NCBI GenBank assembly: GCA_029864335.1
Contig: JAOTTS010000007.1
Location: 1-46,676 of the forward strand
DNA: 46,676 bases
Direction of reading: 5' to 3'
Source: Candidatus Nitrosopumilus sp.
GTDB taxonomy: Archaea; Thermoproteota; Nitrososphaeria; Nitrososphaerales; Nitrosopumilaceae
Positions 1-46,676 of the stretch are shown piece by piece; the stretch's first letter is position 1; each line of letters opens with the position of its first letter. The notes below the pieces were generated by a model that had not been told where the DNA came from, did not search any database, and was given only the letters and a program-made list of their open reading frames with translations. The position numbers and the translations under genes were made by a program.

Positions 1-683
1 AATCCTAAGGCAATTGCCACTCCCAAGAATACAGGAGAGATCTCTGTTCGAGACAAAATTTCATTTGTTAATGGCAAGTCCGTAAACTGGATTGTAATTG
101 CTGTCAGGAGAGCACCTGTGCCAATAACTGCCACCAATAAAATCAGACCCGAGATTAATGCCTTGAGCATCTTATCTGATTTTCCAACTGCAGTGTTGAA
201 GGAAAAGGCTGAGATTGGACCTAGTAACGGCGATATCAGCATTGCACCTATTACCAAAGAGGCGTTGTTTGCAAAAAGCCCTGCAGCTGCAACACCCGCA
301 GCAATGACTATCATGAAAAGGAGATTTTTGTTAAAACTCACACTTGGTTCTATTAAAGACTCATATTCTTCAATCAGTTTTTTCTTTTTTACCTTGACTT
401 GCTTTGACTCTAGCTCTTTGACATAATTTGAGAGATAGTCAGAAAGCGTTGCCTCTATTGCAAAGCTAGTCACATACAATTCTTTTCTCCTAGTATCTAT
501 AATCTTGTTCAATTCATTTGCTAGTCCGCTTGATAAAGAATCAGGACATATTCCAGTATATCGCAAAAGCTTTTCGTCTTCTGCCAAAGTCAATTCGGCA
601 TGAAAAGGAATTTTATATTTCTTGAAAGTATATTCTACGCTTTGACTTTGTTGTTCATAACAAATAACTTCAATTTTTCTCAA
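1..683 (-). CDS. DUF389 / TIGR00341 family membrane protein (3' part outside window)
   Basis: The gene is incomplete: it runs leftward off the window and about 227 N-terminal codons are visible. A soluble N-terminal part of about 110 residues is followed by a lysine-rich linker (KVKKKK) and hydrophobic helices. The stretch ANNASLVIGAMLISPLLGP followed by ISAFSFN is the signature I associate with the DUF389/TIGR00341 family of uncharacterised membrane proteins. I chose the TTG at 683 because a stop codon lies two codons upstream in frame and a TATA-like TTTATTTAC lies about 25 nt upstream, which fits a leaderless transcript. No transported substrate is known for the family. Confidence 0.75.
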   Translation of the reverse strand, partial: MRKIEVICYEQQSQSVEYTFKKYKIPFHAELTLAEDEKLLRYTGICPDSLSSGLANELNKIIDTRRKELYVTSFAIEATLSDYLSNYVKELESKQVKVKKKKLIEEYESLIEPSVSFNKNLLFMIVIAAGVAAAGLFANNASLVIGAMLISPLLGPISAFSFNTAVGKSDKMLKALISGLILLVAVIGTGALLTAITIQFTDLPLTNEILSRTEISPVFLGVAIALG

Positions 684-744
684 ATCTTATGTTTTTCTTT
701 TTTTGAGTAAATAAAATCTTTATCTATTGTCATGTCTGTCGTGT

Positions 745-769
745 GAAATTCATCATGTACTTAATGAGT
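745..769 (+). promoter_or_regulatory. 25-nt element shared with 18241-18265
   Basis: The two sites differ at only 2 of 25 positions; the common core is GAAATTCATCAT, one variable base, then TACTTAAT. The TACTTAAT part lies about 26 nt before the ATG at 790, where a TATA box would be. A TCAT/ATGA inverted pair is embedded. I infer a shared promoter or operator. Confidence 0.4.
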
Positions 770-789
770 AATACATACACTGTATTTAC

Positions 790-972
790 ATGAAGGATGA
801 AATTGACTCGTTTGTAAATGATGTAAAAATTTATTCAAACGGTTTGATTACTGCACTAGAAAATAAAAAACATTCAGAATCTCTAGATTATATCCATGAA
901 ATGAAAAGATGTTTAAAATCAATTCATGAGTATTTGGAAATGAAGAAGGACATAAAGTCCAGCAAGTTTTGA
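790..972 (+). CDS. small helical protein of unknown function (60 aa)
   Basis: I do not recognise this protein. It is a charged, probably all-helical 60-residue protein with no cysteines and no membrane segment. The ATG follows a TATA-like TACTTAAT by about 26 nt, consistent with a leaderless transcript, and the upstream sequence carries a 25-nt element that recurs at 18241. Its stop lies 2 nt from the end of the convergent UspA gene. The main reason to accept it is the promoter spacing and the tidy packing against the next gene; no homology is claimed. Confidence 0.5.
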   Translation: MKDEIDSFVNDVKIYSNGLITALENKKHSESLDYIHEMKRCLKSIHEYLEMKKDIKSSKF

Positions 973-974
973 TG

Positions 975-1418
975 TCATTTTACTATTAAAAGAGGACATT
1001 TTAGATCATCTAGTAGATAGTTTGCCATGCTTTCATGATATTTTCCTTCAGTGCCAATTAATTTTGTTTGGCCTATGATAACTGCATCAATATTGTTTTT
1101 CTCAACATATTCTACAATGGTTGATGGTGCAAATGATGATTTTAAGACAACGTGTTTTATTGGCTTTTTCAACTCTTTTATTTTGGATTCGATTTTTTCT
1201 AGTTCTGATTCTATGAGTTTCTTTTCTTGTTCAAATTTTTGATTCTTGTCTTGTTTTCTGAAAAAAGACAGTATCGATTGATTTTCAATACAAGTCAATA
1301 GAGTGATTTGTCCGTCTATTCTTTTTGCAAGTTCTATTGCAGCCTTTAGTCCTCGTTCGGCACCCGGAGTTGCATTGTATGGGACCAAAATGGATTCAAA
1401 ATCAAATTCATTATTCAT
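975..1418 (-). CDS. universal stress protein (UspA family)
   Basis: A single Usp domain of 147 residues, the usual family length. The N-terminal strand (ESILVPYNATPGAERGLKAA) and C-terminal strand (DLKCPLLIVK) are typical. The nucleotide-binding glycine pattern G-x2-G-x9-G is only partly present in IIGQTKLIGTEGKYHESMAN, so ATP binding is uncertain. A lysine/glutamate-rich helix (about residues 55-80) replaces the usual loop. Soluble cytoplasmic stress protein by family. Two more Usp genes lie at 6296 and 6755. Confidence 0.88.
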   Translation of the reverse strand: MNNEFDFESILVPYNATPGAERGLKAAIELAKRIDGQITLLTCIENQSILSFFRKQDKNQKFEQEKKLIESELEKIESKIKELKKPIKHVVLKSSFAPSTIVEYVEKNNIDAVIIGQTKLIGTEGKYHESMANYLLDDLKCPLLIVK

Positions 1419-1470
1419 GTCTTAATAATTTATTTTCCTGAATTTAAACTAGAAATAAACTACAAATTTT

Positions 1471-1700
1471 CTGGCACTTCCAATAATTAGAAAATGGGGT
1501 CCAGTATGGTACTCAGTTGGACTTGGTGGAACAATTATGTTTATCATGATCTGGATAATAACAAGGATCCCTGACAATTTCATTACTGGTAGAGGTGGGC
1601 GAATTAGTGACAATGGCATACTAATAGTATTCCAGATGGCTTTGTTGGATTGGTAATTGCTATTCTAATCCTAGAAAAGAAACGACTAGCTCAAGAATAG
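1471..1700 (+). pseudogene. small two-helix membrane protein, frameshifted and without a normal start
   Basis: From 1471 one frame reads ALPIIRKWGPVWYSVGLGG and continues through a transmembrane helix and ITRIPDNFITGRGGRISDNG. It ends early at LLDW. One base inserted near 1640 restores a second helix and a charged tail (FVGLVIAILILEKKRLAQE) ending at 1700. The expected first codon is CTG, not ATG, GTG or TTG. Intact, it would be about 76 residues with two membrane helices. The function is not recognised. Decay or a one-base read error are both possible. Confidence 0.6.
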
Positions 1701-1781
1701 ATGTATCTTTCAGAATTTATTTCCATGTACATTTCAGTATTATTACATTGATGTATGTAATCACATAAACTAAATTCTCTT

Positions 1782-3029
1782 TTGTTCTTGGATTTATCAT
1801 TGTTTGACTGGTTAACAAAAGATGGTAAATTACTCTTGTCTGCAAGAATGATAAGGACATTCTCGTATGGATTCTTGAGTATAATTCTTGCAATTTATCT
1901 GAAGCAAATTGGTTTTGATGATATTCTAATTGGGGTAATCCTTTCAGTAACTCTGTTAAACAGTGTATTTTTCACATTATTTGCTAGCTTTTATGCAGAC
2001 AGATTTGGCAGAAGGAGAATTTTAATAATTTATGCTGTTTTGATGTCTACAGCAGGAACTATTTTCATTCTTACTGATAATTATTTAGCATTAATCATTG
2101 CAGCACTAATTGGAACAATCAATGTAACCGGATCCGAGACAGGCGCATTTTTATCCATTGAGCAAGCGATCCTACCACAAACAGTAAAAAAAATTAAAAA
2201 AAGAAACACTCTCTTTGCATTTTACAATATGGGTGGGACATTTGCAATGTCTGTAGGCATTCTACTTTCTGGAATGCCACAGATACTGCAAGAAATAGGT
2301 TGGTCCAATGTTGAATCATTCAAGCCTCTTTTTGCAACATATGTAATTGCAGGATTGATTGTGGTAATTTTGTATCTATTTTTGAGTAAAAATATAGAAG
2401 TGAAAAATAAACACAAAATAAAGTCCCAGGGATCTCCTTTGAAACAACTCTCTCCAAAGTCAAGATCTGTGATAGGAAAGATGTCTGTATTGTTCTCTCT
2501 TGACTCTTTTGCAGGAGGGTTTGTGATTCAGAGTATCATATCCTTTTGGTTCTTTACACGATTTGGAATTGACCTGACCACACTTTCTTTTGTGTTTGCA
2601 GCAGCAGGAGTTCTCACTGCATTCTCATATATCATTGCCACAAGAATTGCAGACAGAATAGGGCTCATCAATACCATGGTGTTTACACACATTCCAGCCA
2701 ATATCTTACTTGTATTGCTTGCATTTGCTCCAACATTCCCAATCGCATTGGGACTGCATCTTGCAAGGATGACACTATCTCAGATGGATGTTCCGACAAG
2801 GCAGTCTTACATTGTTGCAGTGGTGGATGAAAACGAGAGAACAGCAGCTGCTGGAATCACAAACACTTCAAGAAATGTCGCACAAGCAATCAGCCCCTCA
2901 ATAACTGGATTAATTATACATTCATTGTGGCTATCTGCTCCCTTTGTTATTGGTGGAATGCTAAAAATTGCATACGATGTTGGAGTCTACTTTAGCTTTA
3001 GAAAGATAAAGCCTCCAGAAGAAAAATAG
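1782..3029 (+). CDS. major facilitator superfamily transporter
   Basis: A 415-residue polytopic protein with about 12 hydrophobic segments. The MFS loop motif is visible as YADRFGRRR at about residues 70-80, and a second-half relative, ATRIADRIG, follows the central loop. The cytoplasmic linker between the halves (about residues 205-235) is basic. The start is a TTG at 1782; a TTG two codons later is equally possible. It probably exports a drug or metabolite, or takes up a small solute; the substrate cannot be read from the sequence. It is transcribed alone. Confidence 0.85.
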   Translation: MFLDLSLFDWLTKDGKLLLSARMIRTFSYGFLSIILAIYLKQIGFDDILIGVILSVTLLNSVFFTLFASFYADRFGRRRILIIYAVLMSTAGTIFILTDNYLALIIAALIGTINVTGSETGAFLSIEQAILPQTVKKIKKRNTLFAFYNMGGTFAMSVGILLSGMPQILQEIGWSNVESFKPLFATYVIAGLIVVILYLFLSKNIEVKNKHKIKSQGSPLKQLSPKSRSVIGKMSVLFSLDSFAGGFVIQSIISFWFFTRFGIDLTTLSFVFAAAGVLTAFSYIIATRIADRIGLINTMVFTHIPANILLVLLAFAPTFPIALGLHLARMTLSQMDVPTRQSYIVAVVDENERTAAAGITNTSRNVAQAISPSITGLIIHSLWLSAPFVIGGMLKIAYDVGVYFSFRKIKPPEEK

Positions 3030-3121
3030 TATTTTTTGTATAATTGCATTCTTAATCATAAGTAAACATGTACATTGATAATTGCAAAAAATACTAAAAT
3101 AAATCAAGAGTGAGAATACAG

Positions 3122-3947
3122 TTATTTTCTCACATATGCATAAACTGGATAGATTTTTCCAGTGACTTTATTTCTATAATTCCATTCGCCGTCTTTCCAT
3201 TTAATTTGTTCAAAGTATTCTTGTATTGAAGAATGCAGTTTCGCATAAACTTCACCGCCAATTAGAATCTGGTCTGGGTGAGCATGACCTTGTATTTTTG
3301 CAACCATATTCATTGAAGGTCCAAGAAGATCAACAAATGATTCTTGCTCATTCTCCCCATAACGAATGATTGTATTTTCACCAAAATCAATTCCAATTTT
3401 TATGGCAAGATCAGGATAGTCATACTGTTGTAAAACTGGATTGATCCCAGTTTTGACTACCTTGAGCATTGATTCTGCACAGCTAACTGAGCTGTCTGCA
3501 ATGTTAGTGGCCCATCTTTTTCTGCAAAATAACCTATTACTGCATCACCTACGGATTTTAAGATATATCCATTATGCTGCTTTATCACATATCCCATTTC
3601 CTGAGCAAATGAGCTTACTATCATAGCTAGTTGTTTTTGGGGAAGATCCATAACCATTTGTGCAGAACCTACTAGATCCACATACATGACAATCATTTTT
3701 GCACTGGAAAAAACATTCTATCGAAGAAATCTATCAGAATCAGTATAACATCAGAGTATTGTTGATCTTGTTTAAGTGCATTCCATACTCTTTTCTGGAC
3801 TTCCTCTACAAGTACATCGGAACTGACCACCTATACATTTTTTCGTCCTAACATGATATCCACTATATTTTGGTTTTTGCTTGAAAGTAAATTGTCCAGT
3901 CCTTTTTTTGTCATGTTTTTTGTAGAACTATTTGAATTCAACAACAT
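3122..3947 (-). pseudogene. class III adenylate/guanylate cyclase, three lesions
   Basis: The catalytic domain is recognisable: MYVDLVGSAQMVMDLP carries the first metal-binding aspartate, SVGDAVIGYF the second, and GIDFGENTIIRYG with SMNMVAKIQGHAHPDQILIG follows. Three breaks separate the parts. An N-terminal region starting at 3947 meets an in-frame TAG at 3831-3833. The frame shifts at an A run near 3697, just before MIVMYVDLVG. It shifts again near 3470 between QLAVQ and ESMLKVVKTG. Thaumarchaeal proteins of this kind are normally about 280 residues, with a short N-terminal region before the cyclase domain. Because one lesion is a nonsense codon, real decay is more likely than read error alone. 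Confidence 0.82.
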
Positions 3948-4012
3948 TCTTTGAATTGTCTGCTAAATAAGGTTCGAATACGGGATAAAGTGGCAACTTG
4001 TAACATTAGTGT

Positions 4013-4273
4013 TTATCGTTCAATCCCCACATTTTGGTTTTCATCATCTGACTCTGATTTGAAGTTACATTCAAAACCATAGTCAGAGTATTGTAAGTTG
4101 TTCAACAGCATTTCCATCAAATATTTAACTCCACATTTGAATTGAATTAGAAATTCAAAGTGAGTTTTGTTCAAACATGAAAAGTATGTAACGTTCCAAT
4201 TTCTTTTTCAACTTTTTCTCTCCAAATACCATTCATCGTATAATTCTGCAAGATGTATTATGATATCTTTTCG
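4013..4273 (-). pseudogene. remnant of a small unrecognised gene with compensating frameshifts
   Basis: One frame reads DIIIHLAELYDEWYLERK, another continues EKEIGTLHTFHV, and the first frame resumes as NKTHFEFLIQFKCGVKYLME and MLLNNLQYSDYGFEC with an acidic tail ending at 4013. The joined product looks like a compact helical protein of about 85 residues. No start codon is left: a TAA precedes the first segment. I do not recognise the family. The evidence is the protein-like composition and the way two opposite one-base shifts restore one frame. Confidence 0.4.
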
Positions 4274-4357
4274 TTATGTTACATTGTTCTTGTTCTCTGT
4301 AATAAGAATAAGTATCGATTAGTTATGCTTGTTGCAGAATTAAGTGCAATTCTTGTA

Positions 4358-4375
4358 CCTTAATGCGCATTAAGG
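4358..4375. promoter_or_regulatory. 18-bp perfect palindrome upstream of TFB
   Basis: CCTTAATGCGCATTAAGG is a perfect palindrome. It lies about 60 bp upstream of the TATA box (ATTTAAAAG, 4431-4439) that serves the TFB gene. Its position and symmetry suggest a binding site for a dimeric regulator. Confidence 0.5.
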
Positions 4376-4461
4376 GTGACTATTTTCAATTTTTTGAAAC
4401 TTGACAATAGCTATGACTAATTTTGAGAGGATTTAAAAGAGAAAAACACATATCACATACC

Positions 4462-5355
4462 ATGATGCAAAAATGCCAGTTCGATAATTGCAATGGAAAT
4501 AATTTGATTACAGATGCATTCAATGGAGAAATTTTTTGCGCTGACTGCGGTACCGTAATAGACGAGAAATTAGAAAATCATAATGAAATTCCAATTCACA
4601 GTCTAGAAGATTTTATGACAAAGAGTCATGTTGGACCTAAACAGTCTCTTTCAATGTATGACAAAGGAATGTATTCTGTTATTGGAAAAGACAAAGACTC
4701 CACTGGGAAGCCATTAAACTCATTTAACAAATCAAGATTTAATCGATTAAGAATATTAGATAGCAGAAGTAAAACAAGAAAATCATCACAAAGAACACTT
4801 ATGAAATCTTTGACTTTTCTAAACGGATTAAAAGAAAAACTGGGTATTTCTGAGAATACAGTAGAAATCACATGTTCACTATTCAGAAGAGCACAAAAAC
4901 ACCACTTGACAAAGGGTAGGAGCTCAAACCATCTGATGGCAGCAGCATTGTATGTGTCATGCAGACAAACTATGACTCCTAGAAGCCTTGATGATATCTC
5001 AGATACGGGCAACATTACAAGAAAATACTTGCAAAAAGCAGTCAGGGTATTAATTGATGAGTTTGGCCTGAATCTGCCTCAATACAATACATCCTCATTT
5101 CTGACTAAATTATCAAGTGATCTTGGTATTTCTGAAAAAACTCAGCGTTATGCTTTGAGTATATTATCTGATGTTGAAAAATGCGGCTCTTCTGCAGGAA
5201 AAAATCCTGTTGGACAAGCTGCTGCCTCATTATATCTGGCATCAATGTTAATGGGTGATAACGTGAACCAAAGAAAGTTTTCTGAAATCTCTGGCGTGTC
5301 CACCGTAACTCTGCGTAATCGAAAAAACACAATCCAAAAAATATTGAATTTGTAA
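4462..5355 (+). CDS. tfb: transcription initiation factor IIB (TFB)
   Basis: TFB bridges TBP-bound promoter DNA and archaeal RNA polymerase. An N-terminal zinc ribbon (KCQFDNC, then CADCG) is followed by a linker and two cyclin-like repeats, roughly residues 110-205 and 210-297. The second ends in an HTH-like segment (FSEISGVSTVTLRNR). An in-frame TTG at 4423 would add 13 residues, but the TATA box ATTTAAAAG at 4431-4439 sits inside that extension about 25 nt before the ATG at 4462, so I start at 4462. AOA genomes carry several TFB copies; this one may be specialised. An 18-bp palindrome lies upstream. Confidence 0.92.
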   Translation: MMQKCQFDNCNGNNLITDAFNGEIFCADCGTVIDEKLENHNEIPIHSLEDFMTKSHVGPKQSLSMYDKGMYSVIGKDKDSTGKPLNSFNKSRFNRLRILDSRSKTRKSSQRTLMKSLTFLNGLKEKLGISENTVEITCSLFRRAQKHHLTKGRSSNHLMAAALYVSCRQTMTPRSLDDISDTGNITRKYLQKAVRVLIDEFGLNLPQYNTSSFLTKLSSDLGISEKTQRYALSILSDVEKCGSSAGKNPVGQAAASLYLASMLMGDNVNQRKFSEISGVSTVTLRNRKNTIQKILNL

Positions 5356-5645
5356 TTTGTACAGTGTTGTTTGCGGGATTAATATGGTTTCTATTTTAAT
5401 TTAATCCAAAAACATTGTTTACAAAATACCGATAAAACACTAAAGAGCAAATCTCACCACTGATGAGCGTTACAGGGCTCTAAAATCCCAACTGCGATAA
5501 CAATACTTTGTTATTGTAATTCCAAGATTACAATATCATATACAATTTGATACCGATCTGGACTAGCAAGATAAATTTCTAAAAACATAATGCTGGCAAT
5601 GAACACATTGTTCTAACAATTACCACTGGTTTGATCTGTGTTTAA
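5356..5645. other. intergenic stretch, nothing supported
   Basis: This AT-rich gap holds no convincing coding frame. A TGATGA near 5462 resembles a C box, but no D box pairs with it. A single TTACCACTGG at 5620-5629 resembles half of the paired operator found at 10415-15220 but lacks the second half 19 bp away. Confidence 0.5.
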
Positions 5646-6014
5646 ATGATCAATACAACCTACTATTATGTGCTAGATAGAATAACCACAAGAAGAGATA
5701 TCAGAACTATTACAAAATCTGAAAACCCTCATGAAAAAGCAATGTATCAATTTTTCAAAAAAGAAATAAGACTACATGATATTAAAATTTCACATACAGA
5801 TGTATCAGTAACTGGAAACACCAGGAAAGAACGAAAATATATTTGTGGAGTTTGGAAAATACCTAACTTTCATAAAACCATCCCATGGATACGTATAGGG
5901 ATTCCACATGATGATATTTCACCTTCGCTAGAGATTGTTCTTCCTGTTTTTCACGGGGACATGCCTAATCTTTGGTCCAAAGGAAAAAACTATTTCAGAC
6001 TAGGAATGGAATAG
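5646..6014 (+). CDS. conserved-looking hypothetical protein (122 aa)
   Basis: I do not recognise this protein. It is basic and soluble, with no cysteine pair and no membrane helix. A helical N-terminal half (about residues 25-50, rich in lysine and arginine) precedes a tryptophan- and proline-containing half (GVWKIPNFHKTIPWIRIGIP). Codon use resembles its neighbours. The ATG at 5646 directly follows a TTTAA run and no clear ribosome-binding site is visible. It is transcribed in the same direction as the MscS remnant and Usp genes that follow, but no coupling is evident. Confidence 0.6.
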   Translation: MINTTYYYVLDRITTRRDIRTITKSENPHEKAMYQFFKKEIRLHDIKISHTDVSVTGNTRKERKYICGVWKIPNFHKTIPWIRIGIPHDDISPSLEIVLPVFHGDMPNLWSKGKNYFRLGME

Positions 6015-6019
6015 AAAAT

Positions 6020-6299
6020 ATGGCAAACATCAGATTAGAGAGTTTCATCCGAGCCCTTCAATAGCCATGTTCTCTCTATTCTCTTTACTTCTTTCAACCC
6101 TGCTGCAATCAATACTGCTGTAAAACAACGTTCCGTGTTAAAGGTAGGTCAAAAAATAATAATTGGTGAGATATCCGGAACAATCACTGCAGTGGAATTA
6201 CTGCACATAATCATTGCAACTGAAAACAACGAGAGCATTATTGTTCCAACCAAAGAACTTAACAACACACACATCACAATTATTGGTGAGACACAATGA
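6020..6299 (+). pseudogene. mechanosensitive channel (MscS) beta-domain remnant
   Basis: The readable frame ends VLKVGQKIIIGEISGTITAV, LLHIIIATENNESIIVPTKE and so on, which is the pattern of the MscS beta domain after TM3 (VGDxVxI...GTVxEI...NxxIIIPN). The ATG at 6020 begins in a different frame (MANIRLESFIRAL), so a frameshift lies near 6040-6060. The membrane helices are missing. Its TGA (6297-6299) overlaps the ATG of the next Usp gene, so it may once have been the first gene of that operon. A short intact protein starting at an internal GTG cannot be excluded. A second MscS piece lies at 8406. Confidence 0.6.
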
Positions 6300-6742
6300 T
6301 TAACACCAACGCCTTTAGTAATATTCTTGTAACTTATGTAAAACCAACAAACAAGGAAACCGCATTTAACATGGGCTTGTCTTTGGCAAAATCCAGTCAT
6401 GCCAAACTGTCCGTTGTGGAATTCCTGCAAACCGAACAACCCGAATTTCTCTTCTTTAAGAGTAAAAATAACAAGAAAAAAGAGAATAAACAAAAACATC
6501 TGGTAGAGGATGCACTAAAGAAATTCGAAGAAAAGGCAAAACAAGAAAATGTTGACCTTAAAACATCATTCAAATCCACAGAAACATTGGTTGACAGCAT
6601 AATCCAGTACGTTGAATCCAACAAAATAGACCTGCTTATAGTTGATCATCCACACATGTCTCATTCAGAAGAAACACACTACAATGACGTGGTAAACGCA
6701 ATCCACGATGAAGTAAAGTGTAACATGCTGACTCTAAAATAA
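6296..6742 (+). CDS. universal stress protein, probably not ATP-binding
   Basis: A 148-residue Usp domain. The N-terminal strand is SNILVTYVKPTNKETAFNMG and the C-terminal strand is EVKCNMLTLK. The ATP-binding loop is replaced by a histidine- and glutamate-rich segment (VDHPHMSHSEETHYND), so the glycine pattern is absent and this is likely the non-ATP-binding class. A lysine-rich insertion sits at about residues 55-75. The ATG overlaps the stop of the upstream MscS remnant, and the next Usp starts 12 nt downstream, so these form an operon. Confidence 0.82.
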   Translation: MINTNAFSNILVTYVKPTNKETAFNMGLSLAKSSHAKLSVVEFLQTEQPEFLFFKSKNNKKKENKQKHLVEDALKKFEEKAKQENVDLKTSFKSTETLVDSIIQYVESNKIDLLIVDHPHMSHSEETHYNDVVNAIHDEVKCNMLTLK

Positions 6743-6754
6743 TATGGATTATTA

Positions 6755-7258
6755 ATGAAACAAAATAACTATAAGAAAATTCTTGTTCTTCATGGGGGAT
6801 TTGAAGCTGGTGATTCCGCTCTTTCTCATGCAATAAATCTGGCAAATCTATCAAATGACACCGTAACAATTCTTCATATTGTAAATGTTCCAACGTATCC
6901 AATAGAAAGCATATCAAACAAAATTGAAAGAGTTGAGCTACAAAAAAAATTACATGATACAGCATTACACATGAAAAAAACAATGGAGCAGGAATTTCAG
7001 AAAAAAATAAAAAAATACAACAAGAAAAAAGTTAAGATTTCACTTGTGATAACTATGGGTCCTACTTTACAAAAAATCTTAGAATATGAAAAGAAAAATA
7101 ATTTTAATTTGATAGTCATGGCTAAAAGCAAGGGTTCTAGATCAGTAGAGAGTAGATCAGTTGTTGGGGGGTTGACGATAAAATTATTGGAACAATTACG
7201 TTGTCCAACCTTAATGCTAGACGTACCGGCATCTGCCAAATTTATTGCTACTCGTTAA
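6755..7258 (+). CDS. universal stress protein
   Basis: A 167-residue Usp domain with a strand-helix start (KKILVLHGGFEAGDSALSHA) and a glycine/serine-rich loop before the last helix (MAKSKGSRSVESRSVVGG) that fits the ATP-binding G-x2-G-x9-G(S/T) region only loosely. The final strand is RCPTLMLDVP. A very lysine-rich coiled segment (about residues 70-95) is unusual for the family. It is the last gene of the short Usp operon; tandem Usp genes often form heterodimers. Confidence 0.85.
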   Translation: MKQNNYKKILVLHGGFEAGDSALSHAINLANLSNDTVTILHIVNVPTYPIESISNKIERVELQKKLHDTALHMKKTMEQEFQKKIKKYNKKKVKISLVITMGPTLQKILEYEKKNNFNLIVMAKSKGSRSVESRSVVGGLTIKLLEQLRCPTLMLDVPASAKFIATR

Positions 7259-7281
7259 ATATCATAATTTCCTTTCAATAG

Positions 7282-7520
7282 TGTAAAATAGTAAACAGAC
7301 TTGATGACAAACAAATAGATGAAATTGTACAATCTATAATTAATCCCAAGAACATTTTCAGTATTTACAATGATGACCGAAATACACGATATGGGTTCAG
7401 AATATGAACAAAGATGATATGAAACGTTGTGCCAATCTATTAGAAGAAATTTTACTACCATTACTGTCCAAACCTTATACAATTTGGATAAACACCAAGC
7501 CAAATGATTCTGATTTTTAA
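7282..7520 (+). pseudogene. remnant of an unrecognised small gene
   Basis: One frame reads KIVNRLDDKQIDEIVQSIIN, PKNIFSIYNDDRNTRYGFRI and stops; its TGA (7405-7407) overlaps an ATG (7404) from which a second frame reads NKDDMKRCANLLEEILLPLL and stops at 7520. The first part has no start codon because a TAG precedes it. Together they look like one soluble protein of about 80 residues broken by a one-base shift. Alternatively the second part is an independent 38-residue protein. The family is unknown to me. Confidence 0.35.
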
Positions 7521-7535
7521 TGAAGTATTGGAATT

Positions 7536-8189
7536 TTACCTGTATTTTGTGAAAAATGCTTTTGCATCCTGTGGGGCTCTGGCAAATCTGCCTTCTACTT
7601 CGTCCCAATTAACCACATTCCACCAAGCTGCGATGTAATCTGGTCTTTTATTTTCATATTTTAGATAATATGCATGCTCCCATACATCCAGTCCTAATAG
7701 TGGCACAAGTTCTTCTGTGATTGGGCTGTCTTGGTTGGATGTAGTTTTAAATTGAATTTTCTTTGATTTTGGTTCATATATTAGCCATCCCCAGCCGCTA
7801 CCTTGAATGGCTGCTGTATTTGCTGAAAATACTTCTTTGAATTTCTCAAAACTTCCAAATTCTTTAACTATTTCATCTTTTAGTGCACCGCTAGGTTCTC
7901 CACCACCATTTGGTTTCATGCTCTTCCAAAATAATTCATGATTATTGTATCCACCACCATGAAAATTAATACGTCCTCTAACTTCTGGTTTGAGTTGATC
8001 CAAGTCTGAAAGTATAATGAGCAATCCAAGATCTTGGTTTTCTTTTGACATGTTTTCCCATGCATCATTTAATCCATTTGTGTAAGCTTGATGATGCTTT
8101 GAATGATGTATCTCCATCGTTTGTGCATCAATGTAAGGCTCTAATGCATCATATGCGTATGGTAATCTGGGCAATAGAAAATCGGACAT
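7536..8189 (-). CDS. sod: superoxide dismutase (Fe/Mn)
   Basis: It converts superoxide to oxygen and hydrogen peroxide in the cytoplasm. The 217-residue protein has the full Fe/Mn-SOD layout. The four metal ligands are visible: His28 in MEIHHSKHH, His84 in NNHELFW, and Asp168 and His172 in DVWEHAYYLKY. The open frame extends 46 codons further upstream, but the ATG at 8189 matches the family start and a TATA box (TATAAAATT) lies about 25 nt in front of it. The metal (Fe or Mn) cannot be decided by eye. It is a single gene, facing the Usp operon. Confidence 0.95.
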   Translation of the reverse strand: MSDFLLPRLPYAYDALEPYIDAQTMEIHHSKHHQAYTNGLNDAWENMSKENQDLGLLIILSDLDQLKPEVRGRINFHGGGYNNHELFWKSMKPNGGGEPSGALKDEIVKEFGSFEKFKEVFSANTAAIQGSGWGWLIYEPKSKKIQFKTTSNQDSPITEELVPLLGLDVWEHAYYLKYENKRPDYIAAWWNVVNWDEVEGRFARAPQDAKAFFTKYR

Positions 8190-8405
8190 ATAATTTATTG
8201 TGAATTTTATACTATAAACATTTTTCATAATATGATAAAATAGAGCGATTTTGAATTTCTCATGTCTAACTGTTTTTATTTTTAGCCTCGAAATGGTTGT
8301 TGGTGAAAAGCAATTCCAGCAATACAAATGGATCTAAAATGAACTTCTACAGGATCCATTTTTATCTTCGGATATATTTTTCATTCTTTCATTAGAGTTT
8401 TCATT

Positions 8406-8980
8406 GTGCCTAAAATTACCACTGACAAAACTAGAAAGTTTGTTGAAAAGATTACTCCTAATGACATATCATATCCCAAAACTTGGAAGAATCTTACAAT
8501 GATATGTCGGGTTGTACCTGCAGAAGTAGACGTTGGGGTCTCGTATCTTAATGACCCTGAAGAAGTAGAGGCGATATTAACAAAGGTTGGGAAGCGAGAT
8601 ATGAAAGAGACAACTGACAAAAAGGAGCACATCTAATTGTACAAGAGAGGTGTCCGTACATCGATGAAAGCAAATTAAGTTGCGGATGCGATAAAGATAT
8701 CCTGGTAGACATAGAACAACCAAAAGTCAGATTTAGAAACTTTGATGACTCTGCGTTATACTTTGCGATGTGGGTGTATGTAAGGGATTACACTTCTCAA
8801 TTCCCAGTAGAAAGTAAGTTGAGGTCAATAATGTACCAAGAATTCAAAAAGTATGACATTAGAATACCTTGGCCAATTAGAACTGTATATCAGGGAGATG
8901 AGAAAAAAGAAAATGATGAAATCTCTAAACTAAAAAAAGAGAGACAGAAAGTATTAGACGAATACAAATCAGGCACCTAA
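8406..8980 (+). pseudogene. mechanosensitive channel (MscS) C-terminal region, frameshifted
   Basis: The first part reads SYPKTWKNLTMICRVVPAEV then DVGVSYLNDPEEVEAIL, matching the alpha/beta domain of MscS channels. After a shift at the A run near 8620 it continues AHLIVQERCPYIDESKLSCG and ends VRFRNFDDSALYFAMWVYVR, then EFKKYDIRIPWPIRTVY and a charged tail. This is the typical C-terminal end of archaeal MscS. The N-terminal membrane helices are not next to it. Upstream in the same frame IRVFIVPKITT resembles the IPN motif, but a stop precedes it. The two parts could be translated as two peptides, but a functional channel is unlikely. Confidence 0.7.
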
Positions 8981-8989
8981 GTCAAAACT

Positions 8990-9904
8990 TTACTGCTTTT
9001 TTCCACATTTATAACAAAATCTTGAATCAGATGATATTTCCAATCCGCATTTCTTGCATCCCTTTGTATTTACATCCACTTTGGCATGCATGAGTTGTCT
9101 CAGAACCTTGTCTTCCCCGACAAGCTCATCAATTCCTGCAAGCACTCCCCTGATCACATCATCATTGATGTTGAATATTGGTCGTACTGTCTTATTTTTA
9201 GAGTCGACATATTTTATCTGAATCATCTTGTCATCCTTGTGATAACCCGTCTTTCCATGAATTATGTTTGCTTCTGTAATTGATGATGCATTAATGGAGA
9301 TTTTTTTAGAGTCAGGAGAAACAAAGATTATCTTGTCATTGGAATCTTTTGATCTCTCGAGTATCAGCTTGCCTTCATTGACACTGTGCGACCAGCCAAG
9401 ATAGCCGCCGACATAATCACAGTCATATTGTAACACTTGTTTTTCAGATTCTGACGTGTTTGCAGTGGATTTGCCATGTGCAGAAACGGTTTTGCTCTGA
9501 CTTAGGAATCCTATCTGGTCCTTTACAAACTTCCAAAGGCTACCTTCGAATTTTTTCCCTGTGTACAGTTTGGCGATTGTGACCGATATTCCGACTATGG
9601 GGACCAGGAATAGCGGGGCAGACATGAGCAAATTCTTTCCCCATTCGCCAGTTCCTATTGTCACGTGAAAGCTGTTGGGAGATCCTTCCAGCATTATGTC
9701 GGTGCTTCTTCTTGCGCCTGCGGCTGTTCTGAGCATGCCCACTTTTCGTGCTTGGATAAAAATTCCCTTTCCGGTATTGTTTTTTGAAAAAGCAACCTCG
9801 AATTTATTTTCTTGAAGAAAAGTCTCTATCCTGTTAGCTAGTCTTTCAAGATCAACATGTTTACCTGTAAAGTGCTGTGTCTTTGCCACTGTGATATCAG
9901 ACAA
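8990..9904 (-). CDS. zinc-ribbon protein with a hydrophobic mid-segment
   Basis: A 304-residue protein. The C-terminal 25 residues form a clear zinc ribbon: CKKCGLEISSDSRFCYKCGK. The N-terminal 100 residues (MSDITVAKTQHFTGKHVDLE onward) form a mixed domain, followed by one or two hydrophobic segments (LMSAPLFLVPIVGISVTIA, about residues 93-112). A beta-rich domain with KKISINASSITEANIIHGK follows. I do not know the family; similar zinc-ribbon membrane proteins of unknown function are common in AOA. The ATG at 9904 is the only good start. It is convergent with the MscS remnant, with a 9-nt gap. Confidence 0.72.
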   Translation of the reverse strand: MSDITVAKTQHFTGKHVDLERLANRIETFLQENKFEVAFSKNNTGKGIFIQARKVGMLRTAAGARRSTDIMLEGSPNSFHVTIGTGEWGKNLLMSAPLFLVPIVGISVTIAKLYTGKKFEGSLWKFVKDQIGFLSQSKTVSAHGKSTANTSESEKQVLQYDCDYVGGYLGWSHSVNEGKLILERSKDSNDKIIFVSPDSKKISINASSITEANIIHGKTGYHKDDKMIQIKYVDSKNKTVRPIFNINDDVIRGVLAGIDELVGEDKVLRQLMHAKVDVNTKGCKKCGLEISSDSRFCYKCGKKQ

Positions 9905-9972
9905 TTACTTGTTAAAAAATCTTAATCCATAATTACTAGCATTTTGTTGGTATGACTGCAAATATTATGAAA

Positions 9973-10301
9973 TGAAAATTTCACTACGATCAGCAATCTT
10001 TGTCTGCGTCCATTTCTATCCCCAAAATGGTTAGGCGAATCCAAGTGAAGTTGAATCTCATGGCCAGATCATTACAAATTGTGGAATTTTGAATCTAAAA
10101 GAGAAATTATTGTAGAGTTTATCCAAATTTAAAAAACCTGCAACGTCTCTACAAAGTGGTGAATTAGGCAACATCCAAAGTGTAAACCATAATTCACCTG
10201 AATTCTTGCTGAATCCTCCTAATTATGGAATCAAGATGACTAATCTCTCCATAAATTCAGAAAATGTCCTAGCGTGCCCTCGTATACAGGGGTACCAGTG
10301 A
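9973..10301 (+). pseudogene. possible decayed secreted protein
   Basis: The ATG at 9973 opens a signal-like peptide (MKISLRSAIFVCVHFYPK). Shifted by one base, the sequence continues ANPSEVESHGQIITNCGILN, meets a TAG, and goes on in the same frame as SLQSGELGNIQSVNHNSPEF and NYGIKMTNLSINSENVLACP to a TGA at 10299. The composition (Asn, Ser, Gln) suits a secreted protein. Two lesions are needed, and no family is recognised, so this is tentative. Otherwise the gap between 9905 and 10414 shows no gene. Confidence 0.3.
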
Positions 10302-10314
10302 CATCCATATCAAC

Positions 10315-10329
10315 TAGCGTAAGACGCTA
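10315..10329. repeat. short perfect hairpin
   Basis: TAGCGT-AAG-ACGCTA is a 6-bp stem with a 3-nt loop, isolated between the decayed gene and the operator at 10415. It could be a terminator stem for rightward transcription, but no T run follows. Confidence 0.3.
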
Positions 10330-10414
10330 TACATAGGTACACTATTTGATCAAATGGTTACAGATTGTATTTTGTAAAAATAATTTCAAAAATTATCTAG
10401 TTGGTTGACGGCAA

Positions 10415-10455
10415 TTACCAGTGCCTCTCACCATTATCACATATCATAAATTATA
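10415..10455 (+). promoter_or_regulatory. paired operator (site D) and TATA box of the phasin-like gene
   Basis: TTACCAGTG at 10415 and TTATCACAT at 10434 are spaced exactly 19 bp, followed by the TATA-like ATAAATTATA at 10446-10455. This is the weakest match to the paired operator seen at 11786, 14818 and 15183, but spacing and position relative to the TATA box agree. Confidence 0.5.
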
Positions 10456-10460
10456 GCATA

Positions 10461-10489
10461 CGTCTATAGGGAGAGTCAATCCATAGACG
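10461..10489. promoter_or_regulatory. inverted repeat just before the phasin-like start codon
   Basis: CGTCTAT (10461-10467) and ATAGACG (10483-10489) form a perfect 7-bp inverted repeat; a one-base bulge would add GG/CC. It ends 2 nt before the ATG at 10492, so as RNA it could hide the start, and as DNA it could be an operator. Confidence 0.45.
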
Positions 10490-10491
10490 CG

Positions 10492-10917
10492 ATGAGTAAA
10501 CAAATTCAGACTCAAACATCAGAGGACATCTATGATACATGCAAACAGAACGTAGAAAAATACTTTGAAAATGCAGAAAGTACTGTACCGCAATATTTTC
10601 AGTCATTGACAAGCATACAAGTAGAATGCTACAAGGCATGCAATAATGCAATTGCCTCGGCAATCTCTTTGCAACAAGAATTTGCAAAAAAGACCGGAAT
10701 TTTTACCGAGATTCCGGAATCTGTCAGAAAAGGAATTGTCGATACAGGCAAGCAAATCAACAAGGTAAAATCTGTACAGAATCAAATAGTGCAAGCAACA
10801 ACCAATTCAGTCCTACAAAACATCAAGACATGGAATGACAGCGCAAGTGCTTTTACTGATTTGAACAGAAACATTCTGCAATCATGGATTTCAACATTCA
10901 CACAGACAAGAAATTGA
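10492..10917 (+). CDS. phasin-like helical protein
   Basis: A 141-residue, almost entirely helical amphipathic protein without cysteine pairs or membrane helices. The middle (VECYKACNNAIASAISLQQE, FAKKTGI) resembles the phasin pattern of a helix with Gln-Gln-Glu-Phe/Trp before a Lys-Thr/Ser-Gly. Phasins coat polyhydroxyalkanoate granules, and AOA genomes have been annotated with PHA synthase and phasin-like genes. No phaC or phaE lies in this window, so the function is inferred from shape only. It has the paired operator and TATA box at 10415-10455 and an inverted repeat at its start. Confidence 0.5.
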   Translation: MSKQIQTQTSEDIYDTCKQNVEKYFENAESTVPQYFQSLTSIQVECYKACNNAIASAISLQQEFAKKTGIFTEIPESVRKGIVDTGKQINKVKSVQNQIVQATTNSVLQNIKTWNDSASAFTDLNRNILQSWISTFTQTRN

Positions 10918-11086
10918 TGTGACTTCTTTTTTCTAACTTTACCTGAGCATTAGATATATTCACATGTTTGAAGATCTTTTTGATACTTGTTACATTTCAG
11001 AAAAAGAATCAGGCGGTAAACTCTATCAAAGAAGGTTGAAGAATTACTTTAATGCAGTCATCTTTAATAAAATAAATTATTTAAAA

Positions 11087-11161
11087 AATTTCTTTTACCA
11101 TTATCTATTATGTTCTGAATTTCTTTTACCATTATCTATTATGTTCTGAATTTCTTTTACC
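11087..11161. repeat. 31-bp tandem duplication
   Basis: Two full copies and about 12 nt of a third follow with a period of 31 bp (the base pattern TTCTTTTACC recurs at 11090, 11121 and 11152). It covers the 3' end of the DUF6659 gene. Because 31 is not a multiple of three, the duplication changes the reading frame of the protein tail. Confidence 0.92.
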
Positions 11162-11508
11162 TTGTTTTGAAGATCAATTTTTGGTTCTGTGAATACAAGA
11201 AGAATGTAACTGCAAATGTTGATTGTAATTATCGATGTTTTTTCTCTTTGGATTGTAGAGCATCTGAATGCACCAAACGAATCATCAAAATCACTTCTAA
11301 AGCTTGATTCAAGTGCAAATCGCATGTACATCATCTGCCTGTTTTTATCGCTTACCATTGGGATTGTTTCTCCTTTGAATCCTCCTGCATACAAATTTCC
11401 ACTATCGCTAATTAGCCCTGCAAACCTCACATTCTCAAGTCCTAAAACGTTGTCACATAATCCCTGCATCGAAGATTGGATTTTTTCCTCTTTAAGAATA
11501 CTCATCAC
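11101..11508 (-). CDS. DUF6659 family protein, C-terminus altered by a tandem duplication
   Basis: A 135-residue Nitrososphaerota-type protein. The core VRFAGLISDSGNLYAGGFKG and the strand ITINICSYILLVFTEP followed by a final helix fit the small family I know as DUF6659, whose fold resembles roadblock/profilin-like domains; the function is unknown. The last helix VKEIQNIIDNG is encoded by the first copy of a 31-bp repeat and is then read in a new frame as KRNSEHNR before the stop. The original tail was probably different. A broken paralogue lies at 12673-13073. The candidate small RNA lies upstream on the same strand. Confidence 0.7.
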   Translation of the reverse strand: MMSILKEEKIQSSMQGLCDNVLGLENVRFAGLISDSGNLYAGGFKGETIPMVSDKNRQMMYMRFALESSFRSDFDDSFGAFRCSTIQREKTSIITINICSYILLVFTEPKIDLQNKVKEIQNIIDNGKRNSEHNR

Positions 11509-11616
11509 TCTAGTAATTCTTTTTTGAAATTTAAAGAGTCAAACCAAAGCATGCTAGTGCCAATTTTTCCAGAAAGCAGATCTCTTGGCAACTATCGATG
11601 AAACATGATTGGTGAA

Positions 11617-11768
11617 AAAATAAGAAAGGTTTTCAAAACTTAAGGCCAGAAATGAGTGTATTCTGGCGACAGTTTTGCACTGATTCCAATGCGGGGGATG
11701 CGACTTTGGTCTCAGTATTAGTTTAAGGCCTGAAACTATTGTTATCAGGCGACAACCAAACCTTTCAT
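11617..11768 (-). ncRNA. candidate small RNA with two covarying hairpins
   Basis: Read leftward, two units share the same plan: TGTCGCC, a stem, a loop, then GGCCTTAA. The stems are CCTGA/TCAGG (11729-11733 with 11745-11749) and CCAGAA/TTCTGG (11646-11651 with 11661-11666). The A-T pair at the third stem position is reversed between them, a compensatory change. The paired operator and a TATA-like TTAAATGTG lie 22 nt upstream of 11768, and a T-rich run at about 11617-11633 could end transcription. The only coding possibility is a 7-codon frame starting at 11768. It could instead be the leader of the DUF6659 gene. Confidence 0.5.
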
Positions 11769-11785
11769 AGTTGCTTTTACATTAT

Positions 11786-11823
11786 CACATTTAACTAGTG
11801 ATAAATAATAATTCTAGTGGTAA
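11786..11823 (-). promoter_or_regulatory. paired operator (site A) and TATA box
   Basis: On the minus strand TTACCACTAG (11823-11814) is followed 19 bp later by TTATCACTAG (11804-11795) and then a TATA-like TTAAATGTG (11794-11786). It faces the candidate small RNA. Confidence 0.65.
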
Positions 11824-11932
11824 CTATGGTAATCATGGAGTCACTTTCTTTTTTTAAGATTATGCCATCCTCTACCAAATTACATTCCCAAAAGATGAAA
11901 ATTCTAATTTTAATTACTTCATTACCCATGAA

Positions 11933-12283
11933 TTATTTTTGGGAGGCGGAGCATTGTTTCGAAGATGCTCTAAACCTGTTTTCATAAAATGAGCATATTT
12001 GGCAGCAGATTTCTGTATGGTTGAAAACCACATCGAATTTTATCTTTCTTGAGGTCATAACAGTTGTAAGCCAGTCCATGTAGCTGCAGAATCTTTCAGC
12101 ATCATCGAGTTCAACACAGGTTCTGAGTCTTTTGAGAGTCTGCTTAGTACTGTAGATGATTTTTTCCTTGCCTTCTATTCCCCATCTCTTCAAGGCGGTT
12201 TTGTCAAACTTGTAATATTCTTCTGTGATTTTCTTGGACAATCTTTCAATCATTTCACCATCTAGAAATTCCAAATCTGGCAT
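11933..12283 (-). CDS. hypothetical helical protein (116 aa)
   Basis: I do not recognise it. The 116-residue protein is mostly helical and charged, with a central KEKIIYSTKQTLKRLRTCVE and ERFCSYMDWLTTVMTSRKIK and two adjacent cysteines (EICCQICSF) near residues 93-97. The helical pattern with one domain of about 90 residues could be a small regulatory or binding protein. It is divergent from the monooxygenase-like gene at 12330, with only 46 nt between the start codons, so the two may share regulation through the inverted repeat at 12314. Confidence 0.6.
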   Translation of the reverse strand: MPDLEFLDGEMIERLSKKITEEYYKFDKTALKRWGIEGKEKIIYSTKQTLKRLRTCVELDDAERFCSYMDWLTTVMTSRKIKFDVVFNHTEICCQICSFYENRFRASSKQCSASQK

Positions 12284-12313
12284 GCAGCTAAGAACATAAA
12301 GAGATATTTTAAA

Positions 12314-12329
12314 GTGGAGTCAATTCCAC
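12314..12329. promoter_or_regulatory. inverted repeat between TATA box and start codon
   Basis: GTGGAGTCAATTCCAC has 5-bp arms (GTGGA/TCCAC). It lies between the TATA-like ATATTTTAAAG (12304-12314) and the ATG at 12330, a good place for a repressor. Confidence 0.4.
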
Positions 12330-12635
12330 ATGATGACATTTGTGGCCATCTCACGAATTGATATCGATGAAAGTATGGCCGATAGGCTAGAGGATTCCTT
12401 CAGGGAAAGAAGCAGACAGGTGGATTCTGTTGACGGTTTTTTGGGCTTGCTTTTCTTACGTAGCAAGAAAAATCCGAATGAGTTTAGGGGAATTTTTCGA
12501 TTCATAGACGAAGAATCATTCAAAAATTGCATGAAAAGTGACATGCACAGTAAATCCCATGACAAAACTCATCAGGAAATGACTGCAGCGATAAAGACAA
12601 ACTCTTTAGAGTTTTTCAAAGAAATAACACAATGA
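12330..12635 (+). CDS. antibiotic biosynthesis monooxygenase (ABM) domain protein
   Basis: A 101-residue ferredoxin-like ABM domain. Characteristic points are DGFLGLLFLRSKKNPNEFRG (strand, loop, strand) and IFRFIDEESFKNCMKSD with SKSHDKTHQEM. Members act as small oxygenases, including heme-degrading IsdG/HmoA types, or as unknown dimeric proteins; no substrate can be assigned here. The ATG at 12330 is followed by a second ATG at 12333. A TATA box is about 20-25 nt upstream with an inverted repeat between them, suggesting leaderless, repressible expression. Confidence 0.75.
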   Translation: MMTFVAISRIDIDESMADRLEDSFRERSRQVDSVDGFLGLLFLRSKKNPNEFRGIFRFIDEESFKNCMKSDMHSKSHDKTHQEMTAAIKTNSLEFFKEITQ

Positions 12636-12672
12636 CCGGACAACTTGTTACATGTGTATTCGTTTTGATTGT

Positions 12673-13073
12673 TCATTCAAAGAATTCAGAGTATTGCCTG
12701 TCAAGAATTCCCATGATTTTGTAGGCCATCCTGTATATGTTGATCCAAGGATCCGTTATTATCAACAAGGCATCATCATACACGGGAAAGCTCATTATGA
12801 CCACATTTTCTCTACGCGATGCAGAATATCTTACATGTCCTAGATTTGAGTTGTATCTCTTCCTTTTGTTTACGCGAGCTGTGCAACCTCAGAAAAGATC
12901 TCTTTTTTCTGTACATCATTCAAGTATATCTCTACTTTTTGCTTGTATCCACACGCCATTACCTCTCCGGTATCATTGATTAGTCCTGCAAATCTGACGG
13001 ATGATTCTTCTTTTAGAATTCTTGTGCACTTCATGTGATACTCCTCTTTGCTTACAGTCAAGGCACACATCAT
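12673..13073 (-). pseudogene. DUF6659 paralogue, one frameshift
   Basis: The first frame (13073 to 12870) reads MCALTVSKEEYHMKCTRIL and SSVRFAGLINDTGEVMACGY, matching the DUF6659 gene at 11101-11508. It stops just after EVAQLA. Shifted by one base, the sequence continues RVNKRKRYNSNLGHVRYSAS, RRENVVIMSFPVYDDALLII and WINIYRMAYKIMGIL to a TGA at 12673. The joined protein is about 133 residues, the normal family length. A single indel at GCTCGCG separates the halves, so this is either recent inactivation or a read error. Confidence 0.78.
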
Positions 13074-13194
13074 TTATTCTCCGATCAGAGTAATGTTGAA
13101 TATTATTTAATCAGGGATGGGAAATCCACCTAGTGCCAAGTTTAAGATACGAAATAAAAGAGTTCTATTTTACCGATACAGGCATTATAACGGC

Positions 13195-13462
13195 ATGAGG
13201 CAAATCTTTGCAATACTTGCAGTTGGAGTGCCGCTGTTTTTGGCAGCATTGTTTATAGTAAACGGCATTATCTCAGAGACTTTTCCAATGCTAATAGAAA
13301 CACCATTTGATGAGTCACAGAATTTACAACAAACATACCAAGCAGGATTGAATCACTGTGAAAACAATTATGGAAAGTCTGATGCGTTAGATAAGAAAAA
13401 CGGGTTATGAGGAATGCGTCGACTCGGTTGAAAAATGGTATGCCGAAAACATTGAAAAATGA
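13195..13462 (+). pseudogene. small single-helix membrane protein, frameshifted near its end
   Basis: From the ATG at 13195 the protein reads MRQIFAILAVGVPLFLAALF, one membrane helix, then an outside domain with NLQQTYQAGLNHCENNYGKS. At an A run near 13398 the frame breaks. One base away it continues KTGYEECVDSVEKWYAENIE to a TGA at 13460-13462. The two cysteines (NHCENNYG and YEECVDS) could pair outside the cell. Intact length would be about 88 residues. The longer frame beginning at 13117 is less likely because the membrane helix normally sits at the N-terminus and a TATA-like CTATTTTA lies about 28 nt before 13195. Confidence 0.6.
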
Positions 13463-13611
13463 TAAAACATCAGATAGATTTTCCCTTGTACTGACAGTCA
13501 ATTATTTTGTGAAACGTATTGTATAATGGAATTACAGCCAGCGTTGATAAAAACTTGCTAAAAGCACCAATTGTATAGTGTCTCGTTTTTCTGGTTTCCT
13601 ACTCACACTGA

Positions 13612-13800
13612 AACCGCAAGTGCAAAGAATTTGAAACTAAAAAGCAGCCTAGTGGAGGAAAATACGATCTTGGCCAAAAAAGATGTCAGATGTGTCAAAT
13701 ATTGGTTAGGTATGAAGAAATGCAATGTCCTTGTTGCCATTATCAGTTAAGAACCAAATCCAGACTTACTAGGTGTAAATCTAATGAGGCACAAATTTAG
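13612..13800 (+). pseudogene. small zinc-ribbon protein without a start codon
   Basis: The frame reads KCKEFETKKQPSGGKYDLGQ, KRCQMCQILVRYEEMQCPCC and HYQLRTKSR. The spacing CxxC...CPCC-x4-LR matches the small zinc-ribbon proteins at 22130-22333 and 24252-24431. Here a TGA at 13609-13611 precedes the frame and no ATG, GTG or TTG occurs before the first cysteine, so the 5' end appears lost. The rest of the gap from 13463 to 13611 shows no gene. Confidence 0.5.
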
Positions 13801-13858
13801 CCTGAGTCTATTTTCATTTCCAGTTGTGGTTCAAAACTCACAGAAACTAAACTGTGAA

Positions 13859-13900
13859 ATCCTTGAATTGAAAAAATAGGCTCTTTGAAGGTTCAAGGAT
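13859..13900. repeat. 9-bp perfect inverted repeat
   Basis: ATCCTTGAA (13859-13867) and TTCAAGGAT (13892-13900) are perfect complements around a 24-nt loop. It lies 120 bp before the nuoB start. It could be a terminator-like hairpin or an operator. Confidence 0.4.
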
Positions 13901-14019
13901 ATATGGAACTAAACCGAAATGGGTTGGATTATTAATTACTGCATGTTTTTTTACCTGATAAAACAGACTTTATGAAATAATTATTATGTGATTATTTATC
14001 TGATGACGTATCATGTTAA

Positions 14020-14556
14020 TTGGGAACAAGATTGCTAAAAGATTTGGTAACGCCAGAAAACGCAAATGTCTTTGTAGGAAAGCTTGGAGATATTTTAGAA
14101 AAAGCAATCGACAAACCATTGGGCTATGCCATCAATTGGGGTAGAATTTGGTCACTCTGGCCTGTCCACATTGAAACAGCTTGTTGCAGCGTTGAATTTG
14201 GCGCAGCATCAAGTCCTAGATATGATGTTGAAAGATTTGGTATCATTGAAGCATTTGGATCACTTAGACAATGTGATCTAGTTGTTGTTCAAGGAACTAT
14301 TACAAGAAAAATGGCACCACGTCTTAGATTAGTTTATGATCAAATGCCAGAACCAAAGTATGTAATTGCTATGGGAGCTTGTGCAATTACTGGAGGTTTG
14401 TATTTTGACTCATACAATGTACTTCCAGGAATTGACGGAGTCATTCCAGTTGATGTCTATGTTCCAGGTTGCCCACCTAGACCTGAAACTCTAATCCAAG
14501 GATGTATGTTATTACAAGAGAAAATCAAGAGAATGAAGGCTAGGAAGTTTGTATGA
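14020..14556 (+). CDS. nuoB: NADH dehydrogenase-like complex I subunit B, isolated copy
   Basis: The subunit holds the terminal iron-sulfur cluster N2 of complex I. The four ligands are present: Cys55 and Cys56 (TACCSVEF), Cys121 (MGACAITGG) and Cys151 (PGCPPRPE). The 178-residue length is normal. Translation begins at TTG 14020, right after an in-frame TAA; no ATG is available nearby. In AOA the nuo genes normally form one long cluster (A, B, C, D, H, I, J, K, M, L, N), but neither nuoA nor nuoC is next to this gene. It may be a second, free-standing copy or part of a scattered complex. Confidence 0.92.
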   Translation: MGTRLLKDLVTPENANVFVGKLGDILEKAIDKPLGYAINWGRIWSLWPVHIETACCSVEFGAASSPRYDVERFGIIEAFGSLRQCDLVVVQGTITRKMAPRLRLVYDQMPEPKYVIAMGACAITGGLYFDSYNVLPGIDGVIPVDVYVPGCPPRPETLIQGCMLLQEKIKRMKARKFV

Positions 14557-14684
14557 TGAAACTTGATTTTAAACTGGCCATAGCACATATTGAAAATCTC
14601 TCCTCATAGAGCATCTCTGAGTAATGTTAGACTGGTCATATTTCACCAATTTACGATATAGAAAATTTAAAAAAATAATGGCCC

Positions 14685-14798
14685 CTACAGAAAATCTGTA
14701 AAGAGCACTAAACCAGCTGCTACGGCACTTACCATAACAAATGCTGCTAATCCAAAGAGTTTTTTTCCGCTCATTGGTTCTTTTTGTTTTGTTTGCAT
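14685..14798 (-). CDS. 37-residue single-helix membrane protein
   Basis: The peptide MQTKQKEPMSGKKLFGLAAF continues with VMVSAVAAGLVLFTDFL: a short basic cytoplasmic start and one membrane helix. The ATG lies about 26 nt from a TATA-like AATATA (14821-14826), preceded by the paired operator. This promoter context is the strongest reason to accept such a short gene. Tiny helices like this may be accessory subunits of membrane complexes; the partner is unknown. Confidence 0.65.
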   Translation of the reverse strand: MQTKQKEPMSGKKLFGLAAFVMVSAVAAGLVLFTDFL

Positions 14799-14817
14799 GA
14801 ATCGATTTAATGTTTTA

Positions 14818-14856
14818 GGTATATTAGATAGTGGTAAATATCAAGTCTAGTGGTAA
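14818..14856 (-). promoter_or_regulatory. paired operator (site B) and TATA box
   Basis: On the minus strand TTACCACTAG (14856-14847) and TTACCACTAT (14837-14828) are 19 bp apart, followed directly by the TATA-like CTAATATACC (14827-14818). It faces the 37-residue membrane protein. Confidence 0.7.
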
Positions 14857-15025
14857 TATTTTGGCATTGACGATAATCTTAGAAAAAGTATTAGATTTTT
14901 TTATAAAACTTGTTTCCTTTGTTTTCAAAAAATACCTTTTATGCTATGTATCTCCAATTATTTCGGAATTGACATCAGGAGCTGTCTTAATATTATTGTA
15001 AATATTATTAATTTGTAAAAACATC

Positions 15026-15118
15026 ATGAATGAGGGCCAATTCATTGTACCAATTTTGATTGCCTCTGCCGTTGGAATTTTTGTAGGAACACGAATCTGG
15101 ATTTTATTTAGAAAGTAA
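15026..15118 (+). CDS. 30-residue membrane peptide
   Basis: MNEGQFIVPILIASAVGIFV followed by GTRIWILFRK. It has one helix and a basic end. No clear ribosome-binding site; ATTATTAATTTG about 20 nt upstream could be a TATA box. Small size makes it uncertain. Confidence 0.4.
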   Translation: MNEGQFIVPILIASAVGIFVGTRIWILFRK

Positions 15119-15182
15119 TTTCCATTATGTCAATTTGATTTGCTATGGTGTTGATGCTTGAAAGGACTTGTGACAGTAATTA

Positions 15183-15220
15183 TTACCACTAGATACTATA
15201 TTTATCACTAGTTTTATACC
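15183..15220 (+). promoter_or_regulatory. paired operator (site C) and TATA box of tspO
   Basis: TTACCACTAG (15183-15192) and TTATCACTAG (15202-15211) are 19 bp apart and followed at once by the TATA-like TTTTATACC. Transcription would start near 15240. Confidence 0.72.
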
Positions 15221-15239
15221 ATATGTGCCACAAAGTCTT

Positions 15240-15311
15240 GTGAAGCAACCCGCAAGGCCTATTGTAGAAGTTAATGTGAATCATGAAATTGGAAAGGAAT
15301 GTTTCATATGA
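15240..15311 (+). CDS. possible leaderless 23-codon upstream frame before tspO
   Basis: A GTG at 15240 lies about 24 nt after the TATA box, exactly where a leaderless transcript would begin. It opens MKQPARPIVEVNVNHEIGKE-CFI and its TGA (15309-15311) overlaps the ATG of tspO at 15308. This arrangement could couple translation of tspO. It could also be just the untranslated leader. Confidence 0.35.
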   Translation: MKQPARPIVEVNVNHEIGKECFI

Positions 15312-15778
15312 TAATCAAAAGCACTCCCAAACTCATTATTTCCTTGATAATACCTCAGTTGGCGGGAGCGATTGGTTCTCTTTTTACTATGGATTCCATT
15401 TCTTCTTGGTATACAACACTTGCAAAGCCAGAGTTTACACCGCCCAACTATGTCTTTGGGCCGGTGTGGATTACACTTTATTTTCTAATGGGGATCTCCT
15501 TGTATCTTGTCTGGACAAATAAGAGTCTGAAGTCCAGTACGCCGTTAATTATTTTCGCCGTGCAAATGTTTTTGAACGCTTTATGGTCAATTGTTTTCTT
15601 TGGGCTAGAGTCACCTATGTTTGGTCTCTTGATCATAGTTACACTGTGGGGCATGATAGCGCTAACGATTTTTTCGTTTTGGAAAATTTCAAAGCCTGCA
15701 GCGTATATGCTATTACCTTACATTGCTTGGGTAAGCATAGCTACTTATCTTAATTATGGCATATGGACTTTGAATTAA
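15308..15778 (+). CDS. tspO: TspO/MBR family tryptophan-rich sensory protein
   Basis: A five-helix membrane protein that binds porphyrins and related ligands. Family features are the segment SISSWYTTLAKPEFTPPNYV with FGPVWITLYFLMGISLYLVW, and the tryptophans in FLNALWSIVFFGLESPMFGL. About 156 residues, the usual length. I prefer ATG 15308, which has GGAAAGGA about 8 nt upstream; ATG 15299 would add three residues. Its promoter carries the paired operator (site C) shared with three other transcripts nearby, so it probably belongs to a small stress-type regulon. Confidence 0.9.
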   Translation: MIIKSTPKLIISLIIPQLAGAIGSLFTMDSISSWYTTLAKPEFTPPNYVFGPVWITLYFLMGISLYLVWTNKSLKSSTPLIIFAVQMFLNALWSIVFFGLESPMFGLLIIVTLWGMIALTIFSFWKISKPAAYMLLPYIAWVSIATYLNYGIWTLN

Positions 15779-15875
15779 ATTGAAGATGACAAAGTATTCA
15801 TTTTTTAATGGTATAGTTATTCTTCAACAGTGAATATTTTTGAACTTGCATAGGTTCTTTTAAGCAATCAATCAT

Positions 15876-15946
15876 CATCCACGTTACGATTCCAATAGTT
15901 CCACGTGGGTGCGATTTTAACATTACTAACTAAACCCCATTCACGT
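15876..15946. repeat. hairpin element, copy 1 (with two alternative pairings)
   Basis: ACGTGGGTG (15903-15911) can pair with CATTCACGT (15938-15946) or with the upstream CATCCACGT (15876-15884), so two stems exclude each other. The part from 15902 to 15946 resembles 30866-30911 in both stem and loop. It lies in the gap between the convergent tspO and hemerythrin genes. Nothing else was seen between 15779 and 15988. Confidence 0.55.
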
Positions 15947-15988
15947 TTGTTAGACAGTTGCTAGTTTTAGAAAATAATGGATTTCTCA

Positions 15989-16534
15989 TTATTTGATGAG
16001 ATACCAATCCCTTGATTCCAGCCAATCAATCTCTGCGATCATCTCATCGACTTTTTTTACTATTGCAAATACTGACTTGTACTCATCATACATGTCTGTC
16101 TCCTCTTCTTTTGTCAATACATCTGCCTCTGCATCATCAAAAAACTTGTTTTCTTTGTGTAAGTGATCTTTTAGAAATACTCCATATGCGTTGAGATACC
16201 GTGAAACAGGCTCCCTTTCATCAGATCCGTCTTTCCATAGTTTCAGATGGCGGGATATCTGTCGCGCAACATTTCTGCCGAACTCATGCTCTACGAGAAA
16301 CTTGCGAATCTCTTCTTTTAGTGATTCATGGCTTGCAACGCATGGAAAATAGGAATCCTCTTCTCTGGAATGGTGGATGGTGTCTACAAACTCTGATATT
16401 ATTATGGTAATTTTTGTTAAATCGGAAAACGGTATTTCTGTACCTTTTTTCAATTCCTCTGAACACCTGAATGCTATTTTTTCCAGTCTTTTTACCTGAT
16501 CATGATCAGCACGTAGTTGATTTGTTGCACTCAT
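15989..16534 (-). CDS. hemerythrin HHE domain protein
   Basis: A 181-residue four-helix protein that may bind a di-iron centre. Metal-ligand pattern: ADHDQVKRLE near residue 10, HHSREEDSYFP near residue 55, VEHEFGRNVARQI near residue 83 and DHLHKENKFFDDAEADVL near residue 120. Such proteins sense or carry oxygen, nitric oxide or iron in the cytoplasm. It lies 15 nt downstream of the 79-residue gene at 16550 and is very likely cotranscribed with it. Confidence 0.85.
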   Translation of the reverse strand: MSATNQLRADHDQVKRLEKIAFRCSEELKKGTEIPFSDLTKITIIISEFVDTIHHSREEDSYFPCVASHESLKEEIRKFLVEHEFGRNVARQISRHLKLWKDGSDEREPVSRYLNAYGVFLKDHLHKENKFFDDAEADVLTKEEETDMYDEYKSVFAIVKKVDEMIAEIDWLESRDWYLIK

Positions 16535-16549
16535 TTTGATATTCTCCAG

Positions 16550-16789
16550 TTATTTTGATGCTAAAAACTCTCTGAGAATCTCAGATGCCCCCGAAGTATC
16601 ACATGTCTCCAATCTGTCAAGCAGGTATGAATCATCTTCAATCTGCTTCATCTTTTCTTTGAGATGACGATATTTTTCTGCGTCTTCTTGATCCTTTACT
16701 ATTTGATCTAAATCCTCAGATGTCATCTTGTTTTCTTTAAATCTTGATTCCAATTCATCTTTTGTTAATTTCACAACGGGTCTAGACAT
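16550..16789 (-). CDS. small charged helical protein (79 aa)
   Basis: Not recognised. MSRPVVKLTKDELESRFKEN opens a fully helical, probably coiled-coil protein rich in Lys and Glu; DLDQIVKDQEDAEKYRHLKE and a C-terminal helix SGASEILREFLASK follow. It precedes the hemerythrin gene by 15 nt, so an operon and a shared role in oxygen or iron handling are inferred. Confidence 0.65.
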   Translation of the reverse strand: MSRPVVKLTKDELESRFKENKMTSEDLDQIVKDQEDAEKYRHLKEKMKQIEDDSYLLDRLETCDTSGASEILREFLASK

Positions 16790-16915
16790 TTCAAACTATT
16801 TAAAATTCCGATGAAAATGAGTTCATACTAGTTTTCATTTTCATTTCCATAGATTAATTTGGTTCAATTTCCTGCAGATTATGGCATGCCTTGATTTGAT
16901 TAATAAAAAGAGAGA

Positions 16916-17935
16916 TTATTTTGTAAGCACTAGGGAGTAGCTTACAGTGAACGGTGTCTCATTCATCGTATGAAGTCCAAAAGCATTTCCTGAGAATTGC
17001 GTGGAACCGGCTGCCTTTGCTGGAACCAAAGATAGTGCATAGTATGTTTCACCATCCGTAGTCCAACTTGGCAGACCAATTACCTGACCTTTAGTAAGAG
17101 GGCCTATCAAAGTCACAATTTGAATTGGCTCAGATGCATCATATGTTAAATGTCCTGAATATGCTTGGTCTCTAGGTGGTAACAGCAATGCAAGCTGATG
17201 TGATTCATGTCCAATTCCAGGATCCTGTACAGAAGTAATTGTCTTTACAATAATTTTTTCACCACGTGGTTGTTCTGTATATGTCACAGAATAGCTAACA
17301 GTGAACGGTTCAGAATTCATTGTGTGTACTGCTATTGCATTTCCTGAGAATTGCCATACGCCTGCAGAGGTTTCTTTATCGACAAATGTTAAACCAAATT
17401 TTGTTTTTCCATCAGTACTCCAAGTTGCTTGTCCTTTAGCCATACCTGCTTTTAGTGGCCCATGTAATGCTACAAGCTGAATATTTTCAGATGCAGTATA
17501 TGTAAGATGACCACGGTAAGTATTTTCACTAGGTGGCAGTATTATGGCAAGCTGATGTGATTCATGTCCTTGTCCAGGATCTTGTACTGACGTTAAAACA
17601 CCAGTAACAGTCTTTGGAACTTTAAGGGTTGCAACTGCTTTAGCTGCTTCCATTGTTTCAGATTTTGCGTCTTTCTTTGGTACCTCTTTAGCTTTTTCAG
17701 CAGCTTCTGTTTTCTTTTCAGTTTTTACTTCTTTCTTCTTTTCCTCAGTTTTTACTTCTTTTGGAATTTCAGAACAAAGTCTATCGCCACAAACCTGTTT
17801 TGAATTAATTGGACTGACTGGAGTACCTTTACTCTTTAGTGCATCAGCAGATTGAATTAATCCCATAGGTCCTGCAATAGTTCCTGTTAAGAGAACAGCA
17901 ACTGTAAAAATTGCCAGAAGTGTTGTTTTAGTCAT
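16916..17935 (-). CDS. secreted protein with two homologous beta domains
   Basis: A signal peptide (MTKTTLLAIFTVAVLLTGTI) is followed by the motif NSKQVCGDRLCSE, a Lys/Glu-rich linker (about residues 60-105) and two repeats of about 105 residues. Both contain TSVQDPG-GHESHQLA-LLPP, GHLTY-ASE-IQ and FSGNA-HTMN-PFTVSYS. The linker suggests an exposed cell-surface protein. The VCGDRLCSE motif recurs after the signal peptide of the multicopper oxidase at 34346-35605. The function is unknown; the repeated HESHQLA and HTMN segments could bind metal. The ATG is well placed for a signal peptide. Confidence 0.78.
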   Translation of the reverse strand: MTKTTLLAIFTVAVLLTGTIAGPMGLIQSADALKSKGTPVSPINSKQVCGDRLCSEIPKEVKTEEKKKEVKTEKKTEAAEKAKEVPKKDAKSETMEAAKAVATLKVPKTVTGVLTSVQDPGQGHESHQLAIILPPSENTYRGHLTYTASENIQLVALHGPLKAGMAKGQATWSTDGKTKFGLTFVDKETSAGVWQFSGNAIAVHTMNSEPFTVSYSVTYTEQPRGEKIIVKTITSVQDPGIGHESHQLALLLPPRDQAYSGHLTYDASEPIQIVTLIGPLTKGQVIGLPSWTTDGETYYALSLVPAKAAGSTQFSGNAFGLHTMNETPFTVSYSLVLTK

Positions 17936-17970
17936 TATGATTCACTTTTGTTAGGAACAATTAAGTCTAA

Positions 17971-18126
17971 TTACTTGAGCTCCTCAAGCAGTTCTTCATC
18001 CTTTTTGAAGATCCATGTCAAACCGATCAAATCCATAGCAAGAACACTGGTCGAGAAGGGCTTTTTGGACTCGCTTCCAAGCGTTCCAGACTGCGGACCC
18101 TGAACATCCATTGTGATTTGATTCAT
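17971..18126 (-). CDS. small protein of 51 residues
   Basis: MNQITMDVQGPQSGTLGSES leads to a short hydrophobic part (TSVLAMDLIGLTWIFKK) and an acidic end (DEELLEELK). It may attach to the membrane weakly. It precedes the secreted repeat protein by 35 nt on the same strand and may be cotranscribed with it. Not recognised. Confidence 0.5.
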   Translation of the reverse strand: MNQITMDVQGPQSGTLGSESKKPFSTSVLAMDLIGLTWIFKKDEELLEELK

Positions 18127-18240
18127 GAAAATGATAGATGTAAAGTAGTTATTTACACAGATGAAAATTGCTCAGAATTAAGAACAGATTAACCAGTTGA
18201 CTTTGTTCTGAATCAAATCAAAATAATACATCCTTAATAT

Positions 18241-18265
18241 GAAATTCATCATTTACTTAATCAGT
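18241..18265 (+). promoter_or_regulatory. 25-nt element, second copy (see 745-769)
   Basis: Matches 745-769 at 23 of 25 positions. A TACTTAAT at 18253-18260 could act as a TATA box for a rightward transcript starting near 18285, where only a 13-codon frame (18292-18333) is open. Confidence 0.4.
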
Positions 18266-18444
18266 GCGACATAGACAAGCATGTCATAGTGATGCCTTCG
18301 TATCCAGACAGCACGGTCTCAATGACGCACTAATTTTATTAATCTAAATCATTGTTAGTCATAAAAAAATCAAAAACATCATAAAACATTTTACAACTTG
18401 ATTGGATGCAAGATTCCATGTCATAAGATCTTCTGATGTTCTGC

Positions 18445-18588
18445 ATGAAAGAAAAGGTTTTGAATATGACTCCCAATGAAAGAAAGAAACTAGGAATTAA
18501 CAAATCAACATTATGGTATATGAAGAAGAATTTGTCTGAGGGGAAAACTCCTAAAATTTATGAGAAGATTCTTTTAAAAATTCAATAG
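18445..18588 (+). pseudogene. possible C-terminal fragment of a Cas1-like protein
   Basis: The frame reads MTPNERKKLGINKSTLWYMK then KNLSEGKTPKIYEKILLKIQ and stops. This KLGIN-KSTLWYMKK-LSEGK-KIY pattern resembles the end of some archaeal Cas1 proteins; I recall the pattern but cannot confirm it. The frame begins after a TAA at about 18425 and the remaining roughly 280 residues of a Cas1 are absent. No CRISPR repeats were seen. It may instead be an unrelated small DNA-binding peptide. The rest of the gap from 18127 to 18733 holds no recognisable gene. Confidence 0.35.
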
Positions 18589-18733
18589 AATTGTGCCTAT
18601 TTTGAGAATATTTTAATGAAATAATTGTAATAGCATTAAACTGATTTATCAAATCTCTATGAGAGAACTAAAAATGATCCAAAATAGTATCTGAAACTAT
18701 AAAGACCCGGCTTGAAAGTTTAACCGATAATCG

Positions 18734-19426
18734 TTATTCAAACAATCGTGACTGTGAACCTAACTGTGCCTTAAACTCTCTTTTAATGACTTCTGTAGTT
18801 GCATTTTTCATTACTTCTTTAGCTTTATTCATCACATTTTCACCGCCCCTGCTTCTAGTGATTAGTATTAGATCATAGAGTTTACTGTCTCCTTGTTTGT
18901 ATACTCCAACATCAACAGCAAATTTTGTTGAATTTGATTGGATTTTATCTAAATAATATTTCAACAATTTCGGTCCTAAATTATTTACATTTAATCGATT
19001 ATCTCTAATTTCCTTCCATCCATCATCTCCAAAAAAATCGTTCAGATTTTCTTCATGTTCAGATTTTTTCTTTGAAGTGGATACATTATGAGCAATTCCC
19101 TGTGTGTAGAAATTAAAAATGATGTCAATTCCAACTTCTTTAATCAATTTTTCCATTAATTTCCATTTTATTGGTACATAACCATCAGGATCTATTAGTA
19201 CTAAAATTGCCACTTGATATTGTCTCATTTTAAGTATTTTTTCAACAGCTTTTTCAAATTCTAATTTCTGAGAAGTGTATTCTTTTCCGTGTAGTCTAGT
19301 TTTACATTTAGCTAATCTGGAATTTAATGCTTCAATGTTACTGGAATTACTTTCAGAAAAAATACAGTCTGTATATCCTAATTCTGATGCATTTAATGCT
19401 CCAATAAGAGATGACCCTGAAAACAT
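18734..19426 (-). pseudogene. tcmP: three-Cys-motif partner protein TcmP, N-terminus missing
   Basis: The readable part matches the TcmP family: GSSLIGALNASELGYTDCIF at the start, then ILVLIDPDGYVPIKWKLMEK and IDIIFNFYTQGIAHN. The family usually has another 80-100 residues before this, with a segment like DxFAGPG; that part is absent. The open frame does extend to 19507, but the extra residues (FARYVLGFLSGPLSLLRGFF) are the complement of the neighbouring rightward gene. The junction near 19426 therefore looks like a recombination or deletion edge. TcmP proteins occur in mobile or defence settings with three-Cys-motif partners, none of which is seen here. Confidence 0.6.
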
Positions 19427-19499
19427 CTTTGCTGGAAAAAAACCTCGCAGTAGAGAAAGGGGACCAGACAAGAAACCCAGGACATACCGTGCAAACAGC

Positions 19500-19706
19500 A
19501 TGAACAATTTGGCACAATTTAATCAGAGACCTGAAGAGTTTGTAAAATATCTTAACGATGAAAAAGGAGTTGACATTACTGGAAATTCTGGAATCGTAAA
19601 GGCCTTCTTGATTTTTGGTGGAGTGATGATTGCAATCTTTGGTGGATTGTGGTTGTATAATCACTACAAAGATGGAAATGACAACAGCACAGAAAACAGA
19701 CACTGA
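19500..19706 (+). CDS. single-helix membrane protein (68 aa), possibly 5'-truncated
   Basis: MNNLAQFNQRPEEFVKYLND is followed by GIVKAFLIFGGVMIAIFGGL, one membrane helix, and a polar tail. The same frame is open upstream and reads DDPENIFAGKKPRSRERGPD and KKPRTYRANS, a very basic stretch that also looks coding, so the real start may have been lost at the TcmP junction near 19426. It is directly upstream of the array of TCGG boxes. Not recognised. Confidence 0.5.
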   Translation: MNNLAQFNQRPEEFVKYLNDEKGVDITGNSGIVKAFLIFGGVMIAIFGGLWLYNHYKDGNDNSTENRH

Positions 19707-19750
19707 TGTTAGAAGAGCAGTTGTAACGGACTGCTTTTCTGATATTTTTT

Positions 19751-19968
19751 ATCAATTCGGTGGAATGAATTATCAGTTCGGTAATTCATTATCAGTTCGG
19801 TAATTCATTATCAATTCGGAGATAGCAAATATCAGTTCGGTATCAATTCGGTTGAAGTAATTATCTTTTCGGTATCAATTCGGAGATATAATTTATCAGT
19901 TCGGTAAAATATTCCGAGAGTTTCCGATAGGTTGATCGATTATTTCTATCAGTTCGGTATCAATTCGG
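19751..19968 (+). repeat. array of eleven ATCARTTCGG boxes
   Basis: Boxes begin at 19751, 19772, 19791, 19810, 19831, 19842, 19863, 19874, 19895, 19948 and 19959. Nine of the ten steps are 11, 19 or 21 bp and one is 53, so most boxes lie on about the same helix face. The one imperfect box is ATCTTTTCGG at 19863. Short TTCCGA sequences in opposite orientation lie at 19911-19927 and near 19976. Boxes are usually preceded by T and often followed by T or A. There is no unique spacer as in CRISPR. The array ends about 140 bp before the dsbA-like gene at 20112. Confidence 0.88.
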
Positions 19969-20111
19969 GGATTTTTCCGAAACTATCGAAAAATCCTGAT
20001 AAAAAATCTGATCGCAATTGGTAGTTTCTCAATAATATATCGGAGAGCAACTGTATGTAATTCGCCTCTTTTTGGATAAATTCTTTTAATGTCAGCAACA
20101 CAACCGATGAC

Positions 20112-20816
20112 ATGAGAAAGAGAAGCAAAAAGACAAAACCTTCTGAAACCCCAAAAACCAAGTTCATAATAATTGGAATTGTTGTGGCAGTGATTGTTGC
20201 AGGGATTGCGGCAATATCTATGAATCCTGATTCAATCAAGGCAGACAATCCTAGAGCCACCAAACTGTCCTTGGATACAAGAAGTGGTTCACCCGTTCTC
20301 GGGGATGCGTCTTCACCTGTCACCATTGTGGAATTTGGCGACTATCAATGCCCCTTTTGCAAGAGATGGAATGAGACTACCAAGCCTGCAATAGAGAGTA
20401 ACCTGATTGAGACTGGCAAGGCAAGCCTCATCTACGTGGACTTTCCAATTATTGGCTCAGACTCTATAACCATCCATGCCGGAAGCTATTGTGCCGCAGA
20501 GCAGGGACTGTACTGGGAGTACCATGATTTTGCCTATGCAAATCAGGGCCATGAAAACGATGGCTGGGCAAATTCAGAAAATCTAAAGTTGTTGGTATCT
20601 GGAATTGACGGTCTTGATGCAGATTCATTCAATGAATGCCTTGACTCTAAAAAATACGAGCAGCGTGTAAAGGACAACAAAAAGATTGCATCAGGTGCAG
20701 GAGTACGTTCCACTCCGTCATTTATCGTAATACCTCAAGAGGGACAAGCTGAAATGATAACAGGCGCACAACCATATGGTGCATTCAAGACACTCATTGA
20801 TGAAATGACCAGATAA
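20112..20816 (+). CDS. DsbA-like thiol oxidoreductase, membrane anchored
   Basis: A 234-residue protein. A basic N-terminus and one membrane helix (FIIIGIVVAVIVAGIAAISM) are followed by a DsbA/Com1-type thioredoxin domain with the active site Cys80-Pro-Phe-Cys83 in VEFGDYQCPFCKRW. The cis-proline segment is GVRSTPSFIVIPQ. It would form or shuffle disulfides in outer-face proteins. The protein at 45552-46262 is a close paralogue with the same layout. The TCGG array upstream suggests special control of this copy. The ATG at 20112 suits the anchor. Confidence 0.9.
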   Translation: MRKRSKKTKPSETPKTKFIIIGIVVAVIVAGIAAISMNPDSIKADNPRATKLSLDTRSGSPVLGDASSPVTIVEFGDYQCPFCKRWNETTKPAIESNLIETGKASLIYVDFPIIGSDSITIHAGSYCAAEQGLYWEYHDFAYANQGHENDGWANSENLKLLVSGIDGLDADSFNECLDSKKYEQRVKDNKKIASGAGVRSTPSFIVIPQEGQAEMITGAQPYGAFKTLIDEMTR

Positions 20817-20836
20817 GATTAATTTCTAATATATCT

Positions 20837-20983
20837 TCAAATCACCTCAATTACTTTTACTAGAAGAAACAACTGATAATTTCTACGCGTTGCTTTAATA
20901 CAAAAAACAATCACTCCAATCAGATAGGAATGGGGCTTCTTCCCGACCGGTGCCTCACAACCGTCTGTTCTTTTCTTTGACAT
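20837..20983 (-). CDS. possible small protein (48 aa)
   Basis: MSKKRTDGCEAPVGKKPHSY leads to LIGVIVFCIKATRRNYQLFL. A single hydrophobic stretch lies in the middle. No promoter or ribosome-binding site supports it, and the higher G+C around 20930-20980 might equally mark a structured RNA. Nothing else was seen between 20817 and 21113. Confidence 0.25.
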   Translation of the reverse strand: MSKKRTDGCEAPVGKKPHSYLIGVIVFCIKATRRNYQLFLLVKVIEVI

Positions 20984-21113
20984 GTACACGGTAATCACAC
21001 ATCATAACGTGGTCACAAAATCAAGGCAGATCTGCTGCCATTTGCATTATTTTAACGACCAGATGTGAAGATACAGAAATGTTTAGCTAGTACAAGATTG
21101 CAGATGACAATCC

Positions 21114-22025
21114 ATGCCACAAGAACATGACCAAACACGATTAGGGTATGTATTTGCAATATTGGCTGCCGTCATGTTTGGTTCTGTGTCTGTTGTGGCA
21201 AAGCCGCTTGTATCCACAATTGATCCTGTTTTGCTTGCATCCATGGTGTATGTCATATCTGCCATTGCCTTGAGTCCTTTTGCACAAAAGAAAAAGAAAA
21301 GTCTTGCAAGAAGAGATCTTTTGCTGGTTTTTTCAATAGCAATCTGCGGCGCGGTCGTTGCACCAAGTTTGTATTTTGTCGGGTTGACGCATGCAAGTGC
21401 ATCAGATGCCGCCCTGATTGCCAATGGCGAGGTCTTCTTTTCTGTTTTGCTTGCAGTGATGTTTTTCAAAGAGAGATTAAAGATGACAGGAGTAATTGCC
21501 GTTCTGTTAGTTCTAGCCGGTATGATAATTATCACTACAAATCTGGATTTTACAACTTTTACCTTGCAACAAATACACTACAAGGACATACTGCTGATTT
21601 TATCCATGTTATTTTGGGCACTTGACAACAATCTCAGCAGATACTTGGCCCAAAAAATGGATGTTGCAAACATTGTCCAGATAAAGTCTGCAATGGGAGG
21701 AGTGATGCTGTTTGTAATTTCATTATTGGTGTTTAGAGTGGATATCAACATTGAGGCAGATCAGATAATTTCAATTTTGTTACTTGGTACTGTCGGTTTT
21801 GCAGCATCGCTTTATTTTTTCTTGCAGGGATTAAAGAGGATAGGAACGGTCAGAACCATAACCCTATTTTCAATGTCATCGGTATTTGGCCTTGTCGCAT
21901 CTTTTGTTTTTTTGGCAGAGCAGATTGGCTGGCATCATATAGTGGCAGCAGGAATTATGATACTGGGGGTTTATCTTGTGAGCAGAAAGGAATCCGTAAT
22001 CAGTCCTGCATCGATTTCAAAGTAA
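21114..22025 (+). CDS. EamA/DMT family transporter
   Basis: A 303-residue protein with about 10 hydrophobic helices arranged as two EamA repeats (about residues 10-140 and 155-290). Family features are YVFAILAAVMFGSVSVVAKP at the start, ALIANGEVFFSVLLAVMFFK closing repeat 1, and MSSVFGLVASFVFLAEQI with GVYLVSRKE closing repeat 2. Probably exports an amino acid or other metabolite; the substrate is unknown. The ATG at 21114 follows a polar start (MPQEHDQTRLG). It stands alone. Confidence 0.88.
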   Translation: MPQEHDQTRLGYVFAILAAVMFGSVSVVAKPLVSTIDPVLLASMVYVISAIALSPFAQKKKKSLARRDLLLVFSIAICGAVVAPSLYFVGLTHASASDAALIANGEVFFSVLLAVMFFKERLKMTGVIAVLLVLAGMIIITTNLDFTTFTLQQIHYKDILLILSMLFWALDNNLSRYLAQKMDVANIVQIKSAMGGVMLFVISLLVFRVDINIEADQIISILLLGTVGFAASLYFFLQGLKRIGTVRTITLFSMSSVFGLVASFVFLAEQIGWHHIVAAGIMILGVYLVSRKESVISPASISK

Positions 22026-22129
22026 CTGCAATGGTACATAGTCATGTCTTATTGAAAGATATCAAAATCATCCCCCCCATCTCACCAAGTAATATCAAAA
22101 GGCACTATGCAACCAAGGCAAATCCAAGA

Positions 22130-22333
22130 TCATGGATTATTGCGGTATCTTTGCTTGTATTGATTGTTCTTGGGCTTGTTTCTTAGCATGTATCCACAAC
22201 AGGGACACCACAATCCCTCCCATTTTATGTAAATATCACATGTAGTACACCTCTTTGCACCCTGTTTGTACCACGAGTCCGTCCTCTTTCCCTTTGTAAC
22301 CTTGTATTTGTTACAGATGCCATTGCAAGTCAT
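22130..22333 (-). CDS. small zinc-ribbon protein
   Basis: A 67-residue protein with CNGIC near the start and AKRCTTCDIYIKWEGLWCPC-CG in the middle, then LRNKPK and a basic tail. The cysteine pattern (CxxC, then CPCCG) should hold one or two zinc ions. Two relatives lie at 13612-13800 (broken) and 24252-24431. The function is unknown; nucleic-acid binding is likely from the basic tail. It is convergent with the EamA gene. Confidence 0.7.
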   Translation of the reverse strand: MTCNGICNKYKVTKGKRTDSWYKQGAKRCTTCDIYIKWEGLWCPCCGYMLRNKPKNNQYKQRYRNNP

Positions 22334-22377
22334 CGATTCATATCACAATTGGGAAATTATGAATTTAATTAATCGGT

Positions 22378-23268
22378 TTATTCCTCTCTTGGGAGCTTGC
22401 CCTTCTCATCGAATTGGTCTTGAATATCTGATGTGGCATTGCCATATTGTATATTCAAATTCTTGTTAAAATTCATGATCTCATTTTGTGTAACCTTTGC
22501 TTTCTCTTGGAATATTTTCATAGCCTCAAAAGATGATTTACCTTCATCTAATGCGTTTTCCTTGGCGTCATGTGCCTCTTTTGTTAATTTTTCTGTAAAC
22601 AAGAATTGTTGCCAAAATATTCCCCTTATCGAACTATCCACATCTGCTATGAATCTGTAAAATGCATTTCTAGGACTATAATACTCCGTTCTTTTTTCAG
22701 AATCCTTCAAATCCTCTTGCAGTTTTGCTTCTGCTTGCATTCTTTGTTCGTCAATTTGATGTTGTTCTTTAGCAATTTCTTTTTTCTTTACTTCTTTTTC
22801 CTTTTGTTCTTCAAGCTGTTTGATCATTTTTGAAAAAGGATCAAGTTCGACATTTCCATCAGTTATTTTAGGTTGTAGGGGCGTTGTAATTTTTAATGGA
22901 TTTGTTGGCAGACTCTCTGATACTTGATATTTTATTTGAGCGTCTGTGAATCTGTTGTCTTTTTTTGCATAAACTGTAATGGTATACTCTCCTGTTTCTG
23001 CAGGGTTCATAGATGTAACATAGAATTGGCCTGTAGAATTAGTTGAAGTTTTTATTTTTTCAGAAGGAAAATTGACCTGAATTTGTACATCTGAAACAGG
23101 GTTTTTGTCCAACGTTAGTGCATGACCACTTACAAATGGGTACTGGCCTGCCTCAAATTCGGATAAACTGTTAATTGTAAACGTGAAATCATCTGTAGCC
23201 CATGCAGGATTGGCTAAAAACAAACCTAGCATGAATGAAAGTAATAACATGTAGGAAATTTTTAACAT
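22378..23268 (-). CDS. secreted protein with a shared GKLPR C-terminal domain
   Basis: A signal peptide (MLKISYMLLLSFMLGLFLAN) is followed by an Ig-like beta domain (about residues 25-115: FVSGHALTLDKNPVSDVQIQ), a long coiled coil (residues 140-190) and a helical C-terminal domain ending DIQDQFDEKGKLPREE. That last domain is related to the end of the protein at 23404-24033. The beta domain resembles carboxypeptidase regulatory or CNA-B type folds. It is probably a surface protein; the function is unknown. The neighbour at 23404 points the same way with a gap of 135 bp. Confidence 0.75.
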   Translation of the reverse strand: MLKISYMLLLSFMLGLFLANPAWATDDFTFTINSLSEFEAGQYPFVSGHALTLDKNPVSDVQIQVNFPSEKIKTSTNSTGQFYVTSMNPAETGEYTITVYAKKDNRFTDAQIKYQVSESLPTNPLKITTPLQPKITDGNVELDPFSKMIKQLEEQKEKEVKKKEIAKEQHQIDEQRMQAEAKLQEDLKDSEKRTEYYSPRNAFYRFIADVDSSIRGIFWQQFLFTEKLTKEAHDAKENALDEGKSSFEAMKIFQEKAKVTQNEIMNFNKNLNIQYGNATSDIQDQFDEKGKLPREE

Positions 23269-23403
23269 GAATTGGTTTAGAAAAAATGAAATTAATTCCC
23301 AATATCCAAAAATATGATCAATTTATTGTAAATTTATAGAGTCAGATTGATGATTGTATCAGGCAATAAAGTTGTGAAACATTATTTCTAAAAAAAGAAA
23401 TAG

Positions 23404-24033
23404 TCAATCGTACCTTGGTAGTTTCCCATACTTGTCAAATGTAGATTGAATTGTATTATCTGCTAACCCATGTTTGACGTTCAAATCTTTTGTAATGTCA
23501 ACTAGTTGTACACGTTTAGTTGCGCCTGCATTGTGATATGCCTCTCTTGCTTCTTGGAGTGAACCTCCGTTATCAAGAACCGCTTTCATTGCTTGTCGTG
23601 CATCAGAAACTTTTTGTTGTTGATAATTGAACATCCCCCAGTAGACATTTTGAGTTTCCACAGGCTTTGAGGATACAAAGCTTGTAAAAGATGCCTTTGG
23701 AGTATGATCCTTGTATTTGTCATGCATTCTATCTAATTCCTTGTCCAGTGCTTGTTTTACAAGGACTCTCTGCTGTTCGATGAATTTTTGGTGTTCTTGC
23801 TGTTTGTTCTGATTTTCTTTTGCTTGGGCAAATTTTTGTTTCATCATTTCTATTTTTTCAAGTAATGATTTTACCATTGGATCCTTGCTAATCTGCTCAG
23901 TGCTTTTTATTGTGAATCCGCTATCAGTACTTGATTGTGCAAATACATGAATCGATTCATTATCTGAAATAGTTGACAACAAGATGATTCCTAGTATGGC
24001 GGTGTATATTGCATAGTTTGATGTGTTGTTCAT
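23404..24033 (-). CDS. secreted coiled-coil protein with a GKLPR C-terminal domain
   Basis: A 209-residue protein: signal peptide (MNNTSNYAIYTAILGIILLS), a charged coiled coil (about residues 60-115), and a helical domain that ends with ITKDLNVKHGLADNTIQSTF and DKYGKLPRYD. It shares the LN(I/V)-x2-G-x-A...IQ-x2-FD-x2-GKLPR pattern and the segment VYWGMFNYQQQK with the protein at 22378-23268 (IFWQQFLFTEKL), so the two are paralogues. A 24-bp repeated sequence lies about 90 bp upstream. The function is unknown. Confidence 0.72.
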   Translation of the reverse strand: MNNTSNYAIYTAILGIILLSTISDNESIHVFAQSSTDSGFTIKSTEQISKDPMVKSLLEKIEMMKQKFAQAKENQNKQQEHQKFIEQQRVLVKQALDKELDRMHDKYKDHTPKASFTSFVSSKPVETQNVYWGMFNYQQQKVSDARQAMKAVLDNGGSLQEAREAYHNAGATKRVQLVDITKDLNVKHGLADNTIQSTFDKYGKLPRYD

Positions 24034-24122
24034 TCTTGGTTTTGATTTTTCATTTTACTATTTAGAAATTAATTAGAAAATAATAGTAATCTTAATCAAC
24101 AATAAAACTAATTATGCAAAAG

Positions 24123-24146
24123 TCAAATTCAAACTTGTATCATAAA
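24123..24146 (+). promoter_or_regulatory. 24-bp repeated sequence, copy 1
   Basis: Identical over 24 bp to 25537-25560; the core is AAACTTGTATCATAAA. It lies between the secreted protein gene (start 24033, leftward) and the small zinc-ribbon gene (start 24252, rightward). Confidence 0.7.
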
Positions 24147-24251
24147 TTTCTAAATGTAAAACAAGGCAAAGAAATAATTGAATTGTTCTATAACTAATGA
24201 TGAAAAATTAGAACTAGCTGAAATTTTTTGAGATGTGTGGTTAGATTGGTA

Positions 24252-24431
24252 ATGATATGCAAAAATAAATGCAATGATTCAAAAATTGAGAGAATTTCAA
24301 ATAAGCTCAGTTATGAAAATGGTTTCAAATGGTGCGCTTGTTGTTGTGTTTTCATAAGAATTGACAGGTTAAGATGCCCTTGTTGCAATGTTACACTTAG
24401 ATCTAGTCCTAAAACTAAGATCAAAAGTTGA
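24252..24431 (+). CDS. small zinc-ribbon protein
   Basis: A 59-residue protein starting MICKNKCNDSKIERISNKLS, with WCACCC and LRCPCCNVTLRSSPKTK. The Cys spacing and the (L/V)-LR-S/N-x-PK end match the protein at 22130-22333. A TTG 24 nt upstream would add eight residues, but the ATG at 24252 directly before CKNKC fits the relatives better. Likely zinc-binding, perhaps nucleic-acid-binding. Its last base touches the end of the convergent gene at 24432. Confidence 0.7.
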   Translation: MICKNKCNDSKIERISNKLSYENGFKWCACCCVFIRIDRLRCPCCNVTLRSSPKTKIKS

Positions 24432-24812
24432 CTAGGGTTTTTCTAGATGATTTTTCTTTTTTCTCATTATTCCAAAAAAGAAGCTAACTAGAATACATAA
24501 CATGATTACTGATAAAAACAGATCAAAAGAATCGTCATCAAAGGGCAATAATTCCTGCAGTGCTTCAATTCCCAGATATATCGTGAATAATGAAAATGCG
24601 ATTGCAATAAATTTGAGTTGGGAAACTCTTGTTTTTTTGTATGCCGATATTGCCATTAATGTTAAAAGTATGGACAAGCCAGCTATGGCAATAGAGACTG
24701 AACCTGCAATTAGGTCGTCTTGTGTGACAATATCTAGGGGGTCATCAAAGGGATTAAAGTAATCAAGTTGTAGTGTAATCTTTGATATAACCGATAACTG
24801 TGAGTTAAACAT
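24432..24812 (-). CDS. three-helix membrane protein (126 aa)
   Basis: Three hydrophobic helices at about residues 36-56, 67-85 and 97-116 (LSVIMLCILVSFFFGIM) follow an acidic N-terminus with DYFNPFDDPLDIVTQDD. Not recognised; the form resembles small archaeal membrane proteins cotranscribed with ArsR/winged-helix regulators. It starts 19 nt after the stop of the regulator gene at 24832, so the two form an operon and this protein may be the sensor or target of that regulator. Confidence 0.7.
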   Translation of the reverse strand: MFNSQLSVISKITLQLDYFNPFDDPLDIVTQDDLIAGSVSIAIAGLSILLTLMAISAYKKTRVSQLKFIAIAFSLFTIYLGIEALQELLPFDDDSFDLFLSVIMLCILVSFFFGIMRKKKNHLEKP

Positions 24813-24831
24813 TCTACCTGGTTACCTGTTT

Positions 24832-25347
24832 TTACTTTTCATCAAATGCCGAAAATACATCTGCCATGTTGTTTACCATGGAATTCCATGCAGTTGATTT
24901 GCACTTGCCAAGGTTACTCAACACACTATCCTTATCTTTAAGACTATATACGGTAAATTTTCCAGAATATTCTTTTTGAATGATTTGTAATGCTAGTAGT
25001 CTTTTCATGTGCCAACTTATTGTGGATGAGGACAATCCTATTCCCTTGGCTATGTCTTGATGGGTGGAAGGTTCATGCTGAATCAAGTACATTACAATAT
25101 TCCTTGGAGAATTCAAATTAAGCACGGAAAGAATTTCTTCATCAGACTCGCTAATGTGATAATAGTTTTTGTAAAATTTTGTTTTGACTGATTTGATTTT
25201 ACCTTCTTTTTCAAGTATGGCAAGATAATACTGAACCGTACCCATGGAGTAGCCAAGGTTGTTTTTGATCTTTCGTAGATGAGAGCTAGGGTTAGCAATT
25301 ATGAACTCCAAAATGCTACTCTTTGATGATTCTAAAATCTCATCCAT
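24832..25347 (-). CDS. transcription regulator with two winged-helix domains
   Basis: A 171-residue protein. Domain 1 (about residues 8-65: ILEFIIANPSSHLRKIKNNL, YSMGTVQYYLAILEKEGKI) and domain 2 (about residues 80-140: IVMYLIQHEPSTHQDIAKGI, LSSSTISWHMKRLLALQII) are both winged helices of the archaeal ArsR/MarR-like type. It is cotranscribed with the membrane protein at 24432. A partial copy of the AAACTTGTAYCAT sequence lies about 80 bp upstream, and exact longer copies lie in front of the flanking secreted protein genes, suggesting that this protein controls its neighbourhood. That link is inferred. Confidence 0.85.
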   Translation of the reverse strand: MDEILESSKSSILEFIIANPSSHLRKIKNNLGYSMGTVQYYLAILEKEGKIKSVKTKFYKNYYHISESDEEILSVLNLNSPRNIVMYLIQHEPSTHQDIAKGIGLSSSTISWHMKRLLALQIIQKEYSGKFTVYSLKDKDSVLSNLGKCKSTAWNSMVNNMADVFSAFDEK

Positions 25348-25428
25348 GATTACATTTCACAGAATCACCGATTTAACCTATTCTACAAATAATTACAGTT
25401 TTTTGATAAAATTTCTTTTGTTAGATCT

Positions 25429-25444
25429 AAACTTGTACCATCAA
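25429..25444 (+). promoter_or_regulatory. AAACTTGTACCATCAA, weaker third copy
   Basis: Matches the core of the 24-bp repeat with two changes. It lies upstream of the winged-helix regulator gene and could give autoregulation. Confidence 0.4.
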
Positions 25445-25536
25445 TGTTTTAACCATAATCCGTCAGTAAGAGAGGTGGCAGGAATTAATACATTGTTCAT
25501 GTTATCTACGTACGATTGATTTTATCTGTTCCTGCC

Positions 25537-25560
25537 TCAAATTCAAACTTGTATCATAAA
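25537..25560 (+). promoter_or_regulatory. 24-bp repeated sequence, copy 2
   Basis: Identical to 24123-24146. A TATA-like AGTATATCC follows at 25563-25571, and the gene for the calcium-repeat protein starts at 25593, so this copy sits directly upstream of a core promoter. Confidence 0.72.
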
Positions 25561-25592
25561 GAAAGTATATCCAGAATCATTATGGGAATAGG

Positions 25593-27071
25593 TTGAAGAT
25601 TAACCGTAAGGGGATTACTATTGTTTCAGTTGGTGTATTTTCTGCTTTAATGATTTCATTGGCTTCAGGATTGTTCGCTGACGTTCAGTTAGATATCTCT
25701 GATGCAGACCTAGACGAAATTGAGGATGTTTTTGATAACTGTCCTAAAATACAAAATAATGATCAAGATGATTTTGACAAGGACTCTCTTGGCAATCCCT
25801 GTGATGAAGACGATGATAACGATGGCATAATGGACTCTATTGATTTCTTTGATACTGATCCACTTGAATGGGCAGATTTTGATTTTGATGGAATAGGATC
25901 AATAAAAGACGAAGATGATGACAACGATGGCATAATAGATGCAGAAGATACTGATCCAACTCTGCCTTCAGAGGATTTGGCAAGAAAGTATCTTCAAGAA
26001 ATACAAGATTGTGCAGAAACGGATGATGGTCCACCACGTCTGCTTTGTTATTCACAGTTTTTTGGCAGAGTGGCAGAAAATGAAGAAAACAATTCTGATG
26101 CACTTGAATTGTCTATTGCATTATCTAAAATGGGCACCATAGACGACTGTCATTTTGTGTCCCACGAGATAGGCCATGTAGCTTTTAATAAAAATCCAAA
26201 CGTAATACCAAACCTTGTAGGAATGGATGGAACGATGTGCAGAGGAGGATATTTTCATGGAGTGTTGGCATCTTATTTTCATGACATTGAGGAGGCAGGT
26301 GAACCTTTCCCATCCACATATAACATAATTTGTGATGACTTGATAGGATCTTCAAACTATCAAGACTGTATTCATGGATTAGGACATGGATTAGTACATT
26401 ATTTTGGTGAAGATTTGAGTTCATCATTGGAACTGTGCCATGACATGTCATTTTATCAGAACATACTATGTGTGAAGGGAGTAATGATGCAGCATACAGA
26501 CAATATCTTAACCCGACAAGGAATTTCCAAAGATGTGATTTCTAATCTTTGTGATGGAACAGAGCTAGAATCTCTTGATTTTGTTGAATGCAGCATGTCC
26601 GTTGGAACCACTTTGGCATTTTTCACAGATCATAATTTTGATGAGGGTGCCAAATCATGTGAACTGATTGAACATGAGCAAGGTCAAAATTACTGTCTTG
26701 AAGGCTTGCGATTAGAAATTGAAGATTCCGAAAAATATGAAATTAAACCCCTCACTAAAGATGTGAGGGAAAAATTCCAGCCACAATCAATTGAAGGTGG
26801 TTCAAAAACAATAGACATTCGAAGCCCTGCAGTAATTTCTGACTTTGAATTTATTCCCCAAGCGGGCATAATCTCATTTTCCATTGACCGGCCTCAATAC
26901 GTGATATTATACATTCCAAGTGAATTTGTCACATCAAAAATGGTAGTGACGGTAAACGGCCAAATTCCAAACGAGTTGGATGCAAAAAACAATATCTTTG
27001 GAGAAAAAATTGCAATGATAAGATTTGTTCCCAATAATGCAGGATTAGTAATGATTACTCCATTAACCTAG
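25593..27071 (+). CDS. secreted protein with calcium-binding repeats and a Cys/His-rich HEIGH domain
   Basis: A 492-residue protein. After a signal peptide (GITIVSVGVFSALMISLASG) come thrombospondin-type-3-like repeats with acidic loops (DEDDDNDGIMDSIDFFDTDP and DEDDDNDGIIDAEDTDPTLP, residues 70-125). A domain rich in Cys and His follows, with CHFVSHEIGHVAF at 186-198, a later CIHGLGHGLVHYF and several paired cysteines. HEIGH fits the HExxH zinc-peptidase core, but no downstream third ligand is certain. The C-terminal 90 residues are beta-rich. The start is TTG at 25593; the 24-bp repeat and a TATA box precede it. It is probably a calcium- and metal-binding surface protein or peptidase. Confidence 0.72.
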   Translation: MKINRKGITIVSVGVFSALMISLASGLFADVQLDISDADLDEIEDVFDNCPKIQNNDQDDFDKDSLGNPCDEDDDNDGIMDSIDFFDTDPLEWADFDFDGIGSIKDEDDDNDGIIDAEDTDPTLPSEDLARKYLQEIQDCAETDDGPPRLLCYSQFFGRVAENEENNSDALELSIALSKMGTIDDCHFVSHEIGHVAFNKNPNVIPNLVGMDGTMCRGGYFHGVLASYFHDIEEAGEPFPSTYNIICDDLIGSSNYQDCIHGLGHGLVHYFGEDLSSSLELCHDMSFYQNILCVKGVMMQHTDNILTRQGISKDVISNLCDGTELESLDFVECSMSVGTTLAFFTDHNFDEGAKSCELIEHEQGQNYCLEGLRLEIEDSEKYEIKPLTKDVREKFQPQSIEGGSKTIDIRSPAVISDFEFIPQAGIISFSIDRPQYVILYIPSEFVTSKMVVTVNGQIPNELDAKNNIFGEKIAMIRFVPNNAGLVMITPLT

Positions 27072-27133
27072 TAATGAAGTAACAAAATTGACAATCATTT
27101 CAAGTAACGTGAATTTTGTTAATTTTTAAAATC

Positions 27134-27389
27134 TCAATAATTATCTGTATTGATTAGGTCTTTTTGTTTTAGTATTTCTAATTTCATTATTATCACATCA
27201 ATGGGCAGACCAGTAACTTTGCTAATTTCATCAGGTGATCTAGACTGCTTTGTAAGAGTAAAAATAACCTGCATTAGGGCCTTATCTTCAAAATAGTGTT
27301 TTTTCCACGATTTTATTTCTATAGCCTAGATTTAGCTCAATTGGGTTCTTGTACTTTTTAGTACGATCTTGAATTTGAGTTTTAATCAA
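27134..27389 (-). pseudogene. small winged-helix-like protein, frameshifted
   Basis: The first frame, from a TTG at 27389, reads IKTQIQDRTKKYKNPIELNL and GYRNKI. After a one-base shift near the A run at 27310 it continues KKHYFEDKALMQVIFTLTKQ, SRSPDEISKVTGLPIDVIIM and KLEILKQKDLINTDNY to a TGA at 27134. The second part has the alternating helix-turn-helix and wing pattern of small archaeal regulators. Joined length is about 85 residues. Only one indel is required. Confidence 0.5.
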
Positions 27390-27430
27390 GAAATAACCTC
27401 TTAATTTTTTGACACTTTATTATAGACTTA

Positions 27431-27468
27431 AGAATAGTTTTGGTATGAGTATTATTCATACTTATTCT
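27431..27468. repeat. nested inverted repeats
   Basis: GTATGA/TCATAC (27443-27448 with 27456-27461) lies inside AGAATA/TATTCT (27431-27436 with 27463-27468). The gap between 27390 and 27589 holds no gene; the hairpin could end a transcript or bind a regulator. Confidence 0.35.
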
Positions 27469-27589
27469 CAGGATGTAAAAGTCAAAATGGCATGACGAAA
27501 GGACATGCACAAATTGTCACAAGTTTATTCCAATTGTTGAATCAAAATAGATTCATTTTTTAAAATAACAAAAAATAAGAGCAGTCAAA

Positions 27590-28240
27590 CTAACTGCTCT
27601 TCATTGCAATCATGGTTTTGATTCCAGACTGCGTAGACTTTATCTGGGATTCAAGAAGTTGGGCCTTTTGAGTCAAGTTTTGTATCTTGGCATCATCATA
27701 GTCTAGCTTCTTGTATTGGCTGATCTTCTGGTTGACCTGTGCCAGATTGTTCTTCAGGTCATGCACTTTTGCATTAAACGAAGAGACAAGTGCATCAATA
27801 CCGTTTTGTTCAAACAAGGTTATCTTTACGCTATCTGATTCTGCCAGAACCTTTGCACCATATGTGGCACAGTCTTTGTACTTTACACTGTCCGAATCAA
27901 TCGGTACTGGTACTGCATCAAGATCTGATGTTATCAGTGCACCTACTGACTCTTTGCTATACTTGTTGTGGCAATAGTCAAATGTTACACTAGATGTGTT
28001 TTGTTTCAGATCAGTTACCTTGATGTCATGTATTCCATTTCTGTCAATCTCATCCTGGGAATATGCAAATGCAGACTGCAGCAGGACCATTGCAATAAAC
28101 ACTGCAATCACAACCAGGCCCAAAGCAAAGTTTACAGATGTCACAAACCTGTAGGTTGGCAACACTATCTTTGATTTTACTTGCTCTATATTGTGGGGAA
28201 TTGCCTCGTCAACATCTGTTATGATTTTGTATACTGTCAT
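27590..28240 (-). CDS. membrane-anchored extracytoplasmic protein with a C-terminal coiled coil
   Basis: A 216-residue protein: a 30-residue cytoplasmic start, one helix (FALGLVVIAVFIAMVLLQSA), an outside beta domain with two cysteines (DYCHNKYS and YKDCATYG) likely to be paired, and a coiled coil from about residue 150 (VHDLKNNLAQVNQKISQYKK and LESQIKSTQSG). Not recognised. The ATG at 28240 gives the usual anchor layout; GGAGGT 7-12 nt upstream is a good ribosome-binding site, unusual in this mostly leaderless region. Confidence 0.7.
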   Translation of the reverse strand: MTVYKIITDVDEAIPHNIEQVKSKIVLPTYRFVTSVNFALGLVVIAVFIAMVLLQSAFAYSQDEIDRNGIHDIKVTDLKQNTSSVTFDYCHNKYSKESVGALITSDLDAVPVPIDSDSVKYKDCATYGAKVLAESDSVKITLFEQNGIDALVSSFNAKVHDLKNNLAQVNQKISQYKKLDYDDAKIQNLTQKAQLLESQIKSTQSGIKTMIAMKSS

Positions 28241-28484
28241 TTTTTGTTCACCTCCAAAGGAACCTGTAGAAAACAGATGATAACCAGACGTGGTTAATGA
28301 CTAGTCTCATTTGTGAGACTTGTTTTCTCATCTGTTTCCATTTTTGTGTTTTGGATTTTTGCCTCCAATGGAATACTGTGTAATCTTGCTTATTAGACAG
28401 ATGCAAGTTGATGTGATTCAAAACGAAATCATTTCCATCAATCCTTAATTCTTGATATGTGGTAGAATGACCAAAGGTGAAAAA

Positions 28485-28682
28485 ATGAACATTTATGATA
28501 CAAAGACAATTGTTTATCGCAGTTGTAAGACTCCAATTGGGGAAATTGAATATGATGCAGAAGTAATGTTGCCACAATGTGGAAAATGTGCGAATCCAAT
28601 GCCTGAAGGAGACAAAATTCTCTATGCATTGAGTCCATTTAGAAACAACGCATTACAGCAACTAATAGTGAAGAGTAAATAA
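28485..28682 (+). CDS. small cysteine-containing protein (65 aa)
   Basis: MNIYDTKTIVYRSCKTPIGE is followed by EYDAEVMLPQCGKCANPMPE and a hydrophilic end. CGKC may bind zinc with the earlier Cys14. ATG 28485 is preferred because GGTGA lies 5-10 nt upstream; earlier starts at 28452 or 28467 would cover that site. A second small gene follows at 28704, and the two may form an operon. Function unknown. Confidence 0.55.
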   Translation: MNIYDTKTIVYRSCKTPIGEIEYDAEVMLPQCGKCANPMPEGDKILYALSPFRNNALQQLIVKSK

Positions 28683-28703
28683 TTCAATCAGGTGGCATAA
28701 TCA

Positions 28704-28859
28704 ATGCAAATAGAAACAGTCCAAACCGAAGAGTTGGCCCAACTAGACAAGATTGTAAATGAGATAATAGAGCAGAGAAATGTTATAGATATTAAATTGA
28801 CAACAACTGTTTTCCAGGAAAAAATATTGTATACTGCACTAGTGATACTTGATGAATAG
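28704..28859 (+). CDS. small acidic helical protein (51 aa)
   Basis: MQIETVQTEELAQLDKIVNE leads to IIEQRNVIDIKLTTTVFQEK and a hydrophobic C-terminal strand. GGTGG about 9 nt upstream is a good ribosome-binding site, and the gene starts 21 nt after the previous one, so cotranslation in an operon is likely. Not recognised. Confidence 0.5.
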   Translation: MQIETVQTEELAQLDKIVNEIIEQRNVIDIKLTTTVFQEKILYTALVILDE

Positions 28860-28909
28860 AGTTGTCAAGACGCCACACTAAAAATCACATGGATATTTTT
28901 TAATTCGTA

Positions 28910-29116
28910 TCAAAATGAATCCAAATGAAGGCAAACTATCATCCAAAAAATAATATCAAATAACATCATGGTTTGATCTTTAATTGCAAACATGGGTTCA
29001 GAAATTTCCAATGAATAATGCTCAATGTTTATCAACCCAAATACAAACACCAAGATCAATGAAAAAGTGACAAAGCTTAATCCTTTCTTGAATGTTGGCG
29101 AAAGCATTACACTCAT
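28910..29116 (-). CDS. small two-helix membrane protein (68 aa)
   Basis: Two hydrophobic segments (LSFVTFSLILVFVFGLI and MMLFDIIFWMIVCLHLD) are joined by an acidic loop with HYSLEISEPMFAIKDQ. It is divergent from the exchanger gene at 29158, with only 41 nt between the starts. Charged ends and the loop look protein-like, but no relative is recognised. Confidence 0.5.
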   Translation of the reverse strand: MSVMLSPTFKKGLSFVTFSLILVFVFGLINIEHYSLEISEPMFAIKDQTMMLFDIIFWMIVCLHLDSF

Positions 29117-29157
29117 AATCAGAAACAGTAAAGGAACATTATATCCGGATATTTCTC

Positions 29158-30105
29158 ATGGAGTTAATTTTCACTTTTTTGCTTGTGGGTGCAGGGTTGG
29201 CCATGCTGTATTTTGGAGCAGAATGGTTAGTAAAAGGATCAATTGCAATATCCCGCAAACTAGGAGTCAGTCAACTAGTGATTGGTCTGACTGTTGTTGC
29301 CTTTGGAACATCAACGCCAGAACTTGCAGTAAGTGTTTCATCAGCAATGCAAGGATTGTCTGATGTAGCATTAGGCAATGTAGTTGGAAGCAACATTGTA
29401 AACATTGGGGCAATTTTAGGAGTTTCAGCCATTATCAACCCAATCATAGTTTCAAAATCAGCAATAAGAAAAGAAGTCCCCATAATGATTGGAATATCCT
29501 TTCTTTTATTGGCAATAATTCTGGATGCTAAAATCGATTTAATTGATGGAATACTACTTGTTGTCGGAATTATTGTTTTTACAGGATATAGTTACCGTAG
29601 CTCAAAAAAAGACACAGACATTCAAGAAATTCCTGTTTCCCAAATATTACAAAAAAATGTTTTTTCAAAATCAATTGTTTTCATTATTGCAGGACTATTG
29701 CTCTTAACTGGAGGATCGTTTCTTACAGTGGACAATGCAGTAATCATTGGAGCAAGTTTTGGGATATCCGAACTATTTATGGGGTTGACAGTAGTTGCAA
29801 TAGGAACCTCTCTTCCAGAATTAATAACATCAGTAGTTGCTGCAAGAAAAGGTCATGCAGATCTTGCTGTTGGAAACATTGTGGGAAGTAATATCTTCAA
29901 CATTATGGCAATATTGGGAATTTCATCATTAATTTCAGGCATTGCAGTTAGCGAGAAAATATTAGTGGATGTTGGAATCATGCTTGCATTTAGCCTTGTT
30001 TTGATTCCGATAATGCGCAGCGGTTTTGTCATATCCAGAAAAGAGGGAATATTTCTAATTGCAGGATATGTTGGATATGTGATATTTTTGTTGTACAGAC
30101 AATAG
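29158..30105 (+). CDS. Na+/Ca2+ exchanger family protein (CaCA)
   Basis: A 315-residue membrane antiporter with 10 helices in two inverted halves. Both alpha repeats are clear: [20 protein letters not shown] with [18 protein letters not shown], and [20 protein letters not shown] with [18 protein letters not shown]; the glutamates in TPEL and LPEL are the ion ligands. It matches the YrbG/MJ-type exchangers. The ATG at 29158 is followed directly by the first helix, as usual. It probably removes calcium from the cell in exchange for sodium or protons. Confidence 0.95.
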
Positions 30106-30210
30106 TTACTAAATCACGATTCAATACCAAAATGGAATGGTATCTGAAAAAGGAGATGAGTTGAAAAAAATGAGACAGATCATACCTCTGTCTCATAACT
30201 AGTATGAAAA

Positions 30211-30375
30211 TTAAATATTGGTTGCAATAAAGGCACCAATACCCATACCCATTACAGCACCTATTGCCATACAGACAAGATCAAATTTAATGACCTTTCT
30301 AAATGGGGCGTGTACCATTTTATCTAGCGTGCTGATTTTCTGAGTTTGCATATCTTTCACCTCGGCACCACTCAT
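30211..30375 (-). CDS. small membrane protein (54 aa)
   Basis: MSGAEVKDMQTQKISTLDKM is followed by VHAPFRKVIKFDLVCMAIGA and VMGMGIGAFIATNI: a polar start and one glycine-rich helix. The composition is similar to the tiny membrane proteins at 14685 and 33785. It could be an accessory helix of a respiratory complex, which cannot be tested here. Confidence 0.55.
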   Translation of the reverse strand: MSGAEVKDMQTQKISTLDKMVHAPFRKVIKFDLVCMAIGAVMGMGIGAFIATNI

Positions 30376-30471
30376 AATACAATCAAATAATTAAACAAAG
30401 AAGAGATTGATGTAACACTGAATCAAATCAACTTACATTCATCTTAATAATTTGAACGTGTAACTAACTTC

Positions 30472-30539
30472 AGTGAATTCGTGATAAGACAGCTGCCTAC
30501 TCCCTTTGCAGCGCAGGTCTGCCTTCATTTGAATTCACT
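30472..30539. ncRNA. candidate structured element enclosed by 9-bp inverted repeats
   Basis: AGTGAATTC (30472-30480) and GAATTCACT (30531-30539) bracket a 50-nt centre that is much richer in G+C than its surroundings and has short internal complements (CTGC/GCAG). The minus strand reads GGCAGACCTGCGCTGC. It could be a small RNA or a regulatory stem. Confidence 0.35.
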
Positions 30540-30624
30540 TTTTAGGATGTTTGAAAACAACAAGATATTCTGAAAGTTCATCACACATACAAACAATGAA
30601 ACTATATACATCAAGTTTAAATTC

Positions 30625-30786
30625 ATGGGATCAGAATACGCAATAGCCGTTACAAGGTTTGAAGGCAAAACCGAGTTGGAAAACCATACGGAAAGAAAAA
30701 CCTTCAATCAGTATATTCTAAAACAATCTTTCTTGAAGATATTTTTTGATTCTAGTTCCATATGTGTAAATATCATCCAATGTTGA
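30625..30786 (+). CDS. possible small protein (53 aa)
   Basis: MGSEYAIAVTRFEGKTELEN continues HTERKTFNQYILKQSFLKIF. A TATA-like CTATATAC lies about 20 nt before the ATG. The second half is less protein-like. No relative is recognised, so this is only a candidate. Apart from it and two structured elements, the stretch from 30376 to 31120 shows no gene. Confidence 0.35.
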   Translation: MGSEYAIAVTRFEGKTELENHTERKTFNQYILKQSFLKIFFDSSSICVNIIQC

Positions 30787-30866
30787 CTTTTCCTTTAGCA
30801 GGCATGGGTATGCTGTATTTTGAGAATTAATTATAACTTCCAATATTTTTCCTGAATATTATTTAC

Positions 30867-30911
30867 ACGTGGGTGCGTTAATTTTCTCCCTAACTATATC
30901 CCCATCCACGT
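30867..30911. repeat. hairpin element, copy 2
   Basis: ACGTGGGTG (30867-30875) pairs with CATCCACGT (30903-30911). The stem and much of the loop (CTAACTA-x-A-x-CCCCAT) match copy 1 at 15903-15946, with stem differences that keep pairing through G-U pairs. It lies upstream of the end of the SPOUT gene, in a convergent gap if the small gene at 30625 is real. Confidence 0.55.
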
Positions 30912-31120
30912 TATACTCCCAAGTAAATTTGAACCAAAAACATCTCAAGAATGGAGAATTACATTCACACTATGTTTTATGTAATATGGTTTAAGTTACT
31001 CCGATTTCTATATATTTACAAAAAAGTACTTGCATAATGTACATTTAAAAAACAATCATCTTTTAATGAAAACTAACACATTTCGAGGTTTTTATGAGTA
31101 CATTTTGTGAACTAATTAAC

Positions 31121-31927
31121 CTAATTTGACGCGTTAATTATGGCCAGTGTTCCAAGCAATGCTTCTTCCAGTCGTACAGTTTCAGTTGCTTGATTGGGAA
31201 AAAAGTTCAATGATTTTGCATTTTGAACATTCTTCATTTTTCCTCCAAGGATTTCATGAACACCTTTTTCCGGAGATCCGAAAACTACGAGTATCGGCTG
31301 ATCTGATTTGACATATTTGGAAATTTGTTCTTTTGTTGCAGTTTTACCTTTTCTGGATGTGATGATTATGTTTCCTTTCCATTCAGCAAATACTGAAAAT
31401 AAGTTTGCCCTCTCTTTTACAGAATATCCCCAATAGGCCTGAACTTCATTTTTGTCTATCTCTTTTACAGATAATTTTGGATAGCCTTCTTTGAATTGCA
31501 CTGTGACTCTTTTACCAATGGGTGTCTTACCAAAAAATGGAATTAGTTGATTAATCCCTACATCTACAAATCTTTTACCCTTTACACTGATTACGATTCC
31601 TTCACGTACATCTCCAGGATTGATCTTTTTTGCATTTACTGGAGTAATGTGACTAGGAATTTTAAGTGGTTGAAGAACTCCAGCAAATTTTAGATCATTC
31701 ATTTTTGGAAATAATCTTCTTCTCAAAAATTGGGGTGTCTCTAAATATTTTAAAATCATTACCATTAGACTTCCGTCTGTCCTGTTGTTTCCTTCTTGGT
31801 AAACGTATATCGTATCAATTTTAAAAATTGCACATGCTCTTGCTAAAACTGAAATTTTTCTTGTTTTGTCTATCTTAAGTGATTCATCAGATAATGCAGA
31901 TTCTGGAATGGCAACAGATAATTTCAA
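31121..31927 (-). CDS. SPOUT-class RNA methyltransferase (DUF171 / COG2106)
   Basis: A 268-residue protein of the family whose characterised members methylate ribosomal RNA uridines at N3. The N-terminal strand (KLSVAIPESAL), the PQFLRRRLFPKMNDLKFAGV segment, an inserted OB-like domain (about residues 100-160: DVREGIVISVKGKRFVDVGI) and the knot region ILVVFGSPEKGVHEILGG are all present. The last part ATETVRLEEALLGTLAIIN contains the SAM-binding loop. It ends an operon after psmA, with 33 nt between them. Confidence 0.9.
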   Translation of the reverse strand: MKLSVAIPESALSDESLKIDKTRKISVLARACAIFKIDTIYVYQEGNNRTDGSLMVMILKYLETPQFLRRRLFPKMNDLKFAGVLQPLKIPSHITPVNAKKINPGDVREGIVISVKGKRFVDVGINQLIPFFGKTPIGKRVTVQFKEGYPKLSVKEIDKNEVQAYWGYSVKERANLFSVFAEWKGNIIITSRKGKTATKEQISKYVKSDQPILVVFGSPEKGVHEILGGKMKNVQNAKSLNFFPNQATETVRLEEALLGTLAIINASN

Positions 31928-31960
31928 TATGATTTAATCTCCCAGGCTTACTTTGTGTGA

Positions 31961-32698
31961 TTATTTTTGGTCGTGTGGGTATTTCTCTTTAGCAGTTTTT
32001 GCATAGTTTTCAATTTGCTCATCTGAAACTAATTCATACAAACCAGTTTCTGTTTTAATATGCGCCATTCTGATGTGACTTGTGCTTTCCTTATCTTCAC
32101 TTGATAGATAAATTCCAGCAGCAGCTAACACGGCAGCATCATCTAAGGATAGATCATCTTTGTATGTTTTCTCTAAAAAGTCTGTAACTTGATCGGAACC
32201 CGAACCAATTGCAATTGCGTCATAAGAGATGTAAGTTCCACTAGGATCTGTTAGATACAATTGTGGTGTACTATTTACAACTCCACCAAGAATTAATGCA
32301 ACACCATAAGGTCTCACTCCTGCATATTGTGTATATTGCTGACATTGATCAGCTAAGTGTTTTGCAATGGTTTCGACTTCTACTGGTTCATCGTAAATCA
32401 TTTTGTTACTCTGAGAAAAGAATCGTGCATTATCTACTTGACTTCTTGCATCTGGAATATATCCTGCTGCTGCAACTCCAACATGATCATCAATTTGGAA
32501 AATCTTTTGAGCTATATTTGAGATTTGTAACTTTCTTGGTTTTTCCTCTACTGCAATGATAATTCCATCTTTGCATTTTACTCCAACAGCTATTGTTCCT
32601 CTTCGTACTGTTTCTATTGCGTACTCTACTTGGTATAGTCTGCCATCCGGGGAAAAAACCGTGATTGCTCTATCATAACCTTGTTGTGCAGGAAGCAT
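31961..32698 (-). CDS. psmA: proteasome subunit alpha
   Basis: A 245-residue subunit of the 20S proteasome outer ring. The N-terminal gate helix signature YDRAITVFSPDGRLYQVEYA, ETVRRGTIAVGVKCKDGIII and the KLQISNIAQKIFQID stretch are standard, as is SDQVTDFLEKTYKDDLSLDD. The conserved glycine and lysine needed for activator binding (EKPRKL) are present. The C-terminal region is hydrophilic (KEKYPHDQK). No beta subunit occurs in the window. Upstream of a SPOUT methylase gene, in the same direction. Confidence 0.97.
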   Translation of the reverse strand: MLPAQQGYDRAITVFSPDGRLYQVEYAIETVRRGTIAVGVKCKDGIIIAVEEKPRKLQISNIAQKIFQIDDHVGVAAAGYIPDARSQVDNARFFSQSNKMIYDEPVEVETIAKHLADQCQQYTQYAGVRPYGVALILGGVVNSTPQLYLTDPSGTYISYDAIAIGSGSDQVTDFLEKTYKDDLSLDDAAVLAAAGIYLSSEDKESTSHIRMAHIKTETGLYELVSDEQIENYAKTAKEKYPHDQK

Positions 32699-32896
32699 TT
32701 GATTCCAATGCTTTGAATGTACAATTTAAACCGTACTCTCTTTGAGAAATATTTTTCCATTTTAAACAGGCTCACCAAATCACTGATCGTCTGTTTATTT
32801 TTTGTAAATATTTGATTTTTACATATAATGCGCTGTTTATCAAAATAGAATATCAATATTTTATTACAGATGCTGTGATATTACAGATCTAGAAAA

Positions 32897-32980
32897 ATGA
32901 ACCCAATGTTTGGTTTTACTATGGGTGATTTGATGATGATGGTAGCGATTATGGTTATTGCGTTTTTCATTATAGAGTAA
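32897..32980 (+). CDS. 27-residue membrane peptide
   Basis: MNPMFGFTMGDLMMMVAIMV followed by IAFFIIE: one helix with six methionines. No ribosome-binding site is seen. Size and composition resemble other tiny membrane proteins of AOA, but the call rests only on the open frame. The gap between 32699 and 32896 shows nothing else. Confidence 0.4.
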   Translation: MNPMFGFTMGDLMMMVAIMVIAFFIIE

Positions 32981-33051
32981 TTTACTTCTGTATTTTCTGA
33001 AAAATCTTTGGTAAAAGAAGTAATTCTGCATTAAAGATCGATGAGCCAAAA

Positions 33052-33204
33052 ATGTGTAAGAAATTTGATAATCCACAAGAATGCATTATCAATTTTGTGT
33101 ATATGAAAAAAAGTTCTCAGACATGTTTGTCATGTATTGAAGATGAAGAAAATCAATATGAATGTCTAAGTAAATTTTTTCGAAAATTTCAAGACAGAGT
33201 ATGA
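33052..33204 (+). CDS. small cysteine-rich protein (50 aa)
   Basis: MCKKFDNPQECIINFVYMKK is followed by SSQTCLSCIEDEENQYECLS and a basic end. Five cysteines with spacing C-x8-C, CxxC and a late C suggest a metal-binding or disulfide-rich fold. It is rightward and upstream of the DUF371 gene by 124 bp. Not recognised. Confidence 0.5.
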   Translation: MCKKFDNPQECIINFVYMKKSSQTCLSCIEDEENQYECLSKFFRKFQDRV

Positions 33205-33328
33205 ATTTATGTGACTGCTGATTTTTATGATAAATGTATTATTGAAGCACAAAAATGTAAATAATGAATTTTTTAGATGTGACTCATTACTTGTAAAGTT
33301 TAATTTGAGTTTTTAATCTTAATGGGTT

Positions 33329-33745
33329 ATGAAATTTGAAATTCAATTCTCAGGACATGAAAATATCAGATCAAATCATCAAAAAACAATTGAGATAACA
33401 AAAGAATCCCATTTAACACCACAAGGTGACTGTATTGTTGGTGTTAATGCAACTTCCAGTTGTTCTGATTTACCTTTAGAATTAAAAGAGAAATTAAAAA
33501 ATCCTGATTCAAAAATTAAATTCTCTATTCGTGTTGGTGATAATGAATTTTTTTTAGAGGGAAAAGGTCATCCCGAATTGATTCTTTCTCATACAGAAGA
33601 CATTGTAATTAGAAAAAGTGATTTTATTTGTCCGAGAACTTTGGCTATTAAATGTGATAAAGCATCTGATCTATTACCTAGAGACATGGTGACATTGTTA
33701 AAAGATCCAAAAACCAAAGGAATCTTTACTATTAGTGTTGATTAA
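33329..33745 (+). CDS. DUF371 family protein
   Basis: A 138-residue archaeal protein of unknown function. The start KFEIQFSGHENIRSNHQKTI and the block TKESHLTPQGDCIVGVNATS are the DUF371 signature, and RDMVTLLKDPKTKGIFTISV closes the domain. The conserved histidine, aspartate and cysteine (HLTPQGDC) suggest metal or ligand binding. The ATG at 33329 gives the normal start. It is a core archaeal gene; no function is claimed. Confidence 0.88.
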   Translation: MKFEIQFSGHENIRSNHQKTIEITKESHLTPQGDCIVGVNATSSCSDLPLELKEKLKNPDSKIKFSIRVGDNEFFLEGKGHPELILSHTEDIVIRKSDFICPRTLAIKCDKASDLLPRDMVTLLKDPKTKGIFTISVD

Positions 33746-33784
33746 AACGGTCACAATTTTATATGCATCCATTTGATTTTAAAT

Positions 33785-33904
33785 ATGGGTCTTAAAACTA
33801 AAATTTTTATTTTGATTCCATTAATTGCTTTTGCTGCCATCATTTTTGGGTTTGGTATGTACAATACATTGTGTAAAAATGCCAACATCCCTCTAGATTG
33901 CTAA
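33785..33904 (+). CDS. 39-residue membrane protein
   Basis: MGLKTKIFILIPLIAFAAII is followed by FGFGMYNTLCKNANIPLDC. One helix and two cysteines on the outer side. It starts 39 nt after DUF371 in the same direction. A TATA-like TTTTATATG lies about 25-30 nt upstream. The compact layout suggests a real small gene. Confidence 0.55.
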   Translation: MGLKTKIFILIPLIAFAAIIFGFGMYNTLCKNANIPLDC

Positions 33905-33993
33905 TTTAATGTCAAAAGAATTCTAATAATTCTCCATTTTAGTTAATTCTGATTTAGCAAGATTCTCTTAAAGTATTAGAAATTACACTATTC

Positions 33994-34335
33994 ATGGTAA
34001 AAGCCACCATTGAATTATCCATTTCGGATAAGCCCTCTGATGCAGAATTAAAAAAACTCAAAGAATATTTCAAAGAAATGCCTGTGACTGAGATTCTTAC
34101 AGGTTTAAAATTTGCAAAAAATAGGTGGTCTGCAAAAGATGCTGGAACTCTTAAGGTTGGCAGAAAAAGCATTATTCAAAAAGAGGTACATTCTGTTACT
34201 ACAGAACAAGCTCAATGGAGATTAAAAAACTGGAAGATGATGATTGCAAATTATCGTAGACGTGGATATAGTTATCCCACAATTTCTAGAATAAAGAAAA
34301 TCCTAATTCAGAAAAGTAAAACGAAATCAAAATAA
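33994..34335 (+). CDS. basic hypothetical protein (113 aa)
   Basis: MVKATIELSISDKPSDAELK begins a charged protein with a strand-helix start and a strongly basic second half (QWRLKNWKMMIANYRRRGYS, RIKKILIQKSKTKSK). No membrane helix or cysteine. The basic tail suggests nucleic-acid binding. It ends 10 nt from the end of the convergent multicopper oxidase. Probably lineage-specific; not recognised. Confidence 0.65.
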   Translation: MVKATIELSISDKPSDAELKKLKEYFKEMPVTEILTGLKFAKNRWSAKDAGTLKVGRKSIIQKEVHSVTTEQAQWRLKNWKMMIANYRRRGYSYPTISRIKKILIQKSKTKSK

Positions 34336-34345
34336 AAAAGTGAAA

Positions 34346-35605
34346 TTAAATCACTTTGAAAAGTGACATCATTCCTGCAGTGATATGGTAATTGACATGA
34401 CAGTGGAACATCCAAGTTCCTATATTGTCGGGAATAAAATCAACTGTCTTCAGACTAGCTGGCATTAATTCCATAACATCGACTCTCATACCATTCCACA
34501 AGACAGTATTTTCATGCCAATGTGGCGTATGCAAATCTACCTCAGTTTCCATACCGATAAGATACCAACGTACGTGTTCTCCTTTTTGCACAGTTTGTCC
34601 TGGCAAATTACCATACACGAATCCGTTAATACCATGCATGAGATTACTTTCGGCAAAATCGTCATTTCCTACTAATTCCTCGTTATCACAAGTCTCATCT
34701 GTGAATTTTTCTAGATTGGCGCATAGATAATGACTAGAATTTTCATCAGAAACTGCAAACAGACTTACCATTTCACGGTATACACCAATTGGTCTACCGT
34801 TTAAATCGACCATTCCATTTGATGTTACAACAATTGGACCAACGAGTCCAGAATTTGTATCCATCGGAGAATCTACATGTGAATGATACCTCCAGATGAT
34901 TGAGCTTGGAACATTTGGTTCTGGCCCTGCACGTTGTGGTACTGACCAATTGTAGGTATGTGTTTGTCCAGGGGCAACAATGCCATCAACTTTGGTGTTT
35001 GCTGAAGTTCCATCATTATATTCAGCACCTTCAGAATCTTTGTCATAAAAGACACCATGTGGATGAACAGAGTAATCTAGTTCATCAGAATTATTCTTGA
35101 ATACAACTTTGATGGTATCGCACACTTCTGCATGAATCATTGGACCTAAGGTTCCTAGATGTTCTCATTCAGAAGTTCGTGGTTTGAGTTCTGAAAAGGT
35201 GTCATCAGTGTACTCACGGTACAATGCCTTGATGTATTTACTACCAATTCTACCTGGAGAATTCTCAACAAATACATTTTCATCTTCATTAAACTCATGT
35301 CCTTTTATTTGATTAAGACCTAATGGGACATAATCCCCCTCTACTTCGTCTGCAGCAATGTAATATGTACGAGTTGTACCTTTATTACTTTTACATTCAC
35401 TATTTTGAGAAGTGGTATGAATTGAGATCTCTTTGTATGAAGAAGAACTCATTACTGGCTCAGAACACAATCTATCTCCACATACTAATGAATTAGCAGA
35501 ACCTGTTTTTGGTAATCCTACTCCTTTACCTTTTGCAGATTCACTTTCTTGAATCAAACTTACTGATAGGGATGTAAGAAGTATAATCGATATTGCTATT
35601 ATCAT
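34346..35605 (-). pseudogene. multicopper oxidase with one in-frame TGA
   Basis: Reading through the TGA at 35165-35167 gives one continuous 419-residue frame. It has a signal peptide, the motif NSLVCGDRLCSE, and copper ligands in order: HPHGVFYDK, WRYHSHVDSP, HTPHWHEN and MFHCHVNYHITAGMMSLF (type 1 Cys with His and Met). The break lies in KPRTSE-stop-EHLGTLGPMIHAEV, where I expect Trp (TGG). All other parts are intact, so one base explains the damage. Alternatives are a read error or readthrough. If decoded, the enzyme would be a secreted copper oxidase of the type common in AOA. Without readthrough the first product (146 residues) lacks all copper sites. Confidence 0.85.
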
Positions 35606-35731
35606 AAAGAATATTCTTGATTTAGTTATTGTATCAACAAAAAAATTATTTTTATTCAGTCATATGTAAATTCTTCAAAGTTATTCTAAATTTATAAAAT
35701 AAATTCAGAATTATTTAAAACTGAAAAACTA

Positions 35732-36382
35732 TTAGATGAAAATATCTGATTTTCTCTCAACAATCTGTCTTTTAAGACTCTCTGGTACATCTGGAATGGA
35801 TGATTTTGTCTGGCCTGCAATGACATTGTGAGCTTCTTCAAGAATTGCTAAGGTGTCTACATTTGTTTCAGAACCCACATTCATTGTATCCTCCATGTTT
35901 ACTGATGAGCCAGACATTACATCACCTAGTATTTCTGACAAATCTTGCATTGAAGCATTAGCTTCTGGCATAATTCCACTAAGTGATGGACTAAGACCTT
36001 TAATGATTGACATGCATGGACTAAGAGTTACCACTACATCTCCTAATTCGGAAACAGTGTCTAATCTAAGCTTAACTTGCTCCATTGAGAGTTTGGCACC
36101 ACTTACCATGTTTTTCATTTTTCTAACTTGAGATAATTCTCCTGCATATGCCTGGGCATAACTAGGTTTATTGTTTCTTTGTGCATTAACGATCTTTTCA
36201 AAGATTACATCGTGTTTTTTCTGTAGTTTTTCATTAATTGATTCTAATTTTGAAATCTGAAATTGTAATTTTTTCTGTGCAAAGTCGATTTTGTTCTTTA
36301 ATGGCTCGTCTGGTTTTACCCTTCCCATTACTTTTTGAGAAATGCTTTCTCTTTCTGTTTTATTCCAAGAATTACTGATCAA
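35732..36382 (-). CDS. cdvB: CdvB / ESCRT-III-like cell division protein
   Basis: A 216-residue Snf7-type protein. Helices 1-2 are seen in EPLKNKIDFAQKKLQFQISK to LSQVRKMKNMVSGAKLSMEQ, followed by VKLRLDTVSELGDVVVTLSP, the usual CdvB pattern, and ANASMQDLSEILGDVMSGSS. The acidic C-terminal region with VPESLKRQIVERKS may bind CdvC/Vps4. AOA have several CdvB paralogues and this could be any of them; cdvA and cdvC are not in the window. The start may be the later methionine in VMGRVKPDEP. Confidence 0.88.
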   Translation of the reverse strand: MISNSWNKTERESISQKVMGRVKPDEPLKNKIDFAQKKLQFQISKLESINEKLQKKHDVIFEKIVNAQRNNKPSYAQAYAGELSQVRKMKNMVSGAKLSMEQVKLRLDTVSELGDVVVTLSPCMSIIKGLSPSLSGIMPEANASMQDLSEILGDVMSGSSVNMEDTMNVGSETNVDTLAILEEAHNVIAGQTKSSIPDVPESLKRQIVERKSDIFI

Positions 36383-36476
36383 ACCTTAATTTCCTCAATC
36401 TAACTGAAAATATTTGTTTTAAAGAGATTTGTCACTAAAGCTAGTGTAACTGGAGTGACAACAAGCTTTGGTTACA

Positions 36477-37583
36477 CTATCCAAATGTGAATGTAAATAT
36501 TTGAAAGCCTTGGCCTTGAACCTTAATTTCCATTGTATGTGATGAACTAGTTTCACTGTTTATGATGTTATATAATCCTGCCTCTGAAACTGTGAGTTTA
36601 TTTTCAGAAGTAATGTCTTTTCCTGCATATTTTGATGGGAGTGGCTCTTCATCTAGAAATATTTCTAGTTCTGCATTATTTTCTGTAACAACATTTACCT
36701 CTTTTGCATTGTACAATAGTTTGATAGAACCATTTTCAGATACTAATTCCATACTGTCTTCATAATTTTTCCATTCTCCTATTGGATAAAATTTGTGCAA
36801 ATCAATTTTGTTGGGTTCTGAATATATTACAATTTTCCCTGGTTGAAATCCTTCATCACTTCCTAGTTGATTTCTATTTTGAGCAAACTTGTGACCAAAA
36901 TACAATTCAGGTGTTCTAAACATTGTATGCTCAAACTCATCTATTTCAACAAGTGATGCATCAGTTGCCATCTTAATTCCAAGTGATGATGCTCTTTCTT
37001 CTAAAAGTTTTTGAATAATTTTTTCAGTTTCTTGATATCCTCCTTCACCAATATGATCGTACCTGATATATCCTTCATGATCTGCAAGGTATTTTCTTGG
37101 CCAATATCTATTCTCAAAAGCTTTCCATGTTTCCATGTCATTGTCCATTACAACAGGATAATCTATCCCATGCTTGTCAATTGCCATTTTGACATTTTCA
37201 GGATTTTTTTCAAATTCAAATTCAGGTGAATGAATTCCTACCACTAGGAATCCTTGATCAGCATATTTGTCATCCCATGCAGTGATGTATGGTAGTGTTC
37301 TGACACAATTAATGCAACTATATGTCCAAATATCATAAAGTACAACTTTGTCTTTGATTTGATTTTTCAGTTCTTCAGGAGTGGTATTTAGATAATAGGC
37401 GATTCCTACTAAATCTGGGACAATTTTAAAGCCTGATTTGTTAATTTTAGTAAGTGAGTTTGTATCCTGGATATTTACTGTTTCAGATTTTTCATCTAGA
37501 GTTGAGAGTGCAGTACTTGTAATTCCAAGGCCTATAGCAATCACGATTCCTAAGATTAATGCAGCTTTAATTTCTGATTTCAT
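36477..37583 (-). CDS. membrane-anchored thioredoxin-like protein (TlpA/redoxin type)
   Basis: A 368-residue protein. One N-terminal helix (IKAALILGIVIAIGLGITST) anchors a thioredoxin domain with the active site Cys90-Ile-Asn-Cys93 in DIWTYSCINCVRTLPY. The redox domain ends near residue 195 and a beta-rich region of about 150 residues follows. The layout resembles the C-terminal part of thiol reductases fed by CcdA. The ccdA gene lies just upstream in the operon, 4 nt away, so this protein probably receives electrons through CcdA and reduces outer-face proteins. Confidence 0.85.
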   Translation of the reverse strand: MKSEIKAALILGIVIAIGLGITSTALSTLDEKSETVNIQDTNSLTKINKSGFKIVPDLVGIAYYLNTTPEELKNQIKDKVVLYDIWTYSCINCVRTLPYITAWDDKYADQGFLVVGIHSPEFEFEKNPENVKMAIDKHGIDYPVVMDNDMETWKAFENRYWPRKYLADHEGYIRYDHIGEGGYQETEKIIQKLLEERASSLGIKMATDASLVEIDEFEHTMFRTPELYFGHKFAQNRNQLGSDEGFQPGKIVIYSEPNKIDLHKFYPIGEWKNYEDSMELVSENGSIKLLYNAKEVNVVTENNAELEIFLDEEPLPSKYAGKDITSENKLTVSEAGLYNIINSETSSSHTMEIKVQGQGFQIFTFTFG

Positions 37584-37587
37584 TTAT

Positions 37588-38322
37588 TCACCCTAAAAAT
37601 AATAACTCATTGAGGAGTGGAAAATTTGCAATATATGCTAATTGATTTGTGAATACTAAAACTCCTAAAACCATAATGAAACCTCCTAAGATTATATTAT
37701 AATATTTTAGATGTTTACTCATAGAACGAATAATACTATTTGCTCTAGAATAAAAAACCCCTATCAAAATGAATGGAATTCCTAATCCTAATGAATAAAC
37801 TAATAGTAAATTGAATGCAACAGATGGAGTTGTTGCAGCTAGTGTAAGTATTGTTCCAAGAATTGGTCCTACACATGGTGTCCACCCAACTGCAAATGCT
37901 AGTCCAAAAATAAATGACATTGGATAGCTTGCTTTAGTTATTTTAGGGAAGAATTTCTTTTCCATGTTTAGTTTGTTGATCTTTGTTGAAAGAAGTAAAA
38001 ATACTCCAAAACCTATGATGATTATTCCTCCAACTTGATTTAATGTATCTACAAATTCTCCAGATGCGGTTCCTAAAACACTATTGATTATTACTCCCAA
38101 TATTGAAAATACTACTGAAAATCCTAGAACAAAAAATACTGAATTTAAAACAATATTTGTTCTGTTTATAGACAATGTCTTGGAATTTCCTTTTTGATTC
38201 AATTCAGTAAGTGTTGTTCCTGAAATATATGCCAAAAATGCTGGAATCATCGGTAAAATACATGGGGCTACAAATGATCCTAATCCTGCAATTGCAGCTA
38301 CTACAAGAGAGATCTCTGTCAT
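37588..38322 (-). CDS. ccdA: CcdA/DsbD-type membrane electron transporter
   Basis: A 244-residue protein with six membrane helices. The two family motifs are present: APCILPMIPAF with Cys21 and VGWTPCVGPILG in the fourth helix. These cysteines shuttle electrons from cytoplasmic thioredoxin to outer-face partners. It is the first gene of an operon with the thioredoxin-like protein downstream (4-nt gap). In AOA this pair likely serves copper protein and cytochrome maturation or disulfide reduction; the precise target is unknown. Confidence 0.93.
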   Translation of the reverse strand: MTEISLVVAAIAGLGSFVAPCILPMIPAFLAYISGTTLTELNQKGNSKTLSINRTNIVLNSVFFVLGFSVVFSILGVIINSVLGTASGEFVDTLNQVGGIIIIGFGVFLLLSTKINKLNMEKKFFPKITKASYPMSFIFGLAFAVGWTPCVGPILGTILTLAATTPSVAFNLLLVYSLGLGIPFILIGVFYSRANSIIRSMSKHLKYYNIILGGFIMVLGVLVFTNQLAYIANFPLLNELLFLG

Positions 38323-38416
38323 ACAATAAATTTACAATTTTTCCTTTAAAGCATTCTTCCATTTCTATTCCAAAAGATTACAATCCGTTTTTATCTGGGA
38401 TTGTGAAAAATTTAGT

Positions 38417-38521
38417 ATGAATAAGCGATTCATCCTAGTAGGCATCGCCTTGGGCATAGTAATCACACTTGCCGTAATTATTGGCTCTCCTGCAATTGGA
38501 GGATTTGATTCTATGCGTTAA
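38417..38521 (+). CDS. 34-residue membrane protein
   Basis: MNKRFILVGIALGIVITLAV continues IIGSPAIGGFDSMR: one helix with a basic start and a short outer tail. It ends directly at the stop of bioF on the other strand. Its form is like several other tiny membrane proteins in the window. A possible TATA box lies near 38390. Confidence 0.5.
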   Translation: MNKRFILVGIALGIVITLAVIIGSPAIGGFDSMR

Positions 38522-39652
38522 CTATCTAAATTTTCTATAAGCTTTCTCAAAAATCACAAGTGATCTTTCAATATCTCTATCTGTTAGCCACGACGTGACT
38601 GAAATTCTTAATCTTGCTTGATTTTTTGGGACTGTAGGATATCTAATTGGCTGTGCAAATATTCCGTTATCCATCAAGAATTCTCCGAATTTCATTGCAT
38701 TTTTTTCATTGCCTATGACTATGGGGATAATGTGTGTTCTAGAATTAATCTCAAATCCTATGTCCTTTAATCCCTTGATTAATCTATTAGTATTTTTTTC
38801 TAGTTTTTTCTTTTGTTTTTCTCTATTTGATTTGAATCTCCTTATAGAATATTCAATTAAAAACGAGGGAAGTGCAGAAGTGTAGATAAATGATTTTGAT
38901 TTATTTATGCACAAATCAATTACATTGTTTTTTGATGCAACATATCCACCAAAAGATCCTAGGCCTTTGCTTAGACTACTAATATACAAATCAATTTTCT
39001 TTTCTACATTACAATAACTTGGAGTGCCTTTTCCATCTTTTCCAACCACAAAATCCCCATGTGCATCATCTATTATTGTAATCGCATTTTGTTTTTCAGA
39101 TAATTCTGTAATTTCTCTTAATGATGAAAAATCTCCATCCATACTGAATATGCCTTCAGTGATTACAAACTTATTTTTTCCTTTAAATTTTAATTTCTTT
39201 TCTAAATCTTGCATGTTGTTATGTTTGTAGACAATTATTTTTGCATCTGATAATTTACAGGATTCAATTATGCTTGCATGGTTTAATTCATCGCTAAGAA
39301 TAACATCTCCTTTTTTTGCAATCGTAGTAATTGCTCCTAAATTTGCCATGTATCCTGTAGGATAAACAAGACTTTTTTGCTGTGATTTGTGTTTTGCAAG
39401 AATTTTTTCTAGTTTATTATATGATTCATCATTACCAGATACAAGTCTTGAGCTTGATTGAAGTTGATTAGTTTGAATCTCTGTTGTGGCAATTCCTAAA
39501 TAATCATTTGAGCATAGATTAAGTAATTTTTTATTGTTGATAGTGATGTGGGCACCATTGGATTTCCCATATCGTAATTTTCTATAGAGATTTTGTCTCT
39601 TTAAATTTTCTAGTTCAGAATCAATAAAGTCTAATTTACGGTTGGAGGCCAA
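38522..39652 (-). CDS. bioF: 8-amino-7-oxononanoate synthase
   Basis: Joins pimeloyl thioester and alanine to form 8-amino-7-oxononanoate in biotin synthesis. A 376-residue PLP-dependent aminotransferase-fold enzyme. Visible are the YGKSNGAHITINNKKLLNLC start, CSNDYLGIA, the DEL-NHASII block, the Asp-His pair in TIIDDAHGDFVVG and the PLP lysine in YISSLSKGLGSFGG. It overlaps bioB by 17 nt, so the genes are cotranscribed and probably coupled. Confidence 0.95.
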   Translation of the reverse strand: MASNRKLDFIDSELENLKRQNLYRKLRYGKSNGAHITINNKKLLNLCSNDYLGIATTEIQTNQLQSSSRLVSGNDESYNKLEKILAKHKSQQKSLVYPTGYMANLGAITTIAKKGDVILSDELNHASIIESCKLSDAKIIVYKHNNMQDLEKKLKFKGKNKFVITEGIFSMDGDFSSLREITELSEKQNAITIIDDAHGDFVVGKDGKGTPSYCNVEKKIDLYISSLSKGLGSFGGYVASKNNVIDLCINKSKSFIYTSALPSFLIEYSIRRFKSNREKQKKKLEKNTNRLIKGLKDIGFEINSRTHIIPIVIGNEKNAMKFGEFLMDNGIFAQPIRYPTVPKNQARLRISVTSWLTDRDIERSLVIFEKAYRKFR

Positions 39653-40613
39653 TTTTCTGTATTAATTCACGGTCTTTTTTAGCCTCATTTCCACCCATAG
39701 TCAAATATCCTTCAGTAATTATTCCGTTTGCACCACTTTGTAGTAGCTCTTCTCCGGAGTCATCTAGTTTTGACTCACGACCTCCAGAAATTTTGATTAC
39801 TGATGCAGGTAGTAAAAATCGAATTACTGAAAAAATTCTTACAATTTCAGAATTTGGAAGATCTGTTTGTAATTCTAGTGGTGTCCCAGGCATTGGAACT
39901 AGAATGTTAATTGTAACTTCTTCTGGATATAATCTTCCTAATTCAAGTGCCAATTCTAATCTTTGCTCTCTTGTTTCTCCTAACCCAATTATTCCACCAG
40001 TACACAATTCCAATCCTGCTTCTCTTGCAATACCTAATGTCTTTAATCTATCTTCGTAAGTATGTGTTGTACAAATTTCTGGAAATTTTGATTTTGCAGT
40101 TTCTAAATTGTGATTATATCTTTTGACTTTAAGCTCTTTTAATTTAGTTGCTTGTTGTGGTGTTAAAAACCCTAAACTACATTCAACACTAATTCCTACT
40201 TTTTCATTGATCTCAGTAATAATTTTGCAAACTTTTTCAAAATCTTTTGATGATGGCTCCCTCCAAGCAGCAACAAGACAATATGATTCTGCACCATCAT
40301 CTTTTGCTTTTTTTGCTTTGGTTACAACTTCTTCTGGTGATGGTAATTGATATGTCTCTATACCAGTATCAAAAAATGCTGATTGCCCACAAAAGGTACA
40401 ATCTTCACTGCATGCATTTTTTTTGATGTTGTTTAACTGCTCAACATCAACTTTTTTCCCATTAAATTCTTGAGTAATTTCATTTGCACATGATGCTAAT
40501 TTTTTTAAGTTTTCATCTGGAATATTCAATAATTTTTTTGCATCCTCGGAAGAAATACCTATTCCTGAAAATACTTTTTCTTGACACTCTTTGATAAATT
40601 CCAGAATAGTCAC
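39636..40613 (-). CDS. bioB: biotin synthase
   Basis: A radical-SAM enzyme that inserts sulfur into dethiobiotin. The 325-residue protein has the SAM cluster cysteines at 68, 72 and 75 in ACSEDCTFCGQSAFF, and downstream GAESYCLVAAWREPSS and the conserved YNHNLETAKSKFPEI. The second iron-sulfur cluster site, with Cys in SVECSLGF and ELCTGGIIGLGETREQR, is also present. It follows bioA with a 73-nt gap that contains an inverted repeat and a possible promoter, and overlaps bioF by 17 nt. Confidence 0.97.
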   Translation of the reverse strand: MTILEFIKECQEKVFSGIGISSEDAKKLLNIPDENLKKLASCANEITQEFNGKKVDVEQLNNIKKNACSEDCTFCGQSAFFDTGIETYQLPSPEEVVTKAKKAKDDGAESYCLVAAWREPSSKDFEKVCKIITEINEKVGISVECSLGFLTPQQATKLKELKVKRYNHNLETAKSKFPEICTTHTYEDRLKTLGIAREAGLELCTGGIIGLGETREQRLELALELGRLYPEEVTINILVPMPGTPLELQTDLPNSEIVRIFSVIRFLLPASVIKISGGRESKLDDSGEELLQSGANGIITEGYLTMGGNEAKKDRELIQKIGLQP

Positions 40614-40655
40614 AATGATAATTACAAATACTCCATTTATAACAATAATGGAAAG

Positions 40656-40684
40656 GTTAACCTACAACTGTCATTAGGATTAAC
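40656..40684. promoter_or_regulatory. imperfect inverted repeat between bioA and bioB
   Basis: GTTAACCTA (40656-40664) and TAGGATTAAC (40675-40684) pair with one bulged base. A TATA-like GTTATAAATGG for bioB follows at about 40634-40644 on the minus strand. It could be a biotin operator or a bioA terminator; BirA was not seen here. Confidence 0.4.
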
Positions 40685-40686
40685 AG

Positions 40687-42009
40687 TCATAGGACTTTTG
40701 GCTTTGCTGATTTAATGGTTAAAATGGTCTTTTCTAAGAGTAAATTTAGTTCTGATTCTGTAATTGCTAGAGGCGGCACTAACATGACTATGTTTCCTAG
40801 AGTCCTAAGGTAGATTCCGTTCTTTTTACCTTCTTCAAAAAATATTTTGTTAATTGATTTTTTGGGGTGAATTGGCATTTTTTTCTTTTTGTTTGATACT
40901 ATCTCTATTCCCATTAGCATTCCTTTGTGTCTAATGTCTCCAACAATATCAATTTTTGAAATCTTTTGATAATATTTTTCAAAAACTTTAGATGTCTTCT
41001 GAATTTTTTTAATGAGATTAAATTTTTTATACATTTTGAGATTTTCTAATGCAACAGCTGCCGCAATTGGATTTCCTGTATATGTGTGTCCATGAAACAA
41101 ATGTTTCCAATCATTAAATTCCCCTAAAAATGAATCATACACTTTCTTATTTGTTAAAGTAGATGCCATTGTTAGATAACCCCCAGTTAACATTTTTCCA
41201 TATGCTACAATATCTGGAATACTTTTCTGTTCTTCATATTGAAACATGGATCCTAGTCTTCCAAAACCTGTTGCAATTTCATCTAAAACAAAAAGCACAT
41301 CATATTTCTTACACAGCTGACTTATTTTTTTCTGAAATCCTTTTGGATAAATTATTACTCCACCTGCAACTTGTGCACCACTTTCCATAATGAATGCTGC
41401 AATATTATTTTCCTGTGATAATTTATTCTCAATTTTTTCTAAACAATGGTTCTGATAATCTAAAAAAGTAAATCTTTTTGGAATTCTATATTTATTTGGT
41501 ACAGGAAATTGCATTGTTGTAAACAATTGTTTTTTAAACTTACCAAAAAATTCTGGTACGTATCCAACTGACATTGCTCCAAATGTGTCTCCATGATATC
41601 CGTTTTCTAGCGTTGCAATTTTTGTCTTCTTTTTTTCACCAATATTTTTCCAATACTGTAATCCTAATTTGATGGCTATTTCCATTGCCGATGAGCCATT
41701 ATCTGAATAAAAGACTCTGTGCATTTTTGGAGAGATTTTCACAAGGTGTTCTGCTAGTTTTTCTGCTGGCTCGTTAGTTAGATTAAACATAGATGAATGC
41801 TGAAGTTTTTTGCTTTGAGTTGTTATTGTGTTGACCAGTTCTGGATTTGTATGTCCCCAAACATTGCACCACATTGAGCCTACGGCATCTAGTATTTTAT
41901 TTCCTTTGGAATCGGTTAGCCATACTCCTTTTGCACTCTTTATTTCATCAAAAGAATCCCATTCTCTCATTTGGGTATTTGGATGCCAAACAAAACTAAT
42001 TTTCTTCAA
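40687..42009 (-). CDS. bioA: adenosylmethionine-8-amino-7-oxononanoate aminotransferase
   Basis: Transfers an amino group from SAM to 8-amino-7-oxononanoate. A 440-residue class III aminotransferase. Visible are WHPNTQMREWDSFDEIKSAK, the substrate-side pattern WLTDSKGNKILDAVGSMWCN, the ENGYHGDTFGAMSVGY motif, VLFVLDEIATGFGR with the PLP aspartate, and the PLP lysine in DIVAYGKMLTGG. First gene of the leftward biotin operon; divergent bioD starts 72 nt away. Confidence 0.96.
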   Translation of the reverse strand: MKKISFVWHPNTQMREWDSFDEIKSAKGVWLTDSKGNKILDAVGSMWCNVWGHTNPELVNTITTQSKKLQHSSMFNLTNEPAEKLAEHLVKISPKMHRVFYSDNGSSAMEIAIKLGLQYWKNIGEKKKTKIATLENGYHGDTFGAMSVGYVPEFFGKFKKQLFTTMQFPVPNKYRIPKRFTFLDYQNHCLEKIENKLSQENNIAAFIMESGAQVAGGVIIYPKGFQKKISQLCKKYDVLFVLDEIATGFGRLGSMFQYEEQKSIPDIVAYGKMLTGGYLTMASTLTNKKVYDSFLGEFNDWKHLFHGHTYTGNPIAAAVALENLKMYKKFNLIKKIQKTSKVFEKYYQKISKIDIVGDIRHKGMLMGIEIVSNKKKKMPIHPKKSINKIFFEEGKKNGIYLRTLGNIVMLVPPLAITESELNLLLEKTILTIKSAKPKVL

Positions 42010-42080
42010 ACAAATCTGATATTCCTAGTCTTCTTAATAATCAAACGATAAGATTAATCAATTATAATTTTAGATGGTAT

Positions 42081-42767
42081 TTGATGAATTCTCTTTTTAT
42101 TACTGGAACTGATACTGATGTAGGTAAAACATACGTCACTGCTGGATTATCAGTAATTCTAAGAAAAATGGGTATTGATGTTGGTGTGATGAAGCCTTTT
42201 GCTGCAGGAATTGCTCAGAAGAAGGGATTCAAATCCGAAGATATGGAAATTTTATCAAATGCTGCACAAGTAAATGATCCTGAAAGTTTAGTAAATCCAC
42301 AATTTTTTCCAATCCCTGCATCACCTTACACTGCTTCCAAGAAATTAAAAATAAAACCAAAAATTTCAACCGTGCTTACAAATTTTAAAAAACTATCAAA
42401 ACTTCATGATGTTATTTTGGTTGAGGGTATAGGCGGATTAATGACCCCAATTCTGAAAAATTACTACATCGCTAATTTGATAAAAGATATGAAAATCCCA
42501 AATGTAATTGTCACAAGTAGTAGGATTGGAACTGTAAATCATACCTTGATGACTTGCATAATGTGCAAAAAATACAAAATCCAAATTAAAGGAATAATAA
42601 TTAATAATTTTAAAAACGGTTATCCTATTTCTCAATTAAAACGAGACTTGGAAGACCTTACTGGCGTTAAAGTTTTAGGTTCAATCCCATTCATTAAAGA
42701 CATGAGTGATTCTTCATTGAATAGAATATTTAAAAAAAATCTTGACATCAAATCTTTATTAAAATAA
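42081..42767 (+). CDS. bioD: dethiobiotin synthetase
   Basis: ATP-dependent closure of the ureido ring. A 228-residue P-loop protein: TGTDTDVGKTYVTAGLSVIL carries the Walker A motif, VGVMKPFAAGI the substrate side, and LVEGIGGLMTPI the second motif. Normal length. Divergent from bioA, with 71 nt between the starts, so the two promoters may share a regulator. Together with bioF, bioB and bioA the last four steps of biotin synthesis are complete here; early pimeloyl genes are not. Confidence 0.95.
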   Translation: MMNSLFITGTDTDVGKTYVTAGLSVILRKMGIDVGVMKPFAAGIAQKKGFKSEDMEILSNAAQVNDPESLVNPQFFPIPASPYTASKKLKIKPKISTVLTNFKKLSKLHDVILVEGIGGLMTPILKNYYIANLIKDMKIPNVIVTSSRIGTVNHTLMTCIMCKKYKIQIKGIIINNFKNGYPISQLKRDLEDLTGVKVLGSIPFIKDMSDSSLNRIFKKNLDIKSLLK

Positions 42768-42776
42768 CATTTAAAT

Positions 42777-43325
42777 TCAAATTCGTAAAATTTTAAATTT
42801 ATTTGCACCACCTACATTACTAAACTGTGCAATCTCAAAAATAATTTTTGAAAATGAATTGTTTTCTTTAGATAAAATGAATGATTTTTTTGCAACTGGT
42901 ATATTTTTTGATAGTACTAGCCAAATGTTTTCTTTCTCATGCTGAATTTTTTCTAATTCTGTTATTTTCTCATTAATGATATTGATGTCAGATGATTTTG
43001 GTATGCAAATTAACAATGACTTTTTTTGATCTTTTTCCAAAGTTTTGATATCTGGAATTACTATATCTAACTCAATCCCTTGATAATCTATTTTTCTTTG
43101 ACTGGAAATCAACGCATTTGTCAATAAATAGTGAAGTAATCCTGTTGCTAAAATTCCAATCGCTTCATCTCTTTCACTCATTGAAATAATATTATCATAA
43201 CAACTATTGGTTACATTCTCAATTATCTGATCAAATTTTTTCTCAGAAATTAATTTAGGGATTGATTGTGATTTCTCAATATAATCAAATATGTAATCTT
43301 TAATTGGATTTGAATCTTCTGGCAA
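42777..43325 (-). CDS. hypothetical archaeal protein (182 aa)
   Basis: Not recognised. Residues 1-85 look helical (DYIFDYIEKSQSIPKLISEK); a mixed beta-alpha segment follows, with IDYQGIELDIVIPDIKTLEK and SLLICIPKSSDINIINEKIT, which has the look of a restriction-like or Rossmann-type core (the D-x-D and later lysine could be part of one). KKSFILSKENNSFSKIIFEI and a short end close it. Convergent with bioD, with a 9-nt gap. It is probably conserved in AOA. Confidence 0.65.
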   Translation of the reverse strand: MPEDSNPIKDYIFDYIEKSQSIPKLISEKKFDQIIENVTNSCYDNIISMSERDEAIGILATGLLHYLLTNALISSQRKIDYQGIELDIVIPDIKTLEKDQKKSLLICIPKSSDINIINEKITELEKIQHEKENIWLVLSKNIPVAKKSFILSKENNSFSKIIFEIAQFSNVGGANKFKILRI

Positions 43326-43618
43326 TGTATTGTTTTAATGTGATATCCACATGTATTTGGATTTACCCTGAAATCAATTATATTTTCGCTATTGAGTGCT
43401 TTAAAAGATCATTCTGTATTACAGCTATTGGCTTTCTTTGAAAGTCAAATCATATCTGTTATACTTCCATGCTATAGAATTCATGATTTAACTATGACTT
43501 TTGTTATAATAAGGAAGTATATGTGCAATAAAACAAATCTAATATCATATTGTGTTAAAAAATTCTTTTTTTCTAATCAAAGACAGGCTTAATTTAACAC
43601 CCAAATCAGACATGAATA
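43326..43618. other. intergenic stretch, nothing supported
   Basis: A 66-codon frame from a TTG at 43392 is open but has no promoter or protein-like pattern. Otherwise the sequence is AT-rich; TTAATTTAACACC at 43588-43600 is the TATA region of the next gene. Confidence 0.5.
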
Positions 43619-43765
43619 TTGGTTAGAATTGAAGACAAAAGACATCGGGAACTGCTAAAAGAAAAAGAAGAGCTAGAAAAGAACCGCCCACACAATATTG
43701 ATGCAATGAGAGGATGGAAACATTCTATGAGCAAAATCTTACAAGAATTGGAATTATTCAAGTAA
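43619..43765 (+). CDS. small charged helical protein (48 aa)
   Basis: From TTG 43619 it reads MVRIEDKRHRELLKEKEELE and NRPHNIDAMRGWKHSMSKIL: a coiled-coil-like helix followed by a short second helix. A TATA-like CTTAATTTAA lies about 25 nt upstream, consistent with a leaderless start. Not recognised. The zinc-ribbon gene at 43801 follows in the same direction. Confidence 0.45.
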   Translation: MVRIEDKRHRELLKEKEELEKNRPHNIDAMRGWKHSMSKILQELELFK

Positions 43766-43800
43766 CAACATGCTTAAGTCAATACAAAATTCAGATAGTT

Positions 43801-43950
43801 ATGAACTGTCATCAAAAAAGCGAAGCACATGTTTGGAGATTTTCAAAGCACACTAAAATGCGTAGATGTGTAAAATGTAAATCTCGAATTCCAATTACCA
43901 AAGAAGAATTTGCTCAAAAGTGGGGTGTCAAAACCTCTTTAGCCAAATAG
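43801..43950 (+). CDS. small zinc-binding protein (49 aa)
   Basis: MNCHQKSEAHVWRFSKHTKM is followed by RRCVKCKSRIPITKEEFAQK. Cys3, His4, His17 and CVKC could coordinate one zinc. A basic first half suggests nucleic-acid binding. The frame is open further upstream, but the methionine at 43801, directly before the first cysteine, is the better start. The family is common as an unnamed short protein in AOA. Confidence 0.6.
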   Translation: MNCHQKSEAHVWRFSKHTKMRRCVKCKSRIPITKEEFAQKWGVKTSLAK

Positions 43951-44053
43951 ATTATTTCCTTTTTTTATCTATCAATAATTCTATCTTTAATCATGCTTGT
44001 AGGTATCTTTGATAAAATCAATTATGGGAAATTTACAATTATTTTTAGAAAGT

Positions 44054-45448
44054 TTATTCGTTAAAGATGTAATGTCTTTCGCCTCTAGACTCTCTATCTG
44101 TATTTACATTAACTAGTACAAACTCTTTCTTTGAATGAACCATAGACTCTTCTGGTAGTAGTTTGTTTTCGTGTAATTCTTCATATTCTTCCCATGTCAA
44201 TTTCTTTCTGTCACCAATTTCAGCTTCTAAATTCATATCTTTTACAATCTCTTTGTATTCCGGCTGAATTACTCCACTGAATACCATTGCACTACTTCCA
44301 CTTCCATAAGACCCGAATCCTACTCTTTTTGCTTCTAAATCTATTCCTTTTTGAAATTCATACTCTAAACTACTTCTAAATCCTAAATACAATGATGCAG
44401 TATACAAATTTCCAATCATACTTGATGCAATTAGTGAACTTGAAAGTTTTGATTCATACACCTCTTGATATTCATGAGTTTTGGTAAAGAGTTTTGTAAA
44501 TTCATGATCTTTTGCCATAAATTCTTCATCCGCTAACACTGATTCAATTGTTCCACGTGGATCTTTTGGTCTTGGTTCTTCAATTCCTATCTCTTGTAAA
44601 ATTCTTTTCCATCTTGGTAGCTGACGCCATTCATGTCTTATTAAATATGCCAATGCTTTCTTTCCCATGTTACTATAAGGTAAGTGCATGTTGATGTAAT
44701 CCATATGATCTAAAATTGTTTCTCCAGGTTCTATTTTTATTAATCCTGACGAAATTACTTTTTTCTTATATGACTCCAGTGCCTTTCTGATTTGAATCAT
44801 GTAAAGTAAATTAGAATATTGTCCATGTACAATTGGTGTTTCTTTTCCAAATGGTCTGTAAAAATCATATTCATCTTTAATTGATGTGGCAGTAACTTTA
44901 GGATCAAATTCCAATAATCGTGGATTATCATTAAGCAACATGACTACTGCTCCTGCACCCTGAGTCATCTCTCCACTAGAACCCAGGTCATATTTTGCAA
45001 TATCTGATACTACAACTAGGGCATGTTTTCCTTCTGCTTCTCCTGCTCTAATCCAATTTGTATTGTCATAAAGCGCATATGAGCCACTGACACATGCAAA
45101 TTTGGTTTCAACTCCACCACAATGTTCAAAAGCACCTTGACCATAAACTTGCTCTAGCATTCCAACAACGTATGAATTCATTGCTTTTGATTCATCAAAT
45201 GCCGATTCTGTAGAAACATATAATCTTCCAATATCTTCTGGAGACAGTTTGTTTTTTTGCATGATTCTCAAACAGGCATTTGCTGCAAGACATGCTGGGT
45301 CTTGATTGGCATCAACAATTGCCATCTGAGATATGCCTAGACCTTTTTGTAATTTTACCGGGTCTAGACCTCTAGCTTTTGCAAAATCAGCTGCATCAAT
45401 ATACAATCGTGGGATGTATATTGCAATGTCATCAATACCAGCTGTCAT
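44054..45448 (-). CDS. hydroxymethylglutaryl-CoA synthase
   Basis: Condenses acetyl-CoA and acetoacetyl-CoA to HMG-CoA, an early step of the mevalonate route to archaeal lipids. The 464-residue thiolase-fold protein has the base glutamate in YVSTESAFDESKA (residue 82), the catalytic Cys119 in VETKFACVSGSYALYD, and the histidine segment NMHLPYSNMGKKAL. The archaeal start GIDDIAIYIPRLYIDAADF is typical. It is somewhat longer than bacterial forms because of the C-terminal tail (VNTDRESRGERHYIFNE). Single gene, leftward. Confidence 0.95.
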   Translation of the reverse strand: MTAGIDDIAIYIPRLYIDAADFAKARGLDPVKLQKGLGISQMAIVDANQDPACLAANACLRIMQKNKLSPEDIGRLYVSTESAFDESKAMNSYVVGMLEQVYGQGAFEHCGGVETKFACVSGSYALYDNTNWIRAGEAEGKHALVVVSDIAKYDLGSSGEMTQGAGAVVMLLNDNPRLLEFDPKVTATSIKDEYDFYRPFGKETPIVHGQYSNLLYMIQIRKALESYKKKVISSGLIKIEPGETILDHMDYINMHLPYSNMGKKALAYLIRHEWRQLPRWKRILQEIGIEEPRPKDPRGTIESVLADEEFMAKDHEFTKLFTKTHEYQEVYESKLSSSLIASSMIGNLYTASLYLGFRSSLEYEFQKGIDLEAKRVGFGSYGSGSSAMVFSGVIQPEYKEIVKDMNLEAEIGDRKKLTWEEYEELHENKLLPEESMVHSKKEFVLVNVNTDRESRGERHYIFNE

Positions 45449-45551
45449 AAGCTTCCGTCCGATATTTCATTAATAAGGTTATTGTGTATATTCTAACTAC
45501 CTGGAAGAAAATTTTCATAATTTTTTATATCACTTATAAATAATTTGATCG

Positions 45552-46262
45552 CTATTTTGACTTTTCAAGTTCCGTTTCGAAAATATTTTCAAATACTTCA
45601 AAAGGCTGAGCTCCAAAAATTCGAGTGGTTTTTCCATCAGATCCAATGATAAAAAATGCAGGAGTACCTGTTAATTTAAGAGTTCTTGCATCTTCATTAC
45701 TTGCAAGAATAACCTGTGAATGCCTTTGACTATTCATACATTCTGACCATTCTTTCATGTCCAATCCTATTTCTTGGGCAAACTTTGCAAGATTCTCTGA
45801 TGATGCCCATCCGTTATTTTCTCCAGTCCAATTTGAATACAAAATATCATGATACTCCCAAAATAATTTTTGATCATCCGCACAATGAGCACCATGTGAC
45901 GCAGTTACTGAATCTGGACCGATAATGTTGTAATCTTTAAAAATCATTCGTACCTTTCCTGTTTCTACATAATTTTTTAATATACTATCTTCAGTTGAGT
46001 GAAAAAATACGTTACAGAAATGACATTGATAATCTCCAAACTCTACTAGTGTAACTGGTGCATTTGGATTACCAAGTAACGGTGAACCGTTTGCCAAAAA
46101 TGTATTCATGGTAATTTTCGGGGGTCCTGACTCTTGAATTTGAGGAGCTGGCTCTATTGTTAATTCTGACTGATTAGTACTTCCCTGAAATCCTAAAAAT
46201 ACTACGATGATGACTATGGATGCAATAGCAGCACCGATTCCAAGTGATGGACCATGTATCAA
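45552..46262 (-). CDS. DsbA-like thiol oxidoreductase, membrane anchored
   Basis: A 236-residue paralogue of the protein at 20112-20816 with the same order: an N-terminal helix (IGAAIASIVIIVVFLGFQ), a linker, and a DsbA/Com1-type domain with active site Cys80-His-Phe-Cys83 in VEFGDYQCHFCNVF. The cis-proline segment is RTLKLTGTPAFFIIGSDG. The central dipeptide differs from the other copy (His-Phe against Pro-Phe), which should change its redox potential. Probably acts on outer-face proteins. The start codon at 46262 gives the right anchor. Confidence 0.9.
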   Translation of the reverse strand: MIHGPSLGIGAAIASIVIIVVFLGFQGSTNQSELTIEPAPQIQESGPPKITMNTFLANGSPLLGNPNAPVTLVEFGDYQCHFCNVFFHSTEDSILKNYVETGKVRMIFKDYNIIGPDSVTASHGAHCADDQKLFWEYHDILYSNWTGENNGWASSENLAKFAQEIGLDMKEWSECMNSQRHSQVILASNEDARTLKLTGTPAFFIIGSDGKTTRIFGAQPFEVFENIFETELEKSK

Positions 46263-46366
46263 TAAAAAAATTATTTTTCTGACACATTTAGTCTTTTGTG
46301 CTATTATGGTGAAGACTTTTTATGATCTGATTGTTATTCAAAACTAAATATTTGTAATATTTTAGA

Positions 46367-46522
46367 TTATTCTGAATTTTTATTTTCTGCAGTTATTGTG
46401 ACTGCTGATTTTTCTCTTTTAGAATTTTCTGGAATCTAGAATTCTGTTTGAAAAAGACCATTTTTATTTGTAATCCAATAAGATGAGAAGATTTTTTGTT
46501 CATCTTCATTGATTACTAAAAC
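46367..46522 (-). pseudogene. remnant of a secreted-type protein
   Basis: A frame open from 46522 reads VLVINEDEQKIFSSYWITNK, NGLFQTEF, meets a TAG, and continues in frame IPENSKREKSAVTITAENKN to a TAA at 46367. The alternating pattern looks like an extracellular beta domain. No start codon is left, and no family is recognised. Confidence 0.28.
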
Positions 46523-46627
46523 TCAATGTTTGTATTATCAATATGGTCATAATTCTGATAAAAATCATTTAACTTGTTTTGTTATTTATCAAAAATTTTG
46601 ATATCTCGATGATCTTTCTTTATCTTT

Positions 46628-46676
46628 TTAGTTGGTCAATTCTACCGGTCTTGATTCCATCTCTAATTCTTTATCT
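46628..46676 (-). CDS. C-terminal end of a leftward gene running in from the right
   Basis: The last visible codons read DKELEMESRPVELTN before a TAA at 46628-46630. Fifteen residues are too few to identify the protein, and no start is visible because it lies outside the window. Confidence 0.35.
   Translation of the reverse strand, partial: DKELEMESRPVELTN

Follow-up and report, generated by a model that had tools for sequence, protein, structure and literature searches.

The window, i.e. the whole analysed stretch of 46,676 nucleotides, is a casposon island of a Nitrosopumilus-like archaeon. A TIR profile revealed two right TIRs on the minus strand, one at 15896-15939 (E=7e-8) belonging to a preceding casposon and one at 30858-30904 (E=1e-12; outer end at 30904) belonging to the casposon that holds the array of short boxes described below. 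Since the array is located between the right TIRs at 15939 and 30904, it lies inside an element of approximately 15 kb. The left TIR of this element was searched for and not found; the element probably starts just after the TIR at 15939 and is probably a decayed derivative. Directly beyond its right end, a presumed target-site repeat (TCCACGTTATACT), followed by a decayed stretch resembling a tRNA 3' end, was assigned at 30905-30917 (no strand) by comparison with intact tRNA-Glu sites, and no matching copy of this repeat was found on the left side of the element. Homology searches identified several gene remnants on the plus strand. The casposon cas1 gene is represented at 18445-18585 by 47 amino acids of its HTH tail (residues 364-410, 81% identity), and the 3' part of smTM, a gene of the casposon core for a small basic single-TM protein, is found at 19434-19706, where approximately the first 22 codons are missing. 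Of polB only remnants occur near the window element, among them a short one (8340-8522, 44% identity) to the left of the TIR at 15939. Between the cas1 and smTM remnants a cargo ORF for a TcmP-like protein (three-Cys-motif partner; 18734-19507, minus strand; NCBIfam TIGR04474, E=6e-27) is located, whose true start is probably further downstream since its first 25 or so codons overlap the smTM remnant. On the other side, the array is adjoined by a DsbA/thioredoxin-like gene (20112-20816, plus strand; Pfam PF13462, E=2.5e-24), which starts approximately 100 bp 3' of the array tail and is casposon cargo as well. Protein-disulfide isomerase, hemerythrin and UspA are among the cargo that has been listed for thaumarchaeal mobile elements (PMC6563490).

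The array itself (type A; 19751-19968, plus strand), defined by motif scan, phasing and shuffles, consists of eleven TATC(A/T)(A/G/T)TTCGG boxes. Ten of them contain an exact ATCARTTCGG while the one at 19863 (ATCTTTTCGG) deviates by two mismatches. The boxes start at 19751, 19772, 19791, 19810, 19831, 19842, 19863, 19874, 19895, 19948 and 19959, giving steps of 21, 19, 19, 21, 11, 21, 11, 21, 53 and 11 bp, the 53-bp step corresponding to about five helical turns as well. Our recount on the plus strand thus agrees with the initial annotation, which had described eleven boxes in the same direction with these spacings. For the window array alone, a phasing at about 10.5 bp was obtained (vector length 0.74, P ~0.001). 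The window contains eleven exact ATCARTTCGG boxes, ten of which fall into a single 230-bp cluster; 200 dinucleotide shuffles of the window gave 0.145 exact boxes on average and no cluster larger than 1. The whole genome contains 33 exact boxes, compared to three for the reversed control, and most of them are clustered. Clusters were found on contigs C3, C5, C11, C27, C48 and C53, the window array being one of several copies. The proposed genome-wide count therefore did reveal clusters, which occur neither once per genome nor as a scattered regulon, but about once per casposon. Past the boxes, more degenerate related motifs (TTCCGAGA.., TGATCG) run on to about position 20014; comparison of copies demonstrated that this degenerate tail (TTTTCCGAAACTATCGAAAAATCC..TCTGATCG; 19969-20014, plus strand) is common to other type A arrays. 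A small inverted repeat (GCAGT..ACTGC) and a subsequent T-rich stretch (19717-19738, plus strand) were noticed by eye between smTM and the array. Direct reading of other type A copies revealed the inverted repeat there too, and by eye it looks terminator-like. An Rfam search of the window yielded no RNA family match.

In related genomes, the full module comprises cas1 and an HTH gene on one strand and p170, HNH, polB, smTM and the array on the other; cas1-HTH-p170-HNH-polB-smTM is the casposon core. Here, an intact smTM follows polB, and several array copies are situated directly 3' of the smTM end. The smTM product is composed of a basic segment with an RGxDxxPR motif and one hydrophobic stretch. 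Cas1 of the relatives is intact, as confirmed by Pfam, and has a length of about 410 residues; its nearest solved structure is that of the Methanosarcina mazei casposase (6OPM, E=6e-70), with an alignment extending into the C-terminal HTH. Profiles of Pfam, PHROGs and NCBIfam did not recognise PolB, which was identified by motifs A, B and C of family B polymerases (DxxSxYP, KxxxNTxxYG and YxDTDS) in six relatives. With a broader pattern and a profile applied to wider flanks, TIRs (TGGGGATATAGTTAGG..ACCCACGTGGAA) were found for the array-bearing elements, which stand back to back with about 12 nucleotides between them and are tandem casposons with a common target repeat. In the examined stretch of genome G174 (35231-117948, loci L130-L135), at least five complete elements follow each other in a row, with target repeats of about 12 nucleotides between the TIRs; five of them together extend from 35231 to 117935. 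Further large tandem islands are located in G118 (C1:1710544-1754877) and on contig C51 of G150 (L063, L075). Wherever ARAGORN recognises a tRNA, the target is the 3' end of tRNA-Glu(CTC). More distant casposons also possess TIRs, with a 14-bp target repeat in L224. The features by which casposons are recognised, a casposase-type Cas1, a family B polymerase, TIRs and a target-site duplication, are all present in the relatives. The suggestion that the array could belong to a mobile element was hence borne out, and the finding named beforehand as an objection, an array inside a known transposon, largely applies since it lies inside a known type of transposon. The array is not the end of the element, as the TIRs lie further out.

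TIRs, target repeats, PolB and tandem pairs have already been described for casposons (PMC4046053, PMC6563490). The elements studied here resemble the thaumarchaeal family 1 in their Cas1 integrase, family B polymerase, HNH and small genes upstream of polB, TIRs, target-site repeats, tandem integration and Nitrosopumilus hosts (PMC4046053, PMC6563490). On the other hand, family 1 elements mainly target the aEF-2 gene (PMC4046053, PMC6563490) instead of the tRNA-Glu 3' end, and their Cas1 is described as compact and without additional domains (PMC4046053), while a C-terminal HTH is present here. As for the protein-primed PolB of family 1, what was observed here are the PolB motifs as such, the comparison being with descriptions of the family. 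Given a Cas1 of about 410 residues whose HTH tail can be aligned with both 6OPM and the tail of PolB, we refrain from assigning the elements to family 1. The accessible parts of the open casposon literature mention neither an internal phased array nor a tRNA-Glu target, an absence which is not proof; the internal phased array is a new feature of a known kind of element.

To compare the arrays of the relatives, the pattern TATC(A/T)NT(T/C)C(C/G)G was used, and the consensus TATCwwTYCGG was obtained. The examined loci comprise 192 boxes in 29 arrays. Averaged over the 163 successive steps, cos(2 pi d/P) has its maximum of 0.924 at P = 10.50 bp; the spacers vary in length and sequence while the boxes keep to one helix face, which corroborates the same-face phasing proposed initially. 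It was also rightly stated that the array is not a CRISPR, which has long identical repeats and unique spacers of one size, whereas the boxes here are 10 bp long and the spacers range from 1 to 43 bp. Six of the seven complete TIR-to-TIR elements contain exactly one array; the shortest (8.1 kb) has none. Three gene settings were distinguished. In type A, the array lies 3' of smTM, and the next gene may face it, as hsp20 does in L060 and L061. Type B elements have no polB, and the array is embedded in a longer region (about 480 bp); four of six such arrays fill the space between divergent genes for secreted proteins, beginning about 90 bp off a start codon. In type C, the array is reversed and lies inside an operon within the 5' coding part of smTM2, where it forms 21-bp repeats corresponding to seven codons. 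Box codons are almost invariable there (Thr ACC in 29/30 cases, background 22%; Gly GGA in 42/42, background 49%; Ile ATA in 41/41, background 29%) and linker codons vary, although tandem or recent duplication may explain part of this uniformity. Between homologous arrays, boxes are 94% (type A) and 91% (type B) identical and spacers 78%, a comparison that is somewhat biased since the boxes were chosen by pattern. The complete genome G118 harbors an intact cas1 and arrays, yet no match to this PolB and no intact smTM; one of its elements (19956-38877 of the examined stretch) contains an array and neither cas1 nor polB. With one genome per species, the exact paired box was found in Nitrosopumilus records, and the single matches in about a dozen unrelated bacteria look like chance. 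No paired boxes were detected in IMG/VR, and a spread of the array by viruses was rejected on this basis.

We tentatively favor, at chances close to even, an interpretation of the array as a cis-acting site in the casposon interior, comparable to iterons or centromeres, which is cooperatively bound and serves the life cycle of the element itself. According to this model, each element would carry one set of helically phased boxes, a protein would bind cooperatively along one face of the DNA, and the bound array would build a nucleoprotein complex serving replication, upkeep or mobilization of the element. We infer the binding of a protein, its cooperativity and the step that is served; the supporting observations are the 10.5-bp phasing, the presence of about one array per element, the three gene settings, the box-following codons of type C and the greater similarity of boxes than of spacers. 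In addition, the array is kept without polB and once without cas1, and retention where genes of the element are missing is what would be expected of a cis-acting site. An objection is that G118 keeps arrays in the absence of PolB and of an intact smTM, so that they do not depend on that replication module. Among the supporting points we also counted tandem arrays of an unrelated kind next to cas1. They are situated directly 3' of cas1 in other Nitrosopumilus casposons (L216:10846-11070 and L226:1-127, 100% matches) and comprise 22-bp units repeated 6.9 and 3.7 times (L216) or a 43-bp unit repeated three times (L226); that such arrays are iteron-like sites diverging together with their readers fits these data, which are only suggestive in this respect. 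Against a cis-acting site speak the complete 8.1-kb element without an array, an AT content of the array not above that of its flanks and the position of several type B arrays in divergent promoter regions, which equally fits an operator.

Known systems provide parallels to such a site. In iteron-type plasmid origins, several direct repeats follow each other at distances of about 11 or 21 bp on one helix face, with one array per replicon. The casposon array shares the direct repeats in helical phase but, unlike iteron origins, is also kept where the polymerase of the element is absent. Plasmid partition sites and centromere-like repeats are phased arrays too, present once per element and next to a small gene of DNA-binding type; the casposon array is likewise phased and present about once per element, and the product of the adjacent smTM is a membrane protein. 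Archaeal Orc1/Cdc6 boxes are repeated short boxes as well; host origin boxes were rejected because, around orc1, this genome contains GGAGTGGAAATAAAGGGG repeats but not a single TATCwwTYCGG box. GC skew, suggested as a check in the initial annotation, does turn near the array in several elements, with minima within about 0.3-0.6 kb of it in four elements; in full type A and C elements, they lie about 4 kb away. However, the minima follow gene direction, and skew was dismissed as evidence proving an origin. For family 1 casposons, replication from the ends has been proposed (PMC4046053), in which case an internal origin would not be needed.

The main rival explanation, which we consider rather unlikely, is a multi-operator region: cooperative binding of a regulator to the phased boxes would switch neighboring genes, either those of cargo operons or those at the end of the polB operon. 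It gains from the divergent type B arrangement, from the turn of skew and gene direction at the array and, in the window, from the short distance between the array tail and dsbA. A constant place at regulated promoters was, however, found for several type B arrays only and not for types A and C: the type C array is part of a coding region inside an operon, the gene next to a type A array may face it, neighbor genes vary between elements, and so does the regulatory HTH gene of the module even between elements with the same boxes. Control of this particular dsbA, one of the roles originally envisaged, could not be upheld as the primary one. A relative possesses an orthologous dsbA without an array, the homology beginning at 20021, just outside the array, and elsewhere the array faces hsp20, sits inside coding sequence or lies between other genes.

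Phage Mu has an enhancer that consists of several sites and lies in the interior of the transposable element. The casposon array resembles it in these respects and in its frequent vicinity to divergent genes, but the Mu integrase is unrelated. An internal transposition enhancer, to which Cas1 (and PolB) would bind through a common C-terminal HTH to assemble the integration or excision complex, has in our opinion a small chance of being correct. The C-terminal HTH-like tails of Cas1 and PolB from the same elements (L060 and other casposon loci) are homologous (BLASTP 1e-8, hhalign probability 98%), and cas1 is present in all closely examined genomes with well-kept arrays, including G118 which lacks PolB. 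In the M. mazei casposase, the HTH is an essential part, for which the DNA ligand is given as unknown (PMC6977970). Conversely, casposons with different boxes, or with none of this kind, have nearly the same tail, which may therefore read the ends or the target instead, and according to the casposase literature no known casposon reaction requires an internal site in vitro. A recombination-prone repeat without a function of its own, located where core and cargo meet and growing through slippage or unequal exchange, would account for the variable copy number, the repeated 117-bp block in L061, the location of arrays at module borders and several solo remnants, but is very improbable since slippage yields neither 10.5-bp phasing with unequal spacers nor about one array per element, box-following codons or boxes that are better kept than spacers.

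Returning to the favored cis-acting site, candidate readers are smTM, the winged-helix-like p170, the HTH tail common to Cas1 and PolB, and a host factor. The HTH genes beside cas1 are unlikely readers because they differ between elements with the same boxes. For p170, a confident model was predicted, whose PDB matches are weakly winged-helix-like, none at E<=0.001, whereas the predicted model of smTM is poor (pLDDT 61). The putative initiator genes polB and smTM adjoin the array in types A and C and are absent in type B. It is conceivable, with a rather slim chance, that the HTH tail of Cas1 and PolB recognises the array as its internal site, so that one DNA platform would couple copying and integration of the casposon. 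If true, this would answer the question of what the essential and unexplained HTH domain of casposases binds.

The CRISPR adaptation machinery has been proposed to descend from casposons, about whose copying, persistence and self-control little is known. A conserved internal cis-site that is kept without polB or cas1 would offer a DNA target for finding a replication, maintenance or regulatory protein. Moreover, the array serves as a search tag by which decayed casposons as well as islands of tandem casposons can be traced in marine ammonia-oxidising archaea.

Some additional observations were made in these islands. A more distant casposon (L219:4856-5368 and L079:2129-2566, both minus strand) has an smTM-like gene with another repeat of loose phasing in its 5' coding part (CAGAAmAAAT; mean cos 0.4-0.5 at 10.5 bp). 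A motif of about 60 bp (..CTGATTTATCAAATCTCTATGAGAGAA; window 18611-18671, L119-L125) follows the cas1 remnant and is also dispersed in genomes lacking this cas1. Two places, 20919-20985 of the window and around 89040-89110 of the examined stretch of G174, have a conserved stretch in common (GATAGG..GGCTTCTTCCCGACCG..CCTCACAACC), which has no Rfam match and is possibly a small RNA or a terminator. Mutually related small zinc-ribbon-like ORFs, exemplified by those at 13618-13797, 22154-22327 and 24255-24419 of the window, are frequent in these islands. Judged by sequence reading, TATA-binding-protein-like genes belong to the cargo in G174 (105520-106080 of the examined stretch, L135) and in L063 (10366-10929). 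Finally, an AbiV/HEPN protein (Pfam) and, by eye, other defence-like genes are located beside casposon cores (L058:15877-17205 and 19418-20557; L076:10109-14228).
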